Position numbers and translations under genes: made by a program
The notes under the pieces: generated by a model
What the model saw: only the letters and a program-made list of their open reading frames with translations
Told to the model about the DNA's origin: nothing
Database searches by the model: none
Part shown: piece by piece, positions 1 to 64,000 of the stretch
Layout of the letters: each line of letters begins with the position of its first letter
Position numbering within the stretch: the first letter of the stretch is position 1
Assembly (NCBI GenBank): GCA_002835545.1
Contig: PIZK01000029.1
Span: 1 to 64,000 of the forward strand
DNA length: 64,000 bases
Direction of reading: 5' to 3'
From: Alteromonadales bacterium alter-6D02
Lineage (GTDB): Bacteria > Pseudomonadota > Gammaproteobacteria > Enterobacterales > Psychrobiaceae

Positions 1-147
1 ATTAATAATGGGGTGATTACCCCCCCACCAAAAGCCATGCCGGTCTAAGTCAAACACCCAAATAATGTCAGGCGATAAATTAAATCCTGATAACTCATTA
101 ATTGAACTAATACTAGGTAAGTGATCTACAGCTACGTCTTGATACAA
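1..147 (-). CDS. 5' end of a possible PAS-like sensor gene (runs off left edge)
   Basis: Reading leftwards on the minus strand, a frame of 49 codons stays open from a TTG at 147 to the window edge. GAGG (155-158) lies 7 nt upstream of that TTG, a good ribosome-binding site, and an in-frame stop lies further upstream. The peptide contains PDIIWVFDLDRHGFWWGG, which resembles the N-terminal PAS-like segment of some marine gammaproteobacterial signalling proteins; that family link is from memory. A run of seven C (20-26, plus strand) lies inside the frame. Only the N-terminus is present, so output domains are unknown. Confidence 0.5.
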   Translation of the reverse strand, partial: MYQDVAVDHLPSISSINELSGFNLSPDIIWVFDLDRHGFWWGGNHPIIN

Positions 148-243
148 AGTGAAACCTCGATGGAGAAACTAACCAAAGTATTTTTACACGAAATTAGATG
201 GAAAGTTAGGTAGCAAGTCAATAAATTAGAGAGTTAGCATTAA

Positions 244-258
244 TTCAAATATATTGAA
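244..258. promoter_or_regulatory. Candidate LysR-type operator upstream of the NmrA-like gene
   Basis: TTCAA-N5-TTGAA palindrome about 140 bp before the NmrA-like start. It uses the same half-sites (TTGAAC/GTTCAA) as the palindrome in front of the LysR gene at 2224-2244, suggesting that this regulator controls both. Inference from sequence only. Confidence 0.35.
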
Positions 259-395
259 CTCAACAGTCAAAATGTTCCGTTATTGTTTGTGAACACTTCA
301 CTCTATTATATTTCCATCGCATGAAAGTGCATCAATCACAGTGGTTCTTAACCGTTAAGGGTTTAAACATGATCAAGAAACTTTGGAGAAAAATG

Positions 396-1274
396 ATGAA
401 CAATGACACTATCTTAATTATTGGCGCAGCGGGTAATAATGGCGTTGCAACCATCGAAGCATTAACGAATAAACAAAACACCAACAGTACTATCCGAGCA
501 GCCGTTCGTAGCGTGGAGAAAGCAAACCAGTTAAAACAAAAATTCCCATCCATTGAAACGGTACTAATTGACCTAGATAAACCAGACACATTAACAGAAG
601 CGTATAGCGGTGTTACTAAAGTATTTATGATCCCGGGCAATATTGAAGATCGTGAAGGTCATGCTAAAAATGCCATTGACGCTGCTGTTAAGGCCAATAC
701 GGTTAAGCAGTTTTTATTCTATTCTGTGTTTGGTGCTGAATATGAGTCTATTCTATTTTCTCGCCAGTTTAGAGCGGGTGAAAAATACTTGGAGCAATCA
801 GGTCTAAATTATACTCATCTACGCACTATCTTTTTCCAAGAAAACTTCTTTGGCTGGGCTGATGGGATCAAGCAAGGTGGATTATACTTTGGCGTGCGTG
901 ACGGTCGCTTTGCACCACTTAACGTTGCAGATATCGGTGAAATGGCAGCAAACATCTTAACCACATCAGGTCATGACAATAAGGCGTATAACATAACCGG
1001 ACCAGAGCTATTAAGCGGTGCTGACATGGCTAAAGTTTTTACTAATGTTACAGGCAAAGAGGTCGCTTACGTTTCACCGACTACGGAACAAACGCTGGAT
1101 TCATTGCTATCAACAGGCTGGGCAGAGTGGCAAGCACAAGGCATGTTAGAATTATTTGAAGTATTTGCAACGGATCAAGCAGCTATTATAAGCCCGGACG
1201 GTGAGAAGCTTTTAGGCCGACCTCTAACCACACTGCAAGAGTTTGTTACTAATAATAAAGCGGCATTTATTTAA
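396..1274 (+). CDS. NmrA-family NAD(P)-binding oxidoreductase-like protein
   Basis: About 292 residues. The N-terminus ILIIGAAGNNGVATIEAL carries a Rossmann dinucleotide motif (GxxGxxG type), followed by an NmrA/atypical-SDR body with the 'FYSVFGAEY' strand and a C-terminal 'EFV' helix. Such proteins are NAD(P)H-dependent quinone or azo-reductases, or redox-sensing regulators; the substrate cannot be told. Upstream ATGs exist at 321 and 369. I prefer 396 because GGAG at 385-388 sits 7 nt before it and the Rossmann strand begins directly after. It is convergent with a LysR gene and shares a bidirectional hairpin with it. The two genes are probably a regulator/target pair. Confidence 0.8.
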   Translation: MNNDTILIIGAAGNNGVATIEALTNKQNTNSTIRAAVRSVEKANQLKQKFPSIETVLIDLDKPDTLTEAYSGVTKVFMIPGNIEDREGHAKNAIDAAVKANTVKQFLFYSVFGAEYESILFSRQFRAGEKYLEQSGLNYTHLRTIFFQENFFGWADGIKQGGLYFGVRDGRFAPLNVADIGEMAANILTTSGHDNKAYNITGPELLSGADMAKVFTNVTGKEVAYVSPTTEQTLDSLLSTGWAEWQAQGMLELFEVFATDQAAIISPDGEKLLGRPLTTLQEFVTNNKAAFI

Positions 1275-1288
1275 TCGCCCGATATAAT

Positions 1289-1313
1289 AGTGAGCCGACC
1301 CATTAGGCTCACT
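1289..1313. terminator. Bidirectional hairpin between convergent genes
   Basis: Perfect 8-bp arms AGTGAGCC / GGCTCACT with a 9-nt loop sit in the 38-bp gap between the NmrA-like gene and the LysR gene. The hairpin reaches the LysR stop codon, so it could serve both strands. The T-tracts are weak. Confidence 0.55.
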
Positions 1314-2212
1314 TAAAGCAACTCACCTTTCATCTCTTGGACTTTATCCACAAACCAAGCTAGTGCTTTACCTTCATTTCCTTTACGCCAAGCCATCGAT
1401 ACATTTGTTAGCCTGCTTTCACTTTCAGCCAATGTGAGTACAACCAATTCTCCACTCGCTAACAGCGTTTTAATTCTATGAAGTGGCAATGAACCAACAC
1501 CTAAACCAAGAAGGTGCGCTTCAATCTTTTTCTCGACACTGGGCACCGTAAGACGAGACTGCCCATCCAATAATCCTACCGATCTAGCAGGCAAATTCCT
1601 TGAACTATCAGCAACTACTACCGAGGGGAATGCCTTTATCGACTCATTGGATAATGGCTGAGGAGCTTGAGTCAATGGGTGATTTTTTGACACTGTAAAA
1701 ACGAAATCTGTTTGCCCCAAACCGACAATGGAAAACCCCTTGCTATATGGCTCCCCTGTTGCCCCTATCACCAAATCACAATTGTCAGCATTGAGCGCAT
1801 CCCAAGTTCCGCCAAAAACCTCTTCCGTGACTTTAATATTAATCCATGGATGAAGTTGTTGAAACTCAGCAATTAATCTATAAATAGGCTCAAATAGCAA
1901 AATACTATCGATGCAAATACGAAGCTCTAGCTCCCAACCATTCGCCGATTGTTTTGCCATGTGCGTGAGTTCATCTGTGGCCTTTAAAATTTCACGCCCT
2001 TGTTCAACTAAGGTTTGGCCGATGGCAGTTAACTCGGCTTTACGCTTACTTCGATCAAAAATCGCGACACCTAAGTCGTCTTCTAATTTATTCACCGTAT
2101 AAGAAATGGCAGACGGTACTTTAAATAACTCGTCGGCCGCAGCTGCAAAGCTTTTCTTACGTTCAATCGCATCAAGCACTTTAAGCGCATCAAGAGTAAT
2201 CGGAGAAACCAT
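1313..2212 (-). CDS. LysR-family transcriptional regulator
   Basis: 299 residues, the normal length for the family. The N-terminal winged HTH (about residues 5-65) reads LDALKVLDAIERKKSFAAAA then VPSAISYTVNKLEDDLG, followed by the LysR substrate-binding fold (about 90-295). LysR proteins bind a small effector and usually regulate a neighbour plus themselves. A perfect palindrome immediately upstream (2224-2244), and a related one in front of the NmrA-like gene at the far end of the pair, make that gene the most likely target. The effector is unknown. Confidence 0.9.
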   Translation of the reverse strand: MVSPITLDALKVLDAIERKKSFAAAADELFKVPSAISYTVNKLEDDLGVAIFDRSKRKAELTAIGQTLVEQGREILKATDELTHMAKQSANGWELELRICIDSILLFEPIYRLIAEFQQLHPWINIKVTEEVFGGTWDALNADNCDLVIGATGEPYSKGFSIVGLGQTDFVFTVSKNHPLTQAPQPLSNESIKAFPSVVVADSSRNLPARSVGLLDGQSRLTVPSVEKKIEAHLLGLGVGSLPLHRIKTLLASGELVVLTLAESESRLTNVSMAWRKGNEGKALAWFVDKVQEMKGELL

Positions 2213-2223
2213 TTGATCAATTA

Positions 2224-2244
2224 TTTTGAACTATAAGTTCAAAA
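2224..2244. promoter_or_regulatory. Palindromic operator of the LysR gene
   Basis: TTTTGAAC-N5-GTTCAAAA, a perfect 8-bp inverted repeat 12 bp upstream of the LysR start codon, with another GTTCAA half-site about 15 bp further on. Its position and symmetry suit an autoregulatory site. Confidence 0.5.
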
Positions 2245-2528
2245 CCTTCCGTTTTAGTTCAATAATCCTATTAATATAATAACTTCCACAGTCAAAAACA
2301 ACGAACTCACTGGGATAGCATCACGAAAAACAAGCTGACATCAATTGCGCTGAAGGGTCATGCACTTTGGAGGTTACCCATCATAAAGTGAGAGAGACTC
2401 ACTTACGCTATTTGTGCCAGCCAAACTTACACTTTATTTAAAGGGCAATCATACGTATTTTGTGATGATTGAAATGAAAACTCTTATTAGCAGTTTAACG
2501 TTCCTCAAAGCAGTCTTAAATCAACTTA
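2245..2528. other. Intergenic region without a recognisable gene
   Basis: No coding frame of note was found. An AAGTGAG / CTCACTT inverted repeat lies near 2386-2405 and could be a weak terminator for the MerC gene, but no T-run follows it. Confidence 0.4.
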
Positions 2529-2969
2529 TTACTTTGAATCAAAAGCAGAGGTAAGATGCTCACTCGAGCTTTCAGAGCAACTAGCCCCTCGATGTTTTTG
2601 GCACTGACGAAAGTTCCCCCAGTGAGCAGCGATAACAATACCTGCACCTAACACCGTCAACGCCTTCTCTCCGGCTTCACCAGCAATATCATGACCAAAT
2701 ACCGCAGCTAGGATCAACGTTAATAAGCCACAGGTACCCACCGTCAACAACTGATAGCGTTTGTGTTTATTACACCCATTGATTAATGCATAAATACTGA
2801 TTGGCGTAACTGCGATCAATAACCATATGTGTACCGCTTCATTATGTAGCTGTAACGCTTCTAAACTCGGTAATAACAGCAATAACACAGGTAAGGCTAA
2901 ACAATGAACAACGCACAGCGCTGATAAACTGATCGATAACTTATCTGTGATTTCTTGTCCTTTTCTCAC
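2529..2969 (-). CDS. MerC-domain membrane protein
   Basis: 146 residues with four hydrophobic segments. The first contains the CVVHC motif typical of MerC-type metal transporters, and a Cys/His-rich tail follows the last (CQKHRGASC). MerC proteins sit in the inner membrane and carry heavy-metal cations. Here the gene lies 17 nt downstream of the DUF1826 gene, behind a Zur box, so zinc or related metal homeostasis is more likely than mercury resistance, and no merR/A/T/P genes are present. The start is GTG. Function is inferred from family and context. Confidence 0.75.
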   Translation of the reverse strand: MRKGQEITDKLSISLSALCVVHCLALPVLLLLLPSLEALQLHNEAVHIWLLIAVTPISIYALINGCNKHKRYQLLTVGTCGLLTLILAAVFGHDIAGEAGEKALTVLGAGIVIAAHWGNFRQCQKHRGASCSESSSEHLTSAFDSK

Positions 2970-2986
2970 TAATCTATTCCTTTTGA

Positions 2987-3667
2987 TTATTCAGCGATGA
3001 AGTCGAGCGTTACAATCAAACGGCGCTCACCATTGATTAACGTAGGTGAACGATGAACTAGTCCAGCTCCTTCATGGTCATCCCATAACTCGCCTTTCAT
3101 TAGCGCGACATCACCATGGTTAAGCTGCATCACTTTACTTTCATCTGAAAACAACCCCGAGGTTTCATCTGACATACCAGCATTACCAGTCCCTAACTTA
3201 GTGCGATCAACTTCATGATGCTCCAGCCACTGCGTCCCCACCCCAGAATATGTTGTAATGAGGCGACAAGGTATTCGGTCGACATGAAAGCGAGGACACA
3301 TTGCACGATCGAGTTCAGTCAGTCTTAAGCCTGCTCGTTTTAGTCCAAACAATGCGCAAAACATCTCAACCAATAACGCGACATCTTCACTCAGTGCTTC
3401 AACAGCTTCAGTTGCGCCAAAGGCTTTACAAAGTTCATCTCGAGTATTTTCAGGTGTGACAGCCAAGACTGTCTTTTTACGCGTCGTTGAGCGAATAAAT
3501 TCATCAACAGCAACAGTTAGCTCACTGGAAAATGTGCGCTGCCATATCGCGATATTTGTTTCTTCTTGATAAATTTCGGTAAGCACTTCAGGGCTATCGC
3601 CCGTCACCGGACGGCGGGTTAACTCTTTTAAAGGTTCATTTTCAAGCATCGCTGCAACTGCACTCAT
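2987..3667 (-). CDS. DUF1826 domain protein, probably Zur-regulated
   Basis: 226 residues, soluble. It matches DUF1826, a family of unknown biochemical function; conserved pieces include CPRFHVDRIPCRLITTYSG, GTQWLEHHEVDR and HRSPTL. The His/Asp/Cys pattern (PRFHVD, then VHRSP) recalls a cupin or dioxygenase-like metal site, but that is only a suggestion. A 15-mer close to the Zur consensus sits 64 bp upstream of the start, and MerC follows in the same operon, so the gene probably acts in the zinc-starvation response. Confidence 0.75.
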   Translation of the reverse strand: MSAVAAMLENEPLKELTRRPVTGDSPEVLTEIYQEETNIAIWQRTFSSELTVAVDEFIRSTTRKKTVLAVTPENTRDELCKAFGATEAVEALSEDVALLVEMFCALFGLKRAGLRLTELDRAMCPRFHVDRIPCRLITTYSGVGTQWLEHHEVDRTKLGTGNAGMSDETSGLFSDESKVMQLNHGDVALMKGELWDDHEGAGLVHRSPTLINGERRLIVTLDFIAE

Positions 3668-3730
3668 ACTACTATCTCTCTATATATAAACGGCTCACTA
3701 CCGACACTTTGGTAAACGCCATAACCATTA

Positions 3731-3745
3731 TGTTATAACATAACA
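3731..3745. promoter_or_regulatory. Zur box upstream of DUF1826-merC
   Basis: TGTTATAACATAACA matches the enterobacterial Zur consensus TGTTATA-N-TATAACA at all but one specified position. It lies inside a 16-bp perfect palindrome (3729-3744). The identical 15-mer occurs before the M3 peptidase gene at 55573. Confidence 0.75.
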
Positions 3746-4065
3746 ACCCCATTCGCTAGTCACTTATACTGCTGAGCATGGATTGATTAGATAATAGAAA
3801 CGATATCAGTGCTTATCGGCTAAAAGGCTGACCCAATCAACTCTTCATTTAAAGGGGAAATTTGTGGTGAGCAATCACACGATACATAGATAGATGAAGC
3901 TAATTAACGATGATATATTACTGAAGTAAACCGCTAACATCGATAACGGCATCAAGGATTTAAACTTGAGTTGTGTTTTCGGTTAGATAAAAGTTTGTTA
4001 CCCTTACGTAATATCACACAGCATCAGTAAATTCGATGCTATGTGATAAAGTTACCAAGCAAAAG
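3746..4065. other. Intergenic region with a long imperfect palindrome
   Basis: No gene recognised. At 4013-4047 ATCACACAGCATC and GATGCTATGTGAT form a 13-bp stem with one mismatch, just downstream of the stop codon of the following minus-strand lipoprotein gene. It may act as its terminator although no T-run follows. Confidence 0.45.
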
Positions 4066-5850
4066 TTAGGCTTCAGACCCGCTTTGCTCTTGCTTTTTCT
4101 CTTTCTCTTTCTCTTTTTCTTGCTCTTTCAAAGCAGCTAGCAGTGCTTCATATTCTTTTTGCATCTCAGCAATATTAATATCTAACTCAAGTTTCCATGT
4201 CTTGCCTAAGTCATTGGTGCTAACAATCTCGCCTTGGTCACAGAGGAAAAATAGCATCGAGCCTTGAGAAAGGTTAGGAAGCATAGAATAGCAACCTTCC
4301 TTCACCTTACCATGCTCCTTCCAATAGTATTTTTTATTAGTTTTTGTCTTATCTTTACTAATAAGTATTAGGTCTTTATTCGACTTATCTCGACTACGCC
4401 CCAAAGAAACAATGGTATTTCCGTCTAGCACCACAGGTAAGCTTGCATCAGGTTTACGATCGCCCCATGTTTTTAACTTTCGGCTCAAACTTAACCATGT
4501 ATCACCGTCATCAAAACTGACAGTTTGCTTTCCAATACCGTCCCACTGACTAACTTCAAGGCCCACTAATGTCCCATCCTTAAGTTGCAGCATGCTCGCC
4601 AATGACTCTGATTTAGATTTTTTCCATGTATTGGTGATCGTGTCAAAATCAAACTTTTCATTATCGTTGATTATCCGTAATACATTATTTCCGGTAACAA
4701 CAGGGTAAAGCCCACCATTTTGGACAAAGAACCCTGAACGTTCCTTACGCTTAAATGTACCGACTTTTTGCCAATTAGTTCTTATATCCTTCACATCATA
4801 AACAAAATAGTTTTGACGCGAACTTGTTAACGCATAAATCGAGTTACCAATCTTACCAAACCACATAACAGCTTCTTTAGCCGATATTGGAGAAAGTTCC
4901 TGCCAGTGCTTACTACTATCGTTTTTGATAAATATAGCGCCTAGCTCACTGCCCACTATTAACATATCGTCTATACGTAGCGCAGATGAAAGGCGGCTAT
5001 TAGTTGGAACATCGTGATGTTCCCACTGTTGGTTTTCATCCAATAACTTCAACTGACCAAACTTTGCGAGTAATGCTTTAGAAAGGCCACCACTAATATG
5101 AGCGGTTTGATCTGCATACGCATTTTCACGGGATAATTGACTCAATTGCGAGCGGAAATCCCCAAGATCATCTTGCTGCCAAGTAATAATGCTAGAAAGA
5201 TCGAGTTTTTTAGCTAACTTAGGGTAATGTGTCGTAACAAAACTTTGTAAACTTTTTTTGCTAGGCATACGCGTAACATAGGCTTTTTGTTCAGAACGAT
5301 TATTCCAAAATGATGGCTCTTTAATACTTAATAACGGCTGAAAAACAACAGTACCTAAATCAGAAAGGTTATTTTGTTTTACATTAAACTTACCCGCAGA
5401 GATGTTCACTGGCATAGTGATCCATGAACTCATATTGCCATCGGTATAAAAGCTATGGAGTGAACCAATAATATACTCGCCTGCTGGCATACTCCCTACA
5501 AAGACCTGGCTATCGATGACTCCTTCTGACAAGGCTCTTAATGAATAAATATCGTGTTTCCACTCCACTTTATCTTCGTAAAAATTTCTTCCTTTACTTT
5601 TAGCATGCGCTTTAGCTTTATCTATCGCCGCTTGCTTTAATTGCTCAGCGTTATCTAAACGAAAAGCGATTACCTCAGTCCATCGAGGGTGTAGTGGGGC
5701 AAGCTGATTGGTATTACTAACGACTTTAACAGCCACAACACCATGCTCTTGAGGTAACTCACTACCAACAACCATACGAGTCGATTTGATAGTACTAGCA
5801 CAACCACTAAGCATCACTAACGCTAATATGATTAACATCACTCTTTGCAT
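4066..5850 (-). CDS. Lipoprotein with Asp-box (BNR) propeller-like repeats
   Basis: 594 residues. The N-terminus has a lipoprotein signal with lipobox LSGC (Cys17). Two Asp-box motifs of the S-x-D-x-G-x-T-W type are visible near the C-terminus (SFDDGDTWLSL and STNDLGKTWKLE), as found in sialidase and other beta-propellers. The tail is a charged Lys/Glu-rich run followed by Gln/Ser. No sialidase catalytic Arg/Tyr set is obvious, so an enzymatic role should not be assumed. It may be a surface or periplasmic binding protein. It appears monocistronic. Confidence 0.7.
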   Translation of the reverse strand: MQRVMLIILALVMLSGCASTIKSTRMVVGSELPQEHGVVAVKVVSNTNQLAPLHPRWTEVIAFRLDNAEQLKQAAIDKAKAHAKSKGRNFYEDKVEWKHDIYSLRALSEGVIDSQVFVGSMPAGEYIIGSLHSFYTDGNMSSWITMPVNISAGKFNVKQNNLSDLGTVVFQPLLSIKEPSFWNNRSEQKAYVTRMPSKKSLQSFVTTHYPKLAKKLDLSSIITWQQDDLGDFRSQLSQLSRENAYADQTAHISGGLSKALLAKFGQLKLLDENQQWEHHDVPTNSRLSSALRIDDMLIVGSELGAIFIKNDSSKHWQELSPISAKEAVMWFGKIGNSIYALTSSRQNYFVYDVKDIRTNWQKVGTFKRKERSGFFVQNGGLYPVVTGNNVLRIINDNEKFDFDTITNTWKKSKSESLASMLQLKDGTLVGLEVSQWDGIGKQTVSFDDGDTWLSLSRKLKTWGDRKPDASLPVVLDGNTIVSLGRSRDKSNKDLILISKDKTKTNKKYYWKEHGKVKEGCYSMLPNLSQGSMLFFLCDQGEIVSTNDLGKTWKLELDINIAEMQKEYEALLAALKEQEKEKEKEKKQEQSGSEA

Positions 5851-6198
5851 TTTTTATCCTTGTTGAATATTACTTACTTCCATTAGCAGCTAAAGCGACG
5901 AACATAAAATTCGCTATAACCAATTTCGGCATACTTTAAATCAAACCAATACCGTTAATCAACTTCAATTGTTTATGCGTATAATTAGTAAGTTAATATT
6001 CTAAAATCCGGCACAATCAAGTCCGACATAAGAGTAATATCTATCTTAGTTTGCTCGGGATAATGCAGTTATCCAAAACAGAAACCGATCCTCCAATTTG
6101 CTTCAGTCAGCACCTCTTCGAGCCTCCACGCCTTCGCTCAACATCCATCTTTAAAATGCAAGGTAAAAATACCAAATTAAATAATTTAAATATTTTTA
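5851..6198. other. Divergent intergenic region
   Basis: Separates the lipoprotein gene (minus) from the regulator-cydAB operon (plus). An open frame at 6051-6332 overlaps the regulator gene in another frame and has no domain or ribosome-binding site, so I do not call it. Confidence 0.4.
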
Positions 6199-6212
6199 TT
6201 GATCAAAATCAA
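6199..6212. promoter_or_regulatory. FNR box of the gbsR-like/cydAB operon
   Basis: TTGATCAAAATCAA is a perfect match to the FNR consensus TTGAT-N4-ATCAA, centred about 57 bp before the regulator start codon. TATAGT at 6221-6226 could be a -10 element; if so FNR would overlap the promoter core and might repress. Confidence 0.8.
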
Positions 6213-6224
6213 TTTCGGCGTATA

Positions 6225-6244
6225 GTTTCAGAAATTACTGAAAC
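6225..6244. promoter_or_regulatory. Candidate operator for the GbsR/MarR regulator
   Basis: GTTTCAG-N6-CTGAAAC, a perfect inverted repeat between the FNR box and the start codon, with an extra TTCAG half-site directly after it. Its place suits autorepression by the first gene of the operon. Confidence 0.5.
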
Positions 6245-6261
6245 TTCAGAAAGGTCGAATT

Positions 6262-6810
6262 ATGATTATGACAGCAAAAATAGAGTCCTTCGTCATGCAC
6301 TGTGGCGAAATGGGCAGTCGTTGGGGGTTTAACCGCACCGTAGGCCAAATGTACGGTTTACTTATTATTCACGAACAAGCACTAAGTGCCGTTGAAATTG
6401 CCGAAGCCCTCAACATTTCACGCGGCAATGTCAGCATGGGCATAAAAGAGCTGCAATCATGGCGCCTAGTTTCGGTGCATCATAAACCCAAAGACCGCAA
6501 AGAGTATTATTCGCCTGCTGGCAGTATTTGGGAAATGGCAACTCGTGTTTTCGAAGAACGTCGTAAGCGTGAAGTCGACCCAACCTTAAGCCTATTGCGC
6601 GACAATTTGTTAGACGAGCCGACTAACGATAAAGAAGTTTATGCCCACCAGCAGATGCATGAGATCCACGACTTACTTGAGACAGTAACTCATTGGGCTG
6701 GCGAACTACAATCGATGAATCCAGACAATCTAACCACACTCATGAAGCTTGGTGCCGGTGTCAGTAAAGTCATCGACATGAAGTCCAAATTACTGAGTAA
6801 CAACAAATAA
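6262..6810 (+). CDS. GbsR/MarR-family transcriptional regulator
   Basis: 182 residues. The winged-helix segment about residues 25-85 reads LSAVEIAEALNISRGNVSMG, then KELQSWRLV and the wing HKPKDRKEYYSPAG, which is the GbsR type. A helical C-terminal region follows, probably for dimerisation. AAGG at 6251-6254 is 7 nt before the ATG at 6262. The gene heads an operon with cydA (70-nt gap) and cydB. Regulators of this type next to bd-oxidase genes probably tune oxidase expression; the ligand is unknown. Confidence 0.85.
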   Translation: MIMTAKIESFVMHCGEMGSRWGFNRTVGQMYGLLIIHEQALSAVEIAEALNISRGNVSMGIKELQSWRLVSVHHKPKDRKEYYSPAGSIWEMATRVFEERRKREVDPTLSLLRDNLLDEPTNDKEVYAHQQMHEIHDLLETVTHWAGELQSMNPDNLTTLMKLGAGVSKVIDMKSKLLSNNK

Positions 6811-6857
6811 AGTGTCTATTAGTTAACATGTCAAGGGCTGTGGTTATTGGTGTATCA

Positions 6858-6866
6858 CCCCCCCCC
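6858..6866. repeat. C9 homopolymer in the cydA leader
   Basis: Nine consecutive C lie 14 nt before the cydA start codon and 5 nt before its AAAGG ribosome-binding site. Such tracts are prone to slippage and could alter leader spacing or structure. Confidence 0.6.
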
Positions 6867-6880
6867 TCAAAGGTATAGTT

Positions 6881-8239
6881 ATGTTAGAAACATTAATGCT
6901 CTCCAGAATACAGTTTGCAGCGAATATTAGCTTTCATATTTTATTCCCTACTATTACCATCGCCCTAAGCTGGTTTTTAGTTTATTTTAAAATCAGATTC
7001 GACCAAACCCAACACCCGGTTTGGATGCGAGCCTATCGCTTCTGGGTCAAAATATTTGCGCTGACTTTTGCTATTGGCGTTGTTACGGGCATCACTATGT
7101 CATTCCAGTTCGGCACTAATTGGCCCGGATTTATGGAGAAAGTGGGGAACATTGCGGGTCCATTATTAGGTTATGAAGTACTGACCGCCTTTTTCTTAGA
7201 GGCCTCTTTTCTAGGGATCATGCTATTTGGAATTAAGCGTGTTCCCCCTAAAATTCATACCTTATCCACGATTATCGTCGCTATAGGCACTAGTCTGTCA
7301 GCTTTTTGGATATTGGCGCTGAACTCTTGGATGCAAACCCCTACAGGGTTTGAAATGCGCGATGGTGTTGCCTTTCCCGTTGATTGGTTAGACATTATCT
7401 TTAACCCTTCATTTCCCTATCGGTTAAGCCACATGTTAATTGCTTCCGGTCTCACCGCTGCGTTTTTAATTGCCGGAGTCAGTGCTTATCGCTTACTTAA
7501 AGGCGACGACAAACGCGCACCGAAGCTAACACTAAAAATAAGTCTAACTGTCGCGATGTTACTCACACCATTACAAGCATTCGTTGGTGATTTACATGGT
7601 TTAAACACCCTAGAGCATCAGCCACAAAAAATTGCTGCGATGGAAGGTGTCTGGCATACCGAGAAATCCGCTCCATTATTACTGTTTGCTATCGTCGATG
7701 AAGAGAAGAGAACCAACCATTTTGAACTGGGTTTACCGGGCATAGCGAGTTTAATTTTAACCCATGACATCAATGGCGAAATAAAAGGGCTCAACGAGTT
7801 TGAAGGTAATCACCCGCCCGTGGCTCCAGTATTTTACGCATTTAGGATCATGATTGGTATCGGGGTATTGATGCTGCTTATTTCATGGCTCGCGGGTATC
7901 AAGTTATGGCGTCAAAAGACCTTATCACCTTGGCTGTTAAAAGCGATTGTTGCCATGACGTTTTCAGGCTGGATAGCCACACTGGCCGGTTGGTATGTCA
8001 CCGAAATAGGCCGCCAACCTTGGCTAGTCACTGGCGTTTTAACCGTCAAAGAAGCCGCTACAGATATTGCGGCGGGCAATGTCGCGTTTTCTCTTGCCCT
8101 TTACCTGATCATTTATGTCATTGTAATGGCGGCTTACTTACATACTTTATTCACCATGGCTAAACGTGCCATCGAGATTGAAGATTTTGATGCCGAGCCA
8201 ACAGCCGCAACTAACACACAGGAGCTCCATCATGTTTGA
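6881..8239 (+). CDS. cydA: Cytochrome bd quinol oxidase subunit I (short Q-loop, CioA type)
   Basis: 452 residues; an inner-membrane quinol oxidase subunit that binds hemes b558, b595 and d and reduces O2 to water. The heme ligands His19 and His184 are visible, as are the quinol-loop residues in QPQKIAAMEG (Lys250, Glu255) and the GRQPW motif near the C-terminus. The length and compact Q-loop (E. coli CydA is 522 residues with a long loop) place it in the CioA or short-loop group, often relatively cyanide-tolerant. The start is supported by AAAGG. It overlaps cydB by 8 nt and is probably under FNR and the upstream GbsR-like control. Confidence 0.93.
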   Translation: MLETLMLSRIQFAANISFHILFPTITIALSWFLVYFKIRFDQTQHPVWMRAYRFWVKIFALTFAIGVVTGITMSFQFGTNWPGFMEKVGNIAGPLLGYEVLTAFFLEASFLGIMLFGIKRVPPKIHTLSTIIVAIGTSLSAFWILALNSWMQTPTGFEMRDGVAFPVDWLDIIFNPSFPYRLSHMLIASGLTAAFLIAGVSAYRLLKGDDKRAPKLTLKISLTVAMLLTPLQAFVGDLHGLNTLEHQPQKIAAMEGVWHTEKSAPLLLFAIVDEEKRTNHFELGLPGIASLILTHDINGEIKGLNEFEGNHPPVAPVFYAFRIMIGIGVLMLLISWLAGIKLWRQKTLSPWLLKAIVAMTFSGWIATLAGWYVTEIGRQPWLVTGVLTVKEAATDIAAGNVAFSLALYLIIYVIVMAAYLHTLFTMAKRAIEIEDFDAEPTAATNTQELHHV

Positions 8240-9233
8240 ACAAACTACTCTCGCCGTTGTTTTCGTTGGTTTAATGGGGCTTTCGGTGCTGTTATATGCC
8301 ATTCTAGATGGTTATGACCTAGGCGTTGGAATGTTATTGCCACTGAAAAATGATAGCGAATGTGATTCGATGATTGCTTCTATCGGCCCTTTTTGGGATG
8401 CAAACGAAACATGGCTAGTCATGGCGGTAGGTTTATTACTTATAGCTTTCCCATTAGCACACAGCATTGTGTTCAAAGCACTTTATCTACCAACCTTATT
8501 ACTGTTAATTAGTTTAATTATGCGTGGAATAGCGTTCGACTTCAGAGTTAAAGCGCCATTTAGCCATAAGCCGACATGGAATTTAATGTTTAAGCTAGGT
8601 TCTTTACTGGCTGCACTCAGCCAGGGGTATATGCTCGGTATGTACATTATGGGCTTTGAGCAGTCTGTCGCCGCTGTACTATTTAGCCTACTCAGTGCCC
8701 TTGGCGTTACCGCTGCTTATTGTTTGATTGGCGCGGCATGGTTAGTGATGAAAACGGAACATACCTTACAACGAAAGGCAATAAACTGGACTAAAAAGTC
8801 ACTCATCGGCTGCTTTATTGGTGTGGTAGCGGTTTCATTCATTAACCCATTGGTGAATCCAGATGTATTTAAGACGTGGCTGAGTAATGACAATGCATGG
8901 CTGATCTTACCCTTGCCTATTTTATGCTTTGCACTCTTTGTGATTGGGTTTAGGAAAATAAAACAGCTGAGTGAGTTAACACACGATGACCATTGTTGGC
9001 AGCCGTTTGTCATTACAGTCGCTATTTTTACCTTATGTTTTTCGGGGTTAGCGATTAGTTTCTTCCCGTATATCGTGCCCGGGCAGTTGACCATTTGGCA
9101 GGCAGTAGCAGCGCCAGAAGCGCTTAACTTCATCCTCTGGGGCGCAATCATCGTTATTCCTACAATCATTGGTTACACCATCTTTTCCTATCGGGTCTTT
9201 TGGGGGAAAGTGACAGAATTGACTTACTACTAA
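8232..9233 (+). CDS. cydB: Cytochrome bd quinol oxidase subunit II
   Basis: 333 residues and about nine membrane helices. The N-terminal LYAILDGYDLGVGMLLP segment and the FWDANETWLVMAVG motif are hallmarks of CydB/CioB. It pairs with CydA in the membrane and stabilises the hemes. I place the start at 8232: this ATG overlaps the cydA stop by 8 nt, follows CAGGAG, and begins at the conserved N-terminus; the longer frame from 8166 lies inside cydA. No cydX-like small ORF was seen before the terminator. Confidence 0.93.
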   Translation: MFEQTTLAVVFVGLMGLSVLLYAILDGYDLGVGMLLPLKNDSECDSMIASIGPFWDANETWLVMAVGLLLIAFPLAHSIVFKALYLPTLLLLISLIMRGIAFDFRVKAPFSHKPTWNLMFKLGSLLAALSQGYMLGMYIMGFEQSVAAVLFSLLSALGVTAAYCLIGAAWLVMKTEHTLQRKAINWTKKSLIGCFIGVVAVSFINPLVNPDVFKTWLSNDNAWLILPLPILCFALFVIGFRKIKQLSELTHDDHCWQPFVITVAIFTLCFSGLAISFFPYIVPGQLTIWQAVAAPEALNFILWGAIIVIPTIIGYTIFSYRVFWGKVTELTYY

Positions 9234-9258
9234 CTCCAGAGCTTACTTAGTAGCAGCC

Positions 9259-9290
9259 CTTGCTCCCCCTTAGCTCGAAGGGGGAGCAAG
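9259..9290. terminator. Terminator after cydAB
   Basis: Strong 13-bp perfect stem (CTTGCTCCCCCTT / AAGGGGGAGCAAG) with a 6-nt loop, 25 bp after the cydB stop. It lies between convergent cydB and folM, so it may serve both. Confidence 0.85.
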
Positions 9291-9328
9291 GCTCATGTTT
9301 TAAGTGAATGGTGACATTTTTTAACTTA

Positions 9329-10063
9329 TTACTTTAAATGACGACCACCATCTAACTGCATATTTCTTCCAGTCATATACTCGCTAGATAGAATGAATTC
9401 AATCGCTCGAATAATCTCTTCGTAACCAGCTTCTTTAGCCAAGAGTGCCTTGTTAATCGCCTTAGCTTTGTAAGCGTTATCATCATGTTCATTAAACTTG
9501 ATTAACGCAGGAGAAATAGAATTTACCTTTACCTCTGGGGCTAGCAGTGCTGAAAACGATAACGTTAAACTGTTCATCGCCGTCTTACTGGCTGCGTACG
9601 CAATATGCTTTTTACTGCCTTTTTCAGCAACATAATCACTTAAATGGATGATATCAGCGAAGTTCCCCGCCTCATTATGGGTATTTTTTAATAGTCCCTG
9701 ACAGGCCAAGTTAATTTGATAAGGGATGCTGGCATGAATAGTCATCATCTTTAGCATAACCTGCGCAGAACTATACTCCGATGAACTGTCATGAGAGTTA
9801 TCCGGCAGCCAGTCTGACGCATTATGAATAATGGCTCGAAGCGAACTATATTGATGCTTAATCAACGCGACAAACTCATCAACTTGCGCCTGCTGGTAAA
9901 AATCGACTTGATATAAGTCTGCAGCTTGGCTTTTCAACCCATCAAGTGCTGGATATGTCGTCCGGTACGTACCCACAACATGATAGCCTTGCGCCAAAAA
10001 ATGTGTTGCTAAAGCAAGTCCTAATCGTTTACCAATACCAGTTATTAGTATCGTTTGACTCAC
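9329..10063 (-). CDS. folM: Dihydromonapterin reductase
   Basis: 244-residue short-chain dehydrogenase. The nucleotide site reads TGIGKRLG, the TGxxxRxG variant of pteridine reductases rather than the usual TGxxxGIG; the catalytic Tyr/Lys are in [12 protein letters not shown]. FolM reduces dihydromonapterin to tetrahydromonapterin with NADPH. It is the last gene of folX-folE-folM and overlaps folE by 4 nt, which strongly supports the assignment over a generic SDR. The product is the likely cofactor of a phenylalanine hydroxylase elsewhere in the genome (family knowledge). Confidence 0.9.
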
Positions 10064-10698
10064 CTTAGAAACTCAGCGCGGGTTTGTGGATTGGTTTTAA
10101 ATATGCCACCCAATGCCGTGGTTGAGGTGGTAGAATTTACATCCATGACCCCACGTGACTTAACACAATAATGGGTGGCATTAATTGATACGGCAACATT
10201 GTCGGTCTCAGTGAGCGTTTGCACAGCCACTAAGATTTGTTGAGTTAACCGTTCTTGTACCTGTGGTCGTTGTGCAAAAAAACGCACTAAACGATTAATT
10301 TTAGACAAGCCAAGGATTTTATCCTTTGGAATATAAGCCACTTGCGCTAATCCATCAATCGTCACAAAATGATGCTCACAGGTTGAGGTTAGGCTGATAT
10401 CAGACACCTTAACCATTTCATCAACCGCCATTTTATTTTCGATGACACTGATTGACGGGAAATTATCATAGTTCAAGCCAGAGAATATTTCGTGAACATA
10501 CATTTTAGCAATACGATGAGGAGTTTCGGCTAAGCTATCATCATTAAGATCAAGCCCTAGGGTACTAACCACTTCGGTCATTAAGCCTTTAATTCGACTA
10601 TACTTCTCTTCTGGTGACATGCCAGTTGTTATTAGTGGCGTTTCAAGTCCCCTTTCAATTAATATATCGCGTACGCGTTTTGCTTCATCGTTTATCAT
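10060..10698 (-). CDS. folE: GTP cyclohydrolase I (type IA, zinc-dependent)
   Basis: 212 residues. It makes 7,8-dihydroneopterin triphosphate from GTP. Zinc ligands are visible in [12 protein letters not shown] (Cys, His) and [13 protein letters not shown] (Cys); [20 protein letters not shown] is the family signature. It overlaps folX (start side) and folM (stop side) by 4 nt each, so the three are translationally coupled. Because its product is immediately epimerised by FolX, this copy is probably committed to monapterin rather than folate; another folE or folE2 may exist elsewhere. Confidence 0.95.
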
Positions 10699-11072
10699 GC
10701 TCTATCTCCTGATTCAGCTTGGTAACACAACGTTAAGGAAACAGAATCTGCAAACCTTAATGCGTGAGGTTTATCAATGGTCACTTTTGCAAAATTGACC
10801 GATGGATGATCGGCGCACAAGCCTAAAACATCACTGGTTAATCGTTCTAGCAATAAAAAGTTACCATTCTCAACATGGCTGATTATCGCCTTACATATCA
10901 TTTTATAATTTAAGGCATTTTCCACACTATCATTTAAACACATTTGATTGACTGGATAGTGAACTTCAGCATTGATAATAATATCTTGCTGCTTGCTTTT
11001 TTCTTCTTCATTAAAGCCAATAAAAGTTCTTAGTCGCAAATTCGTGATGGTGATAATGGCATTGTTATTCAT
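10695..11072 (-). CDS. folX: Dihydroneopterin triphosphate 2'-epimerase
   Basis: 125 residues of the tunnelling fold shared with FolB. The [20 protein letters not shown] start and the [14 protein letters not shown] end follow E. coli FolX closely, which separates it from FolB. It converts dihydroneopterin triphosphate to the monapterin epimer. First gene of the operon; folE begins within its last codons. Confidence 0.93.
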
Positions 11073-11195
11073 AGTCCAACCTGTTTTCTTATTTTTCTTA
11101 ACTATATACGCACAAAGATACTTTTGGGTTCAAAATAAAGTTTAACAGCTCAATAAACAAACACTTCCTAAGCTATCAAGCGCTACCAATACGCT

Positions 11196-11223
11196 AAAGG
11201 CACCGTATCAACGGTGCCTTTTT
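11196..11223. terminator. Terminator downstream of the RND operon
   Basis: 11-bp perfect stem AAAGGCACCGT / ACGGTGCCTTT with a 4-nt loop. The T-run is longer on the plus strand, but the hairpin is placed to end minus-strand transcription from the RND operon. Confidence 0.75.
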
Positions 11224-11268
11224 ACGTGACCAGCCTTATTACTAGACGGCTGAAACTGCCAACTATGA

Positions 11269-14200
11269 CTAATGCGAGCGTTGCTCCTTTTGTATATCGC
11301 GCATAACACTCACCAGTAAGGCTGGCAAAAATGTTAGCGTGAGCAATGTCGAGACTAAGATGCCACATAGCACGATAATACCAACCCCGCGATATAACTC
11401 CGTACCATCACCAGGGATAAAGACCAACGGTGCGAGGCCAAAGATAGTAGTGGCTGTTGACATTAAGATAGGCATCAAACGTTTTTCCACCGCCGCTTTA
11501 ACCGCATCGCTCACTCGTGCGCCCCGCTCCATCATATTTCGACGAGTTTGATCGACAATGAGTATCGGGTTATTGACCACTGTGCCTAGCAGAATTAAAA
11601 AGCCTAACATGGTAATCATATCAAACGGTTGATGGAAAGGAGCCATCCCTAAGTGACTCAATAAACTATTCAAGCCATTGACTCCAACCAACCCTAATAA
11701 ACCGCCAGCCATGCCTAACGGTACCGTAGCTAAGATAAACAGTGGATAGCGCCAATGGGTAAAGATAGCTACCAGTAGTAAATAACTCAGTACGATAGAA
11801 ATCACGAAGTTATTTGACAAAGACTCTTTAGTCGCTTCTAACTGATCGGCAGCACCACTGATTGAGACGTTAATCCCTTGTGCAATTCTCCCTTGTTGCC
11901 ACAGCGTCGGTAATAGCTCGGTGCGAACTAAGTGCTCTGCGGTTTCTAAAGCCGTTTCACGCGGAGGAATGATATAAACGGTCACGGTGCGGTTACCATC
12001 AACGCGGCGTAGACTGTTGCTGCTTTTTGTAACATTAAGGTCTGTTAACGCATTTAAAGGCATGACCTTGCCTGACGGCGTTAATATCGCTGCCGTGGCC
12101 AGTTGGTCAATACTTTGCTTATTTCCCGCATTACTAAACATAAAGATATCGACTTTATCATCACCTAAGATAAACTCATCAACATAAGCCCCATCGCTCA
12201 GCGCCGAAATGGCATAACCAAGCTCACGACTATCTAACCCCAACTCAGCTAAACGAGCCCAACGTGGCTTAATCTCAATAATAGGTTGATTAAGGCTAAG
12301 TGAACGGGGCTCGGAGTTTATTTGAGGGTTATCAAACACTTTTTCGGCTTGAGCATAGACTGCTTCTGCCGCTTGATATAATTCAACGATATTTGGACCC
12401 GCAATATCAATGGCTACAGCTCGTGTACCGCCATCGTTACTAGAAATAATCGAGCCGCGTGAAGAAAACGCGCGCATTTGATCATAACTTCTAAATTTAG
12501 CCGTGATTGCATCCATCATTACTTGAATGTGCTGATGCTCAACAGGCGCGCTTAGCAGCCAGATTCGCCCAGCAGAAACTGACATCGAATAATATGCTAA
12601 TGGCGGTAAGTCCGTTTTCTTTTGTTCAAAATCAGTTGGTTCAGCTTGGACATGCTTATCAAAATAGTCGCGTAGCTCTTGCCCAATCACTTTCATCTCA
12701 CTGAGGTTATAGCCTGGTGGGGCGATCATCATCGAGAATGCTTTTGGCTCTTCCCCTTCCGGTAAATACTCTGCCGCTGGCATCAATAGATAGGCAGCAC
12801 TCATAATCACTACAGAAAATGACACAACCGTGGTTATCGCTCGTTGTTTCCCCTTAATAAAGAAGTTAACAAAAGATAACCAAGCTGAAGACAGCTGAAT
12901 TTGCTGTGTGTAGCTAACTTGTGAACCTGAGATGTGCGCTAGTGCCACTGGCACGACAAAGATAGCCACCAGCATCGATGCGATAATTGCCGCAGAAATT
13001 GCAATGGCAATATCAGAATATAGCTGCCCTGCTTCTTGCTGAACAAATAAAATAGGTGCAAACACTAACACCGTGGTCGCAGTTGAAGCGAGCACTGCTG
13101 GCCAAACTTCTGTAACCCCCTCAACAGACGCTTTAAATTTGTCTAACCCGCGCTGCTTCGCCTGCATAATACTTTCAAGCACCACTATCGAGTTATCCAC
13201 GGTCATGCCAATAGCAAACGCGACCCCAGCTAATGAGATCACATTAATGGTACGGTCAAACAGCATCAAGCCTAAGAATGCGGCAATGGTACACATTGGG
13301 ATTCCTAAAATCCCAATAACGGTTGCCCGAGAAGACCGCAAGAAAAAATACATCACTAGGGTCGCTAAAAGCGCCCCTAGTGCAAGGTTAAACCATACGT
13401 TGCCAAGCGAGCTCTTCACATACTTAACATCATCGCTGGTTAGCTTCAGCTCTAACCCGTTATGCTGCAATAAGTCCTGATTAATCTGTTCAACGATTTC
13501 CAACATGCTCTCTTTGATCGCAAGAACATTGGACCCGTTTTCACGTCGCACTGACAAACTGAGTGTTCGTTCACCATCTAAATATGACAGCCCCCTTGTC
13601 TCAAAATGATCAAGCTCAACCACAGCGACATCTTTCAATCGAATATTCGCATCACCTTGACGCATGATAATGAGATCTTCAAGCTCGTTTAACTGCTCAA
13701 AACGTCCGACCATCCGGATCAGATAACGCTCTTTGCCACTTTCAATATCACCCGCCGATGCATCTTTATTCCGATTGCGAACGGCAGCCCGCACCTGACT
13801 TAGACTGATACCTCGTTGTGCTAAACGTGATGGGTCTACTTTAATTTGGATCTGCCTAGCCGCGCCGCCACTAACTCCAACTTCTGATACACCAGCAACA
13901 CTCTCCATTCTTGGGCGGATATAATCTTCGGCATAATCACGAATTAAATCGACATCCAGTTGTAACGGGTTACCGGATAAAGGTTTTAATGCAAAGTACA
14001 TAAATGCATTACTGGAGAAAGAACTCGCGAACAACCGAGGCTGGTCGACATTTTCTGGGTAATTAGGCACTTGGCTCAGCGCATTATTGACATTAATTAA
14101 AGCATCACTGACATCAACGCCAAAAGGAAATTCCAGCTCGATGGTCGCGCGCCCCATATCGGCATAAGACATCATGCGTTGTAAATTGGGCAAGCTCCGC

Positions 14201-14406
14201 AAGTAACGCTCTTGTTCGATCAGTATTTCTTTCTCAATATCTTGAGGGGTTGCTCCCGACCAGCCCGTCCTCACGGTAATCGAGCGCACTTCTAAATCAG
14301 GAATCATTTGAACAGGTATTTTCAGTGCAGCAACCACACCTAAAATACAAATAATTGAGACAATAACCGCAACTAATGTGCCGTTTTTCATCACCGCTTT
14401 GAACAT
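11269..14406 (-). CDS. RND (HAE1/AcrB-like) efflux permease
   Basis: 1045 residues, the usual length of a proton-driven RND pump. The twelve-helix pattern is clear, with the proton-relay motif GMTVDNSIVVLE in helix 4 and the second-half equivalents ILLGTVVNNPILIVDQ. The periplasmic porter segments lie between helices 1-2 and 7-8. Its first codon overlaps the stop of the adaptor gene, so they form one operon; no outer-membrane factor gene is present here. The substrate is unknown. Confidence 0.92.
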   Translation of the reverse strand: MFKAVMKNGTLVAVIVSIICILGVVAALKIPVQMIPDLEVRSITVRTGWSGATPQDIEKEILIEQERYLRSLPNLQRMMSYADMGRATIELEFPFGVDVSDALINVNNALSQVPNYPENVDQPRLFASSFSSNAFMYFALKPLSGNPLQLDVDLIRDYAEDYIRPRMESVAGVSEVGVSGGAARQIQIKVDPSRLAQRGISLSQVRAAVRNRNKDASAGDIESGKERYLIRMVGRFEQLNELEDLIIMRQGDANIRLKDVAVVELDHFETRGLSYLDGERTLSLSVRRENGSNVLAIKESMLEIVEQINQDLLQHNGLELKLTSDDVKYVKSSLGNVWFNLALGALLATLVMYFFLRSSRATVIGILGIPMCTIAAFLGLMLFDRTINVISLAGVAFAIGMTVDNSIVVLESIMQAKQRGLDKFKASVEGVTEVWPAVLASTATTVLVFAPILFVQQEAGQLYSDIAIAISAAIIASMLVAIFVVPVALAHISGSQVSYTQQIQLSSAWLSFVNFFIKGKQRAITTVVSFSVVIMSAAYLLMPAAEYLPEGEEPKAFSMMIAPPGYNLSEMKVIGQELRDYFDKHVQAEPTDFEQKKTDLPPLAYYSMSVSAGRIWLLSAPVEHQHIQVMMDAITAKFRSYDQMRAFSSRGSIISSNDGGTRAVAIDIAGPNIVELYQAAEAVYAQAEKVFDNPQINSEPRSLSLNQPIIEIKPRWARLAELGLDSRELGYAISALSDGAYVDEFILGDDKVDIFMFSNAGNKQSIDQLATAAILTPSGKVMPLNALTDLNVTKSSNSLRRVDGNRTVTVYIIPPRETALETAEHLVRTELLPTLWQQGRIAQGINVSISGAADQLEATKESLSNNFVISIVLSYLLLVAIFTHWRYPLFILATVPLGMAGGLLGLVGVNGLNSLLSHLGMAPFHQPFDMITMLGFLILLGTVVNNPILIVDQTRRNMMERGARVSDAVKAAVEKRLMPILMSTATTIFGLAPLVFIPGDGTELYRGVGIIVLCGILVSTLLTLTFLPALLVSVMRDIQKEQRSH

Positions 14407-15473
14407 TAGTTTGTACCTTTTTCTGTGACTACATCAACTGTCATGCCATCAGTTAGCAGTTCATTACCAGACACAATAACAGCCATTTGGCTTGATAGCC
14501 CTTGGACAACGACGGAATCAGTCAAACGCTCGATGACAGTTACTTTCTGTCTTAAAACAGTATTACCTCGCACACCAAATACACTAAAGCTACCATCAGG
14601 GTGACGTTTAAGAGCACTCAATGGTAATGAAACAGGCAACTGTCCCTGATAATTTAAAGAAAAGCGAGCTCTCGCTGACATCCCTGGCATAAATAAGCTA
14701 TTTTTAGGCAAGTCGATACGAGCCTTAACTGTACGACTAATATCATTAGAAACGGCGACCACTTGGGATAATACTAAAGAAAAGATTTTATTAGGGTTAA
14801 TATCGGATCTCACTTCAACTTTTAACTCAGCTTCTCGTTGCATTAAAGCAACATACTCCTGAGGCACATCAACGATTAAGCGTAAAGACTCATTAGACAC
14901 TAACTGTAAAATATTAGCTTGTGGTGATACCCACTCACCTACATCGACATTACGTTGAGCAATAATGCCGGCGAATGGTGCTTTGAGTTGATGACGCGAT
15001 AAGATCTCTTGCTGTAGCGCTAGTTCAGCTTCGGCTTCTGCTAAAAGAGCCTGCTGATTAGCTAAAGATGCCTTACGCTCTGCTAACGCCGTATTAGCGA
15101 TAACTTCTTTTTTGGCTAACTCAACGGTTTCTGCATATAGACGTTGCGACTCTTGGGTCTGGACTTTCGCTGATTGTAATGATGCTTGTGATTGCGCCAG
15201 CCTTATCCGTGCTAGCTTATTATCGAGCGTTAATAATAGTTGTCCTTGCCTTACCTGATCACCAGCTTCAACTAATAATGTCTTAACAACACCTTGCTCA
15301 AGAGTGGCTAGGTGGGCGTCCTGTGCTGCTGAGATGGTGCCACTTAATTCAAGTGCTTTAGCCATCGGCTGTTGTTCAGGATAAATAACTTTCACTTGAG
15401 TGGTCGCAGCAACGACAGTACTGTGCACACTCAAGCACATTAAAATAATAAAACTAGAAACAATAGAACGCAT
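14406..15473 (-). CDS. RND periplasmic adaptor (membrane fusion protein)
   Basis: 355 residues. A signal peptide (cleavage near VVAATTQ) is followed by a split lipoyl/barrel-sandwich domain (LEQGVVKTLLVEAGDQVRQG and LKAPFAGIIAQRNVDVGEWV), an Ala/Gln/Glu-rich alpha-hairpin between them, and a beta-barrel. It bridges the permease to an outer-membrane channel. First gene of the two-gene operon. A possible Fur box lies just upstream, suggesting iron-responsive expression. Confidence 0.92.
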   Translation of the reverse strand: MRSIVSSFIILMCLSVHSTVVAATTQVKVIYPEQQPMAKALELSGTISAAQDAHLATLEQGVVKTLLVEAGDQVRQGQLLLTLDNKLARIRLAQSQASLQSAKVQTQESQRLYAETVELAKKEVIANTALAERKASLANQQALLAEAEAELALQQEILSRHQLKAPFAGIIAQRNVDVGEWVSPQANILQLVSNESLRLIVDVPQEYVALMQREAELKVEVRSDINPNKIFSLVLSQVVAVSNDISRTVKARIDLPKNSLFMPGMSARARFSLNYQGQLPVSLPLSALKRHPDGSFSVFGVRGNTVLRQKVTVIERLTDSVVVQGLSSQMAVIVSGNELLTDGMTVDVVTEKGTN

Positions 15474-15486
15474 AACAGCCTCAAAT

Positions 15487-15508
15487 GATAATAATTATTA
15501 GTATTATC
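15487..15508. promoter_or_regulatory. Possible Fur box upstream of the RND operon
   Basis: TGATAAT-A-ATTATTA (from 15486) fits the 7-1-7 Fur pattern TGATAAT-N-ATTATCA with one mismatch, followed by GTATTATC. It lies 13 bp upstream of the adaptor start codon. AT-rich surroundings raise the chance of coincidence. Confidence 0.4.
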
Positions 15509-15742
15509 TACGATTCATTGTTGATGTCTACTTTTATAGTTAAGAATAAAAAGGAATAAAGGCTTGTCTGATATATCTCTACTTTATATCGGTTTTAAAT
15601 ACTTGTGAGATCAGCTACTAACCTATGATTCAGCGTAAGTAGCGCCAATGACTTTGGCACACCGTAATCACTCACCGTATCTTTAAAACTGACTTGTGCG
15701 ATTATGATGTGCCAATAACAACCTTTTCTGTCAGTTTAATTG

Positions 15743-17092
15743 CTAGATATCAACTTTCTGAAGTGGTGGCTGTTTACCTCGATATATATCAACGGGGGTA
15801 AGCGCTGCTTTTCCATTATTCACATTAAACTGAAAGTAATTCTCGGTGCATTCATAAGAAAACGAATTATCTTCACGAAGAATTAGTGCGCGTTTTTTTC
15901 CACCATCCACACGCGAAAATAAAGCATCGTTCTCTGGGAAGATCACCATCTTCTTGTGATCCTGAGTTAAATAGGTGCCAGTTAACTCCTTGGAATACTC
16001 TGCAATGTTAACGTCGTTTATAGGACGTGGAGAGAGTTGAATTTTCCGAGCGATCATATCTAACAAAACCTGTCCAGGGTGAACGGTATCATTATTACTA
16101 AACGCCACCCCATAAAGGTCACTTTCAGGAAAGTGAATAGACCATGTCATAAAGCCAGGAACCCAGCCTTGGTGGCTTATTGAGTGCTGGTCACGGATCG
16201 GATAAATATCAAAGCCGAAGCCATAGTTTATTTCTTCACCGGAGTTTAACTTAGCTTTAGTTGTCATTCGTTTAAAGTTTTTGACTGATACAACCTGTCC
16301 TGTTGTTATCGCTCTATGCCAACGACTCATATCCTCAAGCGTAGACGCGATAGCGCCAGAGGCATGTATCCAGCTTCGGTCTACTTTCATAGGTTTAATA
16401 AACTGGTTAGCGCCCCCCTTTGCTTCACTGTAGCCTGTGACCTGACCCGACGAGAAACCTTTTTCAATCACAAAAGAGCTATTCATTTGTAGCGGGGAAA
16501 AGATATATTTTTTCATATGATCGGCGAATGACATTCCCGATACCACTTCGATGACCTTGCCCAATAATACATAGCCGGTGTTTGAGTATTGGTAATGCTC
16601 ACCTTGCGTATTAGCGACAGGCATTTGGCTGATTGTCGTAATCACTTGCTCAAGTGAAGCGCTGCTGTCCCATTCAGCTCGAATAGCAGCGTCCGAGTTG
16701 TAATTCGGTAAGCCAGAGGTATGGCTTAACACGCTTTCGATCGTCACCGACGAGTATGCAGCAGGAAGACTAGGAATAAATTCACCAAGTGTACTCTGCA
16801 AAGAAAGTTTATCGCGTTCGATAAGTTGCAATACCGCTGCCGCAGTAAATTGTTTACTGGCCGATCCAATTTGAAACACTTGAGCCGTTTCTAATGACTG
16901 ACGCGTCTCTATATTCGCCAGACCAATAGCATCGCTGAAAACAAGCTTGTTGGATTGTTCAAGCCACACCGCAACCCCAGGTTTATCAGCATCAGCATGA
17001 CATTGCAGCATTTCCTGATAATCATTTTTTTCTTGTGCGAAAACACTGCTAACAAATAAACAACTACCGCCAAATATTATTCTTTTAATCAT
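15743..17092 (-). CDS. Secreted class-C beta-lactamase-like serine hydrolase
   Basis: 449 residues with a signal peptide (FVSSVFAQ). The penicillin-binding fold motifs are present: SASKQF (SxxK) near residue 80, YSNTGY (YxN) near 165 and HQGW (HxG, taking the place of KTG) near 315. A C-terminal beta-domain of about 100 residues follows, as in D-aminopeptidase/esterase-type members. Such proteins are peptidases or esterases more often than true beta-lactamases. Two BlaI-like operators lie 60-100 bp upstream of the start, suggesting cell-wall-responsive control. Confidence 0.85.
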   Translation of the reverse strand: MIKRIIFGGSCLFVSSVFAQEKNDYQEMLQCHADADKPGVAVWLEQSNKLVFSDAIGLANIETRQSLETAQVFQIGSASKQFTAAAVLQLIERDKLSLQSTLGEFIPSLPAAYSSVTIESVLSHTSGLPNYNSDAAIRAEWDSSASLEQVITTISQMPVANTQGEHYQYSNTGYVLLGKVIEVVSGMSFADHMKKYIFSPLQMNSSFVIEKGFSSGQVTGYSEAKGGANQFIKPMKVDRSWIHASGAIASTLEDMSRWHRAITTGQVVSVKNFKRMTTKAKLNSGEEINYGFGFDIYPIRDQHSISHQGWVPGFMTWSIHFPESDLYGVAFSNNDTVHPGQVLLDMIARKIQLSPRPINDVNIAEYSKELTGTYLTQDHKKMVIFPENDALFSRVDGGKKRALILREDNSFSYECTENYFQFNVNNGKAALTPVDIYRGKQPPLQKVDI

Positions 17093-17151
17093 TCAATAAA
17101 CACTCCAAAACAGAAACTATATACAACCAACAGCAAAAGTTGCTGCCTGAA

Positions 17152-17165
17152 ATTACAATCGTAAT
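17152..17165. promoter_or_regulatory. BlaI-like operator, promoter-proximal copy
   Basis: ATTACAATCGTAAT, an imperfect version of the site at 17180-17193, with the same flanking CC. It is spaced exactly 28 bp from that copy. Confidence 0.45.
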
Positions 17166-17179
17166 CCATACAACATTAA

Positions 17180-17193
17180 ATTACAAATGTAAT
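17180..17193. promoter_or_regulatory. BlaI-like operator, distal copy
   Basis: ATTACAAATGTAAT, a palindrome containing TACA-N2-TGTA, the core recognised by BlaI/MecI-family repressors. No blaI/blaR pair is present in the window, so the cognate regulator would be elsewhere. Confidence 0.5.
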
Positions 17194-17216
17194 CCACAAA
17201 GCGATATTTGGTTAAC

Positions 17217-17375
17217 ATGGCCACATCCCTGCACCCTAGTCAGTTTGAAACTCATCGGTTAATGAACAATATGGCGGTGCATGCGCATGAGTGGATTAAC
17301 GCAAATCCACGACAAAGAGACAGCTGGTGTGGGTATGGCAGTATGAAGGCCAGCCTCAGCGGCCAAAGGATTTGA
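17217..17375 (+). CDS. Small ORF, 52 residues, unknown
   Basis: Open from ATG to TGA, divergent from the serine hydrolase. The peptide includes HRLMNNMAVHAHEWINANP and ends SGQRI. I recognise no family and see no convincing ribosome-binding site. It may be a small gene or a relic. Confidence 0.3.
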   Translation: MATSLHPSQFETHRLMNNMAVHAHEWINANPRQRDSWCGYGSMKASLSGQRI

Positions 17376-17447
17376 GTCTAAATAAAAGGGTTCGATTTAG
17401 CTTAATGACCGAGAAGAGAAGCGCTAAATCAATCATATAAAAAATAA

Positions 17448-17469
17448 AAAGCGGCATAAATGCCGCTTT
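17448..17469 (-). terminator. Terminator after the RND relic
   Basis: 9-bp perfect stem AAAGCGGCA / TGCCGCTTT with a 4-nt loop; on the minus strand a T-rich run follows. It ends the minus-strand unit formed by the CadC-like gene and RND relic. Confidence 0.8.
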
Positions 17470-17481
17470 AAATATTGCCGT

Positions 17482-18232
17482 TTATGAACCCGTTCGCAAC
17501 TTGCTAACTAACGCTTCATCCCCTTCAATACCGTGGGGGGTTATCGGCTCTACCTGACGATAATGACGTCCTTTGGTGATCTTATCCCCGATAATTAACA
17601 GACAAGGGGTTAAAAATAACGTTAATAAGGTCGCAAAACTTAGCCCACCGGCAATGGCGCTAGATAGCTGAGTCCACCACTGAGTTGACGGTGCACCAAA
17701 GCTGATATGACGCCCAAGCAAATCGATATTCATCGCCAATACCATCGGCATTAAACCAAGTACGGTCGTCACCGCCGTTAGCAATACCGGACGTAAACGC
17801 AGGCTACCCGTGATGAGCGCAGCATTGTAGGGCGAATGTCCCTTACGGCGTAAGTCATTATAGCTATCAATTAAGACAATATTATTGTTAACCACAATGC
17901 CCGCTAGCGCGATAATACCGACACCCACCATAACTATACCAAAGGTTTGTCCGGTTACGAGCAAGCCAAGTAACACACCAGCAGTAGAGAATAAAATAGC
18001 AGATAATACTAACGTCGCTTGGTAAAAACTATTAAATTGAGTGACCAAAATAAGCGCCATTAAGAAGATGGCAATAAAGAACGCCGACCCAAGAAATGCA
18101 CCAGTTTCTTCTTGCTGCTCCTGCTCACCTTTAAACTTAAACCTGATATCCATCGGGAACTGCTCTGCTTTAAGCTTTTCACCCATTTGAATCACTAAGT
18201 CATTTAACAGATAGCTCGGTGCAGGCTCTGCT
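17482..18232 (-). pseudogene. 3' remnant of an RND efflux permease gene
   Basis: About 240-250 residues matching only the last quarter of an RND pump: the final membrane bundle with VTQFNSFYQATLVLSAILFS and the helix motif GIIALAGIVVNNNIVLID, then a short hydrophilic tail. Full-length members exceed 1000 residues, so about three quarters is missing. The RND-like frame (AEPAPSYLLNDL before the GTG at 18195) continues back to the stop codon of the upstream CadC-like gene, so the break is at about 18232. Probably a non-functional deletion product. Confidence 0.8.
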
Positions 18233-20261
18233 ACTGAACAATAGTAGATTGATATAACCGAGACTTATCAGGATGAACACGATCGTAGATGGCCACCCAG
18301 TTGCCTTTATACTTTACAATCTGCGTCACAAAGGCCCGAGCAGGAAGCGTTTCTAACGTTTCATAACTCGCCGTTGCAATATCATATTTGGTTAACACCG
18401 GTAAACCATCATTAGCTGCGATATAATACAACGCACCGTTATCAACAACCGCCTGAAGCGGGCTTAATCGCTGAGCACTGTTCAGTGTTGAAGATAGCTG
18501 CTCTATTTCCCCTCCAGCGCTTTTGCGCATTAAACGCTTCTCCTGCGTATCGATATAATACAAGTCACCCGTTTCACTATCTTCATGTAACATAAACCCC
18601 GCAGAAACGAGTACAGGCTCGCTAAGTTGTTTCTCAATTGAGTATTTAAAGATATGGTAATTCTTGCGTTCATAAGCACTGTAATACAGATGCTGATTAT
18701 CAGACGACCATGACAATAATTGAACTTCTCCGGGGAGCTCAACAGACTGAATCGGCAATTGATTGTTCAAATCAACTATATGTATTTGTGACTTCGATTT
18801 AAGCGGTGACACAAACGCAAGCGTGCTACTGTCTTTTGATAAAATCGGCCGCTTTATCACATTTGTATTTAACGCTGTTAACTTGCGGCTACCTAATTGG
18901 TCGGTTTGCCATAACTCATAACTACCAGAGCGGTTCGACACATAAAACAGCCTATTATTAACATTATCCCAAATTGTATTCATATCGATCATGCTACTGT
19001 TCATTCTGGCAAGTAGTTCAATCTTATGAGTAGAGTAAGAGTCAATATTTCTTTTTACTGAACTAGCAATCCAGCGGTTGCCATCACCTTGAGCATTCAC
19101 GGATAAAATAAACTCTCCAATGGCTGATGATGATAACAACCTGGTGCTTTGCTGTATTAAATCCACGGCCCAAATACCTGTACCACCGGCTTTCCTCCCC
19201 GCAACAAGTATTCGGTGATTGTCTATTTCGGCATAACCGAAGATTCGATTAAATGCACTGATCGTATGGAGTAGCTTCTTTTGTGCTAGATGCCACTGAT
19301 AAATTTTAGGGTTCTCATTTTTATTGGCAGAAATGAAAAACAAAGATTGTCCATCATTACTAAAACTTGGTTTACTCACTCGACGGTCTGGTAACTCGAT
19401 GATCTCAAGTTCTTGTTGTGTTTTTAAATTATACAGTTGCAGATAGCGCCCTTTCTTCGTTGCAAATTCCATCACAAGCCTTTGATTAATTTTATCAATA
19501 GCGACTTGAATCAGCCTTTTTGGGGTGCGGTGAAGTACCTGTTGTTTATTCGCAGCTAAGTTCTTTTCAACGATTTCGCAACGCTTATCAGTACACCGAA
19601 TATATAGAATGCTCGTTTCAGATAGCCATTGCGGTGACCTTATCGGTAGCTTTGACTCAACTAAGACCGACTTGTGCAGCGTGTTTAGGTCGATTGTTTT
19701 TAATAACCAAAAGTCATTTTGCTGGCGAACATAAATAACGCGCGATTTATCGGGGGATAACTGGTTATCAAAGATACGTTCGGCTGAATCTTCCAACAAG
19801 AGAGTCTCGATGTTGTGTTGATTACCTTGCGGTGCCTTATTTTCAGCCGATGACATTAAGCTCGCAGTGAACCAAACCACAGCACATACAATGATCATTA
19901 AGCTGATGGGTAACAGCACACTTTTAGCGACTTTTTTTGGTATTAACTCAATGACCTCATAGTCATGAACAAAGCTATAGCCTTTGCGTGGGATGGTTTC
20001 GATGAATTGCGGTTGTTTAGGATCATCATCAAAGTGTTTTCTCAGCTCAAAAACAGCCCGTGTGATAACCTCATCACCGACCACTTGCTCAGGCCATAAT
20101 GATTGAATAATTTGCTCTCGACTAAGCACTTGTCCTTTATGCAAAATGAGATGTACTAACACCTGCATAATTTTAGGTTCAAGGCGAATTTCTTGGCTAT
20201 TTGTTATTATTTTATTGTGCTGTGGTAGCACTTCAACGCTGCCAACACGAAATTTATTCAA
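18231..20261 (-). CDS. CadC-like membrane regulator with TolB-type propeller
   Basis: 676 residues. An OmpR/PhoB-type winged helix occupies residues 1-105 (REQIIQSLWPEQVVGDEVIT, then IETIPRKGYSF), followed by one membrane helix (about 115-135) and a periplasmic part of about 530 residues built from TolB/WD40-like blades (PSFSNDGQSLFFIS, SKDSSTLAFVS, WSSDNQHLYYSA). This one-component design couples a periplasmic signal to DNA binding. The only downstream gene is the RND relic, so the original target may have been lost; the gene divergent to it at 20396 could be a current target. Confidence 0.85.
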   Translation of the reverse strand: MNKFRVGSVEVLPQHNKIITNSQEIRLEPKIMQVLVHLILHKGQVLSREQIIQSLWPEQVVGDEVITRAVFELRKHFDDDPKQPQFIETIPRKGYSFVHDYEVIELIPKKVAKSVLLPISLMIIVCAVVWFTASLMSSAENKAPQGNQHNIETLLLEDSAERIFDNQLSPDKSRVIYVRQQNDFWLLKTIDLNTLHKSVLVESKLPIRSPQWLSETSILYIRCTDKRCEIVEKNLAANKQQVLHRTPKRLIQVAIDKINQRLVMEFATKKGRYLQLYNLKTQQELEIIELPDRRVSKPSFSNDGQSLFFISANKNENPKIYQWHLAQKKLLHTISAFNRIFGYAEIDNHRILVAGRKAGGTGIWAVDLIQQSTRLLSSSAIGEFILSVNAQGDGNRWIASSVKRNIDSYSTHKIELLARMNSSMIDMNTIWDNVNNRLFYVSNRSGSYELWQTDQLGSRKLTALNTNVIKRPILSKDSSTLAFVSPLKSKSQIHIVDLNNQLPIQSVELPGEVQLLSWSSDNQHLYYSAYERKNYHIFKYSIEKQLSEPVLVSAGFMLHEDSETGDLYYIDTQEKRLMRKSAGGEIEQLSSTLNSAQRLSPLQAVVDNGALYYIAANDGLPVLTKYDIATASYETLETLPARAFVTQIVKYKGNWVAIYDRVHPDKSRLYQSTIVQ

Positions 20262-20395
20262 TTTACATCCCTTCTATAAAATACTGATTTAATTATACAA
20301 ATAAAACCATAATCAATACATTAGCGCTGCATCATTGTAAGCGAGTCTGAGTTAATTTACAAAAAACTACCTTTTAGGCATAACTTGGATAAAAA

Positions 20396-21760
20396 ATGAA
20401 AAACAAACTAAAATTTTCCGCACTATTAGTCTCTTCTTGTTTAGTCAATTCACAAGCAAACGCAGTCGATATTGACCTCACAATCGTTGGAAAAGGAACA
20501 GTTAACGTTGCTGAAAACAGTGTTGAATGTAAAGAAAGCTGTACGATTAATAATAATGATCAAGTCAATACTTTAGTGCCTTCCGTGCAAGACTCTGGGA
20601 AATTTCTCGGTTGGACAGGTCAACAATGTGACAGTGGTAATCAGGTTGTTGTTGAGCAAAACTTTAACCTTATTCACAAGGCACCTAGCGGAGCAAAAAC
20701 GCTCTCTGCGGCAGATATCGATAATGACGGAAAACTAGACCTAGCTGCGATCTCTCTATTCAATGGTCAGGTTCAAATTCTAAAGAACCAAGGAGACGCG
20801 AGCTTCAATGCGACATCTCTAGCGTCAGGGCTAAGATACCCAACAGCGATGGACTTTTTCGACTGGGATAATGATGGAGACCAAGACTTACTCGTTGCAG
20901 AATATACTTCAAAACTAATTAAAGTTTACTTAAACGACGGTAATGGTGATTTTAGCCATCAAAACGATATCTCGCTGGGTGGTGCTGCCGTTTACGCTAT
21001 TGCAATAGAGGATCTAAACGAAGACGGATTACCAGATTTAGTTGTATCGTCATTTAGCGCTAATATCTCAGGTAACCTGCAAACCCTAGTTGACAGTATC
21101 AGGCAAGGGGAAACTCGCTGGTACTTAAATAACGGTAATGATGACTTTACTGCATCCACCGTGCTATCAAATACTGCGGCAATTACACTAGATGTACATA
21201 AAAACCAATCCCTTGGTTCCATTGATGTCGTTGCTGCAGAAATTGAAGACGGCGATATTGCTGTTTACCGCTTAAATAACAGCACTGTGACTCGCGAATT
21301 AGTTGCTAACGGTCGGGGGGCCTATGGCGCTGCATTCTCAGATATTGATAACAACGGGCACATGGACGTTTTATCAACACACTATGAACCATCGGTGGCT
21401 AAACTCACTTATGGCTACGAAGGCGGCTCCTTCTCTGGCGAGACTGATATCATGACTTTCAAAGAAGGTGTGACGGCAACGGCCTTTATTGACGTTAATG
21501 AAGATGGCTATTTGGACGCGCTAGTTAGTGAGTTTAACTCTAATGACTTTGGCTACATTGAAACTATTAGCTATAAAGATTGTGTTGTAAGTTCATCAGC
21601 AGCAACCAGTGTCACTGCGAACTTCTCTGAAGAGACTACACCGGAAGTATCCCCAACCCCCCCGAGTCCAAAAGCAAAAGATTCAGGGTCTTCAGGTGGT
21701 AGTTTTGGTTATGCATTGTTCGCTTTACTATTGCTGTCTCGACTGCGTAGTAAGAGGTAA
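20396..21760 (+). CDS. Secreted FG-GAP/VCBS repeat protein with GlyGly-CTERM tail
   Basis: 454 residues. A signal peptide (SCLVNSQANA) leads to a Cys-containing beta domain and then FG-GAP/VCBS calcium-binding repeats: DIDNDGKLDL, WDNDGDQDLL, LNEDGLPDLV, DIDNNGHMDV, VNEDGYLDAL. The C-terminus is Pro/Ser-rich, then GSSGGS, a hydrophobic stretch and Arg/Lys-rich RSKR, which is the GlyGly-CTERM signal processed by rhombosortase on the way out through type II secretion (family knowledge). Probably surface-associated. The sortase is not in this window. Confidence 0.88.
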   Translation: MKNKLKFSALLVSSCLVNSQANAVDIDLTIVGKGTVNVAENSVECKESCTINNNDQVNTLVPSVQDSGKFLGWTGQQCDSGNQVVVEQNFNLIHKAPSGAKTLSAADIDNDGKLDLAAISLFNGQVQILKNQGDASFNATSLASGLRYPTAMDFFDWDNDGDQDLLVAEYTSKLIKVYLNDGNGDFSHQNDISLGGAAVYAIAIEDLNEDGLPDLVVSSFSANISGNLQTLVDSIRQGETRWYLNNGNDDFTASTVLSNTAAITLDVHKNQSLGSIDVVAAEIEDGDIAVYRLNNSTVTRELVANGRGAYGAAFSDIDNNGHMDVLSTHYEPSVAKLTYGYEGGSFSGETDIMTFKEGVTATAFIDVNEDGYLDALVSEFNSNDFGYIETISYKDCVVSSSAATSVTANFSEETTPEVSPTPPSPKAKDSGSSGGSFGYALFALLLLSRLRSKR

Positions 21761-21819
21761 CTCATAGTTTCAACGACTCAATAAATATGCTAGATCGCAA
21801 TGTTTTAACTTAGAGCGAC

Positions 21820-21863
21820 AAGCTGTTCAGGGCCTAATTCTTCACTGGCCCTTATAGCTTTTT
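21820..21863 (+). terminator. Terminator after the FG-GAP gene
   Basis: Nested stem AAGCT..AGGGCC / GGCCCT..AGCTT followed by a T-run, 60 bp after the stop codon. Confidence 0.7.
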
Positions 21864-21904
21864 AATAGAGATTAGCGCATTGAAAACGCATAAGGTTGAT
21901 AGTC

Positions 21905-23023
21905 TTAATTAGCCAAAGCTACATATTTTTTTGGCATAAACACACGCCACCAAGGGCTGGATGTTATCGACTGATTTAACGCTGTTACTTCCCCGACTAT
22001 AGGAGTATGGAGTTTGACGTTATGATTATCCGCGATTACTTTTACTCGCTCAAGTGGCTCATACCAAGCATGAAACGCTAAATCAAATGTACCGTTATGG
22101 ATTGGCATCATGACACTTCCCTTTAAGTCCCTGTGTGCTTGTACACTTTGTTCGGGGGTCATATGAACATCAGGCCATTGGCTGTCATAAGCACCTACTT
22201 CAATAAAGGTAATATCAAATGGGCCATAGCGCTCCCCGACCTCTTTAAAACCAGAAAAGTACCCCGAGTCACCACTAAAATATAACGTTTCTTTACCAAC
22301 ATCGATAACCCAAGCTCCCCATAGGCTTTTATTGCCATCATTAAGTGCACGCCCAGAGAAGTGTTTAGTCGGAGTGAATGCGACAAACCCATGAGTGATC
22401 TCTTGCTCTTGCCACCAGTCAAACTCCTTAATCTTATTCTTCTCTACGCCCCAACGATTTAAATCACCACCCACACCCAGAGGTACAAAAAACTGAGACG
22501 TTTTATCCGCCAGCTTCTGCACACTCATTTGATCAAGATGATCGTAGTGATTATGAGAAATCAATACCTTATCAATTTGCGGTAGTTGTTCGATATCAAT
22601 AGGGGTTTGCTGGAAGCGCTTTGGACCAAAAAACGCAAAAGGCGATGCTCGCTCTGAAAAAACAGGGTCTAGCAACCAATACTCTCCATACACCTTGAGT
22701 AATATGGACGAATGGCCCAGCTTAAAAACATGGACAGTATCATCGCTCAGCCCAGCCAACAACTCATGCGAGATAGGTCTCATTGGTAAAGCCTGTAAAG
22801 GTTCTGCATCAATTTTTGTTTCGGTGAAGTATCTAACGAGCACACCAAAGAATGTTGATAAGCTATTAGGAGCCATCGGCTCAATATTATAAAACTTCCC
22901 ATCCTTGTAAACGCTTTGACTTGGAATTTGCTCTGTGCCTTGAGTTGCTAAAATATTATTCACCGTACACGCTCCTATAAATAAAAAAACTAAAACCAAA
23001 AAGAACCATTTAAAAAATTTCAT
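21905..23023 (-). CDS. MBL-fold lipoprotein hydrolase (UlaG/NAPE-PLD-like)
   Basis: About 372 residues. The start at 23023 gives a proper lipoprotein signal (FLFIGAC); the open frame extends 16 codons further up, across an operator. The metallo-beta-lactamase motif ISHNHYDHLDQ is followed by FSGDSGYFSG and MPIHNGTF, the pattern of UlaG- and NAPE-PLD-like hydrolases. The substrate is unknown but could be a phosphodiester or lipid-linked compound. Divergent from a TetR gene with two shared palindromes between them, so it is probably its target. Confidence 0.85.
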   Translation of the reverse strand: MKFFKWFFLVLVFLFIGACTVNNILATQGTEQIPSQSVYKDGKFYNIEPMAPNSLSTFFGVLVRYFTETKIDAEPLQALPMRPISHELLAGLSDDTVHVFKLGHSSILLKVYGEYWLLDPVFSERASPFAFFGPKRFQQTPIDIEQLPQIDKVLISHNHYDHLDQMSVQKLADKTSQFFVPLGVGGDLNRWGVEKNKIKEFDWWQEQEITHGFVAFTPTKHFSGRALNDGNKSLWGAWVIDVGKETLYFSGDSGYFSGFKEVGERYGPFDITFIEVGAYDSQWPDVHMTPEQSVQAHRDLKGSVMMPIHNGTFDLAFHAWYEPLERVKVIADNHNVKLHTPIVGEVTALNQSITSSPWWRVFMPKKYVALAN

Positions 23024-23037
23024 ACGCCACCAAAAGT

Positions 23038-23056
23038 AAACTACACAGTGTAGTTT
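23038..23056. promoter_or_regulatory. TetR operator 1
   Basis: AAACTACAC-A-GTGTAGTTT, a perfect 9-1-9 palindrome 15 bp upstream of the MBL start codon, between it and the divergent TetR gene. Confidence 0.7.
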
Positions 23057-23072
23057 CTCAGTAACATTCATA

Positions 23073-23096
23073 AAAGTAAACTATTAAGTGCACTTT
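23073..23096. promoter_or_regulatory. TetR operator 2 (degenerate)
   Basis: Repeats the AAAAGTAAACT half of the first site 40 bp further on, with a weaker right arm (AGTGCACTTT), 45 bp before the TetR start codon. Confidence 0.45.
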
Positions 23097-23140
23097 TTTT
23101 AAAAGCACTCTAAAATGTCAACATACACGGTGAGGAAATA

Positions 23141-23734
23141 ATGAAATTAACAGATAAGAAAAAGATTCATATTTTGGATGCTGCCGAGCAGCTCTTTTAT
23201 GAGCAAGGTGTCATGCATACCAGTATGGATGAAATAGCCAAAACAGCTGCAGTTTCTAAACGCACCGTCTATAATCACTTTGCGACCAAGGATGCACTAT
23301 TCCATGCCATTATTGAACGCATGCTCACGCACCTAGCGAACACCCAGCTGATTGAATATGACCACACCCTGCCAATCAAAACACAGTTGATGGCCATTGC
23401 AGTTCAAGAGGCTGAACTCTTTGCATCTGATAACTTTCTGCGGGTGGCAAAAATAGCATTTATGCAAATGTTGCAACAAGCTGACCTTGCAAAACAAATT
23501 AGCACTCACAAAATTGGCTGTATGGTTTATTTGGAAGACTTTCTAAAAAATGCCTGCAGTGCACAAAAGCTCACAATTGTTGACTTTGAACTCGCAGCAC
23601 AGCAATTGGTTTATCAATTAAAATCACATATTTTCTATCCAAGGCTGTATGGGTTTGATATACCAAATAAAACACAAGAGGCTTACCTCATAGAACAATC
23701 CGTTGATTTATTTTTAGCACGTTATAGCGTGTAA
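23141..23734 (+). CDS. TetR/AcrR-family repressor
   Basis: 197 residues. The N-terminal HTH reads ILDAAEQLFYEQGVMHTSMD, EIAKTAAVSKRTVYNHFATK, the classic TetR layout, followed by a helical ligand domain (TetR_C, with the AefR-like LAAQQLVYQL segment). The ATG is preceded by GAGGAA. It is divergent from the MBL lipoprotein gene and probably represses both. The inducer is unknown. Confidence 0.92.
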   Translation: MKLTDKKKIHILDAAEQLFYEQGVMHTSMDEIAKTAAVSKRTVYNHFATKDALFHAIIERMLTHLANTQLIEYDHTLPIKTQLMAIAVQEAELFASDNFLRVAKIAFMQMLQQADLAKQISTHKIGCMVYLEDFLKNACSAQKLTIVDFELAAQQLVYQLKSHIFYPRLYGFDIPNKTQEAYLIEQSVDLFLARYSV

Positions 23735-23800
23735 CCACTTATAAATGGCTAGCCATGGTTAGCAAGTTAGAACCCATTGCTAAATATTGAAATACACAGG

Positions 23801-24127
23801 TTATTTAATAACGTCATCATGAGCCTTGTTAATAGCGATATCTTCACAAACTGCCGGCAGTATATTCCTAGTGAGGCCCGCAGGTAGATGCTGTAATTGA
23901 TTCTTCGCTAAGTTTGAAAAAGTATGCCTGATTGAAGCAAGTTACCTTAGCTCGTCATTTAATCTAAAGCCTGTATTGCATGGGCAAGAAGAATGCACTT
24001 TTTCAACTCGAAAGTGACGATTAATCCCCTTAAATGGTGTAAAGCAAATCAATACTGTAAGTCTAACAACATTAAAAATGTGAACTGCTGAGCTACTCTT
24101 TATTTCGTAGCCAATTTCGTCAAACAA
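23801..24127 (-). pseudogene. Coding relic with an in-frame stop, family unknown
   Basis: A minus-strand frame starting around a TTG at 24127 encodes FDEIGYEIKSSS... to NDELR, hits TAA at 23942-23944, and continues in the same frame with LASIRHTFSNLAKNQLQHLP ... AHDDVIK before a second stop at 23801. Both halves look like real protein (varied composition, amphipathic helices), so this is probably a decayed gene with a nonsense mutation. I do not recognise the family. Confidence 0.4.
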
Positions 24128-24250
24128 AAGCTTTGCCGTCGTTAAAATTCAATTATGTGATGTACACAAGATAAGATGTAATGATTTATTCCCTATCTTT
24201 TTAAGTTTGCTTTAAACTAATCGCGATGCAATAACAACGTTAACTTTATT

Positions 24251-25843
24251 ATGCGAAATTTTATACTTATTCCCTTGATTGTGTTACTTGCCGCCTGTGG
24301 CCAAACATATCAAGCTAAAGCACCTCAAAAAACTCATTACGTAACTGTGCTACATACCAATGATCACCATGGCCGCTTTTGGCACAACAAAGATGGCGAA
24401 TACGGTATGGCAGCACGAAAAACCTTGATAGATAGACTCAGAGCAGAAGCGAAGTCTAAAGACCACATCGTTTTACTACTATCCGGTGGCGATATTAATA
24501 CCGGCGTTCCAGAGTCGGATCTACAATACGCTGAGCCTGACTTTAAAGGCATGAGATTGCTTAACTATGACGCCATGGCTATCGGCAATCACGAATTTGA
24601 TAACCCGCTTCATGTATTAGATAAACAAATTGAGTGGGCGCAATTTCCGGTTTTATCAGCCAACATTCTCAATAAAGCAGACGATAGTTATGCTTATCAG
24701 CCTTATACCATCATTAAACAGCAAGGGTTGAATATCGCTGTTTTAGGTCTAACAACCACCGACACCACCAAAATTGCCAACCCAGAATATCTCAAGGCAT
24801 TAAAGTTTATTAGCCCAACGCAAGCCACTCAACGAGTACTGGCGGAAATCAAGTCACAGCATCACATTGATCTTGCGATTGCGGTCACTCACATGGGTCA
24901 CTACCACAATGCGGTATATGGCATCAATGCCCCCGGCGACGTTACTTTAGCGAGAAACCTTGCCGCAGGCCAATTAGACATGATCATTGGCGGCCACTCG
25001 CAAGAGCCAATTTGTGTCGATAAACAAGGCAACGATAACCCTCACTTTTCTCCCGGCAAAGCGTGCCATCCCGACCAGCAAAATGGCACTTGGATCATGC
25101 AAGCTCATGAATGGGGAAAATATGTGGGTAGGGCTGTTTTTAAAATTACCGATGGCAAAAAGTCACTCCTTAGCTATGAGTTAATTCCAGTGAACTTAAA
25201 AGATGAGCAAGGAAACTTTATTGCCGATTATATTGAGCACAACCAAGAAATGCTTGACCTACTCACCCCATTTCAAGCAATTGGAGAAGGCCAATTAAAA
25301 GAAACGGTGGGAAGTACCGATGCCTATCTAGATGGGAAACGTGACACAGTCAGGTTTAAACAATCACCGTTAGCTCGGTTAATTATTAAGGCACAGAAAG
25401 AAGCGGTTAATGCAGACTTTGGCTTTATCAGTGGTGGCGGTATCAGGCACAGTATTTCAGCCGGGGAAATAAGCGCTAAAGACATTCTTAAAGTTCACCC
25501 ATTTAAAAATAAAATCTCATTAATGCAATGGCGCGGCTCGGCGCTAGTTCACTACTTAAATGTGATCACCGCATTTCCAGTAGATGCCGGTGCTTACTTA
25601 CAATATGAAGGAATTAGCTTTGACCGAGTAAATGGCAAAGTGGGCAACATTAAAATTAATGGCCAACCTTTCAACCCAGAGGCGACTTATCGTATGAGTA
25701 TCAACAGCTACAATGCGTCAGGGGGCGACGGCTACCCAATACTATTAAATAAAAAGGGTTATCAAGAGACTAAGCTCATTGATGCGGACGTTTTAACAAC
25801 CTACATTCAAAGGCACTCACCGATAAAAGTGAACTCTCTCTAA
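24251..25843 (+). CDS. UshA-like 5'-nucleotidase / UDP-sugar hydrolase lipoprotein
   Basis: 530 residues. Lipoprotein signal with LAAC (Cys16). The metallophosphoesterase domain shows LHTNDHHGRF, SGGDINTG, AIGNHEFDNP, THMGHY and GGHSQEP, all metal or phosphate-binding motifs of the calcineurin-like fold. The C-terminal 5'-nucleotidase domain has FISGGGIRHSI and YNASGGDGYP for base binding. It probably dephosphorylates nucleotides or splits UDP-sugars in the periplasm to scavenge nucleosides. Monocistronic, followed by a hairpin. Confidence 0.9.
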   Translation: MRNFILIPLIVLLAACGQTYQAKAPQKTHYVTVLHTNDHHGRFWHNKDGEYGMAARKTLIDRLRAEAKSKDHIVLLLSGGDINTGVPESDLQYAEPDFKGMRLLNYDAMAIGNHEFDNPLHVLDKQIEWAQFPVLSANILNKADDSYAYQPYTIIKQQGLNIAVLGLTTTDTTKIANPEYLKALKFISPTQATQRVLAEIKSQHHIDLAIAVTHMGHYHNAVYGINAPGDVTLARNLAAGQLDMIIGGHSQEPICVDKQGNDNPHFSPGKACHPDQQNGTWIMQAHEWGKYVGRAVFKITDGKKSLLSYELIPVNLKDEQGNFIADYIEHNQEMLDLLTPFQAIGEGQLKETVGSTDAYLDGKRDTVRFKQSPLARLIIKAQKEAVNADFGFISGGGIRHSISAGEISAKDILKVHPFKNKISLMQWRGSALVHYLNVITAFPVDAGAYLQYEGISFDRVNGKVGNIKINGQPFNPEATYRMSINSYNASGGDGYPILLNKKGYQETKLIDADVLTTYIQRHSPIKVNSL

Positions 25844-25849
25844 TATTGT

Positions 25850-25869
25850 GCAGGGGCACTGTCCCCTGC
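25850..25869 (+). terminator. Hairpin after the 5'-nucleotidase gene
   Basis: 7-bp perfect stem GCAGGGG / CCCCTGC with a 6-nt loop, 7 nt past the stop codon; the T-run is weak. Confidence 0.55.
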
Positions 25870-25925
25870 TTCACCATGCTCAATGATGTGCAATTGAGGG
25901 GCCGCATTCGGCCTCACCATTTCCC

Positions 25926-26057
25926 TTATCTTTTATTATCAACAAGCTGCAAGACACCTTTGCGGTAACTTTTGCTAATTGAAATGTCGCGTTCGCCAAT
26001 TAATAGATGATCTTTTTCGATCGTATCAACCTGATGAGTTATTGCAGGTCGTCGGTG
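25926..26057 (-). pseudogene. 3' relic of a LytTR-type response regulator gene
   Basis: A minus-strand frame of about 43 codons encodes RPAITHQVDTIEKDHLLIG, ERDISISKSYRKGVLQLVD and NKR-stop. This matches the end of a LytTR DNA-binding domain, whose last strand typically reads I-S-x-S-Y-R. There is a stop upstream in the same frame and no start codon, so only the tail of a lost gene remains. Confidence 0.6.
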
Positions 26058-26374
26058 TCACTCCCTTTAATCATTAGCAATCGCACGCTATGTGATGGTT
26101 GCACGAAAAACCAATGCTTAGTAACAGGGGACAGCCCTCTCCCCAGTTACTAAACACAAGCTAACTGTCGTTTAAACTCTTTTAGTATTCGACAAAATGA
26201 CAATTTTCTCTCGTCGTGTGGTCCCAACTTCCCTTACTCAAGGCCTACAATATCAAGGCAAACCAACCCCTAACTCACGTATATCGATACACAGTGTATT
26301 TAATGCTGTTTAATCCACATTATTTTGTCTAAAATATCCCCAAATTATTGAAACTAAACTACCTGCGGCCCGTC
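26058..26374. other. Intergenic region before the DUF748 gene
   Basis: No gene seen. A promoter for the DUF748 gene is expected here but no element stands out. Confidence 0.3.
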
Positions 26375-28819
26375 ATGTCTGTTTTATTACGATTACGAAA
26401 CATCTTTTTCTATACCCTAAGTATCATTACTCTATTATTACTTATCCTTTGGGGCGCTAGTTTTGTAGTGCTGCCTTGGCAGACAAATAAGCAACTTGAG
26501 CCGCTAGGCTTAAAACTTGATGAAACAACAAACCTGAGTTTCAACCCATTCACTCTACAAGTTCAAATCCATGATTTAGCATTGCTTGATCAGCAGAAAA
26601 AAACTCAACTCTCATTAAAATATGCTGAGCTTGATCTTAGCTGGCTAGCGTTTTTTTCCAAGGTGCTGCTTATCGAAAAAGCTGAAATCAGCACCTTACA
26701 TCTCAACGCACAACGCGATGAAACCCAGCTGGTGATTGCTGGAGTCAATTTATCAGACAGGCCAAAGACAGCCACAGCCCCCCAAACTCAGACGAGTAAT
26801 GATAGTGACCCAACGGCCTTGATAACGGGATGGCAGTTTAACTTGCCAGCACTAGCGATTGACGATGTGGTGCTGAGTATAAATGATATGGGCCACCCCC
26901 ATCGTATCGCACTGAACAACTTGTCACTTAACAACGTCAATGCAACACTTACCAACGTGAATGCCAACCTCAGTCTAAATGCCTCGCTAAATGATGCAGC
27001 ACTTAGCCTAGATTCAAAAGTAGAAGCGAGTTTAGCCTCACTAAAATTAGCCTCAGCGACCCTCGATAACCAGCTCGAAATTTCACAGTTCGCACTTCAA
27101 GAATGGCAATATCTGATGCCTCTTGCTGATAACCAAATTAATGAACTAGCGATGTTAGTTGATCTTACCGTTAATCAGCATATCACTCTGGATAAGCAGC
27201 AATGGCGTATTAATCAACCCAAGCTACGCTTGGCCTTACACGATATTAAACTGACTCAACCTGAACTCGCATTAACCAATCAAACCATTACATTTGAACT
27301 TAACCAACTATCTATTGATGGTATTGATCAAACTCTAAATAATGCGACTGGCGTAGCTACTCTGGCAGTTGATAACCTTGACGTGACCACACAAGGAAAA
27401 ACATTGGCATCTTTAGCCCGTTTTGAAATCCCTACTGCAACTTTCGATGTTGATAGCCAATTTAATGCTAAAGCACACATTAATCGTATTGTCCTCGCCG
27501 ACACCCTATTCTCACAACCATCAGCGGATACCGATGCTGTCTATCAAAACGATGCGTTAATCATTAACGACATTTCATGGCAAGATAACCACCTCGCTAT
27601 TGATACGATTGCGTTAGATAAATTTAGCAGCAACGTGATCTTAACCGCTCAGAAAGAGCTCGAAAACCTCGTTTTACCTAAGCAAAACAACGAGACAACA
27701 TCAGACGAGGCAGTATCGGAACCAGCCGCAGAGATTGAGGTCGCGCAGATTGAGTCGCCTCAAGCCGATTCGACAACGGCACAACAACCAGCTATCACCT
27801 TTAGTCTCAACAAGTTGGAATTACTCAAGCCGAGTCAGATTAAGTTTAAAGATCAGAGTGTCAATCCTGTTTTCGAACAACTTATCACACTAAAGACCAT
27901 GCAAATTGAAACCGTTGATAACCGTGACATTGCGAGTATGATTCCCTTTAACGCGGCACTGGCATTTGACGACCACGCCTTAACCACAGTTAAAGGCGAG
28001 ATAGCCCCTTTCGCCGATAAAATGAATATGTCATTAGATTTAACGATGTCAGAGTTTTCTTTACCACCGTTATCCGCTTATTTACGTACAGTGCTTGGCT
28101 TTGATTTCTTAAGTGGTCAGCTCGATAATAAAGTCACCCTCATCGTTAAAGACAACCAACTCGACGGAGAAACAACCATCGACCTACGTGGTTTTGAACT
28201 GGTCAGTGGCAATGACACCACCGAATTATCAGCTACAGACGGCGGCGCGTTTGGCTTAAACTCTGCGCTTAGCATGCTCAAAGATGACCAAGGGAATGTG
28301 TCTTTAAATGTCCCGCTATCAGGTGATATTAACGACCCATCATTTGGTGTAAGTAGTGTCGTTACACTGGTGGCACAAAAAGCGATTATGTCGCAGGCAA
28401 AAACCTATTTAATTAATACCTTTGTCCCTTATGCCAATATTATTACCGTGGCGAGTATTGCCGGAGAATATTTACTGCGTCTTGAAATGAACGACCTTGT
28501 GTATGACGCTGGTCAAGTCGCTGTATCCGAAACTCAACAACCCTTTGTTACCCAGCTTGGCGCGCTATTAACCGATAAGCCTGAACAGCAAGTTAAAATG
28601 TGCCCGGTCGCCAGTATGCAAGAGGTAACAGCGCCGCAACAAACGTTATCAAAAGCCGAGCAAATAAACGCACTCAAAGCGTTAAGCAAACAACGTGGTG
28701 ACACGCTCAAGAAGGTGTTAATCGAGCAATACAACATTGAATCGGCGAGGCTACTATTGTGTGTCGCCAAAGTCGATAGCGATGCCAAGGCACAACCTCG
28801 AGTAGAGTTTAGTTTTTAA
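26375..28819 (+). CDS. DUF748 (AsmA-like) envelope protein
   Basis: About 814 residues. A single N-terminal membrane helix (IFFYTLSIITLLLLILWGAS) is followed by a long beta-rich periplasmic part of AsmA/DUF748 type, with LSFNPFTLQVQIHDLALLD near the start and the terminal block RGDTLKKVLIEQYNIESARL, a conserved DUF748 ending. A low-complexity Glu/Ala/Gln-rich insert lies near residues 440-475. AsmA-like proteins are proposed to shuttle phospholipids between membranes; the role of DUF748 is not settled. The open frame extends to a TTG at 26348; I prefer the ATG at 26375. Confidence 0.8.
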   Translation: MSVLLRLRNIFFYTLSIITLLLLILWGASFVVLPWQTNKQLEPLGLKLDETTNLSFNPFTLQVQIHDLALLDQQKKTQLSLKYAELDLSWLAFFSKVLLIEKAEISTLHLNAQRDETQLVIAGVNLSDRPKTATAPQTQTSNDSDPTALITGWQFNLPALAIDDVVLSINDMGHPHRIALNNLSLNNVNATLTNVNANLSLNASLNDAALSLDSKVEASLASLKLASATLDNQLEISQFALQEWQYLMPLADNQINELAMLVDLTVNQHITLDKQQWRINQPKLRLALHDIKLTQPELALTNQTITFELNQLSIDGIDQTLNNATGVATLAVDNLDVTTQGKTLASLARFEIPTATFDVDSQFNAKAHINRIVLADTLFSQPSADTDAVYQNDALIINDISWQDNHLAIDTIALDKFSSNVILTAQKELENLVLPKQNNETTSDEAVSEPAAEIEVAQIESPQADSTTAQQPAITFSLNKLELLKPSQIKFKDQSVNPVFEQLITLKTMQIETVDNRDIASMIPFNAALAFDDHALTTVKGEIAPFADKMNMSLDLTMSEFSLPPLSAYLRTVLGFDFLSGQLDNKVTLIVKDNQLDGETTIDLRGFELVSGNDTTELSATDGGAFGLNSALSMLKDDQGNVSLNVPLSGDINDPSFGVSSVVTLVAQKAIMSQAKTYLINTFVPYANIITVASIAGEYLLRLEMNDLVYDAGQVAVSETQQPFVTQLGALLTDKPEQQVKMCPVASMQEVTAPQQTLSKAEQINALKALSKQRGDTLKKVLIEQYNIESARLLLCVAKVDSDAKAQPRVEFSF

Positions 28820-28858
28820 CACAAGAAGTGACTCGCTAACCTGCACCATACAGCCTAT

Positions 28859-28880
28859 ATAGCCACCTTTGAGTGGCTAT
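28859..28880 (+). terminator. Terminator after the DUF748 gene
   Basis: 8-bp perfect stem ATAGCCAC / GTGGCTAT with a 6-nt loop, 40 bp after the stop. Confidence 0.55.
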
Positions 28881-29365
28881 TAGCACTAGAATAGAATCAC
28901 GCCAGACTTTACACCACCGTTGTTAAGTAGCAAAAAAAGTACTTATTGAGAGTGATTCTATCTTTTATACCAAAATCAATTGTTCTTGCTGTAATACCAG
29001 TGAGTAATAATCAACAACTACTCTAATCTTCATCTGAGCTATTAACTCGATACACACGACAGGCTGTGATTACTCCAAAATTAAAAGTATTAAATAATGT
29101 ACTTATCTATTAATTCACTATATAGTGCACAGGTTAATTATTCTCCTCTCGTATATTTAACTGGTTATCCTCATTGATAACCCTTGTTTTGTCTTTCCTT
29201 TTCACAGTCAGCCATCACTCAAATTATTAAGCTTACATTGTTGTCTGAGTTATCGAGATACGGTCTCCCTTTTAGTTGATATATATACAAATATCCAAGA
29301 GTTTTCACACAATAATATAGCTTTTACTAGAAATGCGTTTTAGCGCAAATTAAAAGAGTTTTATT
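28881..29365. promoter_or_regulatory. Long leader/promoter region of a small gene
   Basis: No ORF of note. It holds a perfect 12-bp palindrome CACTATATAGTG (29116-29127), a GGTTATC / GATAACC hairpin (29163-29182) followed by a T-rich stretch, and GCG-N6-CGC just before the small gene at 29366. Arrangement suggests regulated expression of that gene. Confidence 0.35.
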
Positions 29366-29533
29366 ATGTCTTATACATACCAAGGTAAGGTTTATTCAAT
29401 TAAATCGCCTGTTATTTCCATTTCGGTTAACAAAAATAATGTTGTTGTTACCGATCAAAATGGTGCTAACTTAATCCAGTTTACTAATGTAAACGATTCA
29501 AAGTGCTTTTTAGAGTGGGTCTACCAAGCCTAA
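29366..29533 (+). CDS. Small protein, 55 residues, unknown
   Basis: ATG to TAA with AAAGAG about 9 nt upstream and a good terminator at 29630-29650. The peptide (start MSYTYQGKVYSIKSP, end CFLEWVYQA) alternates polar and hydrophobic residues like a small beta-barrel and has no signal or membrane segment. No family recognised. The leader, ribosome-binding site and terminator make a real gene likely. Confidence 0.55.
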   Translation: MSYTYQGKVYSIKSPVISISVNKNNVVVTDQNGANLIQFTNVNDSKCFLEWVYQA

Positions 29534-29629
29534 TTAGTACAATGGAAACCGCCGATGAAGTCAGCACTGATGTGGTTATTTTCAACAGCATGACCAGTGC
29601 AGCTCATTGCCAACCATGATAATAAGAAG

Positions 29630-29650
29630 CCGCCCTTGAGGCGGTTTTTT
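29630..29650 (+). terminator. Terminator after the small gene
   Basis: CCGCC / GGCGG stem with a 5-nt loop and six T, a canonical intrinsic terminator. Confidence 0.8.
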
Positions 29651-29781
29651 ATTCATGAAGTATCTAATACCACCATAATACCCCTTTGCAAGCACTGTCA
29701 TCTGCTAAAGAATTCGTACAGCACTATGGGGTAAAAAACTGATTGTAAAAGAAAAACAACATAACAATAAAGTCGCATAAA

Positions 29782-30645
29782 TTACTCAGTTATATATATT
29801 AAAGTATCAGAGTGAGCCAACTTTGCCTGCTGAGCGACTTGCCAAAGCAAGATTAAATTCGCAATAAACCACAGATCTTTAATTAAAAAGTGCCCGCCTG
29901 TTGATAGTAATGTTGTTGCAGATATTGCCCCGTCCCACGTGATTAAGAATGATTGTGTCACCACAAACACAGCACCAGACATCGCTATTGCGGGTATCAG
30001 TAGCCGCGGGTTGAAAACAGATCCAATAAGGATCGCTACCGCGATAAGATCATAAACTCCAATAATGTTTGATGTTTTTTGCAAGTCCCACAGGTTATAC
30101 ATCCAAGCCATTAACGGTGAGCTTCGTACTAAGTCTTCTATACCTTTGGCTTCTAATAGGGTGAATTTCATTCCACCAATCCACACTAACACCAATAATA
30201 CCGGCGCAATACACAGCCATTTTTTAGTGATTATCGATAGGTTAGGCAAAACAAACAACAACCCAATACTCATCAACGCCGCATATTTAATCACACCTTG
30301 CCCAGCTCCAATCGCAGGAAAGCCGCCCAATGAATCAATCCACATCGAACCACCGAGTAATGATGCCAATGGAATCACACTAATTACAATGAGTAGGTAC
30401 CCGAGTAGTGGGAGAAGCCGAGCGTACTTAATTGATGCTAAGGACAGTACTGCCGACGCCACAAAGCCTAAAGAGGCAGCAATGTTATAAACATTATTGG
30501 GGAGAAGTTGTGTTATCGAATAAAAGTCAGTGATTAATGTAATGTGTTTATGATGGCCGATTAAGCCCATGGATAAGCCCAGCAAGCTGGTTGATATTGC
30601 GAGGATGACTAATGTTAAGTTGGTGGACGTTTGCTTCATGCTCAT
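29782..30645 (-). CDS. DUF417 (YkgB/RclC-like) membrane protein
   Basis: 287 residues, about eight membrane helices. The central WIGGMKFTLLEAKGIEDLVRS and SSPLMAWMY is the signature of the YkgB/RclC family. RclC is about 200 residues, so this protein carries extra helices at the N-terminus. In E. coli rclC belongs to the hypochlorous-acid response, but no rclA/rclR neighbour is present here, so the role is open. Confidence 0.75.
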   Translation of the reverse strand: MSMKQTSTNLTLVILAISTSLLGLSMGLIGHHKHITLITDFYSITQLLPNNVYNIAASLGFVASAVLSLASIKYARLLPLLGYLLIVISVIPLASLLGGSMWIDSLGGFPAIGAGQGVIKYAALMSIGLLFVLPNLSIITKKWLCIAPVLLVLVWIGGMKFTLLEAKGIEDLVRSSPLMAWMYNLWDLQKTSNIIGVYDLIAVAILIGSVFNPRLLIPAIAMSGAVFVVTQSFLITWDGAISATTLLSTGGHFLIKDLWFIANLILLWQVAQQAKLAHSDTLIYITE

Positions 30646-30848
30646 TTCAAGTCAGTATTTGTTATGGTGCTCTATAGACCAAAGGTGTAGCTGTTTTCTT
30701 TCACCCCCATTCCGCTTAATTGTGAACAGCTTGCTCAGCATCGCTTAGCGCTGGCACTAAAAATCCCATAAAGCGATTACTATTCCATTACGTTATAAGA
30801 ATATCTTTACCAAACAAAACGGTTTAATAGGGCAAGTTATGGCACAGT
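30646..30848. other. Intergenic region
   Basis: Only a very short minus-strand frame (ending LSDAEQAVHN-stop at 30716) looks protein-like; it is too short to call. Probable promoter region of the DUF417 gene. Confidence 0.25.
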
Positions 30849-31058
30849 ATGAGTCTTGTGCTAGCGTTATTATTGGGAATATTTTCTCATGCTGCCCTTG
30901 CTTACGGCCCTTATTTTCACAATATTTGGCTTATACCTGCTCCAACCAAACATATCGCCTTTAACTATCATTACTGTGTTTGGGACGATGTTATTAGGTT
31001 TGCTAAGGAGTATTTCCTTGTCAAAACGCCCCCTATTTGTCAGTTATTAAATGGCTGA
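30849..31058 (+). CDS. Possible small secreted protein or relic
   Basis: 69 residues starting with a signal-peptide-like stretch (SLVLALLLGIFSHAALA) and then YGPYFHNIWLIPAPTKH. No ribosome-binding site and no recognised family. It may be the truncated front of a lost exported protein. Confidence 0.3.
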   Translation: MSLVLALLLGIFSHAALAYGPYFHNIWLIPAPTKHIAFNYHYCVWDDVIRFAKEYFLVKTPPICQLLNG

Positions 31059-31153
31059 AGGTCCAACGCTAAAGCGAGCGCTTCAAGCCAAACAGCAAGT
31101 CCAATAGAAATAGAGAAGCTGTAATCAGTGATAGAGCGGTAGAGGTGTTACCG

Positions 31154-31744
31154 CTAGTGACCACCTTCAAGCTTTGATTGGTTAACATGGTTAATTAGTT
31201 GTGGGAAAAACGCTAAAAATACCGCATCGAGCTCACTATAGTGGCGCTGTATATCTTCTATCGTGCCAGCAAAGTTATTGGTAAAGCGAATACGCTGGGC
31301 AATTCTATCGAGTGCGAACCCTATGCCCGAGAGCGTCTCATATTGCTTGAACCAATCATTGGTCGTCATATTCGAGACAACCAATTGCATTCTATCAGGC
31401 ATGTCATCAATACGTTCATTCAACAATTGATAACTGTTTTTTTTGAACGCTATGAGTGGCTCGTGGTGAAAATCTTGCCAATGCTGAATGAGAAAATGAT
31501 CAAACAGCACATCAATAGCAACACTTGAAAATCGTTTACGCTTAGTTGAAAAGTACTGTTTTGCCTCTATAACCAGAGGGTGACTATCGGTAAATTTATC
31601 CACCAGATAATGATTATCTAAGCCTCGTTGCACGGCTATTGGTAAAGGTTTTACTCGTCTATTACCGCCAAAGTCCCCTAGTAGGTTACCAAAATGGGAG
31701 TCTGCAGTTGGCTGTGCTAAGTACAGATGCGCTAAATAATTCAA
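31154..31744 (-). CDS. acpH: Acyl-carrier-protein phosphodiesterase
   Basis: 196 residues, the standard length. The N-terminus MNYLAHLYLAQPT and the GNLLGDFGG and DVLFDHFLIQHW segments are diagnostic of AcpH (DUF479, HD-like fold, with Asp/His metal ligands). It removes 4'-phosphopantetheine from holo-ACP. Monocistronic by position. Confidence 0.9.
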   Translation of the reverse strand: MNYLAHLYLAQPTADSHFGNLLGDFGGNRRVKPLPIAVQRGLDNHYLVDKFTDSHPLVIEAKQYFSTKRKRFSSVAIDVLFDHFLIQHWQDFHHEPLIAFKKNSYQLLNERIDDMPDRMQLVVSNMTTNDWFKQYETLSGIGFALDRIAQRIRFTNNFAGTIEDIQRHYSELDAVFLAFFPQLINHVNQSKLEGGH

Positions 31745-31993
31745 AGCAATTCTCGGCTATAGTTGATTGAGATAGTTATGTCTATTTCATTATTACACGA
31801 TCCCTTTCTCAGTTCGGCATAATTTGTCTGCTGACACAGTCTCTTTCGTTCACTAGGGGATCAATCATTGCGGTTTTTACTTGGGTGAAGCGAACACGGT
31901 AATCATATGGCAACCGTATTCGTTTAAAACTAATAATCAAATATTCTCAGTGTGCTTGATTATATAGCTCTATTTTTAGTTCTATACTCATAA

Positions 31994-32149
31994 CAGGCTA
32001 TCACCAATAAGTGGCGAGGGATTTAGCCTAAAATTCAATGGTGCTGCATTGTTATTTCGGTGAATTTATAGCACCAGTTTACAGGGTTGCAGCACTCACA
32101 CCTTATGCTTCATCCGCGAGTGCCCAGCCAAGTAATGAGGAGGTAAACC
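31994..32149 (+). promoter_or_regulatory. Structured leader of the BASS transporter gene (candidate RNA switch)
   Basis: The leader contains an AGGCTA (31995-32000) / TAGCCT (32024-32029) stem. Next come four segments with competing pairings: GGTGCT (32040-32045) can pair with AGCACC (32070-32075), or GTGCTGCA (32041-32048) with TGCAGCAC (32088-32095); GCACTC (32092-32097) can instead pair with GAGTGC (32118-32123). The start codon follows a strong GAGGAGG. No known riboswitch class was recognised. Seen by eye only; no folding was computed. Confidence 0.4.
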
Positions 32150-33028
32150 ATGCCGCAAGCTCTGACCGATATCGGGTTGCCAATTGCGCTAATTCTTATC
32201 ATGATTGGGGTGGGCCTGAGTTTAACACCTGTCGATTTTACGCGTGTATTTAAACAACCGAAAAGCTTTATTATTGGTGCTCTTTGTCAGATGTTGCTCT
32301 TACCTCTGGTCGCCATAGTCATTATTGCCCTCACAGAGTTGTCAGGTGAACTGGCGATTGGTTTGTTTGTTCTCGCCCTGTGCCCCGGTGGCACAACCTC
32401 TAATTTATATAGTTACTTGGCTAAAGCTGATGTTGGGTTGTCAGTCACTTTAACCGCGATCATTGGTTTTGTGACCCCCTTTACCATTCCATTGCTGACG
32501 GCTTGGGCTATCACCTTCTATAGTGGTGGTGAGGCGCAAATCAAATTACCGATAGTTATTACTTGGCTAAAATTGATGGTCGTCACGGTGATCCCTGTGC
32601 TCATCGGGATGGTAATACGGGCAAAATGGCAGGCGTTCGCCCACAGAGCACAGCCCTTTGTCAGTGGTTTTTCTGTTTCGGTGCTGGCGTTGGTTATCCT
32701 TAGTATCTGCATAAAGCTGGGGCAAAAACTTGTCGATTTCGCAATACTAACCGGACCAGCGGTCATCGCATTAAATATTATCACCATGGGCTTAGGTTAT
32801 TTAGCTGGCAAGCTATTGCTCAGTAATGAAGCTCAGTCTCGCACCATTACTTTGGAAGTCGGCTTACAAAACGGTACATTAGCACTATTAGTCACCAGTA
32901 GTATGTTACATAGCAATGCAATGTCGATTGCACCCAGCATTTATAGCCTGTTTATGTTTATTTCTGCGAGCTTGTTTACCTTAATCGTATCAAAGAAAGA
33001 TAAAGCGCTGGCAACCAACAGCGCCTAA
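32150..33028 (+). CDS. Bile acid:sodium symporter (BASS) family transporter
   Basis: 292 residues, 9-10 membrane helices. The LALCPGGTTSNLYSYLAKAD motif in helix 4 and LEVGLQNGTLALLV in helix 9 are the family's sodium and substrate-binding signatures. Bacterial members move varied organic anions such as pantoate or keto acids with Na+; the substrate is not evident. The ATG is preceded by GAGGAGG. The structured leader suggests metabolite-dependent control. Confidence 0.88.
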   Translation: MPQALTDIGLPIALILIMIGVGLSLTPVDFTRVFKQPKSFIIGALCQMLLLPLVAIVIIALTELSGELAIGLFVLALCPGGTTSNLYSYLAKADVGLSVTLTAIIGFVTPFTIPLLTAWAITFYSGGEAQIKLPIVITWLKLMVVTVIPVLIGMVIRAKWQAFAHRAQPFVSGFSVSVLALVILSICIKLGQKLVDFAILTGPAVIALNIITMGLGYLAGKLLLSNEAQSRTITLEVGLQNGTLALLVTSSMLHSNAMSIAPSIYSLFMFISASLFTLIVSKKDKALATNSA

Positions 33029-33057
33029 TCAAGACACACAGCACCTTTGCGATAGCT

Positions 33058-33143
33058 ACTTTGGCATAACGCCTTTTACATAACTCCTTTGGCAAAAGCC
33101 ATTTTACATAGTCACCTGCTTCCTAAAGCCTAAAGCCTAAAAC
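33058..33143. repeat. Short tandem repeats after the BASS gene
   Basis: Two imperfect copies of a ~27-bp segment (each starting CTTTGGCA and ending TTTTACATA) are followed by three copies of a 7-bp CCTAAAG-type repeat. Confidence 0.45.
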
Positions 33144-33150
33144 AAAGTCA

Positions 33151-33163
33151 TGAACAAATTTCA
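33151..33163. promoter_or_regulatory. MetR box upstream of mesX-mesD
   Basis: TGAACAAATTTCA fits the MetR consensus TGAA-N5-TTCA exactly, about 95 bp before the mesX start. A wider TGAA...TTCA pair follows at about 33172-33194, in line with the paired sites MetR often uses. Confidence 0.6.
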
Positions 33164-33257
33164 TTGTTTAATGAATTTAAATCAATTTTATTCATGATAT
33201 GAACCACGTATAAATATATTCAGATTTTAGATTAGCGACAGCGGATACCAGCTCACC

Positions 33258-34235
33258 ATGAATAACGATTTTACATTTACCATCAAAAGTATTTGTCTCG
33301 ATGAAAACTACCGTCCATCAGACAATACACGTGCTACCACTAACTTTGCTAATTTAGCGAGAGGCGAGAGCCGCCAAGCGAACTTACGCAACGCGTTAAA
33401 GATGGTTGATAATAGCTTTAATGCCTTGGCAAACTGGGACAACCCCACTGGCGATCGTTATAATGTTGAACTTGAAATCATCTCTATTGATATGGACATT
33501 CAAGACAGTGGTGAAACCTTCCCATCGATTGAAGTATTAAAAACCAACATTGTTGATCGCAAAACCAACGAACGTATTGAAGGCATTGTCGGCAATAATT
33601 TCTCTTCGTATGTACGCGATTATGACTTTAGCGTATTACTGCTAGACCATAACAAGGGCAAACCACAATTTAGCATTCCAGATGATTTTGGTGATCTGCA
33701 CGGTAAGCTATTTAAATATTTTGTTAACTCAGACGCTTACAAGCAACACTTTAAAAAGCCACCTGTGATTTGCCTGAGCGTATCGGATAACAAAACTTAT
33801 CAACGCACGGAAAATCAACACCCCGTATTAGGGGTCGAATATCTACCTAATGAGTCCTCTTTAACTGAGCAGTATTTTAAAAAGATGGGCTTACAAGTGC
33901 GCTATTTTATGCCGCCAAACAGTGTTGCACCTTTTGCATTCTACTTTTTTGGTGATTTACTCAATGATTACACTAATCTTGAGCTTATTAGCACCATTAG
34001 CACCATGAGTACGTTCCAACGAATCTATCGACCTGAAATTTATAACGCTAATGCCGTTGCCGGACAACGTTACCAACCTAACTTGAAGAACCAGGATCAT
34101 TCGCTCACTCAAATAGTTTATGACCGCGAAGAGCGTAGCCAATTAGCCATTGCACAAGGCAAGTTTGCACAAGAGCACTTCATTAAACCTTACCAAACTG
34201 TGCTTGAACAATGGTCAACGAATTACGCGCTTTAA
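33258..34235 (+). CDS. mesX: MesX (DUF1852), partner of folate-independent methionine synthase
   Basis: 325 residues, soluble, DUF1852 throughout. The family is found next to MetE-core proteins, and genetic work on Acinetobacter-type systems showed that MesX is required for MesD-dependent methionine synthesis (family knowledge). The mechanism is not established; it may deliver or activate the methyl donor, possibly with oxygen. It precedes mesD by 28 nt on the same strand and has a MetR box upstream. Confidence 0.85.
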   Translation: MNNDFTFTIKSICLDENYRPSDNTRATTNFANLARGESRQANLRNALKMVDNSFNALANWDNPTGDRYNVELEIISIDMDIQDSGETFPSIEVLKTNIVDRKTNERIEGIVGNNFSSYVRDYDFSVLLLDHNKGKPQFSIPDDFGDLHGKLFKYFVNSDAYKQHFKKPPVICLSVSDNKTYQRTENQHPVLGVEYLPNESSLTEQYFKKMGLQVRYFMPPNSVAPFAFYFFGDLLNDYTNLELISTISTMSTFQRIYRPEIYNANAVAGQRYQPNLKNQDHSLTQIVYDREERSQLAIAQGKFAQEHFIKPYQTVLEQWSTNYAL

Positions 34236-34263
34236 TTAATCTAACGAGATAACGGCATATATA

Positions 34264-35316
34264 ATGAACACACTTATTAAGAAACCACTACTACCAACAT
34301 CAACAGCGGGCAGTTTGCCTAAACCGTCTTGGTTAGCGCAACCAGAAACACTTTGGTCACCTTGGAAATTACAAGATCACGAGTTAGTTGATGGTAAACA
34401 CGATGCATTACGAGTGTCATTACAAGAACAACAACAAGCGGGCGTTGACATTGTCAGTGATGGCGAACAAACCCGCCAACATTTTGTAACCACCTTTATT
34501 GAACATCTTGATGGTGTTGATTTTGAGCAGCGTAAAACCGTTAAAATTCGTGACCGTTATGATGCCAGTGTGCCATCGGTTGTTGGTCCCGTTAGTCGTC
34601 AAAAACCTGTGTTTGTTGATGATGCTAAGTTTTTACGCCAGCAAACCAACAAACCGATAAAGTGGGCGCTACCGGGTCCAATGACCATGGTCGATACCCT
34701 GTATGATGATCACTATAAAAGCCGCGAGCAACTCGCGTGGGAGTTTGCCAAAATTCTTAACCAAGAAGCCAAAGAGCTAGAGGCGGCAGGTGTTGATATC
34801 ATCCAATTTGATGAGCCAGCATTTAATGTATTCTTTGATGAAGTTAATGCCTGGGGCATCGCTTGCTTAGAAAGAGCAATTGAAGGGCTTAAGTGTGAAA
34901 CCGCTGTGCACATTTGTTATGGCTATGGCATCAAAGCCAATACCGATTGGAAAAAGACTTTGGGCTCGCAATGGCGTCAATACGAAGAGGTGTTCCCTAA
35001 GCTCCAACAATCTAATATCGATATTATCTCACTAGAATGCCAAAACTCGCGTGTGCCAATCGAACTACTTGAACTGATTCGCGGTAAAAAAGTCATGGTC
35101 GGTGCTATTGATGTGGCAACCGACACCATTGAAACACCAGAAGAAGTCGCTGAAACACTGCGCCAAGCACTCAAGTATGTCGATGCAGACAAGCTTTACC
35201 CATCAACTAATTGCGGTATGGCACCCTTAGCTCGTGAAGTCGCTAGGGGAAAACTTAACGCCTTAAGTGCAGGCGCAGCGATTGTTCGCCAAGAGCTATT
35301 AGCTTCAAAGCAATAA
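34264..35316 (+). CDS. mesD: MesD, core (folate-independent) methionine synthase
   Basis: 350 residues, corresponding only to the catalytic C-terminal barrel of MetE; the N-terminal folate-binding half is absent. Zinc ligands are in place: His and Cys in HICYG, Glu in SLECQNS, Cys in STNCGM. The substrate site SDGEQTR and the IIQFDEPAF strand are also typical. With MesX it methylates homocysteine without a folate donor. The two-gene arrangement separates it from other MetE-like proteins. Confidence 0.87.
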   Translation: MNTLIKKPLLPTSTAGSLPKPSWLAQPETLWSPWKLQDHELVDGKHDALRVSLQEQQQAGVDIVSDGEQTRQHFVTTFIEHLDGVDFEQRKTVKIRDRYDASVPSVVGPVSRQKPVFVDDAKFLRQQTNKPIKWALPGPMTMVDTLYDDHYKSREQLAWEFAKILNQEAKELEAAGVDIIQFDEPAFNVFFDEVNAWGIACLERAIEGLKCETAVHICYGYGIKANTDWKKTLGSQWRQYEEVFPKLQQSNIDIISLECQNSRVPIELLELIRGKKVMVGAIDVATDTIETPEEVAETLRQALKYVDADKLYPSTNCGMAPLAREVARGKLNALSAGAAIVRQELLASKQ

Positions 35317-35354
35317 GTCTTAGAAACAACACTGCCAACACCCGAAAGAGCCGA

Positions 35355-35381
35355 GGTCCTGAATAACACACTTTCAGGACC
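35355..35381. terminator. Terminator between mesD and the TSUP gene
   Basis: 9-bp perfect stem GGTCCTGAA / TTCAGGACC in the 111-bp gap between convergent genes. Confidence 0.65.
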
Positions 35382-35427
35382 ACGAAAGGGAGAGCCAAAA
35401 TAAAGCACCTCCAGAACGACTAACAGT

Positions 35428-36258
35428 TTACAAAAACAGTTGTCCCAACATCCGAAGTCCAGTCACCAGCAATACCACAGCAAAAACCTTCTTAAGCTTT
35501 GCTCCATCCAATTTAGACGCTAATGACGCACCAACAGGTGCAAACAACACCGTCAGCGGTACAATACAAATAAAACCAATAAGGTTAACCAAACCAAAGG
35601 TGCCCACAGGAGCGTCGCTTGGTGTGCTGCCCATTACCAGCATAGTCAACGCACCTGGCAACGAAATAATTAACCCTATTGCAGCAGCTGTACCAACAGC
35701 CTTATGCGCTGGATAATTAAATAAGGTCAGCAGTGGCACCGACAATGTACCGCCACCAATGCCAATCATTGAACTAAAAAAGCCAATCGATGAACCCATT
35801 ACCGTTTGCCCAGCTTGGCCGGGTAACTGTTGGAACACCGCTGACTTACCCGTTCTTAACAGCATGTTTAGCGCAGATAAGGTTGCAATCACACCAAATA
35901 ACATCGTCAATAGAGTGCCATCAACCCGAGTCACTAACCAACTGCCGGCCAATACCCCAAGAAGAATAAAGACAGCCCAGCGCTTAAGCAGTTCAAAATC
36001 AACATTGCCCTTTTGGTGATGAGAGCGAATTGAGCTAACCGAGGTGGGAACTATAGTCGCCAACGACGTCGCTGTCGCCACGATCATCGCTGATTCAGGT
36101 GAGACACCAAAGCTCTGAAATAAGAAAAACAACACCGGTACAATGACAATACCGCCACCAACCCCCAACAAACCAGCTAAAACACCGGCAAAAATACCTG
36201 TGGCAACCAAGGCCAATAAGGTTGAAAGATTACTTGTGATAAATTCTATGATATCCAT
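35428..36258 (-). CDS. TauE/SafE (TSUP) family transporter
   Basis: 276 residues, eight membrane helices with the duplicated family motif (GVLAGLLGVGGGIVIVPVL near the start, MIGIGGGTLSVPLL in the second half). TSUP proteins export or import sulfite, sulfoacetate and related anions. It is convergent with the methionine genes, which fits sulfur metabolism. A near-MetR site (TGAT-N5-TTCA, 36377-36389) lies upstream but has a mismatch, so shared control is only a possibility. Confidence 0.85.
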   Translation of the reverse strand: MDIIEFITSNLSTLLALVATGIFAGVLAGLLGVGGGIVIVPVLFFLFQSFGVSPESAMIVATATSLATIVPTSVSSIRSHHQKGNVDFELLKRWAVFILLGVLAGSWLVTRVDGTLLTMLFGVIATLSALNMLLRTGKSAVFQQLPGQAGQTVMGSSIGFFSSMIGIGGGTLSVPLLTLFNYPAHKAVGTAAAIGLIISLPGALTMLVMGSTPSDAPVGTFGLVNLIGFICIVPLTVLFAPVGASLASKLDGAKLKKVFAVVLLVTGLRMLGQLFL

Positions 36259-36515
36259 TTACAACTACTTCTCTATTCAATAATAGGCAAAGAGCTTGCC
36301 ATCGATGTTACGACGGTATCGTCGCAAGTGTTAGATCTAAAAGCAATTGTACTTATATTTATTCGATGAATAACAATGATATAAATTCATTGCTTGATGA
36401 ATAGTGTTCATGGTTAGAGCTAAAGGCCACCCTTTCACATTCAAACATTGTTAATAAACTTATTGTGGCGAAAGCATGCAGCCTCGCAATTGAGCCTGTA
36501 ATTATTTAGGCGTGA

Positions 36516-38462
36516 TTAACACTCCCCCTCTTCCCTCGTTAAATTAACTGGTAGCAATAACTTAACACTCATTCCCTTGTTCTGCTTTGAGTCAACAGTA
36601 ATTGTCCCCTGTAGCTGCTGGCAGACCAAGTTGTAAACGATATTCATCCCTAGCCCTGTGCTACCTTTGCCTCGTTGTGTAGTGAAAAAAGGCTCAAATA
36701 TATTTGCGAGCGCATGGCTATCCATTCCTTTACCATTATCTCGATAATTCACTTCAACCAAATCGTCAGATTGCAAAATAATATCGACATTAATCTCACC
36801 ATAATCTTTATCCGAAAAGCCATGAATAATTGAGTTCATCACCAGATTTGACAGCACCTGTGAAAGGGTGCCGGGGCGAGTACTAATCATTAATTCATCG
36901 ACGCTGTTTAACTGAAACGTAACCTGATGTTTCGTCAATTCAGATGAAAGTGTCGACATAACCTCATCTACATAGTGAGGTAAATTAATTTGCCTAAACT
37001 CACTCAACGTTTGGTCGGCTGCTACTAGCTTAAAATTATCTAATAACTTTTTAACTTTAATTAACGCACCCTCTGACATAGCCATTGATTTAGTTGAGCG
37101 GTCTAAAAAGCTATCCAAATCATCCTTACTTAATGAACTCGCAACGACTTTTTCTTTTAACCTTTCCACTCCCTCAGATGTTAGGCTCCCAGCCGTGATG
37201 GCGACCCCTAAAGGAGTATTTACTTCATGAGCAACCCCAGCCACCAAGCGGCCTAATGAGGCCATCTTTTCAGACTGAACAAGTTGAGCTTGTGTATCGT
37301 TTAAGTTACGTAATGTTTTCTTTAACTTTTTAGTGGTTTTACGGTTTTTATTAAAAAAGACCACAATCAACAAAATTCCGATAAAAGACACTAAGGCCAA
37401 TGAAGTGGTTAACAATAAATATGTCTTCTGACTGTCAATGACTTTAGACTTTCCTTGGAGATCTACCCCCTGCCTTTCTATCTCACCTTGTTGTTTTTTT
37501 ATCTCAACTTCTTGTTCAGACAATACGTGAGCATTCTTTTTAACAACGGCCAAGATCTGACTGTTTTTTCTTTCTTTCTCTTTAAGTAAACTTCGTTGCT
37601 GCTCTAATTTTTCTTCAGTCAATTTAGACTGTTGAGTAACTACTTTTAATGCTTCTCTATCTATTTCTAATTGCTGTTGCTTAAAATGAATTTTTTCTTT
37701 AAGTTCAGCTAATTCTAATTTTTGTTTCTTAGTCGCTTGAGTATTTTTTTCTAACTCCACATTCAACGACTTTAACGTCTGTTTAGCTAATTTTAACTGC
37801 TCAGTCGCCAGCAAAAGTGCTTGTTCCTGCTGATCTAACTTTCTTTGTAACGAGTCACTTTGCTTTTTACTTTTTTGCATTTCAACTTCAATATCACGAT
37901 ATAACATGGCAACATCAAGTTCATTACCACCAAGGAGTAGTAACTCCGATGACATTCTCAGTTTTTCATAGACTAAATTAGCCTTATTGACTTCAAACGA
38001 AATAATATTCTCACGTTCTTTTTGCAACAGGTTAATCATCACATCGTGCTTATTAGTACTGTTATTGGTAATAAGTAAAGTATCACTGCCCCGCAACGCA
38101 CTCGCAATTTCATGTACTTGGGAGTTAAATTGTTGAGGGATAAAAGCACCATCGGCTTCTCTAAGCTGACGAATTGAGGAAGCAGGAATAATAATAAGCG
38201 GCTTATTATCGACTGTGATACGGTTGTCTAATAAAGCTTGGGATAAGTATTTCGCATATTTCGGTTGGTTATAAATCGCTAACGTATACCTCTTGCGACT
38301 AGACGTAGATAACCAATCAATATGTTTAAAAAAGCTAACTATATAGGCTGACTTAACCTGCTCGGGCTTAAATTCTTGTGCATGTACATAGCTATAAACA
38401 GTCAAACTTAGTACTAGTAAAGTAACGCTGACTAATCTATAGATTTGGTAGCCTGACATCAT
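36516..38462 (-). CDS. Hybrid sensor: YfiR-like periplasmic domain + histidine kinase
   Basis: About 648 residues. A signal sequence (SYVHAQ) is followed by a YfiR/DUF4154 domain (about residues 30-180), a long Lys/Gln/Glu-rich coiled coil (about 200-345), a membrane helix (LLTTSLALVSFIGILLIVVF) and a histidine-kinase core: H-box VAHEVNTPLG, N-box LVMNSIIHGF, G1 DNGKGMD, G2 GKGSTGLGM. No receiver is attached and no response regulator is adjacent. It is divergent from a TonB receptor, so the pair probably senses and takes up a common ligand. Two adjacent ATGs (38462, 38459) are possible starts; a TTG lies upstream. Confidence 0.82.
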   Translation of the reverse strand: MMSGYQIYRLVSVTLLVLSLTVYSYVHAQEFKPEQVKSAYIVSFFKHIDWLSTSSRKRYTLAIYNQPKYAKYLSQALLDNRITVDNKPLIIIPASSIRQLREADGAFIPQQFNSQVHEIASALRGSDTLLITNNSTNKHDVMINLLQKERENIISFEVNKANLVYEKLRMSSELLLLGGNELDVAMLYRDIEVEMQKSKKQSDSLQRKLDQQEQALLLATEQLKLAKQTLKSLNVELEKNTQATKKQKLELAELKEKIHFKQQQLEIDREALKVVTQQSKLTEEKLEQQRSLLKEKERKNSQILAVVKKNAHVLSEQEVEIKKQQGEIERQGVDLQGKSKVIDSQKTYLLLTTSLALVSFIGILLIVVFFNKNRKTTKKLKKTLRNLNDTQAQLVQSEKMASLGRLVAGVAHEVNTPLGVAITAGSLTSEGVERLKEKVVASSLSKDDLDSFLDRSTKSMAMSEGALIKVKKLLDNFKLVAADQTLSEFRQINLPHYVDEVMSTLSSELTKHQVTFQLNSVDELMISTRPGTLSQVLSNLVMNSIIHGFSDKDYGEINVDIILQSDDLVEVNYRDNGKGMDSHALANIFEPFFTTQRGKGSTGLGMNIVYNLVCQQLQGTITVDSKQNKGMSVKLLLPVNLTREEGEC

Positions 38463-38667
38463 CAATGAACAGTTACTCCTAACCAACAGTTAATTGAACC
38501 ATATACGCCAAAGCTTGAATCAGTGAGTCAATCATTCTGATTTAAACTACCCTAAATAACATGACCTTTCAGTTAGTATAGTAAAAATTAGCTCAAGTTA
38601 ACTTAGTATACTATATTTAAATTTCACCTAAGAATATACGATATGAAGATTTTTCTAGTTGATATTT

Positions 38668-40809
38668 ATGAAAATAAAAAGCCAATCAACCCTGCTCTCC
38701 TTAATCTTTTTTAGCGGTTACTCAATCGCCGATGAAGCTGATTTCGAACACTTATTTTCCCTAGACTTAGCTCAATTAATGAGTACTAAAGTCTCTGGTG
38801 TTGGTGCATTAACTGAGACTAGTCGATTGAAAACGCCTGCTGCAGTGACTCACATCTCAAATGATAACATCCAATTATCTGGGGCGCGCTCTCTCCATGA
38901 GTTACTCGATATATATGTGCCCGGTGTTCAGTGGGTGCGGCACCATTGGGAGTTTTCACATATCGGCGCCCGGGGCATTATCAGTGACCGAGAAAATAAG
39001 TTACTTATCCGAGTTAATGGACGAGTAATGAATGAACACACTCATAACGGAGCAGTCTCAGAGCGAAACTTCCCAATGCTCAGCGACATTCAACATATTA
39101 ATGTTATTCGCGGGGCGGGATCCGCGCTCTACGGCCTTGGTGCCGTATCCATGGTTATTGATATTCAAACATTCAATGCCTCCACTCACTCAGAGAATAA
39201 AGTTACACTTAAGACCGCAATCAATAATCAATTTCACTCAATTGAAGGCAGTCTCAGTAAAACATTTGATAACGATATTAGTGCCTACCTTTATGCAGCA
39301 ATTGCAATGGTTGATGGAGCAAATGACTCGGATGCTCCACTTGTACTTGGTACTGATGCAACATCTTTAACTACTAATGCGGCAGTAAAGCGAGGGCAAC
39401 CTTTCCCAGTAGGAGTTAATGATGGAGCGCAATATGACGATGAAGCCCCCATCAAGTTTCATTTAGAACTAACTAAAGGCAATAGCGATTTTTGGCTACG
39501 ATACACCAGCGCAGGAGAAGTTGAGCCAACAGATGTATTTTTTGTCGCAGCACCACCCGTCGGTGTTGGCGAACAAGCACGTATGCAGATTGATAACGGT
39601 TACCAACAATTAACCGCAACAGCAAAGCACCAATATGATTATCAAGACGAAATAGCGCTCACTTTTCAGCTAAGTTATGACACCTTCGACTATGTACAAC
39701 TGTCACCCTTTTCAGCCAAAAAAAGTGAAAACTTTAGTTTTCGCGAAGATGAGTGGCTTATAAAAATTGGCAGCCAATGGGACAATATAGCTGATAATAG
39801 CTTTTTCATCGGCGCTGAAATATCTTACGAACGATTTGGTTTAAACAGCCTAAGGTCGGGTCGAGGCAAAGCAACCAGTGATCGCCTTGGAGAAATGACC
39901 CCATGGTCAACGACAACGAGTTCATTATTAACTGAATGGCAATGGCGTGCTAGCCCAGCACTAACCACATTCATTGGCGGACGACTAGATAAAAACACCT
40001 ACACCAATAACCTTTTCTCCCCACGTGCATCATTAGTGTGGTCAAATGATGACATAAACACATACAAGCTAATGCTAACACGCTCGCAACGAATGAACTT
40101 TGCCGAAGATAATCGAGCAAGCGCTTTAATTAGCTCAGACAAACAAAAGCCTGAAGTTCTCGACAGTATCGAAGCTCGTTATGAACATGTAGAAAGCTCA
40201 ATACAATACAGCTTAAGCTTGTTCTACCTTCAATTAGACGCGTTAAGTTGGGATAACACACTGCGACAAAGCATCGTCACTGGCGAACAAGAGCAGTGGG
40301 GCTTTGAATTTCAATTTGATAAAGTAATTAATAGTCATCAATTCAGTCTATCGCATTCATATACCAAACTGATCGACTTTGAGTTAGCAACACCTGACTC
40401 AAATACGCTCATCACAGCCAAACCTTATGGCTTTGGTAACGATCTCAGCGCTTGGAGTAATCACACCAGTAAGCTTAGGTACAATTATGTCTGGAGTGAC
40501 AAGCTTAATTTAAATGCATCGTTGCGTGCTTATTGGGGCTTCCCCGGTGTGAGAGATTACTGGGACAAATACAACAATGACGGACTCACTTTAATGGATG
40601 CCGATTGGGAAAAAGGCACAGAAAAGCAACTTTTCCTTAATATGGGAGCTCATTACATTTTAAATGACAATCTCCAGCTCAGTTTAAACCTTTATAACGT
40701 CTTGGGCCTTGTCGATAAAGATTACAACAAGCGCTTATATTACAACACCTATGGAGATTATAGATCCGAAGCGGTGAGTGCAGCGTTAAGTTTAACAGCG
40801 ATATTTTAA
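38668..40809 (+). CDS. TonB-dependent outer-membrane receptor
   Basis: About 713 residues. A signal peptide (SGYSIA) precedes a plug domain (LKTPAAVTHISNDNIQLSG, VIRGAGSALYGLGAVSMVIDI) and a 22-strand type barrel ending in aromatic AALSLTAIF. It takes up a bulky or scarce ligand with TonB energy. There is no Fur box visible upstream, so an iron siderophore is not indicated. ATG 38668 is used; the reported frame starts at a TTG 9 nt earlier. The neighbouring YfiR-kinase is the probable regulatory partner. Confidence 0.88.
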   Translation: MKIKSQSTLLSLIFFSGYSIADEADFEHLFSLDLAQLMSTKVSGVGALTETSRLKTPAAVTHISNDNIQLSGARSLHELLDIYVPGVQWVRHHWEFSHIGARGIISDRENKLLIRVNGRVMNEHTHNGAVSERNFPMLSDIQHINVIRGAGSALYGLGAVSMVIDIQTFNASTHSENKVTLKTAINNQFHSIEGSLSKTFDNDISAYLYAAIAMVDGANDSDAPLVLGTDATSLTTNAAVKRGQPFPVGVNDGAQYDDEAPIKFHLELTKGNSDFWLRYTSAGEVEPTDVFFVAAPPVGVGEQARMQIDNGYQQLTATAKHQYDYQDEIALTFQLSYDTFDYVQLSPFSAKKSENFSFREDEWLIKIGSQWDNIADNSFFIGAEISYERFGLNSLRSGRGKATSDRLGEMTPWSTTTSSLLTEWQWRASPALTTFIGGRLDKNTYTNNLFSPRASLVWSNDDINTYKLMLTRSQRMNFAEDNRASALISSDKQKPEVLDSIEARYEHVESSIQYSLSLFYLQLDALSWDNTLRQSIVTGEQEQWGFEFQFDKVINSHQFSLSHSYTKLIDFELATPDSNTLITAKPYGFGNDLSAWSNHTSKLRYNYVWSDKLNLNASLRAYWGFPGVRDYWDKYNNDGLTLMDADWEKGTEKQLFLNMGAHYILNDNLQLSLNLYNVLGLVDKDYNKRLYYNTYGDYRSEAVSAALSLTAIF

Positions 40810-40957
40810 GCAAAGAATCAGCAAAAAAACAGTATTGGGTGTGGTCTGTGACCATTTTCAAAATAGCTCAGATAACTTTAGGTTAGATGCCCACAGAGAC
40901 AGGCACTGAAGCATTCAACTAACCATTAACGCTGATGGCCGCAATTTAATCATTTTA

Positions 40958-41128
40958 TATCAATGGTATATCAATGGGGTCATATCAATGGGGTCAGAGT
41001 AGTTGATTCCTATCAATGGGGTCAGAGTCGTTGATTCCTATCAATGGGGTCAGAGTCGTTGATTCCTACCAATGGGGTGTCTAACGAGCCTAAACACCCG
41101 AGTAATTAAGAAGCTAACAACGTCACTG
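40958..41128. repeat. REP cluster with partial core (leftmost copies)
   Basis: Three tandem full REPs (core GGGGTCAGAGT[C/A]GTTGATT at about 40984, 41012 and 41040) preceded by truncated ATCAATGGGG pieces and followed by part of the conserved unit core (GGGTGTCTAACGAGCC ... AACAACGTCACTG). This copy has a perfect GGGTGT / ACACCC hairpin in the core. The right half of the unit is missing. Confidence 0.9.
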
Positions 41129-41188
41129 TAGATTCAATTGGTCAACGCAACACTTTTGTGAAAACATTAGTTAGCAGAGGAAAATTTA

Positions 41189-41347
41189 ATGAAACGTTTT
41201 CCCAAGGCACAACAACACATACAAATTCTCCAGTCTAAAGAGATAAACCTTAATAAGATCGGTCACTTTGGTTTGTTTAAACCTGAAAATAAGGCGGTAT
41301 GGCGAGCGTTAATAGTGAGCCGCTTAGATAAGTATAATCAAAACTAA
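41189..41347 (+). pseudogene. Small ORF, possible C-terminal relic of an alpha/beta hydrolase
   Basis: 52 residues from ATG 41189 (AGAGG about 10 nt upstream). The segment NLNKIGHFGLFKPENKAVWR resembles the terminal GHFGFFR region of a group of predicted alpha/beta hydrolases. That resemblance is from memory. If correct, only the last strand and helix survive, next to a REP cluster. Confidence 0.35.
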
Positions 41348-41432
41348 TGTGGGGTTATTGGATTTTAAATAGGTTCAGAAGGTTACTAAAGTAAACTCGC
41401 TAACAATATCAAAGCGTATTTTAGACAATGAA

Positions 41433-41455
41433 AAAGCCTCGAATAGCGAGGCTTT
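41433..41455. terminator. Terminator, also similar to the hairpin inside REP units
   Basis: 9-bp stem AAAGCCTCG / CGAGGCTTT with a 5-nt loop, downstream of the DUF1704 fusion gene. The hairpin inside the repeat units at 48, 52, 58 and 59 kb has nearly the same sequence, so this could be the separated right part of the 41.0-kb copy. Confidence 0.7.
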
Positions 41456-41507
41456 CATTAACCAACCAACTTAAACCACTTATAAACAATTGATACTTAT
41501 CATTAAT

Positions 41508-43499
41508 CTATTTTATTGAGTTTACAATAAAATCGAGCACTTTATCGTTTGAAACTGAATAGGATGTATCAAATAGCGACACAGGCTTTTGTAACATACC
41601 ACGCTCGACCATCTCAGAAACCACATCAAAGTCCAACAAGCCTGTTTTACCGACTAATAAATTATCAATAGAACGTTCTTTAGCAACATTTAACACGTCT
41701 CTAAAGCCAGTGAGATACAAGTAATCTTTCGTGAATCCACCACCTCGATATACGCGAGTAGTTAAAGTAAAAGCAAACTCTTTGTCTAAAGAAAACTCAT
41801 TCATTAGCGCATGATAAGTTTTTACAAAGTCACCATGTTCTAACATATATTGAACAGCGACTACCCTTAACGCTATCGTTTTTAACCGCTTAATTGTTAA
41901 ATTACCAGAACAATATTCACTATATAAAGCAATACCTTCTTGCGTGTGAGTGTTACCAGGCAAGCCTAAACTAAACACTTTTAATGGATGTTTTTTGGCG
42001 TTAATCGTTGTCAGCATATGAATACCTAACTCGTGATAAGCAAATGCGTGCAACTCTTTTTCCGTAAACTCAGCTTCTTTGTTGATCAGTAATAACGCTT
42101 TTTCATTGTTCACCATCGCTTTAGCAACAATTTTTGCTGACTTTTCTATCTTACACTTTAGCCCCCATTTTTGGGCTTGATGCTTAAAGTATTCGATAGC
42201 ATCATCGGCATTAAGTGTCATATCAGGTTCAACAAATTCTTCTTCATTCAAGTGCAAAATAAAGCGCGCATTCGCTATATCAATTTGATTAGGCTCACCA
42301 TAATACTTAAGAGAGTTATAAATAAAATCATCAGTACCGATAGAAGTCAGCAAATCGATTTTACTGGCTAAATTATCAATAACATGACGATACAGTTGAG
42401 AAATACCGGCATCATAGATATCGTCAACAGGCAGTTTATAAAGGTTTTCACGAAATTTATAAGGATTTAAATTTAGCTGTTTATAGTTAAAGTTTGGAGC
42501 GATATAACTATTTTTTTTAAGAAATCGACTCTTTTGAGCAGCCAAATTAATAGGGTTAATAAAATTAAGTGTTTCAACACTCTTACACAGTGAAAATAAT
42601 TTTTTGTCTAATTCAATAACTTCAGGGCTAATATTTGAAGACAATATATCGGCTTTCTGAGTACGTGTTTTTTTTGTATATCTACGCATAAAAAAAGCCG
42701 CAGTTTCACTGATAGCATCTTTAAACCCAGCCTTAAGGTCTTCAAGTACCAACGGGTACACTTCACCGGAAGTTTCATCCATAAACACTTTTTTTACCTC
42801 GACAGGTAACACTAAGGTATTATCAAAATGTGCATTGATATGAGAGATCAAATAACCTCTACCATGAAAAACTTCATCAGTTGCCGCTCTTAAGTCAATG
42901 TTAGGTAAAGCAATCTTATTGAGCTGTCGCTCAAATTGACCAATCACTTTTCCCCAGCGCTCAACATCTATTTGACCAGACCCTATGTTAAACGTTGGAG
43001 TATCCATCTCTATGCGTTTGTAATTATATGAATGAATATCAAAAATAATGGCGTTACCAAATTGCTTTTCAATAACCGACACTATCGCTTCTAGTACGTT
43101 GTAAAACGATTCATGTTTAGCATGACTAATAGCACGCTGCTTTTGGGTTAGTGGCTTTTGCCAAACCTGCTTATTCCATGCTGTCTTAAAGTAGGTGGAT
43201 AGTGTTTTTGCTCGATTCAAGTCATATTCAAAACGAGAGTCATTGCCAATCAGTTGAATAGGAAATGAAGAAATTAACTCATCGGTGTACGGATCTTCCT
43301 CATAAAAACGCTCTTGCTTTGATAGCAAGAACGAATTAGCTAATTCAGAGCGGAGTTGATGTCCATTGTGAATGGCAGCGCAAACAAGCGGGGTGTACTC
43401 ATCAATTTTTATAATATATGAGCCATTGTTAACTTCAGCGTGGAAACACTCTCGTTTCTTGATGCGTTGAATACACTCTTTCTCAGACAGCGTTAGCAT
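41508..43499 (-). CDS. N-formylglutamate-amidohydrolase/MATCAP (DUF1704) fusion
   Basis: 663 residues, two enzyme domains. Residues about 10-270 fit the N-formylglutamate amidohydrolase family (PLVCAAIHNGHQLR, DPYTDEL, FDIHSYNYKR). Residues about 310-663 fit DUF1704/MATCAP, named in bacteria 'flavohemoglobin expression-modulating QEGLA protein'. Zincin residues are visible: HELGIH (489-494) and Glu521 in TQEGIALYSE. MATCAP relatives are metallo-carboxypeptidases; the bacterial substrate is unknown. The start overlaps the upstream ATP-grasp gene by 17 nt, so they are coupled. Together they suggest synthesis and trimming of a small peptide-like compound (inference). Confidence 0.8.
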   Translation of the reverse strand: MLTLSEKECIQRIKKRECFHAEVNNGSYIIKIDEYTPLVCAAIHNGHQLRSELANSFLLSKQERFYEEDPYTDELISSFPIQLIGNDSRFEYDLNRAKTLSTYFKTAWNKQVWQKPLTQKQRAISHAKHESFYNVLEAIVSVIEKQFGNAIIFDIHSYNYKRIEMDTPTFNIGSGQIDVERWGKVIGQFERQLNKIALPNIDLRAATDEVFHGRGYLISHINAHFDNTLVLPVEVKKVFMDETSGEVYPLVLEDLKAGFKDAISETAAFFMRRYTKKTRTQKADILSSNISPEVIELDKKLFSLCKSVETLNFINPINLAAQKSRFLKKNSYIAPNFNYKQLNLNPYKFRENLYKLPVDDIYDAGISQLYRHVIDNLASKIDLLTSIGTDDFIYNSLKYYGEPNQIDIANARFILHLNEEEFVEPDMTLNADDAIEYFKHQAQKWGLKCKIEKSAKIVAKAMVNNEKALLLINKEAEFTEKELHAFAYHELGIHMLTTINAKKHPLKVFSLGLPGNTHTQEGIALYSEYCSGNLTIKRLKTIALRVVAVQYMLEHGDFVKTYHALMNEFSLDKEFAFTLTTRVYRGGGFTKDYLYLTGFRDVLNVAKERSIDNLLVGKTGLLDFDVVSEMVERGMLQKPVSLFDTSYSVSNDKVLDFIVNSIK

Positions 43500-44529
43500 C
43501 TTCGATTACCTTTCTAAACTCAGTTTTTCGGTTCATAACAAACTCTTTGGCATGCACAACACTTTCAACAAAGTCGATAACTTGCGCTTGAAGTTTGACT
43601 CTATTTAGCTTGTTAATACGAACAATCCCTCCAGGACTTAACACATTAACCTCAATTAACTTTCCACCAATAACATCAATGCCGGTAAAATAAAGACCAT
43701 CACGAACAAGTTTAGGGCCAATGTACTTACAGAGTTTTTTCTCTTGGGCAGTAAGTTTATGCTTCACAACATTCCCTCCCGCATGAACGTTCGAACGAAC
43801 ATCGTTTGAAGCAGGCACTCTTTTCATCGCCCCAATAGGCTCACCGTTTAGCATTAATATGCGTACATCACCTTCTTCGGCACCGTGAACATATTCCTGT
43901 AAAATAACATAGTTACTGCCTTTACCAAGCTCATCACCACCGATATAAAAATCCAGCAATGACCTAAAGCTTTGACGCGCGCTTTTCTCTAATACAATGA
44001 CACCTCGACCACCGTAACCGTCTAACGGCTTTAAGATCATTTTGTCGCTTTGTGACTCTTCAAAAATGCGTTCGAGGTAATCTCTATTTTTGGAAACGTG
44101 TGTCGCTGGAATAAATTCACTTTCAGTATCCTGAAAAGATGCTGTATAAACTTTATTATTAGCTACACGTAATCCATCGAGGTCATTCATGATGAATGTA
44201 TCACCACGTACTGAGTCTAAAAAATTTAGCGCTAATGTGTCTAATGGTGGATTGGCACGCATAATAACAGCATCAAAGCCAGCGATCGGCAGTTGTGCCC
44301 GCTTAAAGTTAGCGGTTTTATAAAAGCTAGGAATGTTATCTGAATATTTTGTTTTATTAGTAAAAACATCACAAAAAGCACTGGCAACACTGTCACGAAT
44401 AGTTAAGTTATTAACCGTAGAAAGCGCTACGGTATGACCCCTTTTAACACATTCATGAATTAGTCGGAGGGTGGAGTCGGTCTCAGGTTCGATACGATCC
44501 CAAGGGTACATAATAAAACAGATCTTCAT
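43483..44529 (-). CDS. GshB/RimK-like ATP-grasp ligase
   Basis: About 348 residues. The N-terminal MKICFIMYPWDRIEPETDST resembles the pre-ATP-grasp domain of glutathione synthetase; the ATP-grasp part shows LKPLDGYGGRGV (P-loop-like), VILQEYV and the metal-binding LIEVNVLSPGG. It should form an amide bond between a carboxylate and an amine using ATP. No GshA is nearby and the partner is the MATCAP fusion, so ordinary glutathione synthesis is unlikely. Start set at 44529, where the conserved N-terminus begins. Confidence 0.8.
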   Translation of the reverse strand: MKICFIMYPWDRIEPETDSTLRLIHECVKRGHTVALSTVNNLTIRDSVASAFCDVFTNKTKYSDNIPSFYKTANFKRAQLPIAGFDAVIMRANPPLDTLALNFLDSVRGDTFIMNDLDGLRVANNKVYTASFQDTESEFIPATHVSKNRDYLERIFEESQSDKMILKPLDGYGGRGVIVLEKSARQSFRSLLDFYIGGDELGKGSNYVILQEYVHGAEEGDVRILMLNGEPIGAMKRVPASNDVRSNVHAGGNVVKHKLTAQEKKLCKYIGPKLVRDGLYFTGIDVIGGKLIEVNVLSPGGIVRINKLNRVKLQAQVIDFVESVVHAKEFVMNRKTEFRKVIEDANAV

Positions 44530-44828
44530 TGTAATAAGCCTGTAGAAAGGATACATCTCTATTAGTATCGTTATTTTTTTCGGAGCATACAGAAAACTTG
44601 TGATTAAGGCTGCTAAAAAAAAATTGTCGTCACGTTAAAAATTATTTATAAATAGCTTCTCATAAACATTCTAAAAATATTGAAAATCAGACAAATTAAT
44701 ATTGGTAGTTCTAAATAGCTAATTTTGTACCATGACACATAACCACCAACACGAAAGCACAATGTAATTAAGCAGAAATAGCAGTAACGGAAAAGTCTGA
44801 AAAATCATTATTTAACTTGGGTAAAAAC

Positions 44829-45659
44829 ATGGACATTAGAGTCTTCAAAACCTTTATAGAGGTGGCTGAAAACAAGCACTTTGGCAGAGCAGCAGAAACC
44901 CTATACATCACACCTGCCGCCGTGAGTGCTCGGATCAAACAATTAGAAGAGTTTTACGCGACCCAATTAATTATTCGTGAGAAAAACAACCTAAGATTAA
45001 CCCCTTCAGGAGAGGCATTACTTTCACACGCCCATCTAATGATAAGCCAAATGGAACAATCAAAAGTTGCACTATCCATTGCCAATCAACAGAAAATCTC
45101 TTTTAATATCGCCGCCACACCAAATGTTTGGGATGCATTCTTCAGCAATAGAATTCACGATGCTATTGAACTGTTCGATAATGTATCGCTCAGCACGGAG
45201 ATTTCTGTTAGGGAAGCGATTCAACGAAAGTTAGATGATCGGAGTCTTGATGTCGGTTTGTTGATGGATCCAATCAAAGATAACGAATTCACTAACGAAT
45301 TAATTGGCCACTTTGATTTATCTCTGATTGGCTCACACGCAAATTATGACCGAGACGTAGAAGATTACATCCTCGTTGATTGGGGAATCACGTTTCAAAA
45401 AGAGCATGCGCTTCATCACAAGGTGATACCTAGCTTTAAAACATCAACTGCCATGATTGCCCTTGAGGTAATTTTATCAAAAGGGGGTTTTGCCTACCTG
45501 CCCACAGAGCTAATAACTGATCATTTAACGTCTCAAGAGTTATTTGAAATTGAAGCACCAGTGCAAATAAAAAGACCAATATTTATGGTATATCGAAACA
45601 ATAACGCCACAAATGAACTAATCACTCAATTCAAAAATCTACTTCTTAGAATTCAATAA
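44829..45659 (+). CDS. LysR-family regulator (HdfR-like)
   Basis: 276 residues. The HTH reads MDIRVFKTFIEVAENKHFGR, AAETLYITPAAVSARIKQLE, then the LysR effector domain. It is divergent from the ATP-grasp/MATCAP operon across a 300-bp AT-rich gap and is therefore its likely regulator. ATG 44829 matches the conserved N-terminus; a TTG 12 nt earlier is less likely. Confidence 0.88.
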   Translation: MDIRVFKTFIEVAENKHFGRAAETLYITPAAVSARIKQLEEFYATQLIIREKNNLRLTPSGEALLSHAHLMISQMEQSKVALSIANQQKISFNIAATPNVWDAFFSNRIHDAIELFDNVSLSTEISVREAIQRKLDDRSLDVGLLMDPIKDNEFTNELIGHFDLSLIGSHANYDRDVEDYILVDWGITFQKEHALHHKVIPSFKTSTAMIALEVILSKGGFAYLPTELITDHLTSQELFEIEAPVQIKRPIFMVYRNNNATNELITQFKNLLLRIQ

Positions 45660-45675
45660 GAAATAATTTAACTGT

Positions 45676-45726
45676 TTATCAATGGTATCAATGGGGTCTA
45701 TCAATGGGGTCAGAGTCATTGATTAG
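45676..45726. repeat. REP cluster
   Basis: Two truncated ATCAATGG pieces and one full REP variant (GGGGTCAGAGTCATTGATT) between the LysR stop codon and the 3' end of the AraC-type gene. Confidence 0.85.
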
Positions 45727-45765
45727 TTAACGATAAAATATCTCTTGGTCTTACTAAATTGCTGT

Positions 45766-46519
45766 TCATAGCTGCCCCGGTGTAATGCATGCAATGGTGC
45801 GAAACTCTCGCGTCATATGAGCTTGATCGCTAAAGCCAAACTGTTGAGCGACACCTGCCAAATTGGCACCTTGACGTTGCCGCAAATAACAGATGGCTTT
45901 TTTAATTCTTAAGATACGCTGATAATGCTTAGGGGTCATGCCCAACCAGTGTTTAAACAGGCGCTCGATTTGCCGTTGACTTAATTCAAGATTGTCACTG
46001 AGTTGCCCTGGTGCGGTATCTTGTTTGATGCACGCCAGTGCTTTTTCCAAAGAATCAGGGATCACATTGGTAAAATCGAGGGTTTGCTCTGCCCACTGAT
46101 ACAAAGCGTCTACCTTTCTCTCGTTACCTTGTAGAACTTGAAGCTCAGCGTACATCTGATAGAGGTTATACAGCGTATCTTGCTCGGGTAATAACAGGGT
46201 TGGATTGTCGTAGTGCTGCCCTAAAACACCATAGCCAATGGCCGGGTTAAAACGAATGCCAGCCACTTGGGCGCCAGCTTCAAGCACGATGCGCTCTGCC
46301 TGCTTTTTTATCGGCAGCATGATGACCCCCTGCGGTAACACTTCCCCCCCCAATCCTCACGCCGCCACACAGGTTAAACATAATGCCACTGCCTGCATCA
46401 GAGTAAAGTGGCTTCGTAACCGCATCCGGTTGAGGCACAGATGCTGACCATATTCCCTGCACAAACGCAGACAGCGGCCCCGATGGATGGGACAGCTGAA
46501 AGTTAAATGCTGGCGTCAC
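45766..46519 (-). pseudogene. AraC-family regulator, frameshifted in a G8 tract
   Basis: Two overlapping frames together make one AraC protein of about 250 residues. The N-terminal part runs from GTG 46519 (PAFNFQLSHPSGPLSAFVQG ... IMFNLCGGVRIGG) and the rest continues in the other frame from GGEVLPQGVIMLPIKK to the C-terminal HTH (NLAGVAQQFGFSDQAHMTRE). The junction is a run of eight C on the plus strand (46344-46351); seven would restore the frame. It follows the AhpD-like gene by 4 nt in the same operon. It may be inactive, phase-variable or a sequencing error. Confidence 0.8.
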
Positions 46520-46523
46520 TAAT

Positions 46524-46985
46524 TTATTGCGGTTTATAACTTCCTACCTCAGGTTTAAAGGTTTTTGCCACTCGGTTCCAGCTGTTAATGGCATTAATTG
46601 CAAAAGTTAAATCGACAACAGCTTGCTCACCCAATGCCTGTATCACTTGCTGATAATATGCTTCTTCTGTTGATTTACCGCCGGTTAAATGTTCAGCCCA
46701 ACCCAGTGCAACAAGCTCTGTTTCAGAATAAAATGGCATATCACGCCACGCATTCAAGCCCATAATACGCTCCTGAGTTTCACTGTGGCTCAGCGCTTCT
46801 TTACTGTGCATGTCGATACAAAAAGCGCATTGGTTAATTTGGGACACTCTCAGTTTAACCAACTCCCAAATTGCAACTGACATTGTCGCTGACGCACTAA
46901 ATTGTTCACGTAAATAGTTTTCCTGCTCCATCAGGATCTGTATCTCTTTGGATGCCAGTTCAAAGTAGTTTGCGCGTAAAATCAT
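46524..46985 (-). CDS. AhpD-like carboxymuconolactone decarboxylase family protein
   Basis: 153 residues. The CAFCIDMHSKEA motif is the redox-active CxxC plus His of AhpD-type alkylhydroperoxidases, and LRVSQINQCAFC is typical of that subfamily. It probably reduces peroxides or acts as a small thiol reductase. The ATG is preceded by AAGGAG. The AraC gene follows within 4 nt and would be the natural regulator. Confidence 0.88.
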   Translation of the reverse strand: MILRANYFELASKEIQILMEQENYLREQFSASATMSVAIWELVKLRVSQINQCAFCIDMHSKEALSHSETQERIMGLNAWRDMPFYSETELVALGWAEHLTGGKSTEEAYYQQVIQALGEQAVVDLTFAINAINSWNRVAKTFKPEVGSYKPQ

Positions 46986-47095
46986 ATCTTATCTCCTTAG
47001 TTATTGTTAAGGCAAAGATAACCAATGGCACAACACAGATATTGAATATTTTCGACATCTGGATAATTTAAATTGGAGGGATTGATAGTTTTAGC

Positions 47096-47208
47096 GCTAT
47101 CAATGGGGTCATATCAATGGGGTCACATATCAATGGGGTCAGAGTCGTTGATTCTATCAATGGGGTCAGAGTCGTTGATTCCATTGATTGTGACCCCATT
47201 GATTGTAT
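47096..47208. repeat. REP cluster (direct and inverted)
   Basis: Two truncated ATCAATGGGGTCA pieces, then two full direct REPs (47129 and 47156), then an inverted degenerate copy (CCATTGATTGTGACCCCATT). It lies between the AhpD start and the retropepsin 3' end. Confidence 0.88.
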
Positions 47209-47272
47209 TTTAGAGACCAAATTCACTATTCCACTACAATAACTTCAGAGCGAAACAGGTCATTCATGATAA

Positions 47273-48034
47273 TTAGTCATTAATCACTGGAGGGGTAGAT
47301 CTTTGCCTTCCTAACCCTATTTTCATATTTTCAAAATCAAACATTACTGTTTCGAAGGCATCAAAAAAAGTCAATCCAAGAGAGGCATCATAGTGATGAC
47401 GTGAAAAGGCTCCCTCGTTGTATACGACCTGAAACTTAGTACGATATGCTCTGCCATCAATTGTGAACTCGGTATCTGCTATTTGGGCTTTCACTGTTAA
47501 ATGACTATGCGTACCGATAATAGTTGCTTCGTTTACTGTTTGCGGTAGGTTACTTTTCATCCTGTCAGTCAGCTTATCATAATTAATCATACTGAATGAG
47601 GCGCCAGTATCTAACAACACGCGAAAAGGCGTTTCCTCTACCATAATATCAGTGACAAGTTGCAATGGCGTTATTACTTCAATGGAGTGCCATGATTGAA
47701 TGTCTCCACAATGTTCAGGGTTAAAAAAAAGCCCATCATCTCTGAGGCAAAACTGATTAAACCTCATTAAATAGTCAAGTCCTAAAATCGGCGACGAAAA
47801 TGCGTATTGACGACTAAATGTCGCTCTTAATTGAGTTTTACCATGGCCAAATAGAGAAACATTTTCTAAAAAACCAAGTTTACTAAGAGTTGCTTTGTCA
47901 CTAATATCTGTAACCTCGATACCCATAAAATGCTTTTGGTGCTCTTTAAATTGAGAGTAAGGAAACTGACTTGTTGAGGAGCCAGTGTCGACGATAACGT
48001 CGACGAGCTGGTTAGCTACTTCTATTCGCGTCAT
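47273..48034 (-). CDS. Tandem retropepsin-like aspartic protease, possibly N-truncated
   Basis: 253 residues with two pepsin/retropepsin active-site motifs, VDTGSS (residues about 16-21) and LDTGAS (about 140-145), each followed by a hydrophobic-Gly flap partner (ILGLDYL, SLGLTFF). One chain therefore carries both halves of a retroviral-type dimer. The frame begins just 14 residues before the first motif and has no signal peptide; upstream the frame runs into a REP array and meets a stop inside it. An original signal or first strand may have been lost there. Substrate unknown. Confidence 0.7.
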   Translation of the reverse strand: MTRIEVANQLVDVIVDTGSSTSQFPYSQFKEHQKHFMGIEVTDISDKATLSKLGFLENVSLFGHGKTQLRATFSRQYAFSSPILGLDYLMRFNQFCLRDDGLFFNPEHCGDIQSWHSIEVITPLQLVTDIMVEETPFRVLLDTGASFSMINYDKLTDRMKSNLPQTVNEATIIGTHSHLTVKAQIADTEFTIDGRAYRTKFQVVYNEGAFSRHHYDASLGLTFFDAFETVMFDFENMKIGLGRQRSTPPVIND

Positions 48035-48051
48035 TAAAGTTTCTGTATAAG

Positions 48052-48305
48052 TATCAATGGGGTCATATCAATGGGGTCATATCAATGGGGTCAGAGTCGT
48101 TGATTCCATATCAATGGGGTCAGAGTCGTTGATTCTAAAATCTAGCATAGTTGGGTGTCTAACGAGCATAGGCAGCCGAATAATTAAGAAGCTAACAACG
48201 TCACGGTGTCATTTAGATAGTGCATAACAAGCCTCGATTGGCGAGGCTTTCAATATGCGAGCATAGATATCAACGACTCTTATCAACGACTCTGACCCCA
48301 TTGAT
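48052..48305. repeat. REP-bounded composite unit A
   Basis: Left side: tandem REPs in direct orientation (48081, 48110). Then the core: GTTGGGTGTCTAACGAGC, GAATAATTAAGAAGCTAAC, CACGGTGTCATTTAGATAGT and the AAGCCTCG / CGAGGCTT hairpin (about 48228-48249). Right side: REP in inverted orientation (48279-48304). The same layout recurs at 52.45, 58.19 and 59.04 kb. Confidence 0.88.
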
Positions 48306-48384
48306 TGACTTTAGATTCAGTTGGCTCAGTCATTAATGTGCCAGCGACTGAGAATGACATTGTTGATGCATCAAAATACATATA

Positions 48385-48454
48385 ACAGCCTATAAGTTGT
48401 TATTCTAAAATACAGCTTATATACTGTATTTAACAAATACAGCCTATACCTTGT
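48385..48454. promoter_or_regulatory. Three evenly spaced hipBA operators
   Basis: Related palindromic sites lie at 48385-48400 (ACAGCCTATAAGTTGT), 48411-48428 (TACAGCTTATATACTGTA) and 48438-48454 (TACAGCCTATACCTTGT). Their centres are about 27 bp apart and the last ends 14 bp before hipB. They are the likely autorepressor sites of the HipB protein. Confidence 0.65.
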
Positions 48455-48468
48455 TTTTTGGTGACAAC

Positions 48469-48762
48469 ATGAATTATACAATTAATACCTTAGACCAGCT
48501 TAAACCTATCTTAATAGGGTTTCGTAAGTCACATGGCTTATCACAAAAAGCACTTGCAGAAAAACTTGGTATAAGCCAACAAAGTTATCAAGCATTAGAA
48601 AGTGCGCCGCAAAAAGTAACGCTAGAACGTTTATATAAAGTACTAAACGTTTTGAGTGTTAAATTACAATTTGTCGATAATAAAGAAATAGGTAATGAAA
48701 ATACTAACGACAATTTAAGAGATAAACCCCACCCTCAAAATGACCTGCAGGATGAGTGGTAA
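48469..48762 (+). CDS. hipB: HipB-like antitoxin / Xre repressor
   Basis: 97 residues. The Cro/CI-type HTH reads HGLSQKALAEKLGISQQSYQ, followed by VTLERLYKVLNVLSVKLQF and a flexible polar tail. Start at ATG 48469, after GGTG. Its stop codon overlaps the first base of hipA (TAATG), the usual hipBA coupling. It should bind and neutralise HipA and repress the operon through the three upstream sites. Confidence 0.87.
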   Translation: MNYTINTLDQLKPILIGFRKSHGLSQKALAEKLGISQQSYQALESAPQKVTLERLYKVLNVLSVKLQFVDNKEIGNENTNDNLRDKPHPQNDLQDEW

Positions 48763-50087
48763 TGGCTCAACGCAAACTCAATTCGTTAGCGCTATGGATG
48801 AACGGTGAGTTAGTAGGTCATTGGCGCGTAAAATCCGGCGTGGATGAATTACAGTATGCCGATGAATGGTTAACTAATCCGCGTGGTCGCCCTTTGTCTT
48901 TATCGCTACCATTCACCCCTGGTAATCAGATTATTAAAGGGGAAAAGGTTTCATATTACTTCGATAACCTACTACCAGATAGCCGAGATATTCGCGAACG
49001 CTTAGCAAAAAGGTTTAATACTGGCAGTGTTAAAGTTTTTGACTTGCTTGTTGAGCTTGGTCGAGACTGCGTTGGCGCAATTCAATTACTCCCCGAAGGC
49101 CATCAACCCAAAAATATTAAACAGATTCAGTATAAGCCGTTAGATGAATCAAAAATTGCAGAAAAACTCACGAACGTTGTCAACCTCTCCCCCTTAGCTC
49201 AATTAGACAGCGATAATGAATTACGCATATCACTGGCTGGTGCACAAGAGAAAACGGCATTACTTTGGCATAACAATCAATGGTGTGAGCCATTGGGTGA
49301 AACACCAACCACGCACATTTTCAAGTTGCCAATGGGGTTAGTCGGAAATATGAAAGCGGATATGCAATCATCGGTTGAAAACGAGTGGCTTTGCTCAAAA
49401 ATAATGCCCGAGTTTGGTATTCCAATTGCTCATTGTGATATTGGTATTTTTGAAGGAACGAAAGCATTGATTGTGGAACGGTTTGATCGCAAATTATCAG
49501 CTGATGATTCATGGATAATTCGTTTACCACAAGAAGATTTTTGCCAAGCTAAAGGTGTCTCATCACTGCTTAAATACCAAAGTGATGGTGGCATCAACAT
49601 TGATGACTGCATTAAACTATTATCAAATAGTAATAACGCTAAGATTGATAAGCAGAACTTTTTTAAAGCTCAAATTATATTCTTCTTGTTAGCTGCAACA
49701 GATGGTCACACCAAAAACTTTAGCATTACGCACTTACCAAACAATCAATACAAATTAACACCTCTTTATGATGTATTATCGATACACCCATTGATTGGTA
49801 ACAAAGCAAACCAAATAGCTAAACAAAAAGTTAAAATGGCGATGGCCATCCGAGGCAGTAAAAACTATTACCACTTAGATAAAATACAGTATCGGCATTT
49901 TATTAAACAAGGAACAAGCGCCGGGTTCACAGAGCAAGAAGTTGTGGAGATGATTAACACTGTAGTAAACCAAGTAGACTTAGTTATCGAGAATGTTAGT
50001 AAACTCTTACCACCTGACTTCCCCAAGTCGCTATTTAATAAAATAACTACAGGCATGAAGTCTCAAGCAAAAAAGCTAGATATTTAA
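48762..50087 (+). CDS. hipA: HipA-family Ser/Thr kinase toxin
   Basis: 441 residues. Recognisable blocks: N-terminal couple-HipA domain (PLSLSLPFTPGNQ), LSPLAQL, ISLAGAQEKTALL (P-loop-like), IVERFDR, the catalytic ATDGHTKNFSI and metal-binding LYDVLS. E. coli HipA phosphorylates glutamyl-tRNA synthetase and induces dormancy; the target here is not known. All kinase motifs are intact, so the toxin is probably active. The start at 48762 gives the 1-nt overlap with hipB; a GTG at 48756 is possible. REP clusters lie on both sides of the operon. Confidence 0.9.
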   Translation: MAQRKLNSLALWMNGELVGHWRVKSGVDELQYADEWLTNPRGRPLSLSLPFTPGNQIIKGEKVSYYFDNLLPDSRDIRERLAKRFNTGSVKVFDLLVELGRDCVGAIQLLPEGHQPKNIKQIQYKPLDESKIAEKLTNVVNLSPLAQLDSDNELRISLAGAQEKTALLWHNNQWCEPLGETPTTHIFKLPMGLVGNMKADMQSSVENEWLCSKIMPEFGIPIAHCDIGIFEGTKALIVERFDRKLSADDSWIIRLPQEDFCQAKGVSSLLKYQSDGGINIDDCIKLLSNSNNAKIDKQNFFKAQIIFFLLAATDGHTKNFSITHLPNNQYKLTPLYDVLSIHPLIGNKANQIAKQKVKMAMAIRGSKNYYHLDKIQYRHFIKQGTSAGFTEQEVVEMINTVVNQVDLVIENVSKLLPPDFPKSLFNKITTGMKSQAKKLDI

Positions 50088-50110
50088 TTTCAGCCACTGG
50101 TCCCTACCCT

Positions 50111-50127
50111 CATATCAACGGGGTCAG
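50111..50127. repeat. Truncated REP between hipA and ppiC
   Basis: ATATCAACGGGGTCAGG, a degenerate head of the REP family, 24 bp after hipA. Confidence 0.55.
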
Positions 50128-50207
50128 GCAACCACCATCAACAAAGCCTAGTACAGAGCAAACCAAGCCCTAGGCTTTTTAAAATTTTACTGCTATTTGA
50201 GGTTATT

Positions 50208-50486
50208 ATGGCAAGAACAGCATCAGCACTACATATTTTGGTAAAACACAAAGAGCAAGCACAAGACATCTTAGCGCAACTGAAAAAGGGAGTTAAATTT
50301 CAAACTCTTGCCAAAAAGCACTCCAACTGCCCATCGGGCAAAAAAGGCGGTAGCTTAGGGGAGTTTAAACAAGGTGCAATGGTGCCGGCGTTTGATAAGG
50401 TCTGTTTTACTGGCGAGCTCCTAAAACCCACCTTAGTAAAAACTAAGCACGGATGGCATATCGTCAAAGTGCTTTACCGCACCTAA
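50208..50486 (+). CDS. ppiC: Parvulin-type peptidyl-prolyl isomerase
   Basis: 92 residues, the same size as E. coli PpiC. It consists of a single rotamase domain: [36 protein letters not shown] and [15 protein letters not shown]. Cytoplasmic (no signal). It catalyses proline cis/trans isomerisation in protein folding. Monocistronic, with REP arrays on both sides. Confidence 0.93.
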
Positions 50487-50548
50487 ACTCAATGACTCAC
50501 CCTGCACTAGCGACATCATATTACTAACAATAGAGTGTTTTAAGTGTA

Positions 50549-50600
50549 TCAATGGGGTCATATCAATGGGGTCATATCAATGGGGTCAGAGTCGTTGATT
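50549..50600. repeat. REP cluster at the 3' side of the RAYT gene
   Basis: Two truncated copies and one full direct REP (50576-50600) ending 1 nt before the RAYT stop codon. Confidence 0.88.
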
Positions 50601-50601
50601 C

Positions 50602-51315
50602 TTACTTCAAACGCTTTTCTGTAAACACCACTGATTTTCTGTCTCCGCCCTTGGGTAGTGGAGATGCTCGCCGACCTGAAAGTACTTCAACTTGTTGTTT
50701 AAATTTTTCACTTCCTAGAACCCACATTTTATCTGTCGCCGATTTTATTTCCTCTAACGTTATGGCTGGGATTTCATCGGTAAATAGTATGCGATATCGC
50801 TCTTGCCGTATTATAGGTGTTGACCCTAGGTCATGGTATAGCGCATGTTCAGTAATCAAATCGATATTCTTTCCTGCTCCGTTATGTTGATAACTTGACC
50901 AAGTATACTCAACGGGATGCTCGACCATTCCGGCTCTAACAGGGTTTAACTCGATATAGCGACTCACCACTAAAAAATAGTTATCACTATCAACTAGCGT
51001 TGACTTGTATCGACCTTCCCAAAGAGTCCCGGTACGTTTGTATGCTTGATTGAAATATCGAACATAATAGCGGCCTAGTGATTGCATTAACTGACTCACG
51101 CCTTTCCCTGTGCTTGGCGTTACCAACAAGTGCACATGGTTAGTCATTAAAACATACGCGTGCACTTTGACTTCATGCAACTTGGCATAATGTTTTAGCT
51201 TGTCTAAATACACAACATAGTCATCGGCTTCAACAAACGTCACCTGTCGATTGTTGCCGCGCTGCACAACATGCTGTGGGATATTTGGGAGATTTAACCT
51301 CGGGAGTCTGGCCAT
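50602..51315 (-). mobile_element. REP-associated tyrosine transposase (RAYT, Y1/HUH family)
   Basis: 237 residues, IS200/Y1-type (COG1943). The HUH motif is NHVHLLV (His60, His62); the catalytic tyrosine lies in the DNYFLVVSRYIELNPVRAG helix; the N-terminus MARLPRLNLPNIPQHVVQRG is typical of RAYTs; the tail is basic (SGRRASPLPKGG). RAYTs cut and join single-stranded REP DNA and are domesticated relatives of IS200/IS605 transposases. The gene is intact and flanked by inverted copies of the local REP (50576-50600 and 51383-51406), so it is the obvious driver of the repeat family. Confidence 0.93.
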
Positions 51316-51382
51316 AACCTAAACTAGTCCATTAGTTTATCGTTATTTAACTATAGACTACTAAATCCTATCAAGATAACGA

Positions 51383-51406
51383 AATCAACGACTCTGACCC
51401 CATTGA
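51383..51406. repeat. Inverted REP at the 5' side of the RAYT gene
   Basis: AATCAACGACTCTGACCCCA followed by TTGA, the reverse complement of the copy at 50576-50600, 67 bp upstream of the RAYT start. Confidence 0.88.
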
Positions 51407-51426
51407 CCGTTAGTTACAAGCTAACT

Positions 51427-52362
51427 CTAAAGATACAACTCCATCTGCACATTACAGCGCTCATAAGGCGATGCAGGCCCATCGATATGTTTAAAGCCCA
51501 ATTTAACATAGAGATCAACCGCATGAACCAAGATATCATTGCTCTCTAAATAGAGTCGTTTAGCTCCTAACTGACGTGCTTTCTCTATAATCTTTTGCCC
51601 TAAGACTAAACCAATGCCTTTGCCACGTGCTGAAGGTGACACCGCCATTTTGGCCAGCTCCCACGTATTCCTATCGTACTTAATTAACGCACAACACCCC
51701 ACGGCTTCACCGTTATAGAGCGCGATAAGGATGTGACCAGACTGCTCTGTAATATATTGCTCGGGATTATCCAGCGCTTGATAATCTGGCGTTTCAAGCT
51801 CCCAATATTGGCTGATCCACTCCACATTCATTTGTTTAAAAGCCGCTTGATACTTAGGTTCATAATCAACAATACGAATTGCGTTTTCGCTTGGCTGCTC
51901 ATCAACTCTCGAACTCAACGGGTGATACTTCAAGTGTTGTTGCGTCACGTTTAACGCCTGCCACAAGTCGATCCCAGCTTCTTGATTGAGTCGCTGCATC
52001 GCTAAATCCACAGCGGCACATTGCTTTTCCATGGCTGGAATCATGTGCTTGGCTCGCTCATTTAATGATATCAGCGTAATACGAGAGTCATCGCTCGACT
52101 TAAAACTCTCAATTAAGTCAGCCTTTTTCATTTCCTTAATAATTTTACTTACCGAAACATGCGAATGTTTAATCTCTTTCGCAATATTAACGACCGAATT
52201 AGCCCCTTTAGACGCCAAGACATAAAACACCGGAAACCATTTAGGCTCAATATCGAAATTAAACTGCTGATAAATATTTTCAGCATCTTGAGATACCTGC
52301 GCTGCTAAATTCCTTAGCGCTGTACCTAAAGCAACATGACCTAATTCATTATATGATTTCAT
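51427..52362 (-). CDS. MarR-GNAT fusion (regulator/acetyltransferase)
   Basis: About 311 residues. Residues about 1-150 form a MarR winged-helix domain (SVVNIAKEIKHSHVSVSKII); about 160-311 form a GNAT acetyltransferase with the acetyl-CoA loop SARGKGIGLVLG and the YVKLGFKHI strand. Such fusions occur in many bacteria, with the acetylation substrate unknown. Start at 52362 from the conserved MKSYNELG; the open frame extends another 10 codons. REP units lie on both sides. Confidence 0.85.
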   Translation of the reverse strand: MKSYNELGHVALGTALRNLAAQVSQDAENIYQQFNFDIEPKWFPVFYVLASKGANSVVNIAKEIKHSHVSVSKIIKEMKKADLIESFKSSDDSRITLISLNERAKHMIPAMEKQCAAVDLAMQRLNQEAGIDLWQALNVTQQHLKYHPLSSRVDEQPSENAIRIVDYEPKYQAAFKQMNVEWISQYWELETPDYQALDNPEQYITEQSGHILIALYNGEAVGCCALIKYDRNTWELAKMAVSPSARGKGIGLVLGQKIIEKARQLGAKRLYLESNDILVHAVDLYVKLGFKHIDGPASPYERCNVQMELYL

Positions 52363-52453
52363 AAAAAACAAACTCCGTAACCAGTTACACATAACTTATC
52401 AAAATCGCTTAAATTTTGTCAATAAGGTTTTATCTATAGATGGAGAGGGAAAG

Positions 52454-52672
52454 TATCAATGGGGTCAGAGTCGTTGATTCCTAAACGACTCTGACCCCAT
52501 TGATTGGTTGATTCTAAAATGTCGCGTAGTTGGGTGTCTGACTAGCAAAGGCAGCCGTATAATTAAGAAGTTAAAACGCCACGGTGTCACTTAGATAGTG
52601 CATAACAAGCCTTGATTGGCGAGGCTTTCAATATGCAAGCATAGATATCAACGACTCTGACCCCATTGATTA
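52454..52672. repeat. REP-bounded composite unit B
   Basis: Direct REP (52455-52479) immediately followed by an inverted one (52484-52505), then the core with GTTGGGTGTCTGACTAGC, AATTAAGAAGTTAAAACG and the AAGCCTTG / CGAGGCTT hairpin, and an inverted REP (52647-52671). Its last bases overlap the stop codon of the LysR gene at 52670-52672. Confidence 0.88.
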
Positions 52673-53554
52673 AGAGCGAATATACTCGATAAATGCACTC
52701 AGGGCTGGGTTTGACATTCTGTTTTCAGGGTAGACTAGCGATACATCAAGAGGTTTAGTATTAAAGTCTTGTAAAATTGGAACTAATTTTCCTGAGTCCA
52801 AATAATCGCGCATCATAAAACTAGGCAACCGAGCAACCCCATGGCCTTGTGCAGCAAAAAACGCGACTGCCTCTCCCTTATCAACTTCCAATTCACCAGA
52901 AACCGCCACCGTTTTTTCACTATTATTTTCAATATAACGCCAACGCCATGGCTTACGATTAGAGACTTCAATAATACATTTATGGTTAGGTAATTCTTCA
53001 GGGTGCTTTGCTATGCCGTATTTTTCAATATAATCGGGGCTTGCAACCGTTAAATTTTCAACTTTTGAAAAGGTCTGAACAATAAGATTAGAGTCTTCTA
53101 ACCTGCCAATGCGAATCGCTACATCAACTCCCTCTTCAACCAAATTAACTTGCTTGTTTTGCTGATGCCAAGATACCTGAATGTTTGGATATAGGCACAT
53201 AAAATCACTAATTTTTTGATCAATACCTAACCCTTGGGCATTCTCAGGACTGGTAATTTTTAGCTTACCTGAAATAGTTGACTTACGGTGATTAAGTCCC
53301 ATTTTAAGACTATCTAATTGCGCTAAGATGTCTTTAAACTCAACAATAAAACGCTCCCCTTCAGCCGTTAAGTGCATTGAGCGTGTATTACGATGAAGCA
53401 TTTTACAATCGTAATATGACTCTAAATCCGCAACATTTTTACTAATCGCAGACGTTGCCAAATTTAACTTTTCTGATGCCCCACTAAAGCTTTTTTCCTC
53501 AACGACAGCAATGAATATTCGAATCGTTTTAACTAAATCTATCTTTCTTTGCAA
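52670..53554 (-). CDS. LysR-family regulator
   Basis: 294 residues. The HTH reads TIRIFIAVVEEKSFSGASEK then LATSAISKNVADLESYYDCK; the effector domain follows, with EEGVDVAIRIGRLEDSNLIV, the CrgA/AphB-like pattern. Start is TTG with AAAGG upstream; no in-frame ATG precedes it because of a stop. The stop codon lies inside a REP unit. It is divergent from the secreted MBL hydrolase gene (95-bp gap) and probably regulates it. Confidence 0.88.
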   Translation of the reverse strand: MQRKIDLVKTIRIFIAVVEEKSFSGASEKLNLATSAISKNVADLESYYDCKMLHRNTRSMHLTAEGERFIVEFKDILAQLDSLKMGLNHRKSTISGKLKITSPENAQGLGIDQKISDFMCLYPNIQVSWHQQNKQVNLVEEGVDVAIRIGRLEDSNLIVQTFSKVENLTVASPDYIEKYGIAKHPEELPNHKCIIEVSNRKPWRWRYIENNSEKTVAVSGELEVDKGEAVAFFAAQGHGVARLPSFMMRDYLDSGKLVPILQDFNTKPLDVSLVYPENRMSNPALSAFIEYIRS

Positions 53555-53649
53555 CAGAAATGTCCTTTCTCATTTTTGATATGTTTTAAATGTCCTAATA
53601 ACGATAACCTTTTTAAACACTTATACCTTGCAATACAATAGGAACATCA

Positions 53650-55071
53650 ATGAAGTTGTCATCTACCATTCCTCTCGCTTATTTACTACTTTGCTTACCT
53701 TTATCAGTAGCGGCTGAAGTGCGTTCAGATACTGTGTTGATCACAGATCTAAAAAAACACTACGCGTTCACCAAACAGCTTCAAAAATTATCAGTGACCT
53801 ATACTAAGCAACGAGAAACGGTATTTCAAAGTAATAAATTAGATCAACCTTTCACGATTAATAGCAACTATGAAAAGTTGTTTGATTTAAGCAAAGGGCA
53901 ATTTTACTATCATCAAGTTCATCATTATCCAGGCAACTATATATTTAATGACATCATTGTTCATCAAGAAGGTAAATCTATCCTTTACGATGTAAATGGT
54001 TTCACCAAGGGTAAACAACTCCAATACCTAGATTACAACCAAGCGGACTTTCATCAAGACTTAGCTGAAGATATTGATATTTTTTCAGCACATACTTTTT
54101 TAAGTGATGCAGATTCAAAAAATACGACAATCAAGCGAAGTGATACTTGGGCAGAGCTAACGAAGAGTAACGCCGAAGAGGAGCAGCTAACCTATAGATT
54201 TAATTTACAACCGATACAGCTTGTTTCTGTCATGCAGCACCAATCAAAGAAAAAGACAGAGTATACTAATCCAGTGCAAAAAATGGGGCTAACTTATGCC
54301 AGCAAGGTCCGCCGTTTCACCAAAGGCGAACTAAAAAGTACCGTGAACATCACCAACATAAAAGAAATCCCTCATATTAAACAGACGATGTTAGCTATTC
54401 CACAAGGCTATGGACCATTTGTAGACACTAAAAGAAAACCACTCGAATGGGTTAAACTTGCCAATGATTTATACCTCATTAACCATGTAGCAGGTAATCG
54501 CCATGTATTAGTAAAAATGGATAGCAAGGGATTAACACTCTTTGGTGCACCGGCCTCAAGTAAAGTATCTGAGCAAGTTCAGCTGCTAATCAATAACAAC
54601 TTACCCATGAAAAAAATCCATTCAGTATATATTACCCATGGTCACAGTGATCATATGGGGGGTGTTGGCTATTTTGCCGAGCAAGGTATTACTGTTCTTG
54701 CTGACAAATATAGTATTAGAGCACTAAAGGCCTTTCCTCGCTTTAAAAAAACAGCAACAAATTGGAACTACTCAACTCTGAAACATAAACAAACAGTAAA
54801 TGGCGTAACGTTTTACCTGCCTAAAAACTCACATAGTGATGGACAAAGCTTTGCTTATTTTCCAATGTCAGAAATTATCTATCAGGGAGACTTTTTAGAA
54901 ATACCATTTGATAACAGCTTGCCAACTCACATGGCCGATGTTGAAAAAGAGTTCATCGAATTTCTCTATAGTGAAAAAATCGCTTACAAACGCATTGTTG
55001 GCCACCATAGAAACAACAATATGACACCTGAAGTTGTCAACGCGTATTACAAGGCTCACCATCCAAACTAA
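53650..55071 (+). CDS. Secreted MBL-fold hydrolase with N-terminal extension
   Basis: 473 residues. Signal peptide (CLPLSVAA). Residues about 25-260 form a beta-rich domain I do not recognise; about 270-473 form a metallo-beta-lactamase fold with THGHSDHMGG and later KNSHSDGQSF, IYQGDFLE and VGHHRNNN, giving a full two-metal site. The second half recalls periplasmic quinoprotein-relay-like or SoxH-like hydrolases; substrate unknown. Divergent from a LysR gene. Confidence 0.8.
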   Translation: MKLSSTIPLAYLLLCLPLSVAAEVRSDTVLITDLKKHYAFTKQLQKLSVTYTKQRETVFQSNKLDQPFTINSNYEKLFDLSKGQFYYHQVHHYPGNYIFNDIIVHQEGKSILYDVNGFTKGKQLQYLDYNQADFHQDLAEDIDIFSAHTFLSDADSKNTTIKRSDTWAELTKSNAEEEQLTYRFNLQPIQLVSVMQHQSKKKTEYTNPVQKMGLTYASKVRRFTKGELKSTVNITNIKEIPHIKQTMLAIPQGYGPFVDTKRKPLEWVKLANDLYLINHVAGNRHVLVKMDSKGLTLFGAPASSKVSEQVQLLINNNLPMKKIHSVYITHGHSDHMGGVGYFAEQGITVLADKYSIRALKAFPRFKKTATNWNYSTLKHKQTVNGVTFYLPKNSHSDGQSFAYFPMSEIIYQGDFLEIPFDNSLPTHMADVEKEFIEFLYSEKIAYKRIVGHHRNNNMTPEVVNAYYKAHHPN

Positions 55072-55114
55072 ATGAGTTATCTAATCAAAGTTAATGATTA
55101 ATGCTATGTGTTAA

Positions 55115-55471
55115 TCATGACACATTAGCCTCATCGACAAGCCTAGCAAACTTGTCGATGTGCAGCGCTGCATACAACGGTCTATCACGTGATAATCGGA
55201 GGTCGAGATTAACCATGTATCTCCATTGCTTAAGAGCACTAATCCCTTCTGCTTCAAAGTAGCCTTTTGGTGTTGCTTCGACGACTTTGATATTGATTGG
55301 AACCCCTGAGCAATTCACATCAAATTGCAGTACTAAATCACCAGAAACTCCGGCTTTGATGACCTCGACAGGATATTAATAGCCTTTTCTGAATATGAAC
55401 TTAGGCTTAGCACTAGTGTCAGTTTTTAGGTTCAACGGCTTTTCTGTTATCTCTCCGTGAAGGTGACCCAT
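55115..55471 (-). pseudogene. Decayed TonB-like energy transducer gene
   Basis: A minus-strand frame from ATG 55471 encodes MGHLHGEITEKPLN ... FIFRKGY, a TAA at 55376-55378, then YPVEVIKAGVSGDLVLQFDV, NCSGVPINIKVVEATPKGYF and EAEGISALKQWRY, which is a TonB C-terminal domain. Neither a membrane anchor nor a Pro-rich region is left, and there is another in-frame stop just before the ATG. It is a non-functional relic. Confidence 0.65.
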
Positions 55472-55572
55472 TTACCCACCACAAGGGCGAACCATCGCTG
55501 ATTCACCCTTTCTCAATAAAGAATAGTTGTGACAGTCCCTTCATTTCCTTTGTATCCCCCTTGCAAATATAA

Positions 55573-55587
55573 TGTTATAACATAACA
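55573..55587. promoter_or_regulatory. Zur box upstream of the M3 peptidase gene
   Basis: TGTTATAACATAACA, identical over 15 bp to the Zur site at 3731-3745, 57 bp before the ATG. Confidence 0.75.
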
Positions 55588-55643
55588 CTATAATGGTAAT
55601 CAGTTTCCACATTAAACAAAACTAAAAACGAAGAGAAACAATA

Positions 55644-57803
55644 ATGAAAAAAGTATTAGCTACAGCGATTAGCTCTATTTTATTGATGTCTGGCTGCTCA
55701 GAACCAAGCCAAACAGCTGCACCGACACAAGCGCAGCAAGCATCCTCAGTAGATGCGCAAATCATAAATCCGCTATTCACTCGTAGTGCATTGCAATACC
55801 AAACGCCAAATTTCGATCAAATCAAAGATGAACATTTCTTACCAGCGTTTGAAAAAGGTATTGCTGAGCAAATGGCTGAAATTAAAGCTATCGCTGACAA
55901 CAAAGCAGCACCAACGTTTGAAAATACTATAGTCGCTATGGAAAAGAGTGGTGAGCTATTGACACGCGCACAACGTGTTTTTTATAACTTAGTCGGTACT
56001 GATTCAAACCCACAGCGCCGTGCCATTCAAAAAGAAATGGCGCCTAAATTGGCCGTTCACGGTGACAATATCAGCTTGAATAAAGATCTTTTTAAGCGTA
56101 TTGAAACCATCTATCAACAGCGAAATAGCTTAGATTTAACAGCAGAAGAAGTGCGTTTAATTGATGTTTATTACAAACAATTTATCCGTGCTGGCGCTCG
56201 ATTAAACGAAACGCAACAACAGCGTATTCGAGAGATCAACAAAGAACTTTCTAATCTTGGCACCCAATTTAGCCAAAACATCATGGCGTTAATCAAAAGC
56301 AACGTAGTATTGGTAAAAGACAAAGCACAACTTGCGGGTTTATCTGATACACAACTAGCGCACCTTGCTAAAGCGGCAACAGAAGCGGGTCACGACGGCC
56401 AATACCTTATTAAGATCACCAACACGACCAGACAGCCAATCCTAGCCGCACTTGAGAACCGCGACTTGCGTGAAAAAATATGGCGTGCTTCAGCTGAGCG
56501 TGCTCTATCAGGTGAAAACAGTAATCGTGATGTTGTCCCTTCTATTGCAAACCTTAGGTCAGAACGTGCTGGGTTACTTGGTTACGACAGTTACGCTCAC
56601 TTTGGCTTAGAATCGCAAATGGCCAAAGAGCCGCAGGCTGTCCTTGATATGTTAACCAGCATGGTGCCTTCACTACTAGACAACGTCGAAAACGAATCAG
56701 CTGCTATTCAAGCGAAAATCGACGCCTCAGGTAGCAACTTCAAGCTAGAACCTTGGGACTGGTTCTATTACGCTGAGCAAGTGCGTAAAGAGAAATACAA
56801 CCTAGACGAAAATGAAGTAAAAGAATATTTTGAATTCAACCGTGTCTTGGAAGACGGTGTATTCTTTACCATGAACCGTTTATACGGCATAAGTTTCAAG
56901 CCACGTCCTGACCTACCGGTTTACCACGCTAACGTAAAAGCCTATGAACTGCTGGACGAAGACGGCACAAGTCTAGCTATTTTCTATGCTGACTATTTCG
57001 CCCGTGAAGGCAAGCGTGGTGGTGCGTGGAAAAGCGCTTTCGTCAAACAATCAGGCCTTGATAACCAGCGCCCTGTTATTGTCAATGTCATGAATATTCA
57101 AAAAGCACCAGAAGGTAAGAAAACATTAATTAGCTACTCGGAAGCAACAACAATTTTCCATGAAATGGGGCACGGTATTCACGGCATGTTGTCGCAAGTT
57201 AAGTACCCTACACTATCCGGTACATCAACTTCACGTGACTACGTTGAGTTCCCGTCCACGTTTGAAGAAGACTGGGCAATGCACCCTGAAGTGATTGCAA
57301 ACTACGCCAAGCATTATCAAACTGGTGAAGCGATACCTAAAGCGCTTTTAGATAAAGTAATTGCATCGCGCAGCTTCAACCAAGGGTTCGACACTTTCGA
57401 ATATATTGCTGCTGCGCTGGTTGATATGGAATGGCACTCGCTTCCGTCATCAGCAGGTAAACAAGATATTGTTGAGTTTGAGAAACAGGCGCTTAAAAAG
57501 CATAACGTCGATGTCAGTTTTATTCCACCACGTTATAAATCAGCCTACTTCGCACACGCAATGGGCGGTTACGCAGCAGGTTATTATGCTTACATGTGGA
57601 GTGAGATTTTAGCGGCAGATGCCTTTGCCTACGTGCAAACACAGGGTGGCTTAGATCGGAAGATTGGTCAAAAATACCGTGAAAACATTTTAGAGGTAGG
57701 TAACACCCGTGATCTAATGGAATCATACAAAGCATTCCGTGGTCAGGCACCAACCACCGACGCCCTATTAAAGCGTCGCGGTATCAACGTAAGCACCAAG
57801 TAA
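55644..57803 (+). CDS. M3-family zinc peptidase lipoprotein (peptidyl-dipeptidase Dcp-like)
   Basis: 719 residues. Lipoprotein signal with MSGC (Cys17), then the M3 fold with zinc motif FHEMGHGIHG (His506, Glu507, His510) and the third ligand region STFEEDWAMHPEV. FEYIAAALVDMEWHSL and YYAYMWSEILAADAFAY are Dcp signatures. Dcp removes C-terminal dipeptides; most homologues are cytoplasmic, so the lipoprotein signal puts this one in the periplasm or at the outer membrane. A Zur box upstream predicts induction under zinc starvation. Strong terminator downstream. Confidence 0.9.
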   Translation: MKKVLATAISSILLMSGCSEPSQTAAPTQAQQASSVDAQIINPLFTRSALQYQTPNFDQIKDEHFLPAFEKGIAEQMAEIKAIADNKAAPTFENTIVAMEKSGELLTRAQRVFYNLVGTDSNPQRRAIQKEMAPKLAVHGDNISLNKDLFKRIETIYQQRNSLDLTAEEVRLIDVYYKQFIRAGARLNETQQQRIREINKELSNLGTQFSQNIMALIKSNVVLVKDKAQLAGLSDTQLAHLAKAATEAGHDGQYLIKITNTTRQPILAALENRDLREKIWRASAERALSGENSNRDVVPSIANLRSERAGLLGYDSYAHFGLESQMAKEPQAVLDMLTSMVPSLLDNVENESAAIQAKIDASGSNFKLEPWDWFYYAEQVRKEKYNLDENEVKEYFEFNRVLEDGVFFTMNRLYGISFKPRPDLPVYHANVKAYELLDEDGTSLAIFYADYFAREGKRGGAWKSAFVKQSGLDNQRPVIVNVMNIQKAPEGKKTLISYSEATTIFHEMGHGIHGMLSQVKYPTLSGTSTSRDYVEFPSTFEEDWAMHPEVIANYAKHYQTGEAIPKALLDKVIASRSFNQGFDTFEYIAAALVDMEWHSLPSSAGKQDIVEFEKQALKKHNVDVSFIPPRYKSAYFAHAMGGYAAGYYAYMWSEILAADAFAYVQTQGGLDRKIGQKYRENILEVGNTRDLMESYKAFRGQAPTTDALLKRRGINVSTK

Positions 57804-57848
57804 GTCAATAAGGGTTAATCGCTAGCTAACGCGATTGATAGCCAACAT

Positions 57849-57882
57849 AAAAAGCTTGGTAAGCAATTACCAAGCTTTTTTT
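57849..57882 (+). terminator. Terminator after the M3 peptidase gene
   Basis: 11-bp perfect stem AAGCTTGGTAA / TTACCAAGCTT with loop GCAA and a T-run. Confidence 0.9.
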
Positions 57883-57929
57883 ACGCTCTAATTAAAAGAG
57901 TCTTTATAGCTATCCCTGTTACGATTGAA

Positions 57930-58091
57930 TTAGCCGGACGCTTCAAGATGTTTGTGTTTGCTCCGTGCTTTCTTTTGCATATTTTTCACTATATAGCCAC
58001 TATAATCTATATAGTGACTTAAGCTCTCCTTAGTCATTTGAAGGGTTGAATAGTTGGGAACACGCAACAATTTATTATTGATATTTCGGTA
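57930..58091 (-). other. Possible coding relic with internal palindrome
   Basis: A minus-strand frame between two stops encodes RNINNKLLRVPNYSTLQ, MTKESLSHYIDYSGYIV and a Lys/His-rich end. It looks protein-like but has no clear start and no known family. The TCACTATATA / TATATAGTGA inverted repeat (57986-58017) lies inside it. Confidence 0.25.
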
Positions 58092-58191
58092 GTTTTATTT
58101 TTTACGACGCAAGGATAGCGGTATTAACTAAATCTTGTACTACACTCGCCTTTGTTATATTTAGCTAACCAAGGTAATTTATGACTCGGAC

Positions 58192-58398
58192 TATCAATGG
58201 GGTCAGAGTCGTTGATTCCCGATTGATTCTAAAGTGTAGCGCAGTTGGGTGTCTAATGAGCCTAGGCAGTCGAATAATTAAGAAGCTAACAACGTCACGG
58301 TGTCATTAAGATAGTGCATAACAAGCCTCGATTAGCGAGGCTTTCAATATGCTGGCATAGAGTTAAGGATATCAACGACTGATTACCCCATTGATTAA
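58192..58398. repeat. REP-bounded composite unit C
   Basis: Direct REP (58193-58217), core with GTTGGGTGTCTAATGAGC, AATTAAGAAGCTAACAACG, the AAGCCTCG / CGAGGCTT hairpin (about 58322-58342), and a degraded inverted REP (58370-58397). Confidence 0.88.
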
Positions 58399-58403
58399 TG
58401 GGA

Positions 58404-58604
58404 TTATAATCCTTTATTGAAGTGTCCGGCTAATTCACCCACAACAACATCAGATGATTTAACACGGATATGGCGACCACTCCAGTCGACTAACTGAGAG
58501 TAAGCAGCATAAGAAAATGGAGTGGCATTACTATTTGCACTGCTAAAAAAATGACAATAACCTGCTAGGTTCTGGACGAACACCCATTGACTAATTGCGC
58601 ACAC
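58404..58604 (-). pseudogene. Possible C-terminal relic of another Y1/IS200-like transposase
   Basis: 66 residues from GTG. The segment PFSYAAYSQLVDWSGRHIR resembles the 'PF...YLELVDWTGR.IR' stretch near the end of the ~320-residue REP-type transposases of marine gammaproteobacteria; the link is from memory. The catalytic half is missing. It abuts repeat unit C. Confidence 0.45.
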
Positions 58605-58712
58605 GTTGTTGCTTTTTATAGGAGTGATATTGCATTATTAGCTTTTGAATCGAAGTAAGACAAGTGACAGGCAAAAATTTCATCATAACATTTCTGCCTG
58701 TCCTGAATTATG

Positions 58713-58929
58713 TTATGAACTACATTTACCTTTTTTAGCCATATCTAGCTTTGAAACTTCTTTTTGGCCTTTACCCTCATCAACAAGTTCAAGGCCAGCA
58801 CCGCCAACAAATACTCCCATCTTGATATACTGGCTTACAAAGTAGTTTTTACCACTTTCAGTTTTAACCAGCAGGTCATTTGGTGAAAATTCCGACTCTG
58901 TTGATAGCTTATGCTCTGCTCCACCTTTA
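58713..58929 (-). pseudogene. 5'-truncated gene relic cut at a REP unit
   Basis: A minus-strand frame with no start codon encodes EHKLSTESEFSPNDLLVKT, ESGKNYFVSQYIKMGVFVGG and AGLELVDEGKG ... GKCSS-stop. It opens directly out of the REP of unit D and shows good coding character. I do not recognise the family; the terminal CSS and spacing suggest a secreted or lipoprotein-like tail. Confidence 0.55.
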
Positions 58930-59040
58930 TCAATGGGGTCAGAGTCGTTGATGCTAAAATGTATCGTTGTTGGGTGTCTAACGAGCCTAGACAGCCGAAT
59001 AATTAAGAAGTTAAAACGTCACGGTGTCATTTAGATAGTG
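58928..59040. repeat. REP-bounded unit D (left half)
   Basis: Direct REP (58929-58952) plus about 85 bp of core (GTTGGGTGTCTAACGAGC to TTTAGATAGTG); it is then replaced by the next unit at 59041, so the hairpin and right REP are missing. Confidence 0.85.
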
Positions 59041-59223
59041 TATCAATGGGGTCAGAGTCGTTGATTCCCGATTGATTCTAAAGTGTAGCGTTGTTGGGTG
59101 TCTAACGAGTCTAGACAGCCGAATAATTAAGAAGTTAAAACGTCACGGTGTCATTTAGATAGTGCATAACAAGCCTCGATTGGCGAGGCTTTCAAGATAT
59201 CAACGACTCTGACCCTATTGATT
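59041..59223. repeat. REP-bounded composite unit E (complete, 183 bp)
   Basis: Direct REP (59042-59066), full core with the AAGCCTCG / CGAGGCTT hairpin (about 59171-59192), inverted REP (59199-59223). Tandem with unit D; the shortest complete example. Confidence 0.9.
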
Positions 59224-59240
59224 TTAAAAAACTCAGCTAT

Positions 59241-59432
59241 ATGAGTCCCTTTATCAAAGGACAACATATTGAATTGCCTTTTGACGGAAGTTATAAGATG
59301 CTCTCAAAATACTTAAAGCACTTAAGCTCACTTGGTCTTATTAAACCAGCAAATACTCGTGGTATGTATAACCTAAGCTTCAATGGTCCACATGACGCTA
59401 TCAACGCCATTATACCGCTCTACTCATATTAG
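59241..59432 (+). CDS. Small ORF, 63 residues, possibly a truncated gene
   Basis: ATG 59241 lies 18 bp after unit E. The peptide IELPFDGSYKMLSKYLKHLS then SLGLIKPANTRGMYNLSF looks like a small winged-helix end. The frame is open back into the REP, so a longer ancestor may have been cut. It overlaps the 3' end of the convergent PD-(D/E)xK gene by 9 bp. No family recognised. Confidence 0.4.
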   Translation: MSPFIKGQHIELPFDGSYKMLSKYLKHLSSLGLIKPANTRGMYNLSFNGPHDAINAIIPLYSY

Positions 59433-59819
59433 CTTGAATGCTTTTATAAAGTTTTTAGGATGTTGATGAAATCTGACATGTCCTTTGGCATTCAATCGTT
59501 TTCGAGTTTGTCTGAATGGCGGTGTTATATACCCCCAGTTTCCAACTCTGGAGAAGTAAATAACATAATCAATTTTTGCATCCCCCCATTTATTTTCAAC
59601 TAGGATATCTTCTTCATTTGATTCAACTGATTTAACTTGAATACGATAAAAATAATCGCCATCAGAGATGACAAAATCTGTTTTTAGTCCGTGATCGATC
59701 ATTGGCAAGAAAACATCCCAACCATCATTAAGTAACCAGCTTGCTGCTAGTGTTTCATACGAAAGGCTTTTATAGTGCTTTAAAGATTGATTTGCTGGTG
59801 TTGAGTTTTTTACAGGCAT
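59424..59819 (-). CDS. PD-(D/E)xK endonuclease-like protein
   Basis: 131 residues. The nuclease core is LKTDFVISDGDYFYRIQVKS: Asp, then a beta strand and Q-V-K, the PD-(D/E)xK signature with Gln in place of Glu, as in Holliday-junction resolvase-like and intron-encoded types. The N-terminus has YETLAASWLLNDGWDVFLP, the usual first helix and strand. It may cut DNA in a defence or mobile context. Small and free-standing; partner unknown. Confidence 0.65.
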   Translation of the reverse strand: MPVKNSTPANQSLKHYKSLSYETLAASWLLNDGWDVFLPMIDHGLKTDFVISDGDYFYRIQVKSVESNEEDILVENKWGDAKIDYVIYFSRVGNWGYITPPFRQTRKRLNAKGHVRFHQHPKNFIKAFKLI

Positions 59820-60110
59820 AGTTATATCCGATATAAATTAATGCCGTATGCCAGTGGGTCTTCAGCTAACGGACAGGGATTCCGTTTGGAATTTCCTTAA
59901 TTTAAATATCACCATACAACCGTAAGGGTTTGTATCTAATAGCGAAGGCTGCCCGCCTTGCATTTCCCCTAAATGGGTTAGATGCATTAACACTATTATC
60001 AGACTGAGGAGCCTGTGATAAAGCTTAACTTAAACTATCAAAAGATAGTTAAGCCATCAAGAGAAATCTCCTCTCTGTAAACGCTTTATTAGATCCTCTA
60101 CCGGAAACTT
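59820..60110. other. Intergenic stretch without a recognisable gene
   Basis: Contains an AACTATC / GATAGTT hairpin (60033-60050). No coding frame with protein-like character was seen. Confidence 0.3.
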
Positions 60111-60131
60111 GTGCCTGTCTCATATTTTTTG

Positions 60132-60440
60132 AATCGCCTTAACGCACAGAAACAAAAGGCTTTTGAACATAGCTGCACCGCACTAAAAGAGCTAGGAGTA
60201 TGCGTGAATGTCATCGATGGTATCCATAGTAAAATCATATTTGCAGACAATAAATATATGACGGTTGAATCATTCAACTGGTTTAGTGCAGCTAGAGAAG
60301 GAGAATATGCCAATGTTGAAACGTCATTAGTTTATGCAGGCGATTTAGCTAAAGAAACAAAAACTCATATCGACTTTCTCAACAACCGAATTTTCAGGCT
60401 GTATGTTAAAGACAGTGAATCAACAGAAGTCATTGCCTAA
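60132..60440 (+). pseudogene. Detached 3' end of a helicase-PLD gene
   Basis: About 102 residues with the PLD/HKD motif HSKIIFADNKYMTVESFNWF (H-x-K-x4-D), ending TEVIA. The upstream 21 nt of the open frame (from 60111) look unrelated. The fragment opens with AATCGCCTTA, identical and in frame with the last ten bases of the window, where the large helicase-PLD gene is being read into the same part of its PLD domain. It is most likely a copy of that gene's 3' end. Confidence 0.7.
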
Positions 60441-60539
60441 AGTTTTTTAATGACCACAAATTAACTATTACTAGCAGAGATAAAACTTAGAACCCCTAAT
60501 GAGGGGGCCAGTTTTACTGCACCACTACAGCTTTCAATT

Positions 60540-60644
60540 ATGCGAGCATATAGATATCAACGTCTCTGACCCCATTGATTTGGATTAGCGAGGCTTTCAA
60601 GATATCAACGACTCTGATATCAACGACTCTGACCCTATTGATTG
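60540..60644. repeat. REP cluster (inverted copies only)
   Basis: Inverted REP variant (60556-60580), the right-hand AGCGAGGCTTTCAAGA fragment of the unit core, and two further inverted copies (60604 truncated, 60619-60643). It is the rightmost REP site seen and precedes the helicase gene. Confidence 0.85.
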
Positions 60645-60774
60645 ATATTTACGTTTTGTTGTCATGCTTATTTTGATTATTGTATATATGTCAAAAGCCC
60701 CATATATAAATATTCGATTAAATGGTAACTTGTTAATAGAACGAGGGAATTAGACAAATATGAAAGGAAGCAGT

Positions 60775-63700
60775 ATGGATGACTTGAGCTGGATACGGTA
60801 TTGGCGGAACTCTCTTGCCGATGCGGATAGTGGTAAAGGAGCTTTAAAAAAAAGAGACCTTAACGGTTATCACCCTACCAAACGAACTAATTTTTCTTTA
60901 GGTATGTTAGAACCCAGCGACCAAATATTAGAAAAGCTTTTTGCTGATGAAAACGACAATGTATTGGTTATAAAAGCGCATTACCGACCCGTCCTTTATA
61001 CGATCACAAAACAGCATCGGCAGGATTATCGTGGTACAACACCTCAAGTTCTATCTCCTGTTATTTGCCCTATATGGATAACTCGCGAAGGTTTGTTTTT
61101 CTCAGCCGGAACCCCCTATATTCCTAGGGATATTTTAGCTCCTCAAGCCGATGATAAATTTACTATTGCCGCAGTATCTGATCTGGATGACTTCCTTACA
61201 ACTCATTCTACCCCTAGCTATTCAGACGATGAAATTGTGTCTGCAATCCAATCAGAAGAGACTATCGCTGAGCAAAGCAAACTGTGGACACAGTACTATG
61301 AACTAGCTCAGGGTCTATTTAGGGACGTTTGCTCAAAACAAAAAATTTATGAGTCTTACACTTTGTTGGAAAATGGTGTCATTGGGAAAATAGATGATAT
61401 CACGGGCGCATCTACCCATATATTAAGCCTTTATGACAAACTAACAGATTCTAATCACTCTTCACCACTTTTCCACTCTTATGCGACTCAATCCGTTTCA
61501 AGCCATGAGGCCTGTCTAATTTCTTCTGAAACCATCGCTGATAGACTTGGTCATTCGAATGCACAATTTCCTTTGGCTAAAGCACAGCGTGATGCATTGT
61601 CACATGCACTAAATATGTCTGACTCAGACATATTGGCAGTCAATGGTCCTCCAGGAACAGGAAAAACAACGTTTGTTCTGTCTGTTGTAGCTTCATTATG
61701 GATTGAGTCAGCGCTAAAAGAAGCAGAGCCGCCGCTAATCATCGCAGCATCCACAAACAACCAAGCAGTTACAAACGTCATTGATGCATTTGGAAAAGAT
61801 TTTGACGAAGGAAATGATGAACTAAGTGGTCGATGGTTACCTGATGTTTCCAGTTACGGCGGATATTTTCCTTCAGCCCAAAAAGAAGACGAAGCTTCTA
61901 AAAAGTATCAAACACGCAGTTTCTACTCTCAGCTAGAAAGTTTAGAATACCTAGACCGCGCTGAAACTCACTTCATTGAACGTGCTCAGGCATCTTTCGC
62001 AGAGATGGATTTTGAGAATACCACGGAGATTAAAGAGCATCTGCTCAATCAACTAAAGCTCAATAAACAAACGCTAAACCACATTCAAATTTGTTGGGAA
62101 AAATACTCTAAACAAAAGCAAGTTATAGAAAACCTACTAGGAATCGAACCGGAAAAGACTTTAGAGGGGCTAAAGCAAGAGCTTGAATGCGCTAAAAGCT
62201 TGCAATCAGTCACCAACATTAGCTTACTCAACTGGCGAAACTATCTTAGTGATGAATCTATTTGGCTATCTATATTCAGTTGGCTTCCTTTTGTGCTAGT
62301 CAAACGCGAAGCGCAACGGAAAAATTTTATTCATCAGTCTCTCTGCGTTACAGCCAATAAATTACAATGTCTGCCCGAAAATCTAGAAAGCGCAATAGAA
62401 AAAGTTCTAGCAGAACAGAAAATATACATCGATGAACTAACCACCACTTATCAACAGTACCTGCATCATTTTCAAACATTTAAGAAATCAGAAGCTGAAT
62501 GGAATTTAAGCACGAGAACCACTTTTCCTGAATCTAGCTCGATACCATCTTTGGAGGAGGTAGATTCTGCTCTTGATATTACAGTACGATTTAGAATGTT
62601 TAGGCTTGCTGTGCACTATTGGGAGGCTCGATGGCTGCTCACTTATAGAGGTGAAGAGGACAAACTGGAAGGGCTAGCGAATAAAACGGGGCTCAAGGCC
62701 GTACTTCCCAGATGGAAAAGGCGAATGATGTTAACACCGTGTATCGTATCTACCTTTCATTCTTTGCCGTCACACATGACCTATCAAGCATACGCAGGGG
62801 AAAGTGACTTTAGGACGGAGTATTTGATTAACGAAATCGATCTTTTGATTGTTGATGAAGCTGGTCAAGTGTCACCAGATGTTGCTGGAGCATCATTTTC
62901 ATTAGCGAAAAAAGCATTGGTGATTGGAGATATTTACCAGATAGAGCCTGTTAGACAACTCAATGCATGTATCGATATAGGCAACCTTAAGCAATCTAAA
63001 CTCATGACAGACAATGACGAATATGAGTCTATCCAAGCGTCAGGAAGAAGTGTCGTGACAGGTAGCGTTATGCACCTTGCACAACGAGCAAGCCGCTACC
63101 ACTACAAAACAAAAGCAGAACCTGGAATGTTTTTACAAGAACATCGCAGATGCTATGACGAACTCATATCCTATTGTAATGAACTTTGCTACAGCGACCT
63201 GTTAATAGCGAAGAGAGGCTCGGCAAACCTAGAATCACCCTACCCGCCTTTCGGTTATCTTCATGTTGACGGCTTAGCTGAGCTGTTTGGTGGAAGCCGT
63301 GGCAACAGATTAGAAGCTGAAACCATCGCTTCTTGGTTGGCGAGTAACCGCTCCAGAATTGAAGAGTACTTTGAAGAGCCACTAGAGAAAGCTGTAGGTG
63401 TAATTACCCCATTCTCAGCCCAAGTAGCTGCTATCTCAAGTGCCTGCAATGATTATAATATTCCAACAGGCAAAGCTGAAGGTCAACTAACCGTAGGTAC
63501 AGTGCACTCATTTCAAGGCGCCGAGCGTAAACTCGTTATTTTCTCTCAAGTCTACACTAAACATAGTAATGGGAGTTTTATTGATATAAATACCTCCATG
63601 TTAAATGTAGCTGTGTCGAGGGCTAAAGATAGCTTCTTAGTATTTGGGGATATGGATATCATTGCCGCTGTGCCCAAGTCTAAACCGAGAGGCCTTTTAT

Positions 63701-64000
63701 CTAAATACTTGTTGAACCAAGCTTCAAATGAACTCAAATTCAATACCGGAAAAAGACCCGATTTACTTCAGTTTTGTGGCCAGCCTAAGTTGCTACATAA
63801 TGCCGATGAACATGATGCATTCGTTATGCAACTGCTAGACAAAGCGGTACAAAAAGTAGATATCGTTTCGCCTTGGATTATCTATGAAAAACTAAAAACG
63901 ACAGGGATCTTAGCTAAACTGCAAAGCTCCATTAGCCGAGGAGTGGCGATTACCATTTATACAGACAAACACTTCAATACGACAGTCTCTAATCGCCTTA
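60775..64000 (+). CDS. SF1 helicase-PLD nuclease fusion (Mokosh type II-like), 3' end beyond window
   Basis: At least 1075 codons with no stop to the edge. SF1 (Upf1/Dna2-like) helicase motifs: I NGPPGTGKTT (290-299), II VDEAGQVSP (693-701), III GDIYQIEP, V TVGTVHSFQGAE and VI NVAVSRAKDSF (from 944). A region of about 320 residues with helical character lies between I and II. From about 1020 a PLD-like domain begins (KVDIVSPWIIYEKL). Helicase plus PLD in one chain is the architecture of MkoC, the single-gene Mokosh type II anti-phage system; other helicase-nuclease families are possible. Start 60775 follows AAGGAAG; an ATG at 60760 is the alternative. Confidence 0.8.
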   Translation, partial: MDDLSWIRYWRNSLADADSGKGALKKRDLNGYHPTKRTNFSLGMLEPSDQILEKLFADENDNVLVIKAHYRPVLYTITKQHRQDYRGTTPQVLSPVICPIWITREGLFFSAGTPYIPRDILAPQADDKFTIAAVSDLDDFLTTHSTPSYSDDEIVSAIQSEETIAEQSKLWTQYYELAQGLFRDVCSKQKIYESYTLLENGVIGKIDDITGASTHILSLYDKLTDSNHSSPLFHSYATQSVSSHEACLISSETIADRLGHSNAQFPLAKAQRDALSHALNMSDSDILAVNGPPGTGKTTFVLSVVASLWIESALKEAEPPLIIAASTNNQAVTNVIDAFGKDFDEGNDELSGRWLPDVSSYGGYFPSAQKEDEASKKYQTRSFYSQLESLEYLDRAETHFIERAQASFAEMDFENTTEIKEHLLNQLKLNKQTLNHIQICWEKYSKQKQVIENLLGIEPEKTLEGLKQELECAKSLQSVTNISLLNWRNYLSDESIWLSIFSWLPFVLVKREAQRKNFIHQSLCVTANKLQCLPENLESAIEKVLAEQKIYIDELTTTYQQYLHHFQTFKKSEAEWNLSTRTTFPESSSIPSLEEVDSALDITVRFRMFRLAVHYWEARWLLTYRGEEDKLEGLANKTGLKAVLPRWKRRMMLTPCIVSTFHSLPSHMTYQAYAGESDFRTEYLINEIDLLIVDEAGQVSPDVAGASFSLAKKALVIGDIYQIEPVRQLNACIDIGNLKQSKLMTDNDEYESIQASGRSVVTGSVMHLAQRASRYHYKTKAEPGMFLQEHRRCYDELISYCNELCYSDLLIAKRGSANLESPYPPFGYLHVDGLAELFGGSRGNRLEAETIASWLASNRSRIEEYFEEPLEKAVGVITPFSAQVAAISSACNDYNIPTGKAEGQLTVGTVHSFQGAERKLVIFSQVYTKHSNGSFIDINTSMLNVAVSRAKDSFLVFGDMDIIAAVPKSKPRGLLSKYLLNQASNELKFNTGKRPDLLQFCGQPKLLHNADEHDAFVMQLLDKAVQKVDIVSPWIIYEKLKTTGILAKLQSSISRGVAITIYTDKHFNTTVSNRL

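Follow-up and report, generated by a model that had tools for sequence, protein, structure and literature searches.

Short repeat units lie close together in one part of the alter-6D02 genome, raising the question of what they are and which enzyme, if any, moves them. Repeat search and alignment of the window (the whole 64,000-nucleotide stretch analysed here) showed four full units, at 48.08-48.31, 52.46-52.67, 58.19-58.40 and 59.04-59.22 kb, that share the layout predicted from the DNA letters: a direct terminal inverted repeat (TIR), a non-coding core of about 150 bp and an inverted TIR (Table 1). The partial copies predicted alongside them were found as well: a 5' piece of the core at 41.07-41.13 kb, a unit lacking its 3' end at 58.93-59.04 kb and a pair of right-end scraps at 60.53-60.64 kb. 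Two further core copies lie just beyond the window, at C22:64743 and C22:64899. Six-frame translation of one copy agreed with the claim that the core codes for nothing. The full units are located between unrelated flanks, and the outer end of the TIR is the limit of homology among the copies in an alignment read by eye; the base before the TIR is T for 13 of 13 left TIRs and A for 8 of 9 right TIRs. The TIR 24-mer had 20 matches in the window (≤3 mismatches) and none in 100 shuffles, and the core 18-mer had 6 matches against a shuffle mean of 0.03, indicating that the repeat family is not the chance similarity that the original prediction had kept in view.

Table 1. Coordinates of the transposase gene, the repeat units and their partial copies in the window.
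Feature	Position	Strand	Remarks
TIRYT gene, 237-aa Y1/HUH transposase	50602..51315	-	Pfam Y1_Tnp and motifs
Left TIR of TIRYT element	50576..50599	+	partial TIRs ahead at 50548 and 50562
Right TIR of TIRYT element	51384..51407	-	
Full unit 1	48081..48305	+	TIRs 48081-48104 and 48110-48133, core, inverted TIR 48282-48305
Truncated TIRs upstream of unit 1	from 48053	+	
AAGCCTCG/CGAGGCTT hairpin within core of unit 1	48229..48249	+	
Full unit 2	52455..52670	+	additional inverted TIR 52481-52504 within left end
Full unit 3	58193..58396	+	degenerate right TIR
3'-truncated unit	58929..59041	+	unit 4 directly behind
Full unit 4	59042..59222	+	
Ladder of partial and full TIRs, then 5' part of core	40970..41129	+	core part 41.07-41.13 kb
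Weak match (75%) to core-query positions 63-127, hairpin included	41399..41460	+	may be unrelated
Solo TIR, partial copy in front	45687..45723	+	
TIR cluster: 2 partial and 2 full direct, 1 partial inverted	47099..47203	.	
Right-end scrap (core end and TIR) fused to 399-bp duplicated segment	60530..60579	+	
Second right-end scrap with TIR	60583..60642	+	

The half-match at 41399-41460, with 75% identity over 62 bases including the hairpin, was weighed as a possible progenitor of the core.

The candidate enzyme is encoded in the middle of the cluster by a gene flanked by the same TIR as the units. Its protein matched Pfam Y1_Tnp (E 1.3e-15) and scored 71.7 bits with NCBIfam REP_Tyr_transpos, below the cut-off of 80; one match was found in the alter-6D02 genome at E ≤ 1e-20. 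The residues N59 H60 V61 H62 (HuH), W99 E100 and Y120 I E L N P were identified in its 237 aa, and an alignment of 11 sequences showed that NHVH, YIELNP and W99 are invariant and E100 nearly so. Pfam reported no HTH family in the protein at 0.001, and no chain among the solved structures matched it at E ≤ 0.001. The criteria for subclass 2.1 given in the part of Quentin et al. 2018 cited here (PMC6006769) are NHVH, W[EQ], YIELNP and a length near 238 aa, with a C-terminal HTH-like extension as a further feature. The inverted repeats flanking the gene contain GGGGTCAG and fit GGGGWSAS. Judged by its motifs, length and flanking TIRs, the enzyme is more aptly named a TIRYT, of the TnpAY1 subclass 2.1 type, than a RAYT, as originally proposed. 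The repeat of the units, which had been taken for a REP, is the TIR of this TIRYT (GGGGTCAG type) and not a canonical REP: no GT[AG]G foot immediately precedes any of the 22 copies, and the features of canonical REPs and REPINs, namely a GTAG/GTGG foot on a stable hairpin and a genome-wide high copy number, are absent.

The units are probably, at roughly three chances in four, non-autonomous, MITE-like elements mobilised in trans by the TIRYT encoded at 50602-51315, with new copies arising mostly within a few kb of the donor. In support of this reading, the copies share sharply defined borders and stay within 24 kb of the draft genome, a transposase gene among them carries the same TIR, other genomes offer parallels, and TIR density declines away from TIRYT genes. 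The non-autonomous element of the original prediction is thereby upheld through comparison of borders, of TIRs at the gene and of other loci, with a different name for the enzyme. The units are short and non-coding, carry the TIRs of a resident transposase, occur in several copies and have defined borders, as is expected of MITEs. We infer movement, recognition of the TIR as a single strand, nicking and joining from these patterns. The core would be captured non-coding DNA of about 150 bp between two ATCAATGGGGTCAGAGTCGTTGAT TIRs; the TIRYT would recognise the TIRs as single strands and nick a few bases outside, and the resulting end would be joined elsewhere or, once a polymerase had lengthened it slightly, to the site it came from. 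The core would ride as passive cargo and not as an RNA gene. The insertion itself was not seen directly, since no empty site was found: genome G007 shares 41509-44529 without the flanks of any unit, and a comparison of 10 kb of genome G213 with five congeners (three of the five matched) gave alignments that stop near the TIRs and no clean empty site.

Other genomes show local clustering too, with different TIR sequences. A de novo search recovered TIRs at 82 of 105 TIRYT loci, compared with 1 of 150 control positions; the locus set lacks 1 of the 25 matches outside alter-6D02, a contig-edge copy in G170 that was dropped, and includes genes with internal stops in G224 and G136. The 23 loci without a TIR were left out of the extra-copy counts. 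Across the 82 loci, alter-6D02 included, 141 extra TIR copies were counted, against 0 for the reversed TIR and 25.9 expected from a cross-locus control that is inflated because TIR families are common to several loci; 46 of the 82 had no extra copy in the available flank. With the alter-6D02 locus excluded, the density of extra copies per 10 kb fell from 2.24 at 0-1 kb to 0.33 at 6-8 kb, then rose again to 0.66 at 8-10 kb. Once the six richest loci were removed as well, it dropped from 1.64 within 2 kb (44 copies) to 0.08 at a distance of 6-10 kb (3 copies). Thirty-nine loci other than alter-6D02 had 9 kb available on each side; copies were more numerous below 5 kb than between 5 and 10 kb in 18 of them and less numerous in 2, and 19 had none. 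The binomial test assumes that copies are independent of one another, an assumption that does not hold.

Units of the TIR-core-TIR type with repeated inner segments were also observed at loci L176, L183 and L212, and more weakly at L168; the inner segments at the other TIRYT loci differ in sequence and the plan is the same. No inner segment was present in 17 of 59 inverted pairs, which may partly be single self-complementary TIRs, and these pairs together with the weak L168 case make mobilisation by the TIRYT slightly less likely and passive amplification slightly more so. Genome-wide search for GGGGTCAGAGT placed 19 of 19 matches within 24 kb in G000 and 28 of 41 within 52 kb beside the TIRYT in the single-contig G213. 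The two same-spacer copies of L212 lie 0.7 kb apart, yet the TIRYT found in G213 is about 1.55 Mb away from them. In G036, also a TIRYT genome, 76 TIR motifs are distributed over many contigs, indicating that local confinement is not universal.

Perfect tandem micro-duplications across the outer TIR border were detected for 92 of 363 TIRs, compared with 25 at the inner border and 1 of 363 at 300 bases outside. Alternative limits gave 104 of 369 at the outer border, 19 at the inner and 0 of 369 at random positions, and a third set of limits gave 84 duplication events among 365; the 363- and 365-TIR scans left out 6 of the 82 loci, those without a GGGTC[AG]-type left TIR. The border duplications suggest that the DNA is nicked immediately beyond the TIR, extended briefly and then rejoined. 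When the 84 events were sorted by microhomology, 47 had none, 13 had one base, 13 had two or three and 11 were arrays of more than two copies; with microhomology mostly nil or one base, there is no need to invoke slippage between short matches. These counts bear on a rival explanation in which recombination and replication slippage between short repeats amplified the family passively, with no transposase. Many TIR and unit copies are indeed tandem or partial, and the region also holds an unrelated 399-bp duplication (97% identical) and apparent gene fragments. Passive amplification is nevertheless unlikely in view of the unrelated flanks of the full units, their borders at the TIR end, the same pattern around TIRYT genes in other bacteria, the events with little or no microhomology and the weak DNA hairpin of the TIR (-1.5 kcal/mol here; none in two other TIRs folded).

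Mobilisation by the TIRYT can be extended, tentatively and with more doubt than assurance, to a general proposal that TIRYTs act by nicking, extending and rejoining at their TIRs, and that the same reaction, copying further and joining nearby, yields TIR-core-TIR elements. The enzyme would cut the flank some 8-11 bases ahead of GGGTC, roughly 8-40 bases would be added to the 3' end thus released, and the enzyme would rejoin the displaced strand to this lengthened end. The product would be a perfect tandem duplication across the border of the element, a fossil of single-strand processing. Longer copying and joining elsewhere nearby would then build TIR-core-TIR elements from captured DNA, near the donor.

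The confinement of the family was examined in the alter-6D02 genome, a 3.99-Mb draft of 45 contigs. All 22 TIRs (≤3 mismatches) lie within C22:40984-64884, with 0 matches for the reversed control pattern, and all 11 core matches (E ≤ 1) occur in the same stretch and on the + strand; TIRs and cores together occupy C22:40971-65061. The clustering could reflect import of the 24-kb stretch as a block from a donor with genome-wide elements. In favour of import, some genes of the region are not common to the genus: the gene at 43483-44556 is present in 1 of 8 other genomes of the genus at E ≤ 1e-50, and the best matches in the same 8 genomes to the gene at 55644-57803, which has two further homologues in alter-6D02 (42% and 32%), are just 33-43% identical. 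This origin is improbable, as the TIR was found at ≤2 mismatches in 9 of 394 genomes of the order, alter-6D02 included, with a highest count elsewhere of 5, and local clustering recurs elsewhere with different TIRs. The core, which the original prediction proposed to look for in other genomes, showed no relative outside alter-6D02 in the searches made: alter-6D02 alone matched at E ≤ 0.001 among 58 genomes, and no match was obtained in plasmids, phages, E. coli genomes, genome_contigs or viral_contigs. The last two collections were scanned for an exact IUPAC pattern designed from the known copies, with 6 matches in the window, so that diverged relatives would escape these scans, which may also omit the alter-6D02 record itself. 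Short blastn matches at other TIRYT loci (E 0.06 and 0.21) were taken as chance.

The other predicted identity, a family of small RNAs with its own terminator, is very improbable, and so is a portable terminator of transcription that selection maintains. In their favour, identity to the 48-kb copy is 89-97% for the larger copies of the core, which have the hairpin in common. Against them, this hairpin lacks the T-tract of the terminator it was thought to be, a promoter and terminator scan of one unit (48040-48460) called 0 terminator-like sites, and five copies folded in an ordinary manner (z-scores -0.87, -0.50, -0.02, -1.73 and -0.35). In the proposed covariation analysis, with only 8 similar rows, none of 24 pairs changed on both sides, and one copy breaks a hairpin pair. 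Rfam gave nothing at gathering score and, for one unit at E ≤ 1, only asX2, which scored 21 bits on one strand and 19 bits on the opposite one against a gathering score of 70. Integron attC arrays carry R''/R' core sites at the two unit ends and are accompanied by an integrase; no matching R''/R' pair was seen when the core was read by eye.

Among known systems, the TIRYT/TIRtron (PMC3733652; PMC6006769) resembles the present one, with its 237-aa protein, in the Y1 enzyme, NHVH, WE, YIELNP and GGGGWSAS inverted repeats. Di Nocera et al. 2013 (PMC3733652) reported TIR families, many in dimers or clusters, whereas here TIR pairs bracket a repeated conserved non-coding core, and the passages of that paper cited here describe no such units. 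The same source lists MITEs of 70-300 bp with terminal inverted repeats of 15-30 bp and no coding capacity, as in the present units, and in that passage they are not tied to TIRYTs. REPINs (Bertels and Rainey 2011, PMC3116915) are likewise inverted doublets of a short repeat, which the authors link to a RAYT, and are clustered beside RAYT genes, but in SBW25, according to the part cited, they are spread genome-wide with 1,422 REP 16-mers, in contrast to 22 TIRs in 24 kb. Stenotrophomonas REPs (PMC2817692) differ, as described in the sections drawn on here, by a GT(A/G)G head, a GC-rich palindrome and inter-REP BIME segments without mutual homology. Local accumulation of REPs near rayt genes was already known from Nunvar et al. 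2010 (PMC2817692), who, in those sections, drew on a few cases to propose that copies arise close to the gene; their marine cases could be of the present kind. The conserved-core units for TIRYTs and the border scar are apparently new.

For the way in which RAYT-like HUH enzymes make new repeat copies, the survey with its decay over distance, the independent repeated-core units and the recurrent scar give predictions for the nick position, the extension length and proximity. Genes of the subclass 2.1 type can come with repeat families, although the 2018 survey, in the part cited (PMC6006769), found no REP-like repeats for this subclass.

The repeat search and alignment confirmed that a unit with the plan direct repeat, ~150 bp core and inverted repeat is present in four full and several incomplete copies, at the places where the original prediction had put them. 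The 24-base repeat was matched 20 times in the window at ≤3 mismatches (0 in 100 shuffles), and the first core block 6 times against a shuffle mean of 0.03. In the draft genome of alter-6D02 (3,992,016 bp in 45 contigs, where repeats may be collapsed in the copy counts), all 22 repeat matches at ≤3 mismatches fell within 40984–64884 of contig C22 (PIZK01000029.1; 89,752 bp, of which the window is positions 1–64000); the control, the pattern reversed, gave 0. All 11 core matches at E ≤ 1 were on the + strand of this contig between 41075 and 65044, including further copies past the window end at 64743 and 64899. Thirteen of the 22 repeats are left ends (+), each preceded by T; the remaining nine, all right ends (−), follow A in eight cases and G in one. 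These preceding bases and the strand pattern indicate that the element is polar, and all copies found in this genome share one orientation. No empty site was found when the unit flanks were compared with genome G007, or when 10 kb of genome G213 was compared with five congeners, three of which matched.

The repeat is not a canonical REP, as which it had been described: it flanks a Y1 transposase gene as an inverted repeat, none of its 22 copies directly follows a GT[AG]G foot such as REPs have, its hairpin is weak (−1.5 kcal/mol), and GGGGTCAG is present within the 24 bases. On these sequence features we read it as a terminal inverted repeat (TIR); GGGGWSAS is common to the TIRs of TIRYTs, the TIR-flanked Y1 transposase genes, according to passages of Di Nocera et al. 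2013 (PMC3733652). The gene sits mid-cluster among the repeats. Its product scored 71.7 bits with the NCBI REP-associated transposase model, below the cut-off of 80, and is the sole match in its own genome at E ≤ 1e-20. NHVH, WE, YIELNP and the protein length agree with what Quentin et al. 2018 (PMC6006769) tabulate for subclass 2.1; these authors consider that subclass probably equivalent to the TIRYTs described in 2013 by Di Nocera et al.

Features of the TIRYT element in the window.
Feature	Position	Orientation	Evidence
TIRYT gene, 237 aa, Y1 transposase domain	50602–51315	−	Pfam E 1.3e-15
Left TIR of TIRYT element	50576–50599	inverted relative to right TIR	24-base repeat match
Right TIR of TIRYT element	51384–51407	inverted relative to left TIR	24-base repeat match

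The larger core copies are 89–97% identical to the 48-kb copy, and translation of one copy gave no convincing reading frame, in line with the view that the core codes for nothing. The searches run with the core in plasmid, phage, E. coli, GTDB species genome and viral collections gave no match, nor was one found in the 57 other genomes among 58 searched. A family of small RNAs with a strong terminator hairpin of its own, also proposed originally, was not borne out. The hairpin AAGCCTCG/CGAGGCTT at 48229–48249 has no T-tract, and a terminator scan of one unit (48040–48460) called nothing there. RNA fold z-scores of five core copies were −0.02 to −1.73, none of 24 pairs showed change on both sides in the covariation check, which had 8 similar rows, and one pair of the terminator-like stem was broken in one copy. 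The best Rfam match of the core unit reached 21 bits, and the opposite strand gave 19 bits; the gathering score is 70. On these results we read the core as cargo.

The surroundings contain several duplicated or truncated segments. A 399-bp segment is duplicated at 97% identity at 60132–60529 of the window and C22:63991–64388 (3992–4389 of stretch L012), and contains a fragment with weak PLD similarity (Pfam E 5e-4, below cut-off); the 60-kb copy directly adjoins a right-end scrap of a unit, a junction that could reflect captured host DNA. A DUF4172-type N-terminal fragment (L012:4508–4696; Pfam E 1.4e-11) runs straight into a TIR at C22:64700. Read by eye, the stretch 58716–59430 appears to hold unit 4 and its truncated neighbour flanked by two gene fragments that are unrelated and on different strands, the right-hand one with a weak HTH match, and this region may therefore have been rearranged as well as inserted into. 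The segment at 59424–60046, which includes the 59424–59819 ORF, is related to C22:82019–82644 (82% identity over 631 aligned bases).

A survey covered 105 TIRYT loci: the best 80 of at least 590 relatives from one genome_contigs scan, 24 of the 25 non-own matches from genomes of the same order, and the locus of alter-6D02. A flanking inverted repeat scoring ≥13 was present at 82 of the 105 loci, compared with 1 of 150 control positions at a distance of 4.5 kb, with GGGGWSAS inside the TIR at 64 of the 82. Extra TIR copies occurred in 36 of the 82 loci, with four or more in 13; they totalled 141, own locus included, versus 0 with the reversed TIR and 25.9 expected from a cross-locus control, a figure that is too high because loci have TIR families in common. 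With the own locus excluded, the density of extra copies per 10 kb was 2.24, 1.78 and 1.30 at 0–1, 1–2 and 2–4 kb from the element, and 0.51, 0.33 and 0.66 at 4–6, 6–8 and 8–10 kb; without the own and the six richest loci, it was 1.64 at 0–2 kb versus 0.08 at 6–10 kb. Since copies within one locus are not independent, a copy-based binomial value overstates the evidence and per-locus counts are safer: among 39 loci other than the own one with ≥9 kb of flank on each side, 18 had more copies within 5 kb than at 5–10 kb, 2 had fewer and 19 had none.

Counting GGGGTCAGAGT genome-wide in 17 genomes, where cluster counts take in the TIRYT element's own TIRs, showed local clustering in several: 6 of 7 copies within 3.3 kb (G126), 5 of 8 and 4 of 8 within 1.7 kb (G263 and G243), and 28 of 41 within 52 kb in the single contig of G213. 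Genome G036 clearly departs from this pattern, its 76 copies being scattered across many contigs; many of these are close inverted pairs, a REPIN-like population in a TIRYT genome. Passages of earlier reports describe REPs accumulated locally near rayt genes (Nunvar et al. 2010; PMC2817692) and TIR families with many members in dimers and clusters (Di Nocera et al. 2013); local TIR families are thus already known in kind.

At many copies, the bases just outside the TIR together with its start recur at least once as exact, ungapped tandem copies, as around 45688, 47100, 48054 and 50549 in the window and in loci L120, L176 and L168. Across 76 loci, such border duplications were found on the outer side of 92 of 363 TIRs, on the mirrored inner side of 25 and at 1 control 300 bases outside, with at least one in 43 loci; they affected 41 of 150 TIRYT-element ends versus 51 of 213 other TIR copies. 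The second duplicate starts 8–11 bases before GGGTC in 68 of 84 events, and the duplicated stretch often ends just past GG or GGGTC(A). Microhomology was absent in 47 of these events, one base in 13 and two or three bases in 13; in the other 11, more than two copies form an array. The pattern would be explained if a nick were made just outside the TIR, the 3′ end were extended, and the enzyme then rejoined the displaced strand, leaving the duplication. Slippage without an enzyme is a possible source as well, the comparison having covered TIRs as its sole repeat class. Fresh insertion of a copy from elsewhere does not account for the duplications, because the few flank bases they include are not the same at the left and right ends of a single element (L120). 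Neither border duplication at TIRs nor a conserved non-coding core within TIRYT units was found described in the text passages of the open-access papers searched, which is weak evidence that both are new.

The search for inverted TIR pairs of ≤450 bp took in the 82 loci plus three additional G213 stretches and gave 59 pairs in 24 stretches; 17 have no inner segment and may partly represent one self-complementary TIR. No inner segment was common to different genomes at the limits used. Inner segments were repeated in C22, L176, L183, L168 and L212. In L176, from a deltaproteobacterial bin, three units in both orientations have a common inner sequence (27–61 bases at 87–93%). Two 84-bp units of L183 lie 1.8 kb apart in opposite orientation (98% over 44 bases), and two units 0.7 kb apart with an identical 26-base spacer occur in L212, a stretch 1.55 Mb away from the TIRYT detected in G213. 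Evidence from L168 is weaker (25–31 bases, which may include the TIR end). By eye, L085:11238–11430 is a TIRYT-like gene fragment bounded by TIRs, ~0.7–0.9 kb from the full parent element, and resembles an internal-deletion derivative of it. In the five stretches with repeated segments, copies with the same inner DNA seem to lie near each other. Taken with the L085 fragment, these repeated segments suggest that TIR pairs around arbitrary inner DNA arise repeatedly.
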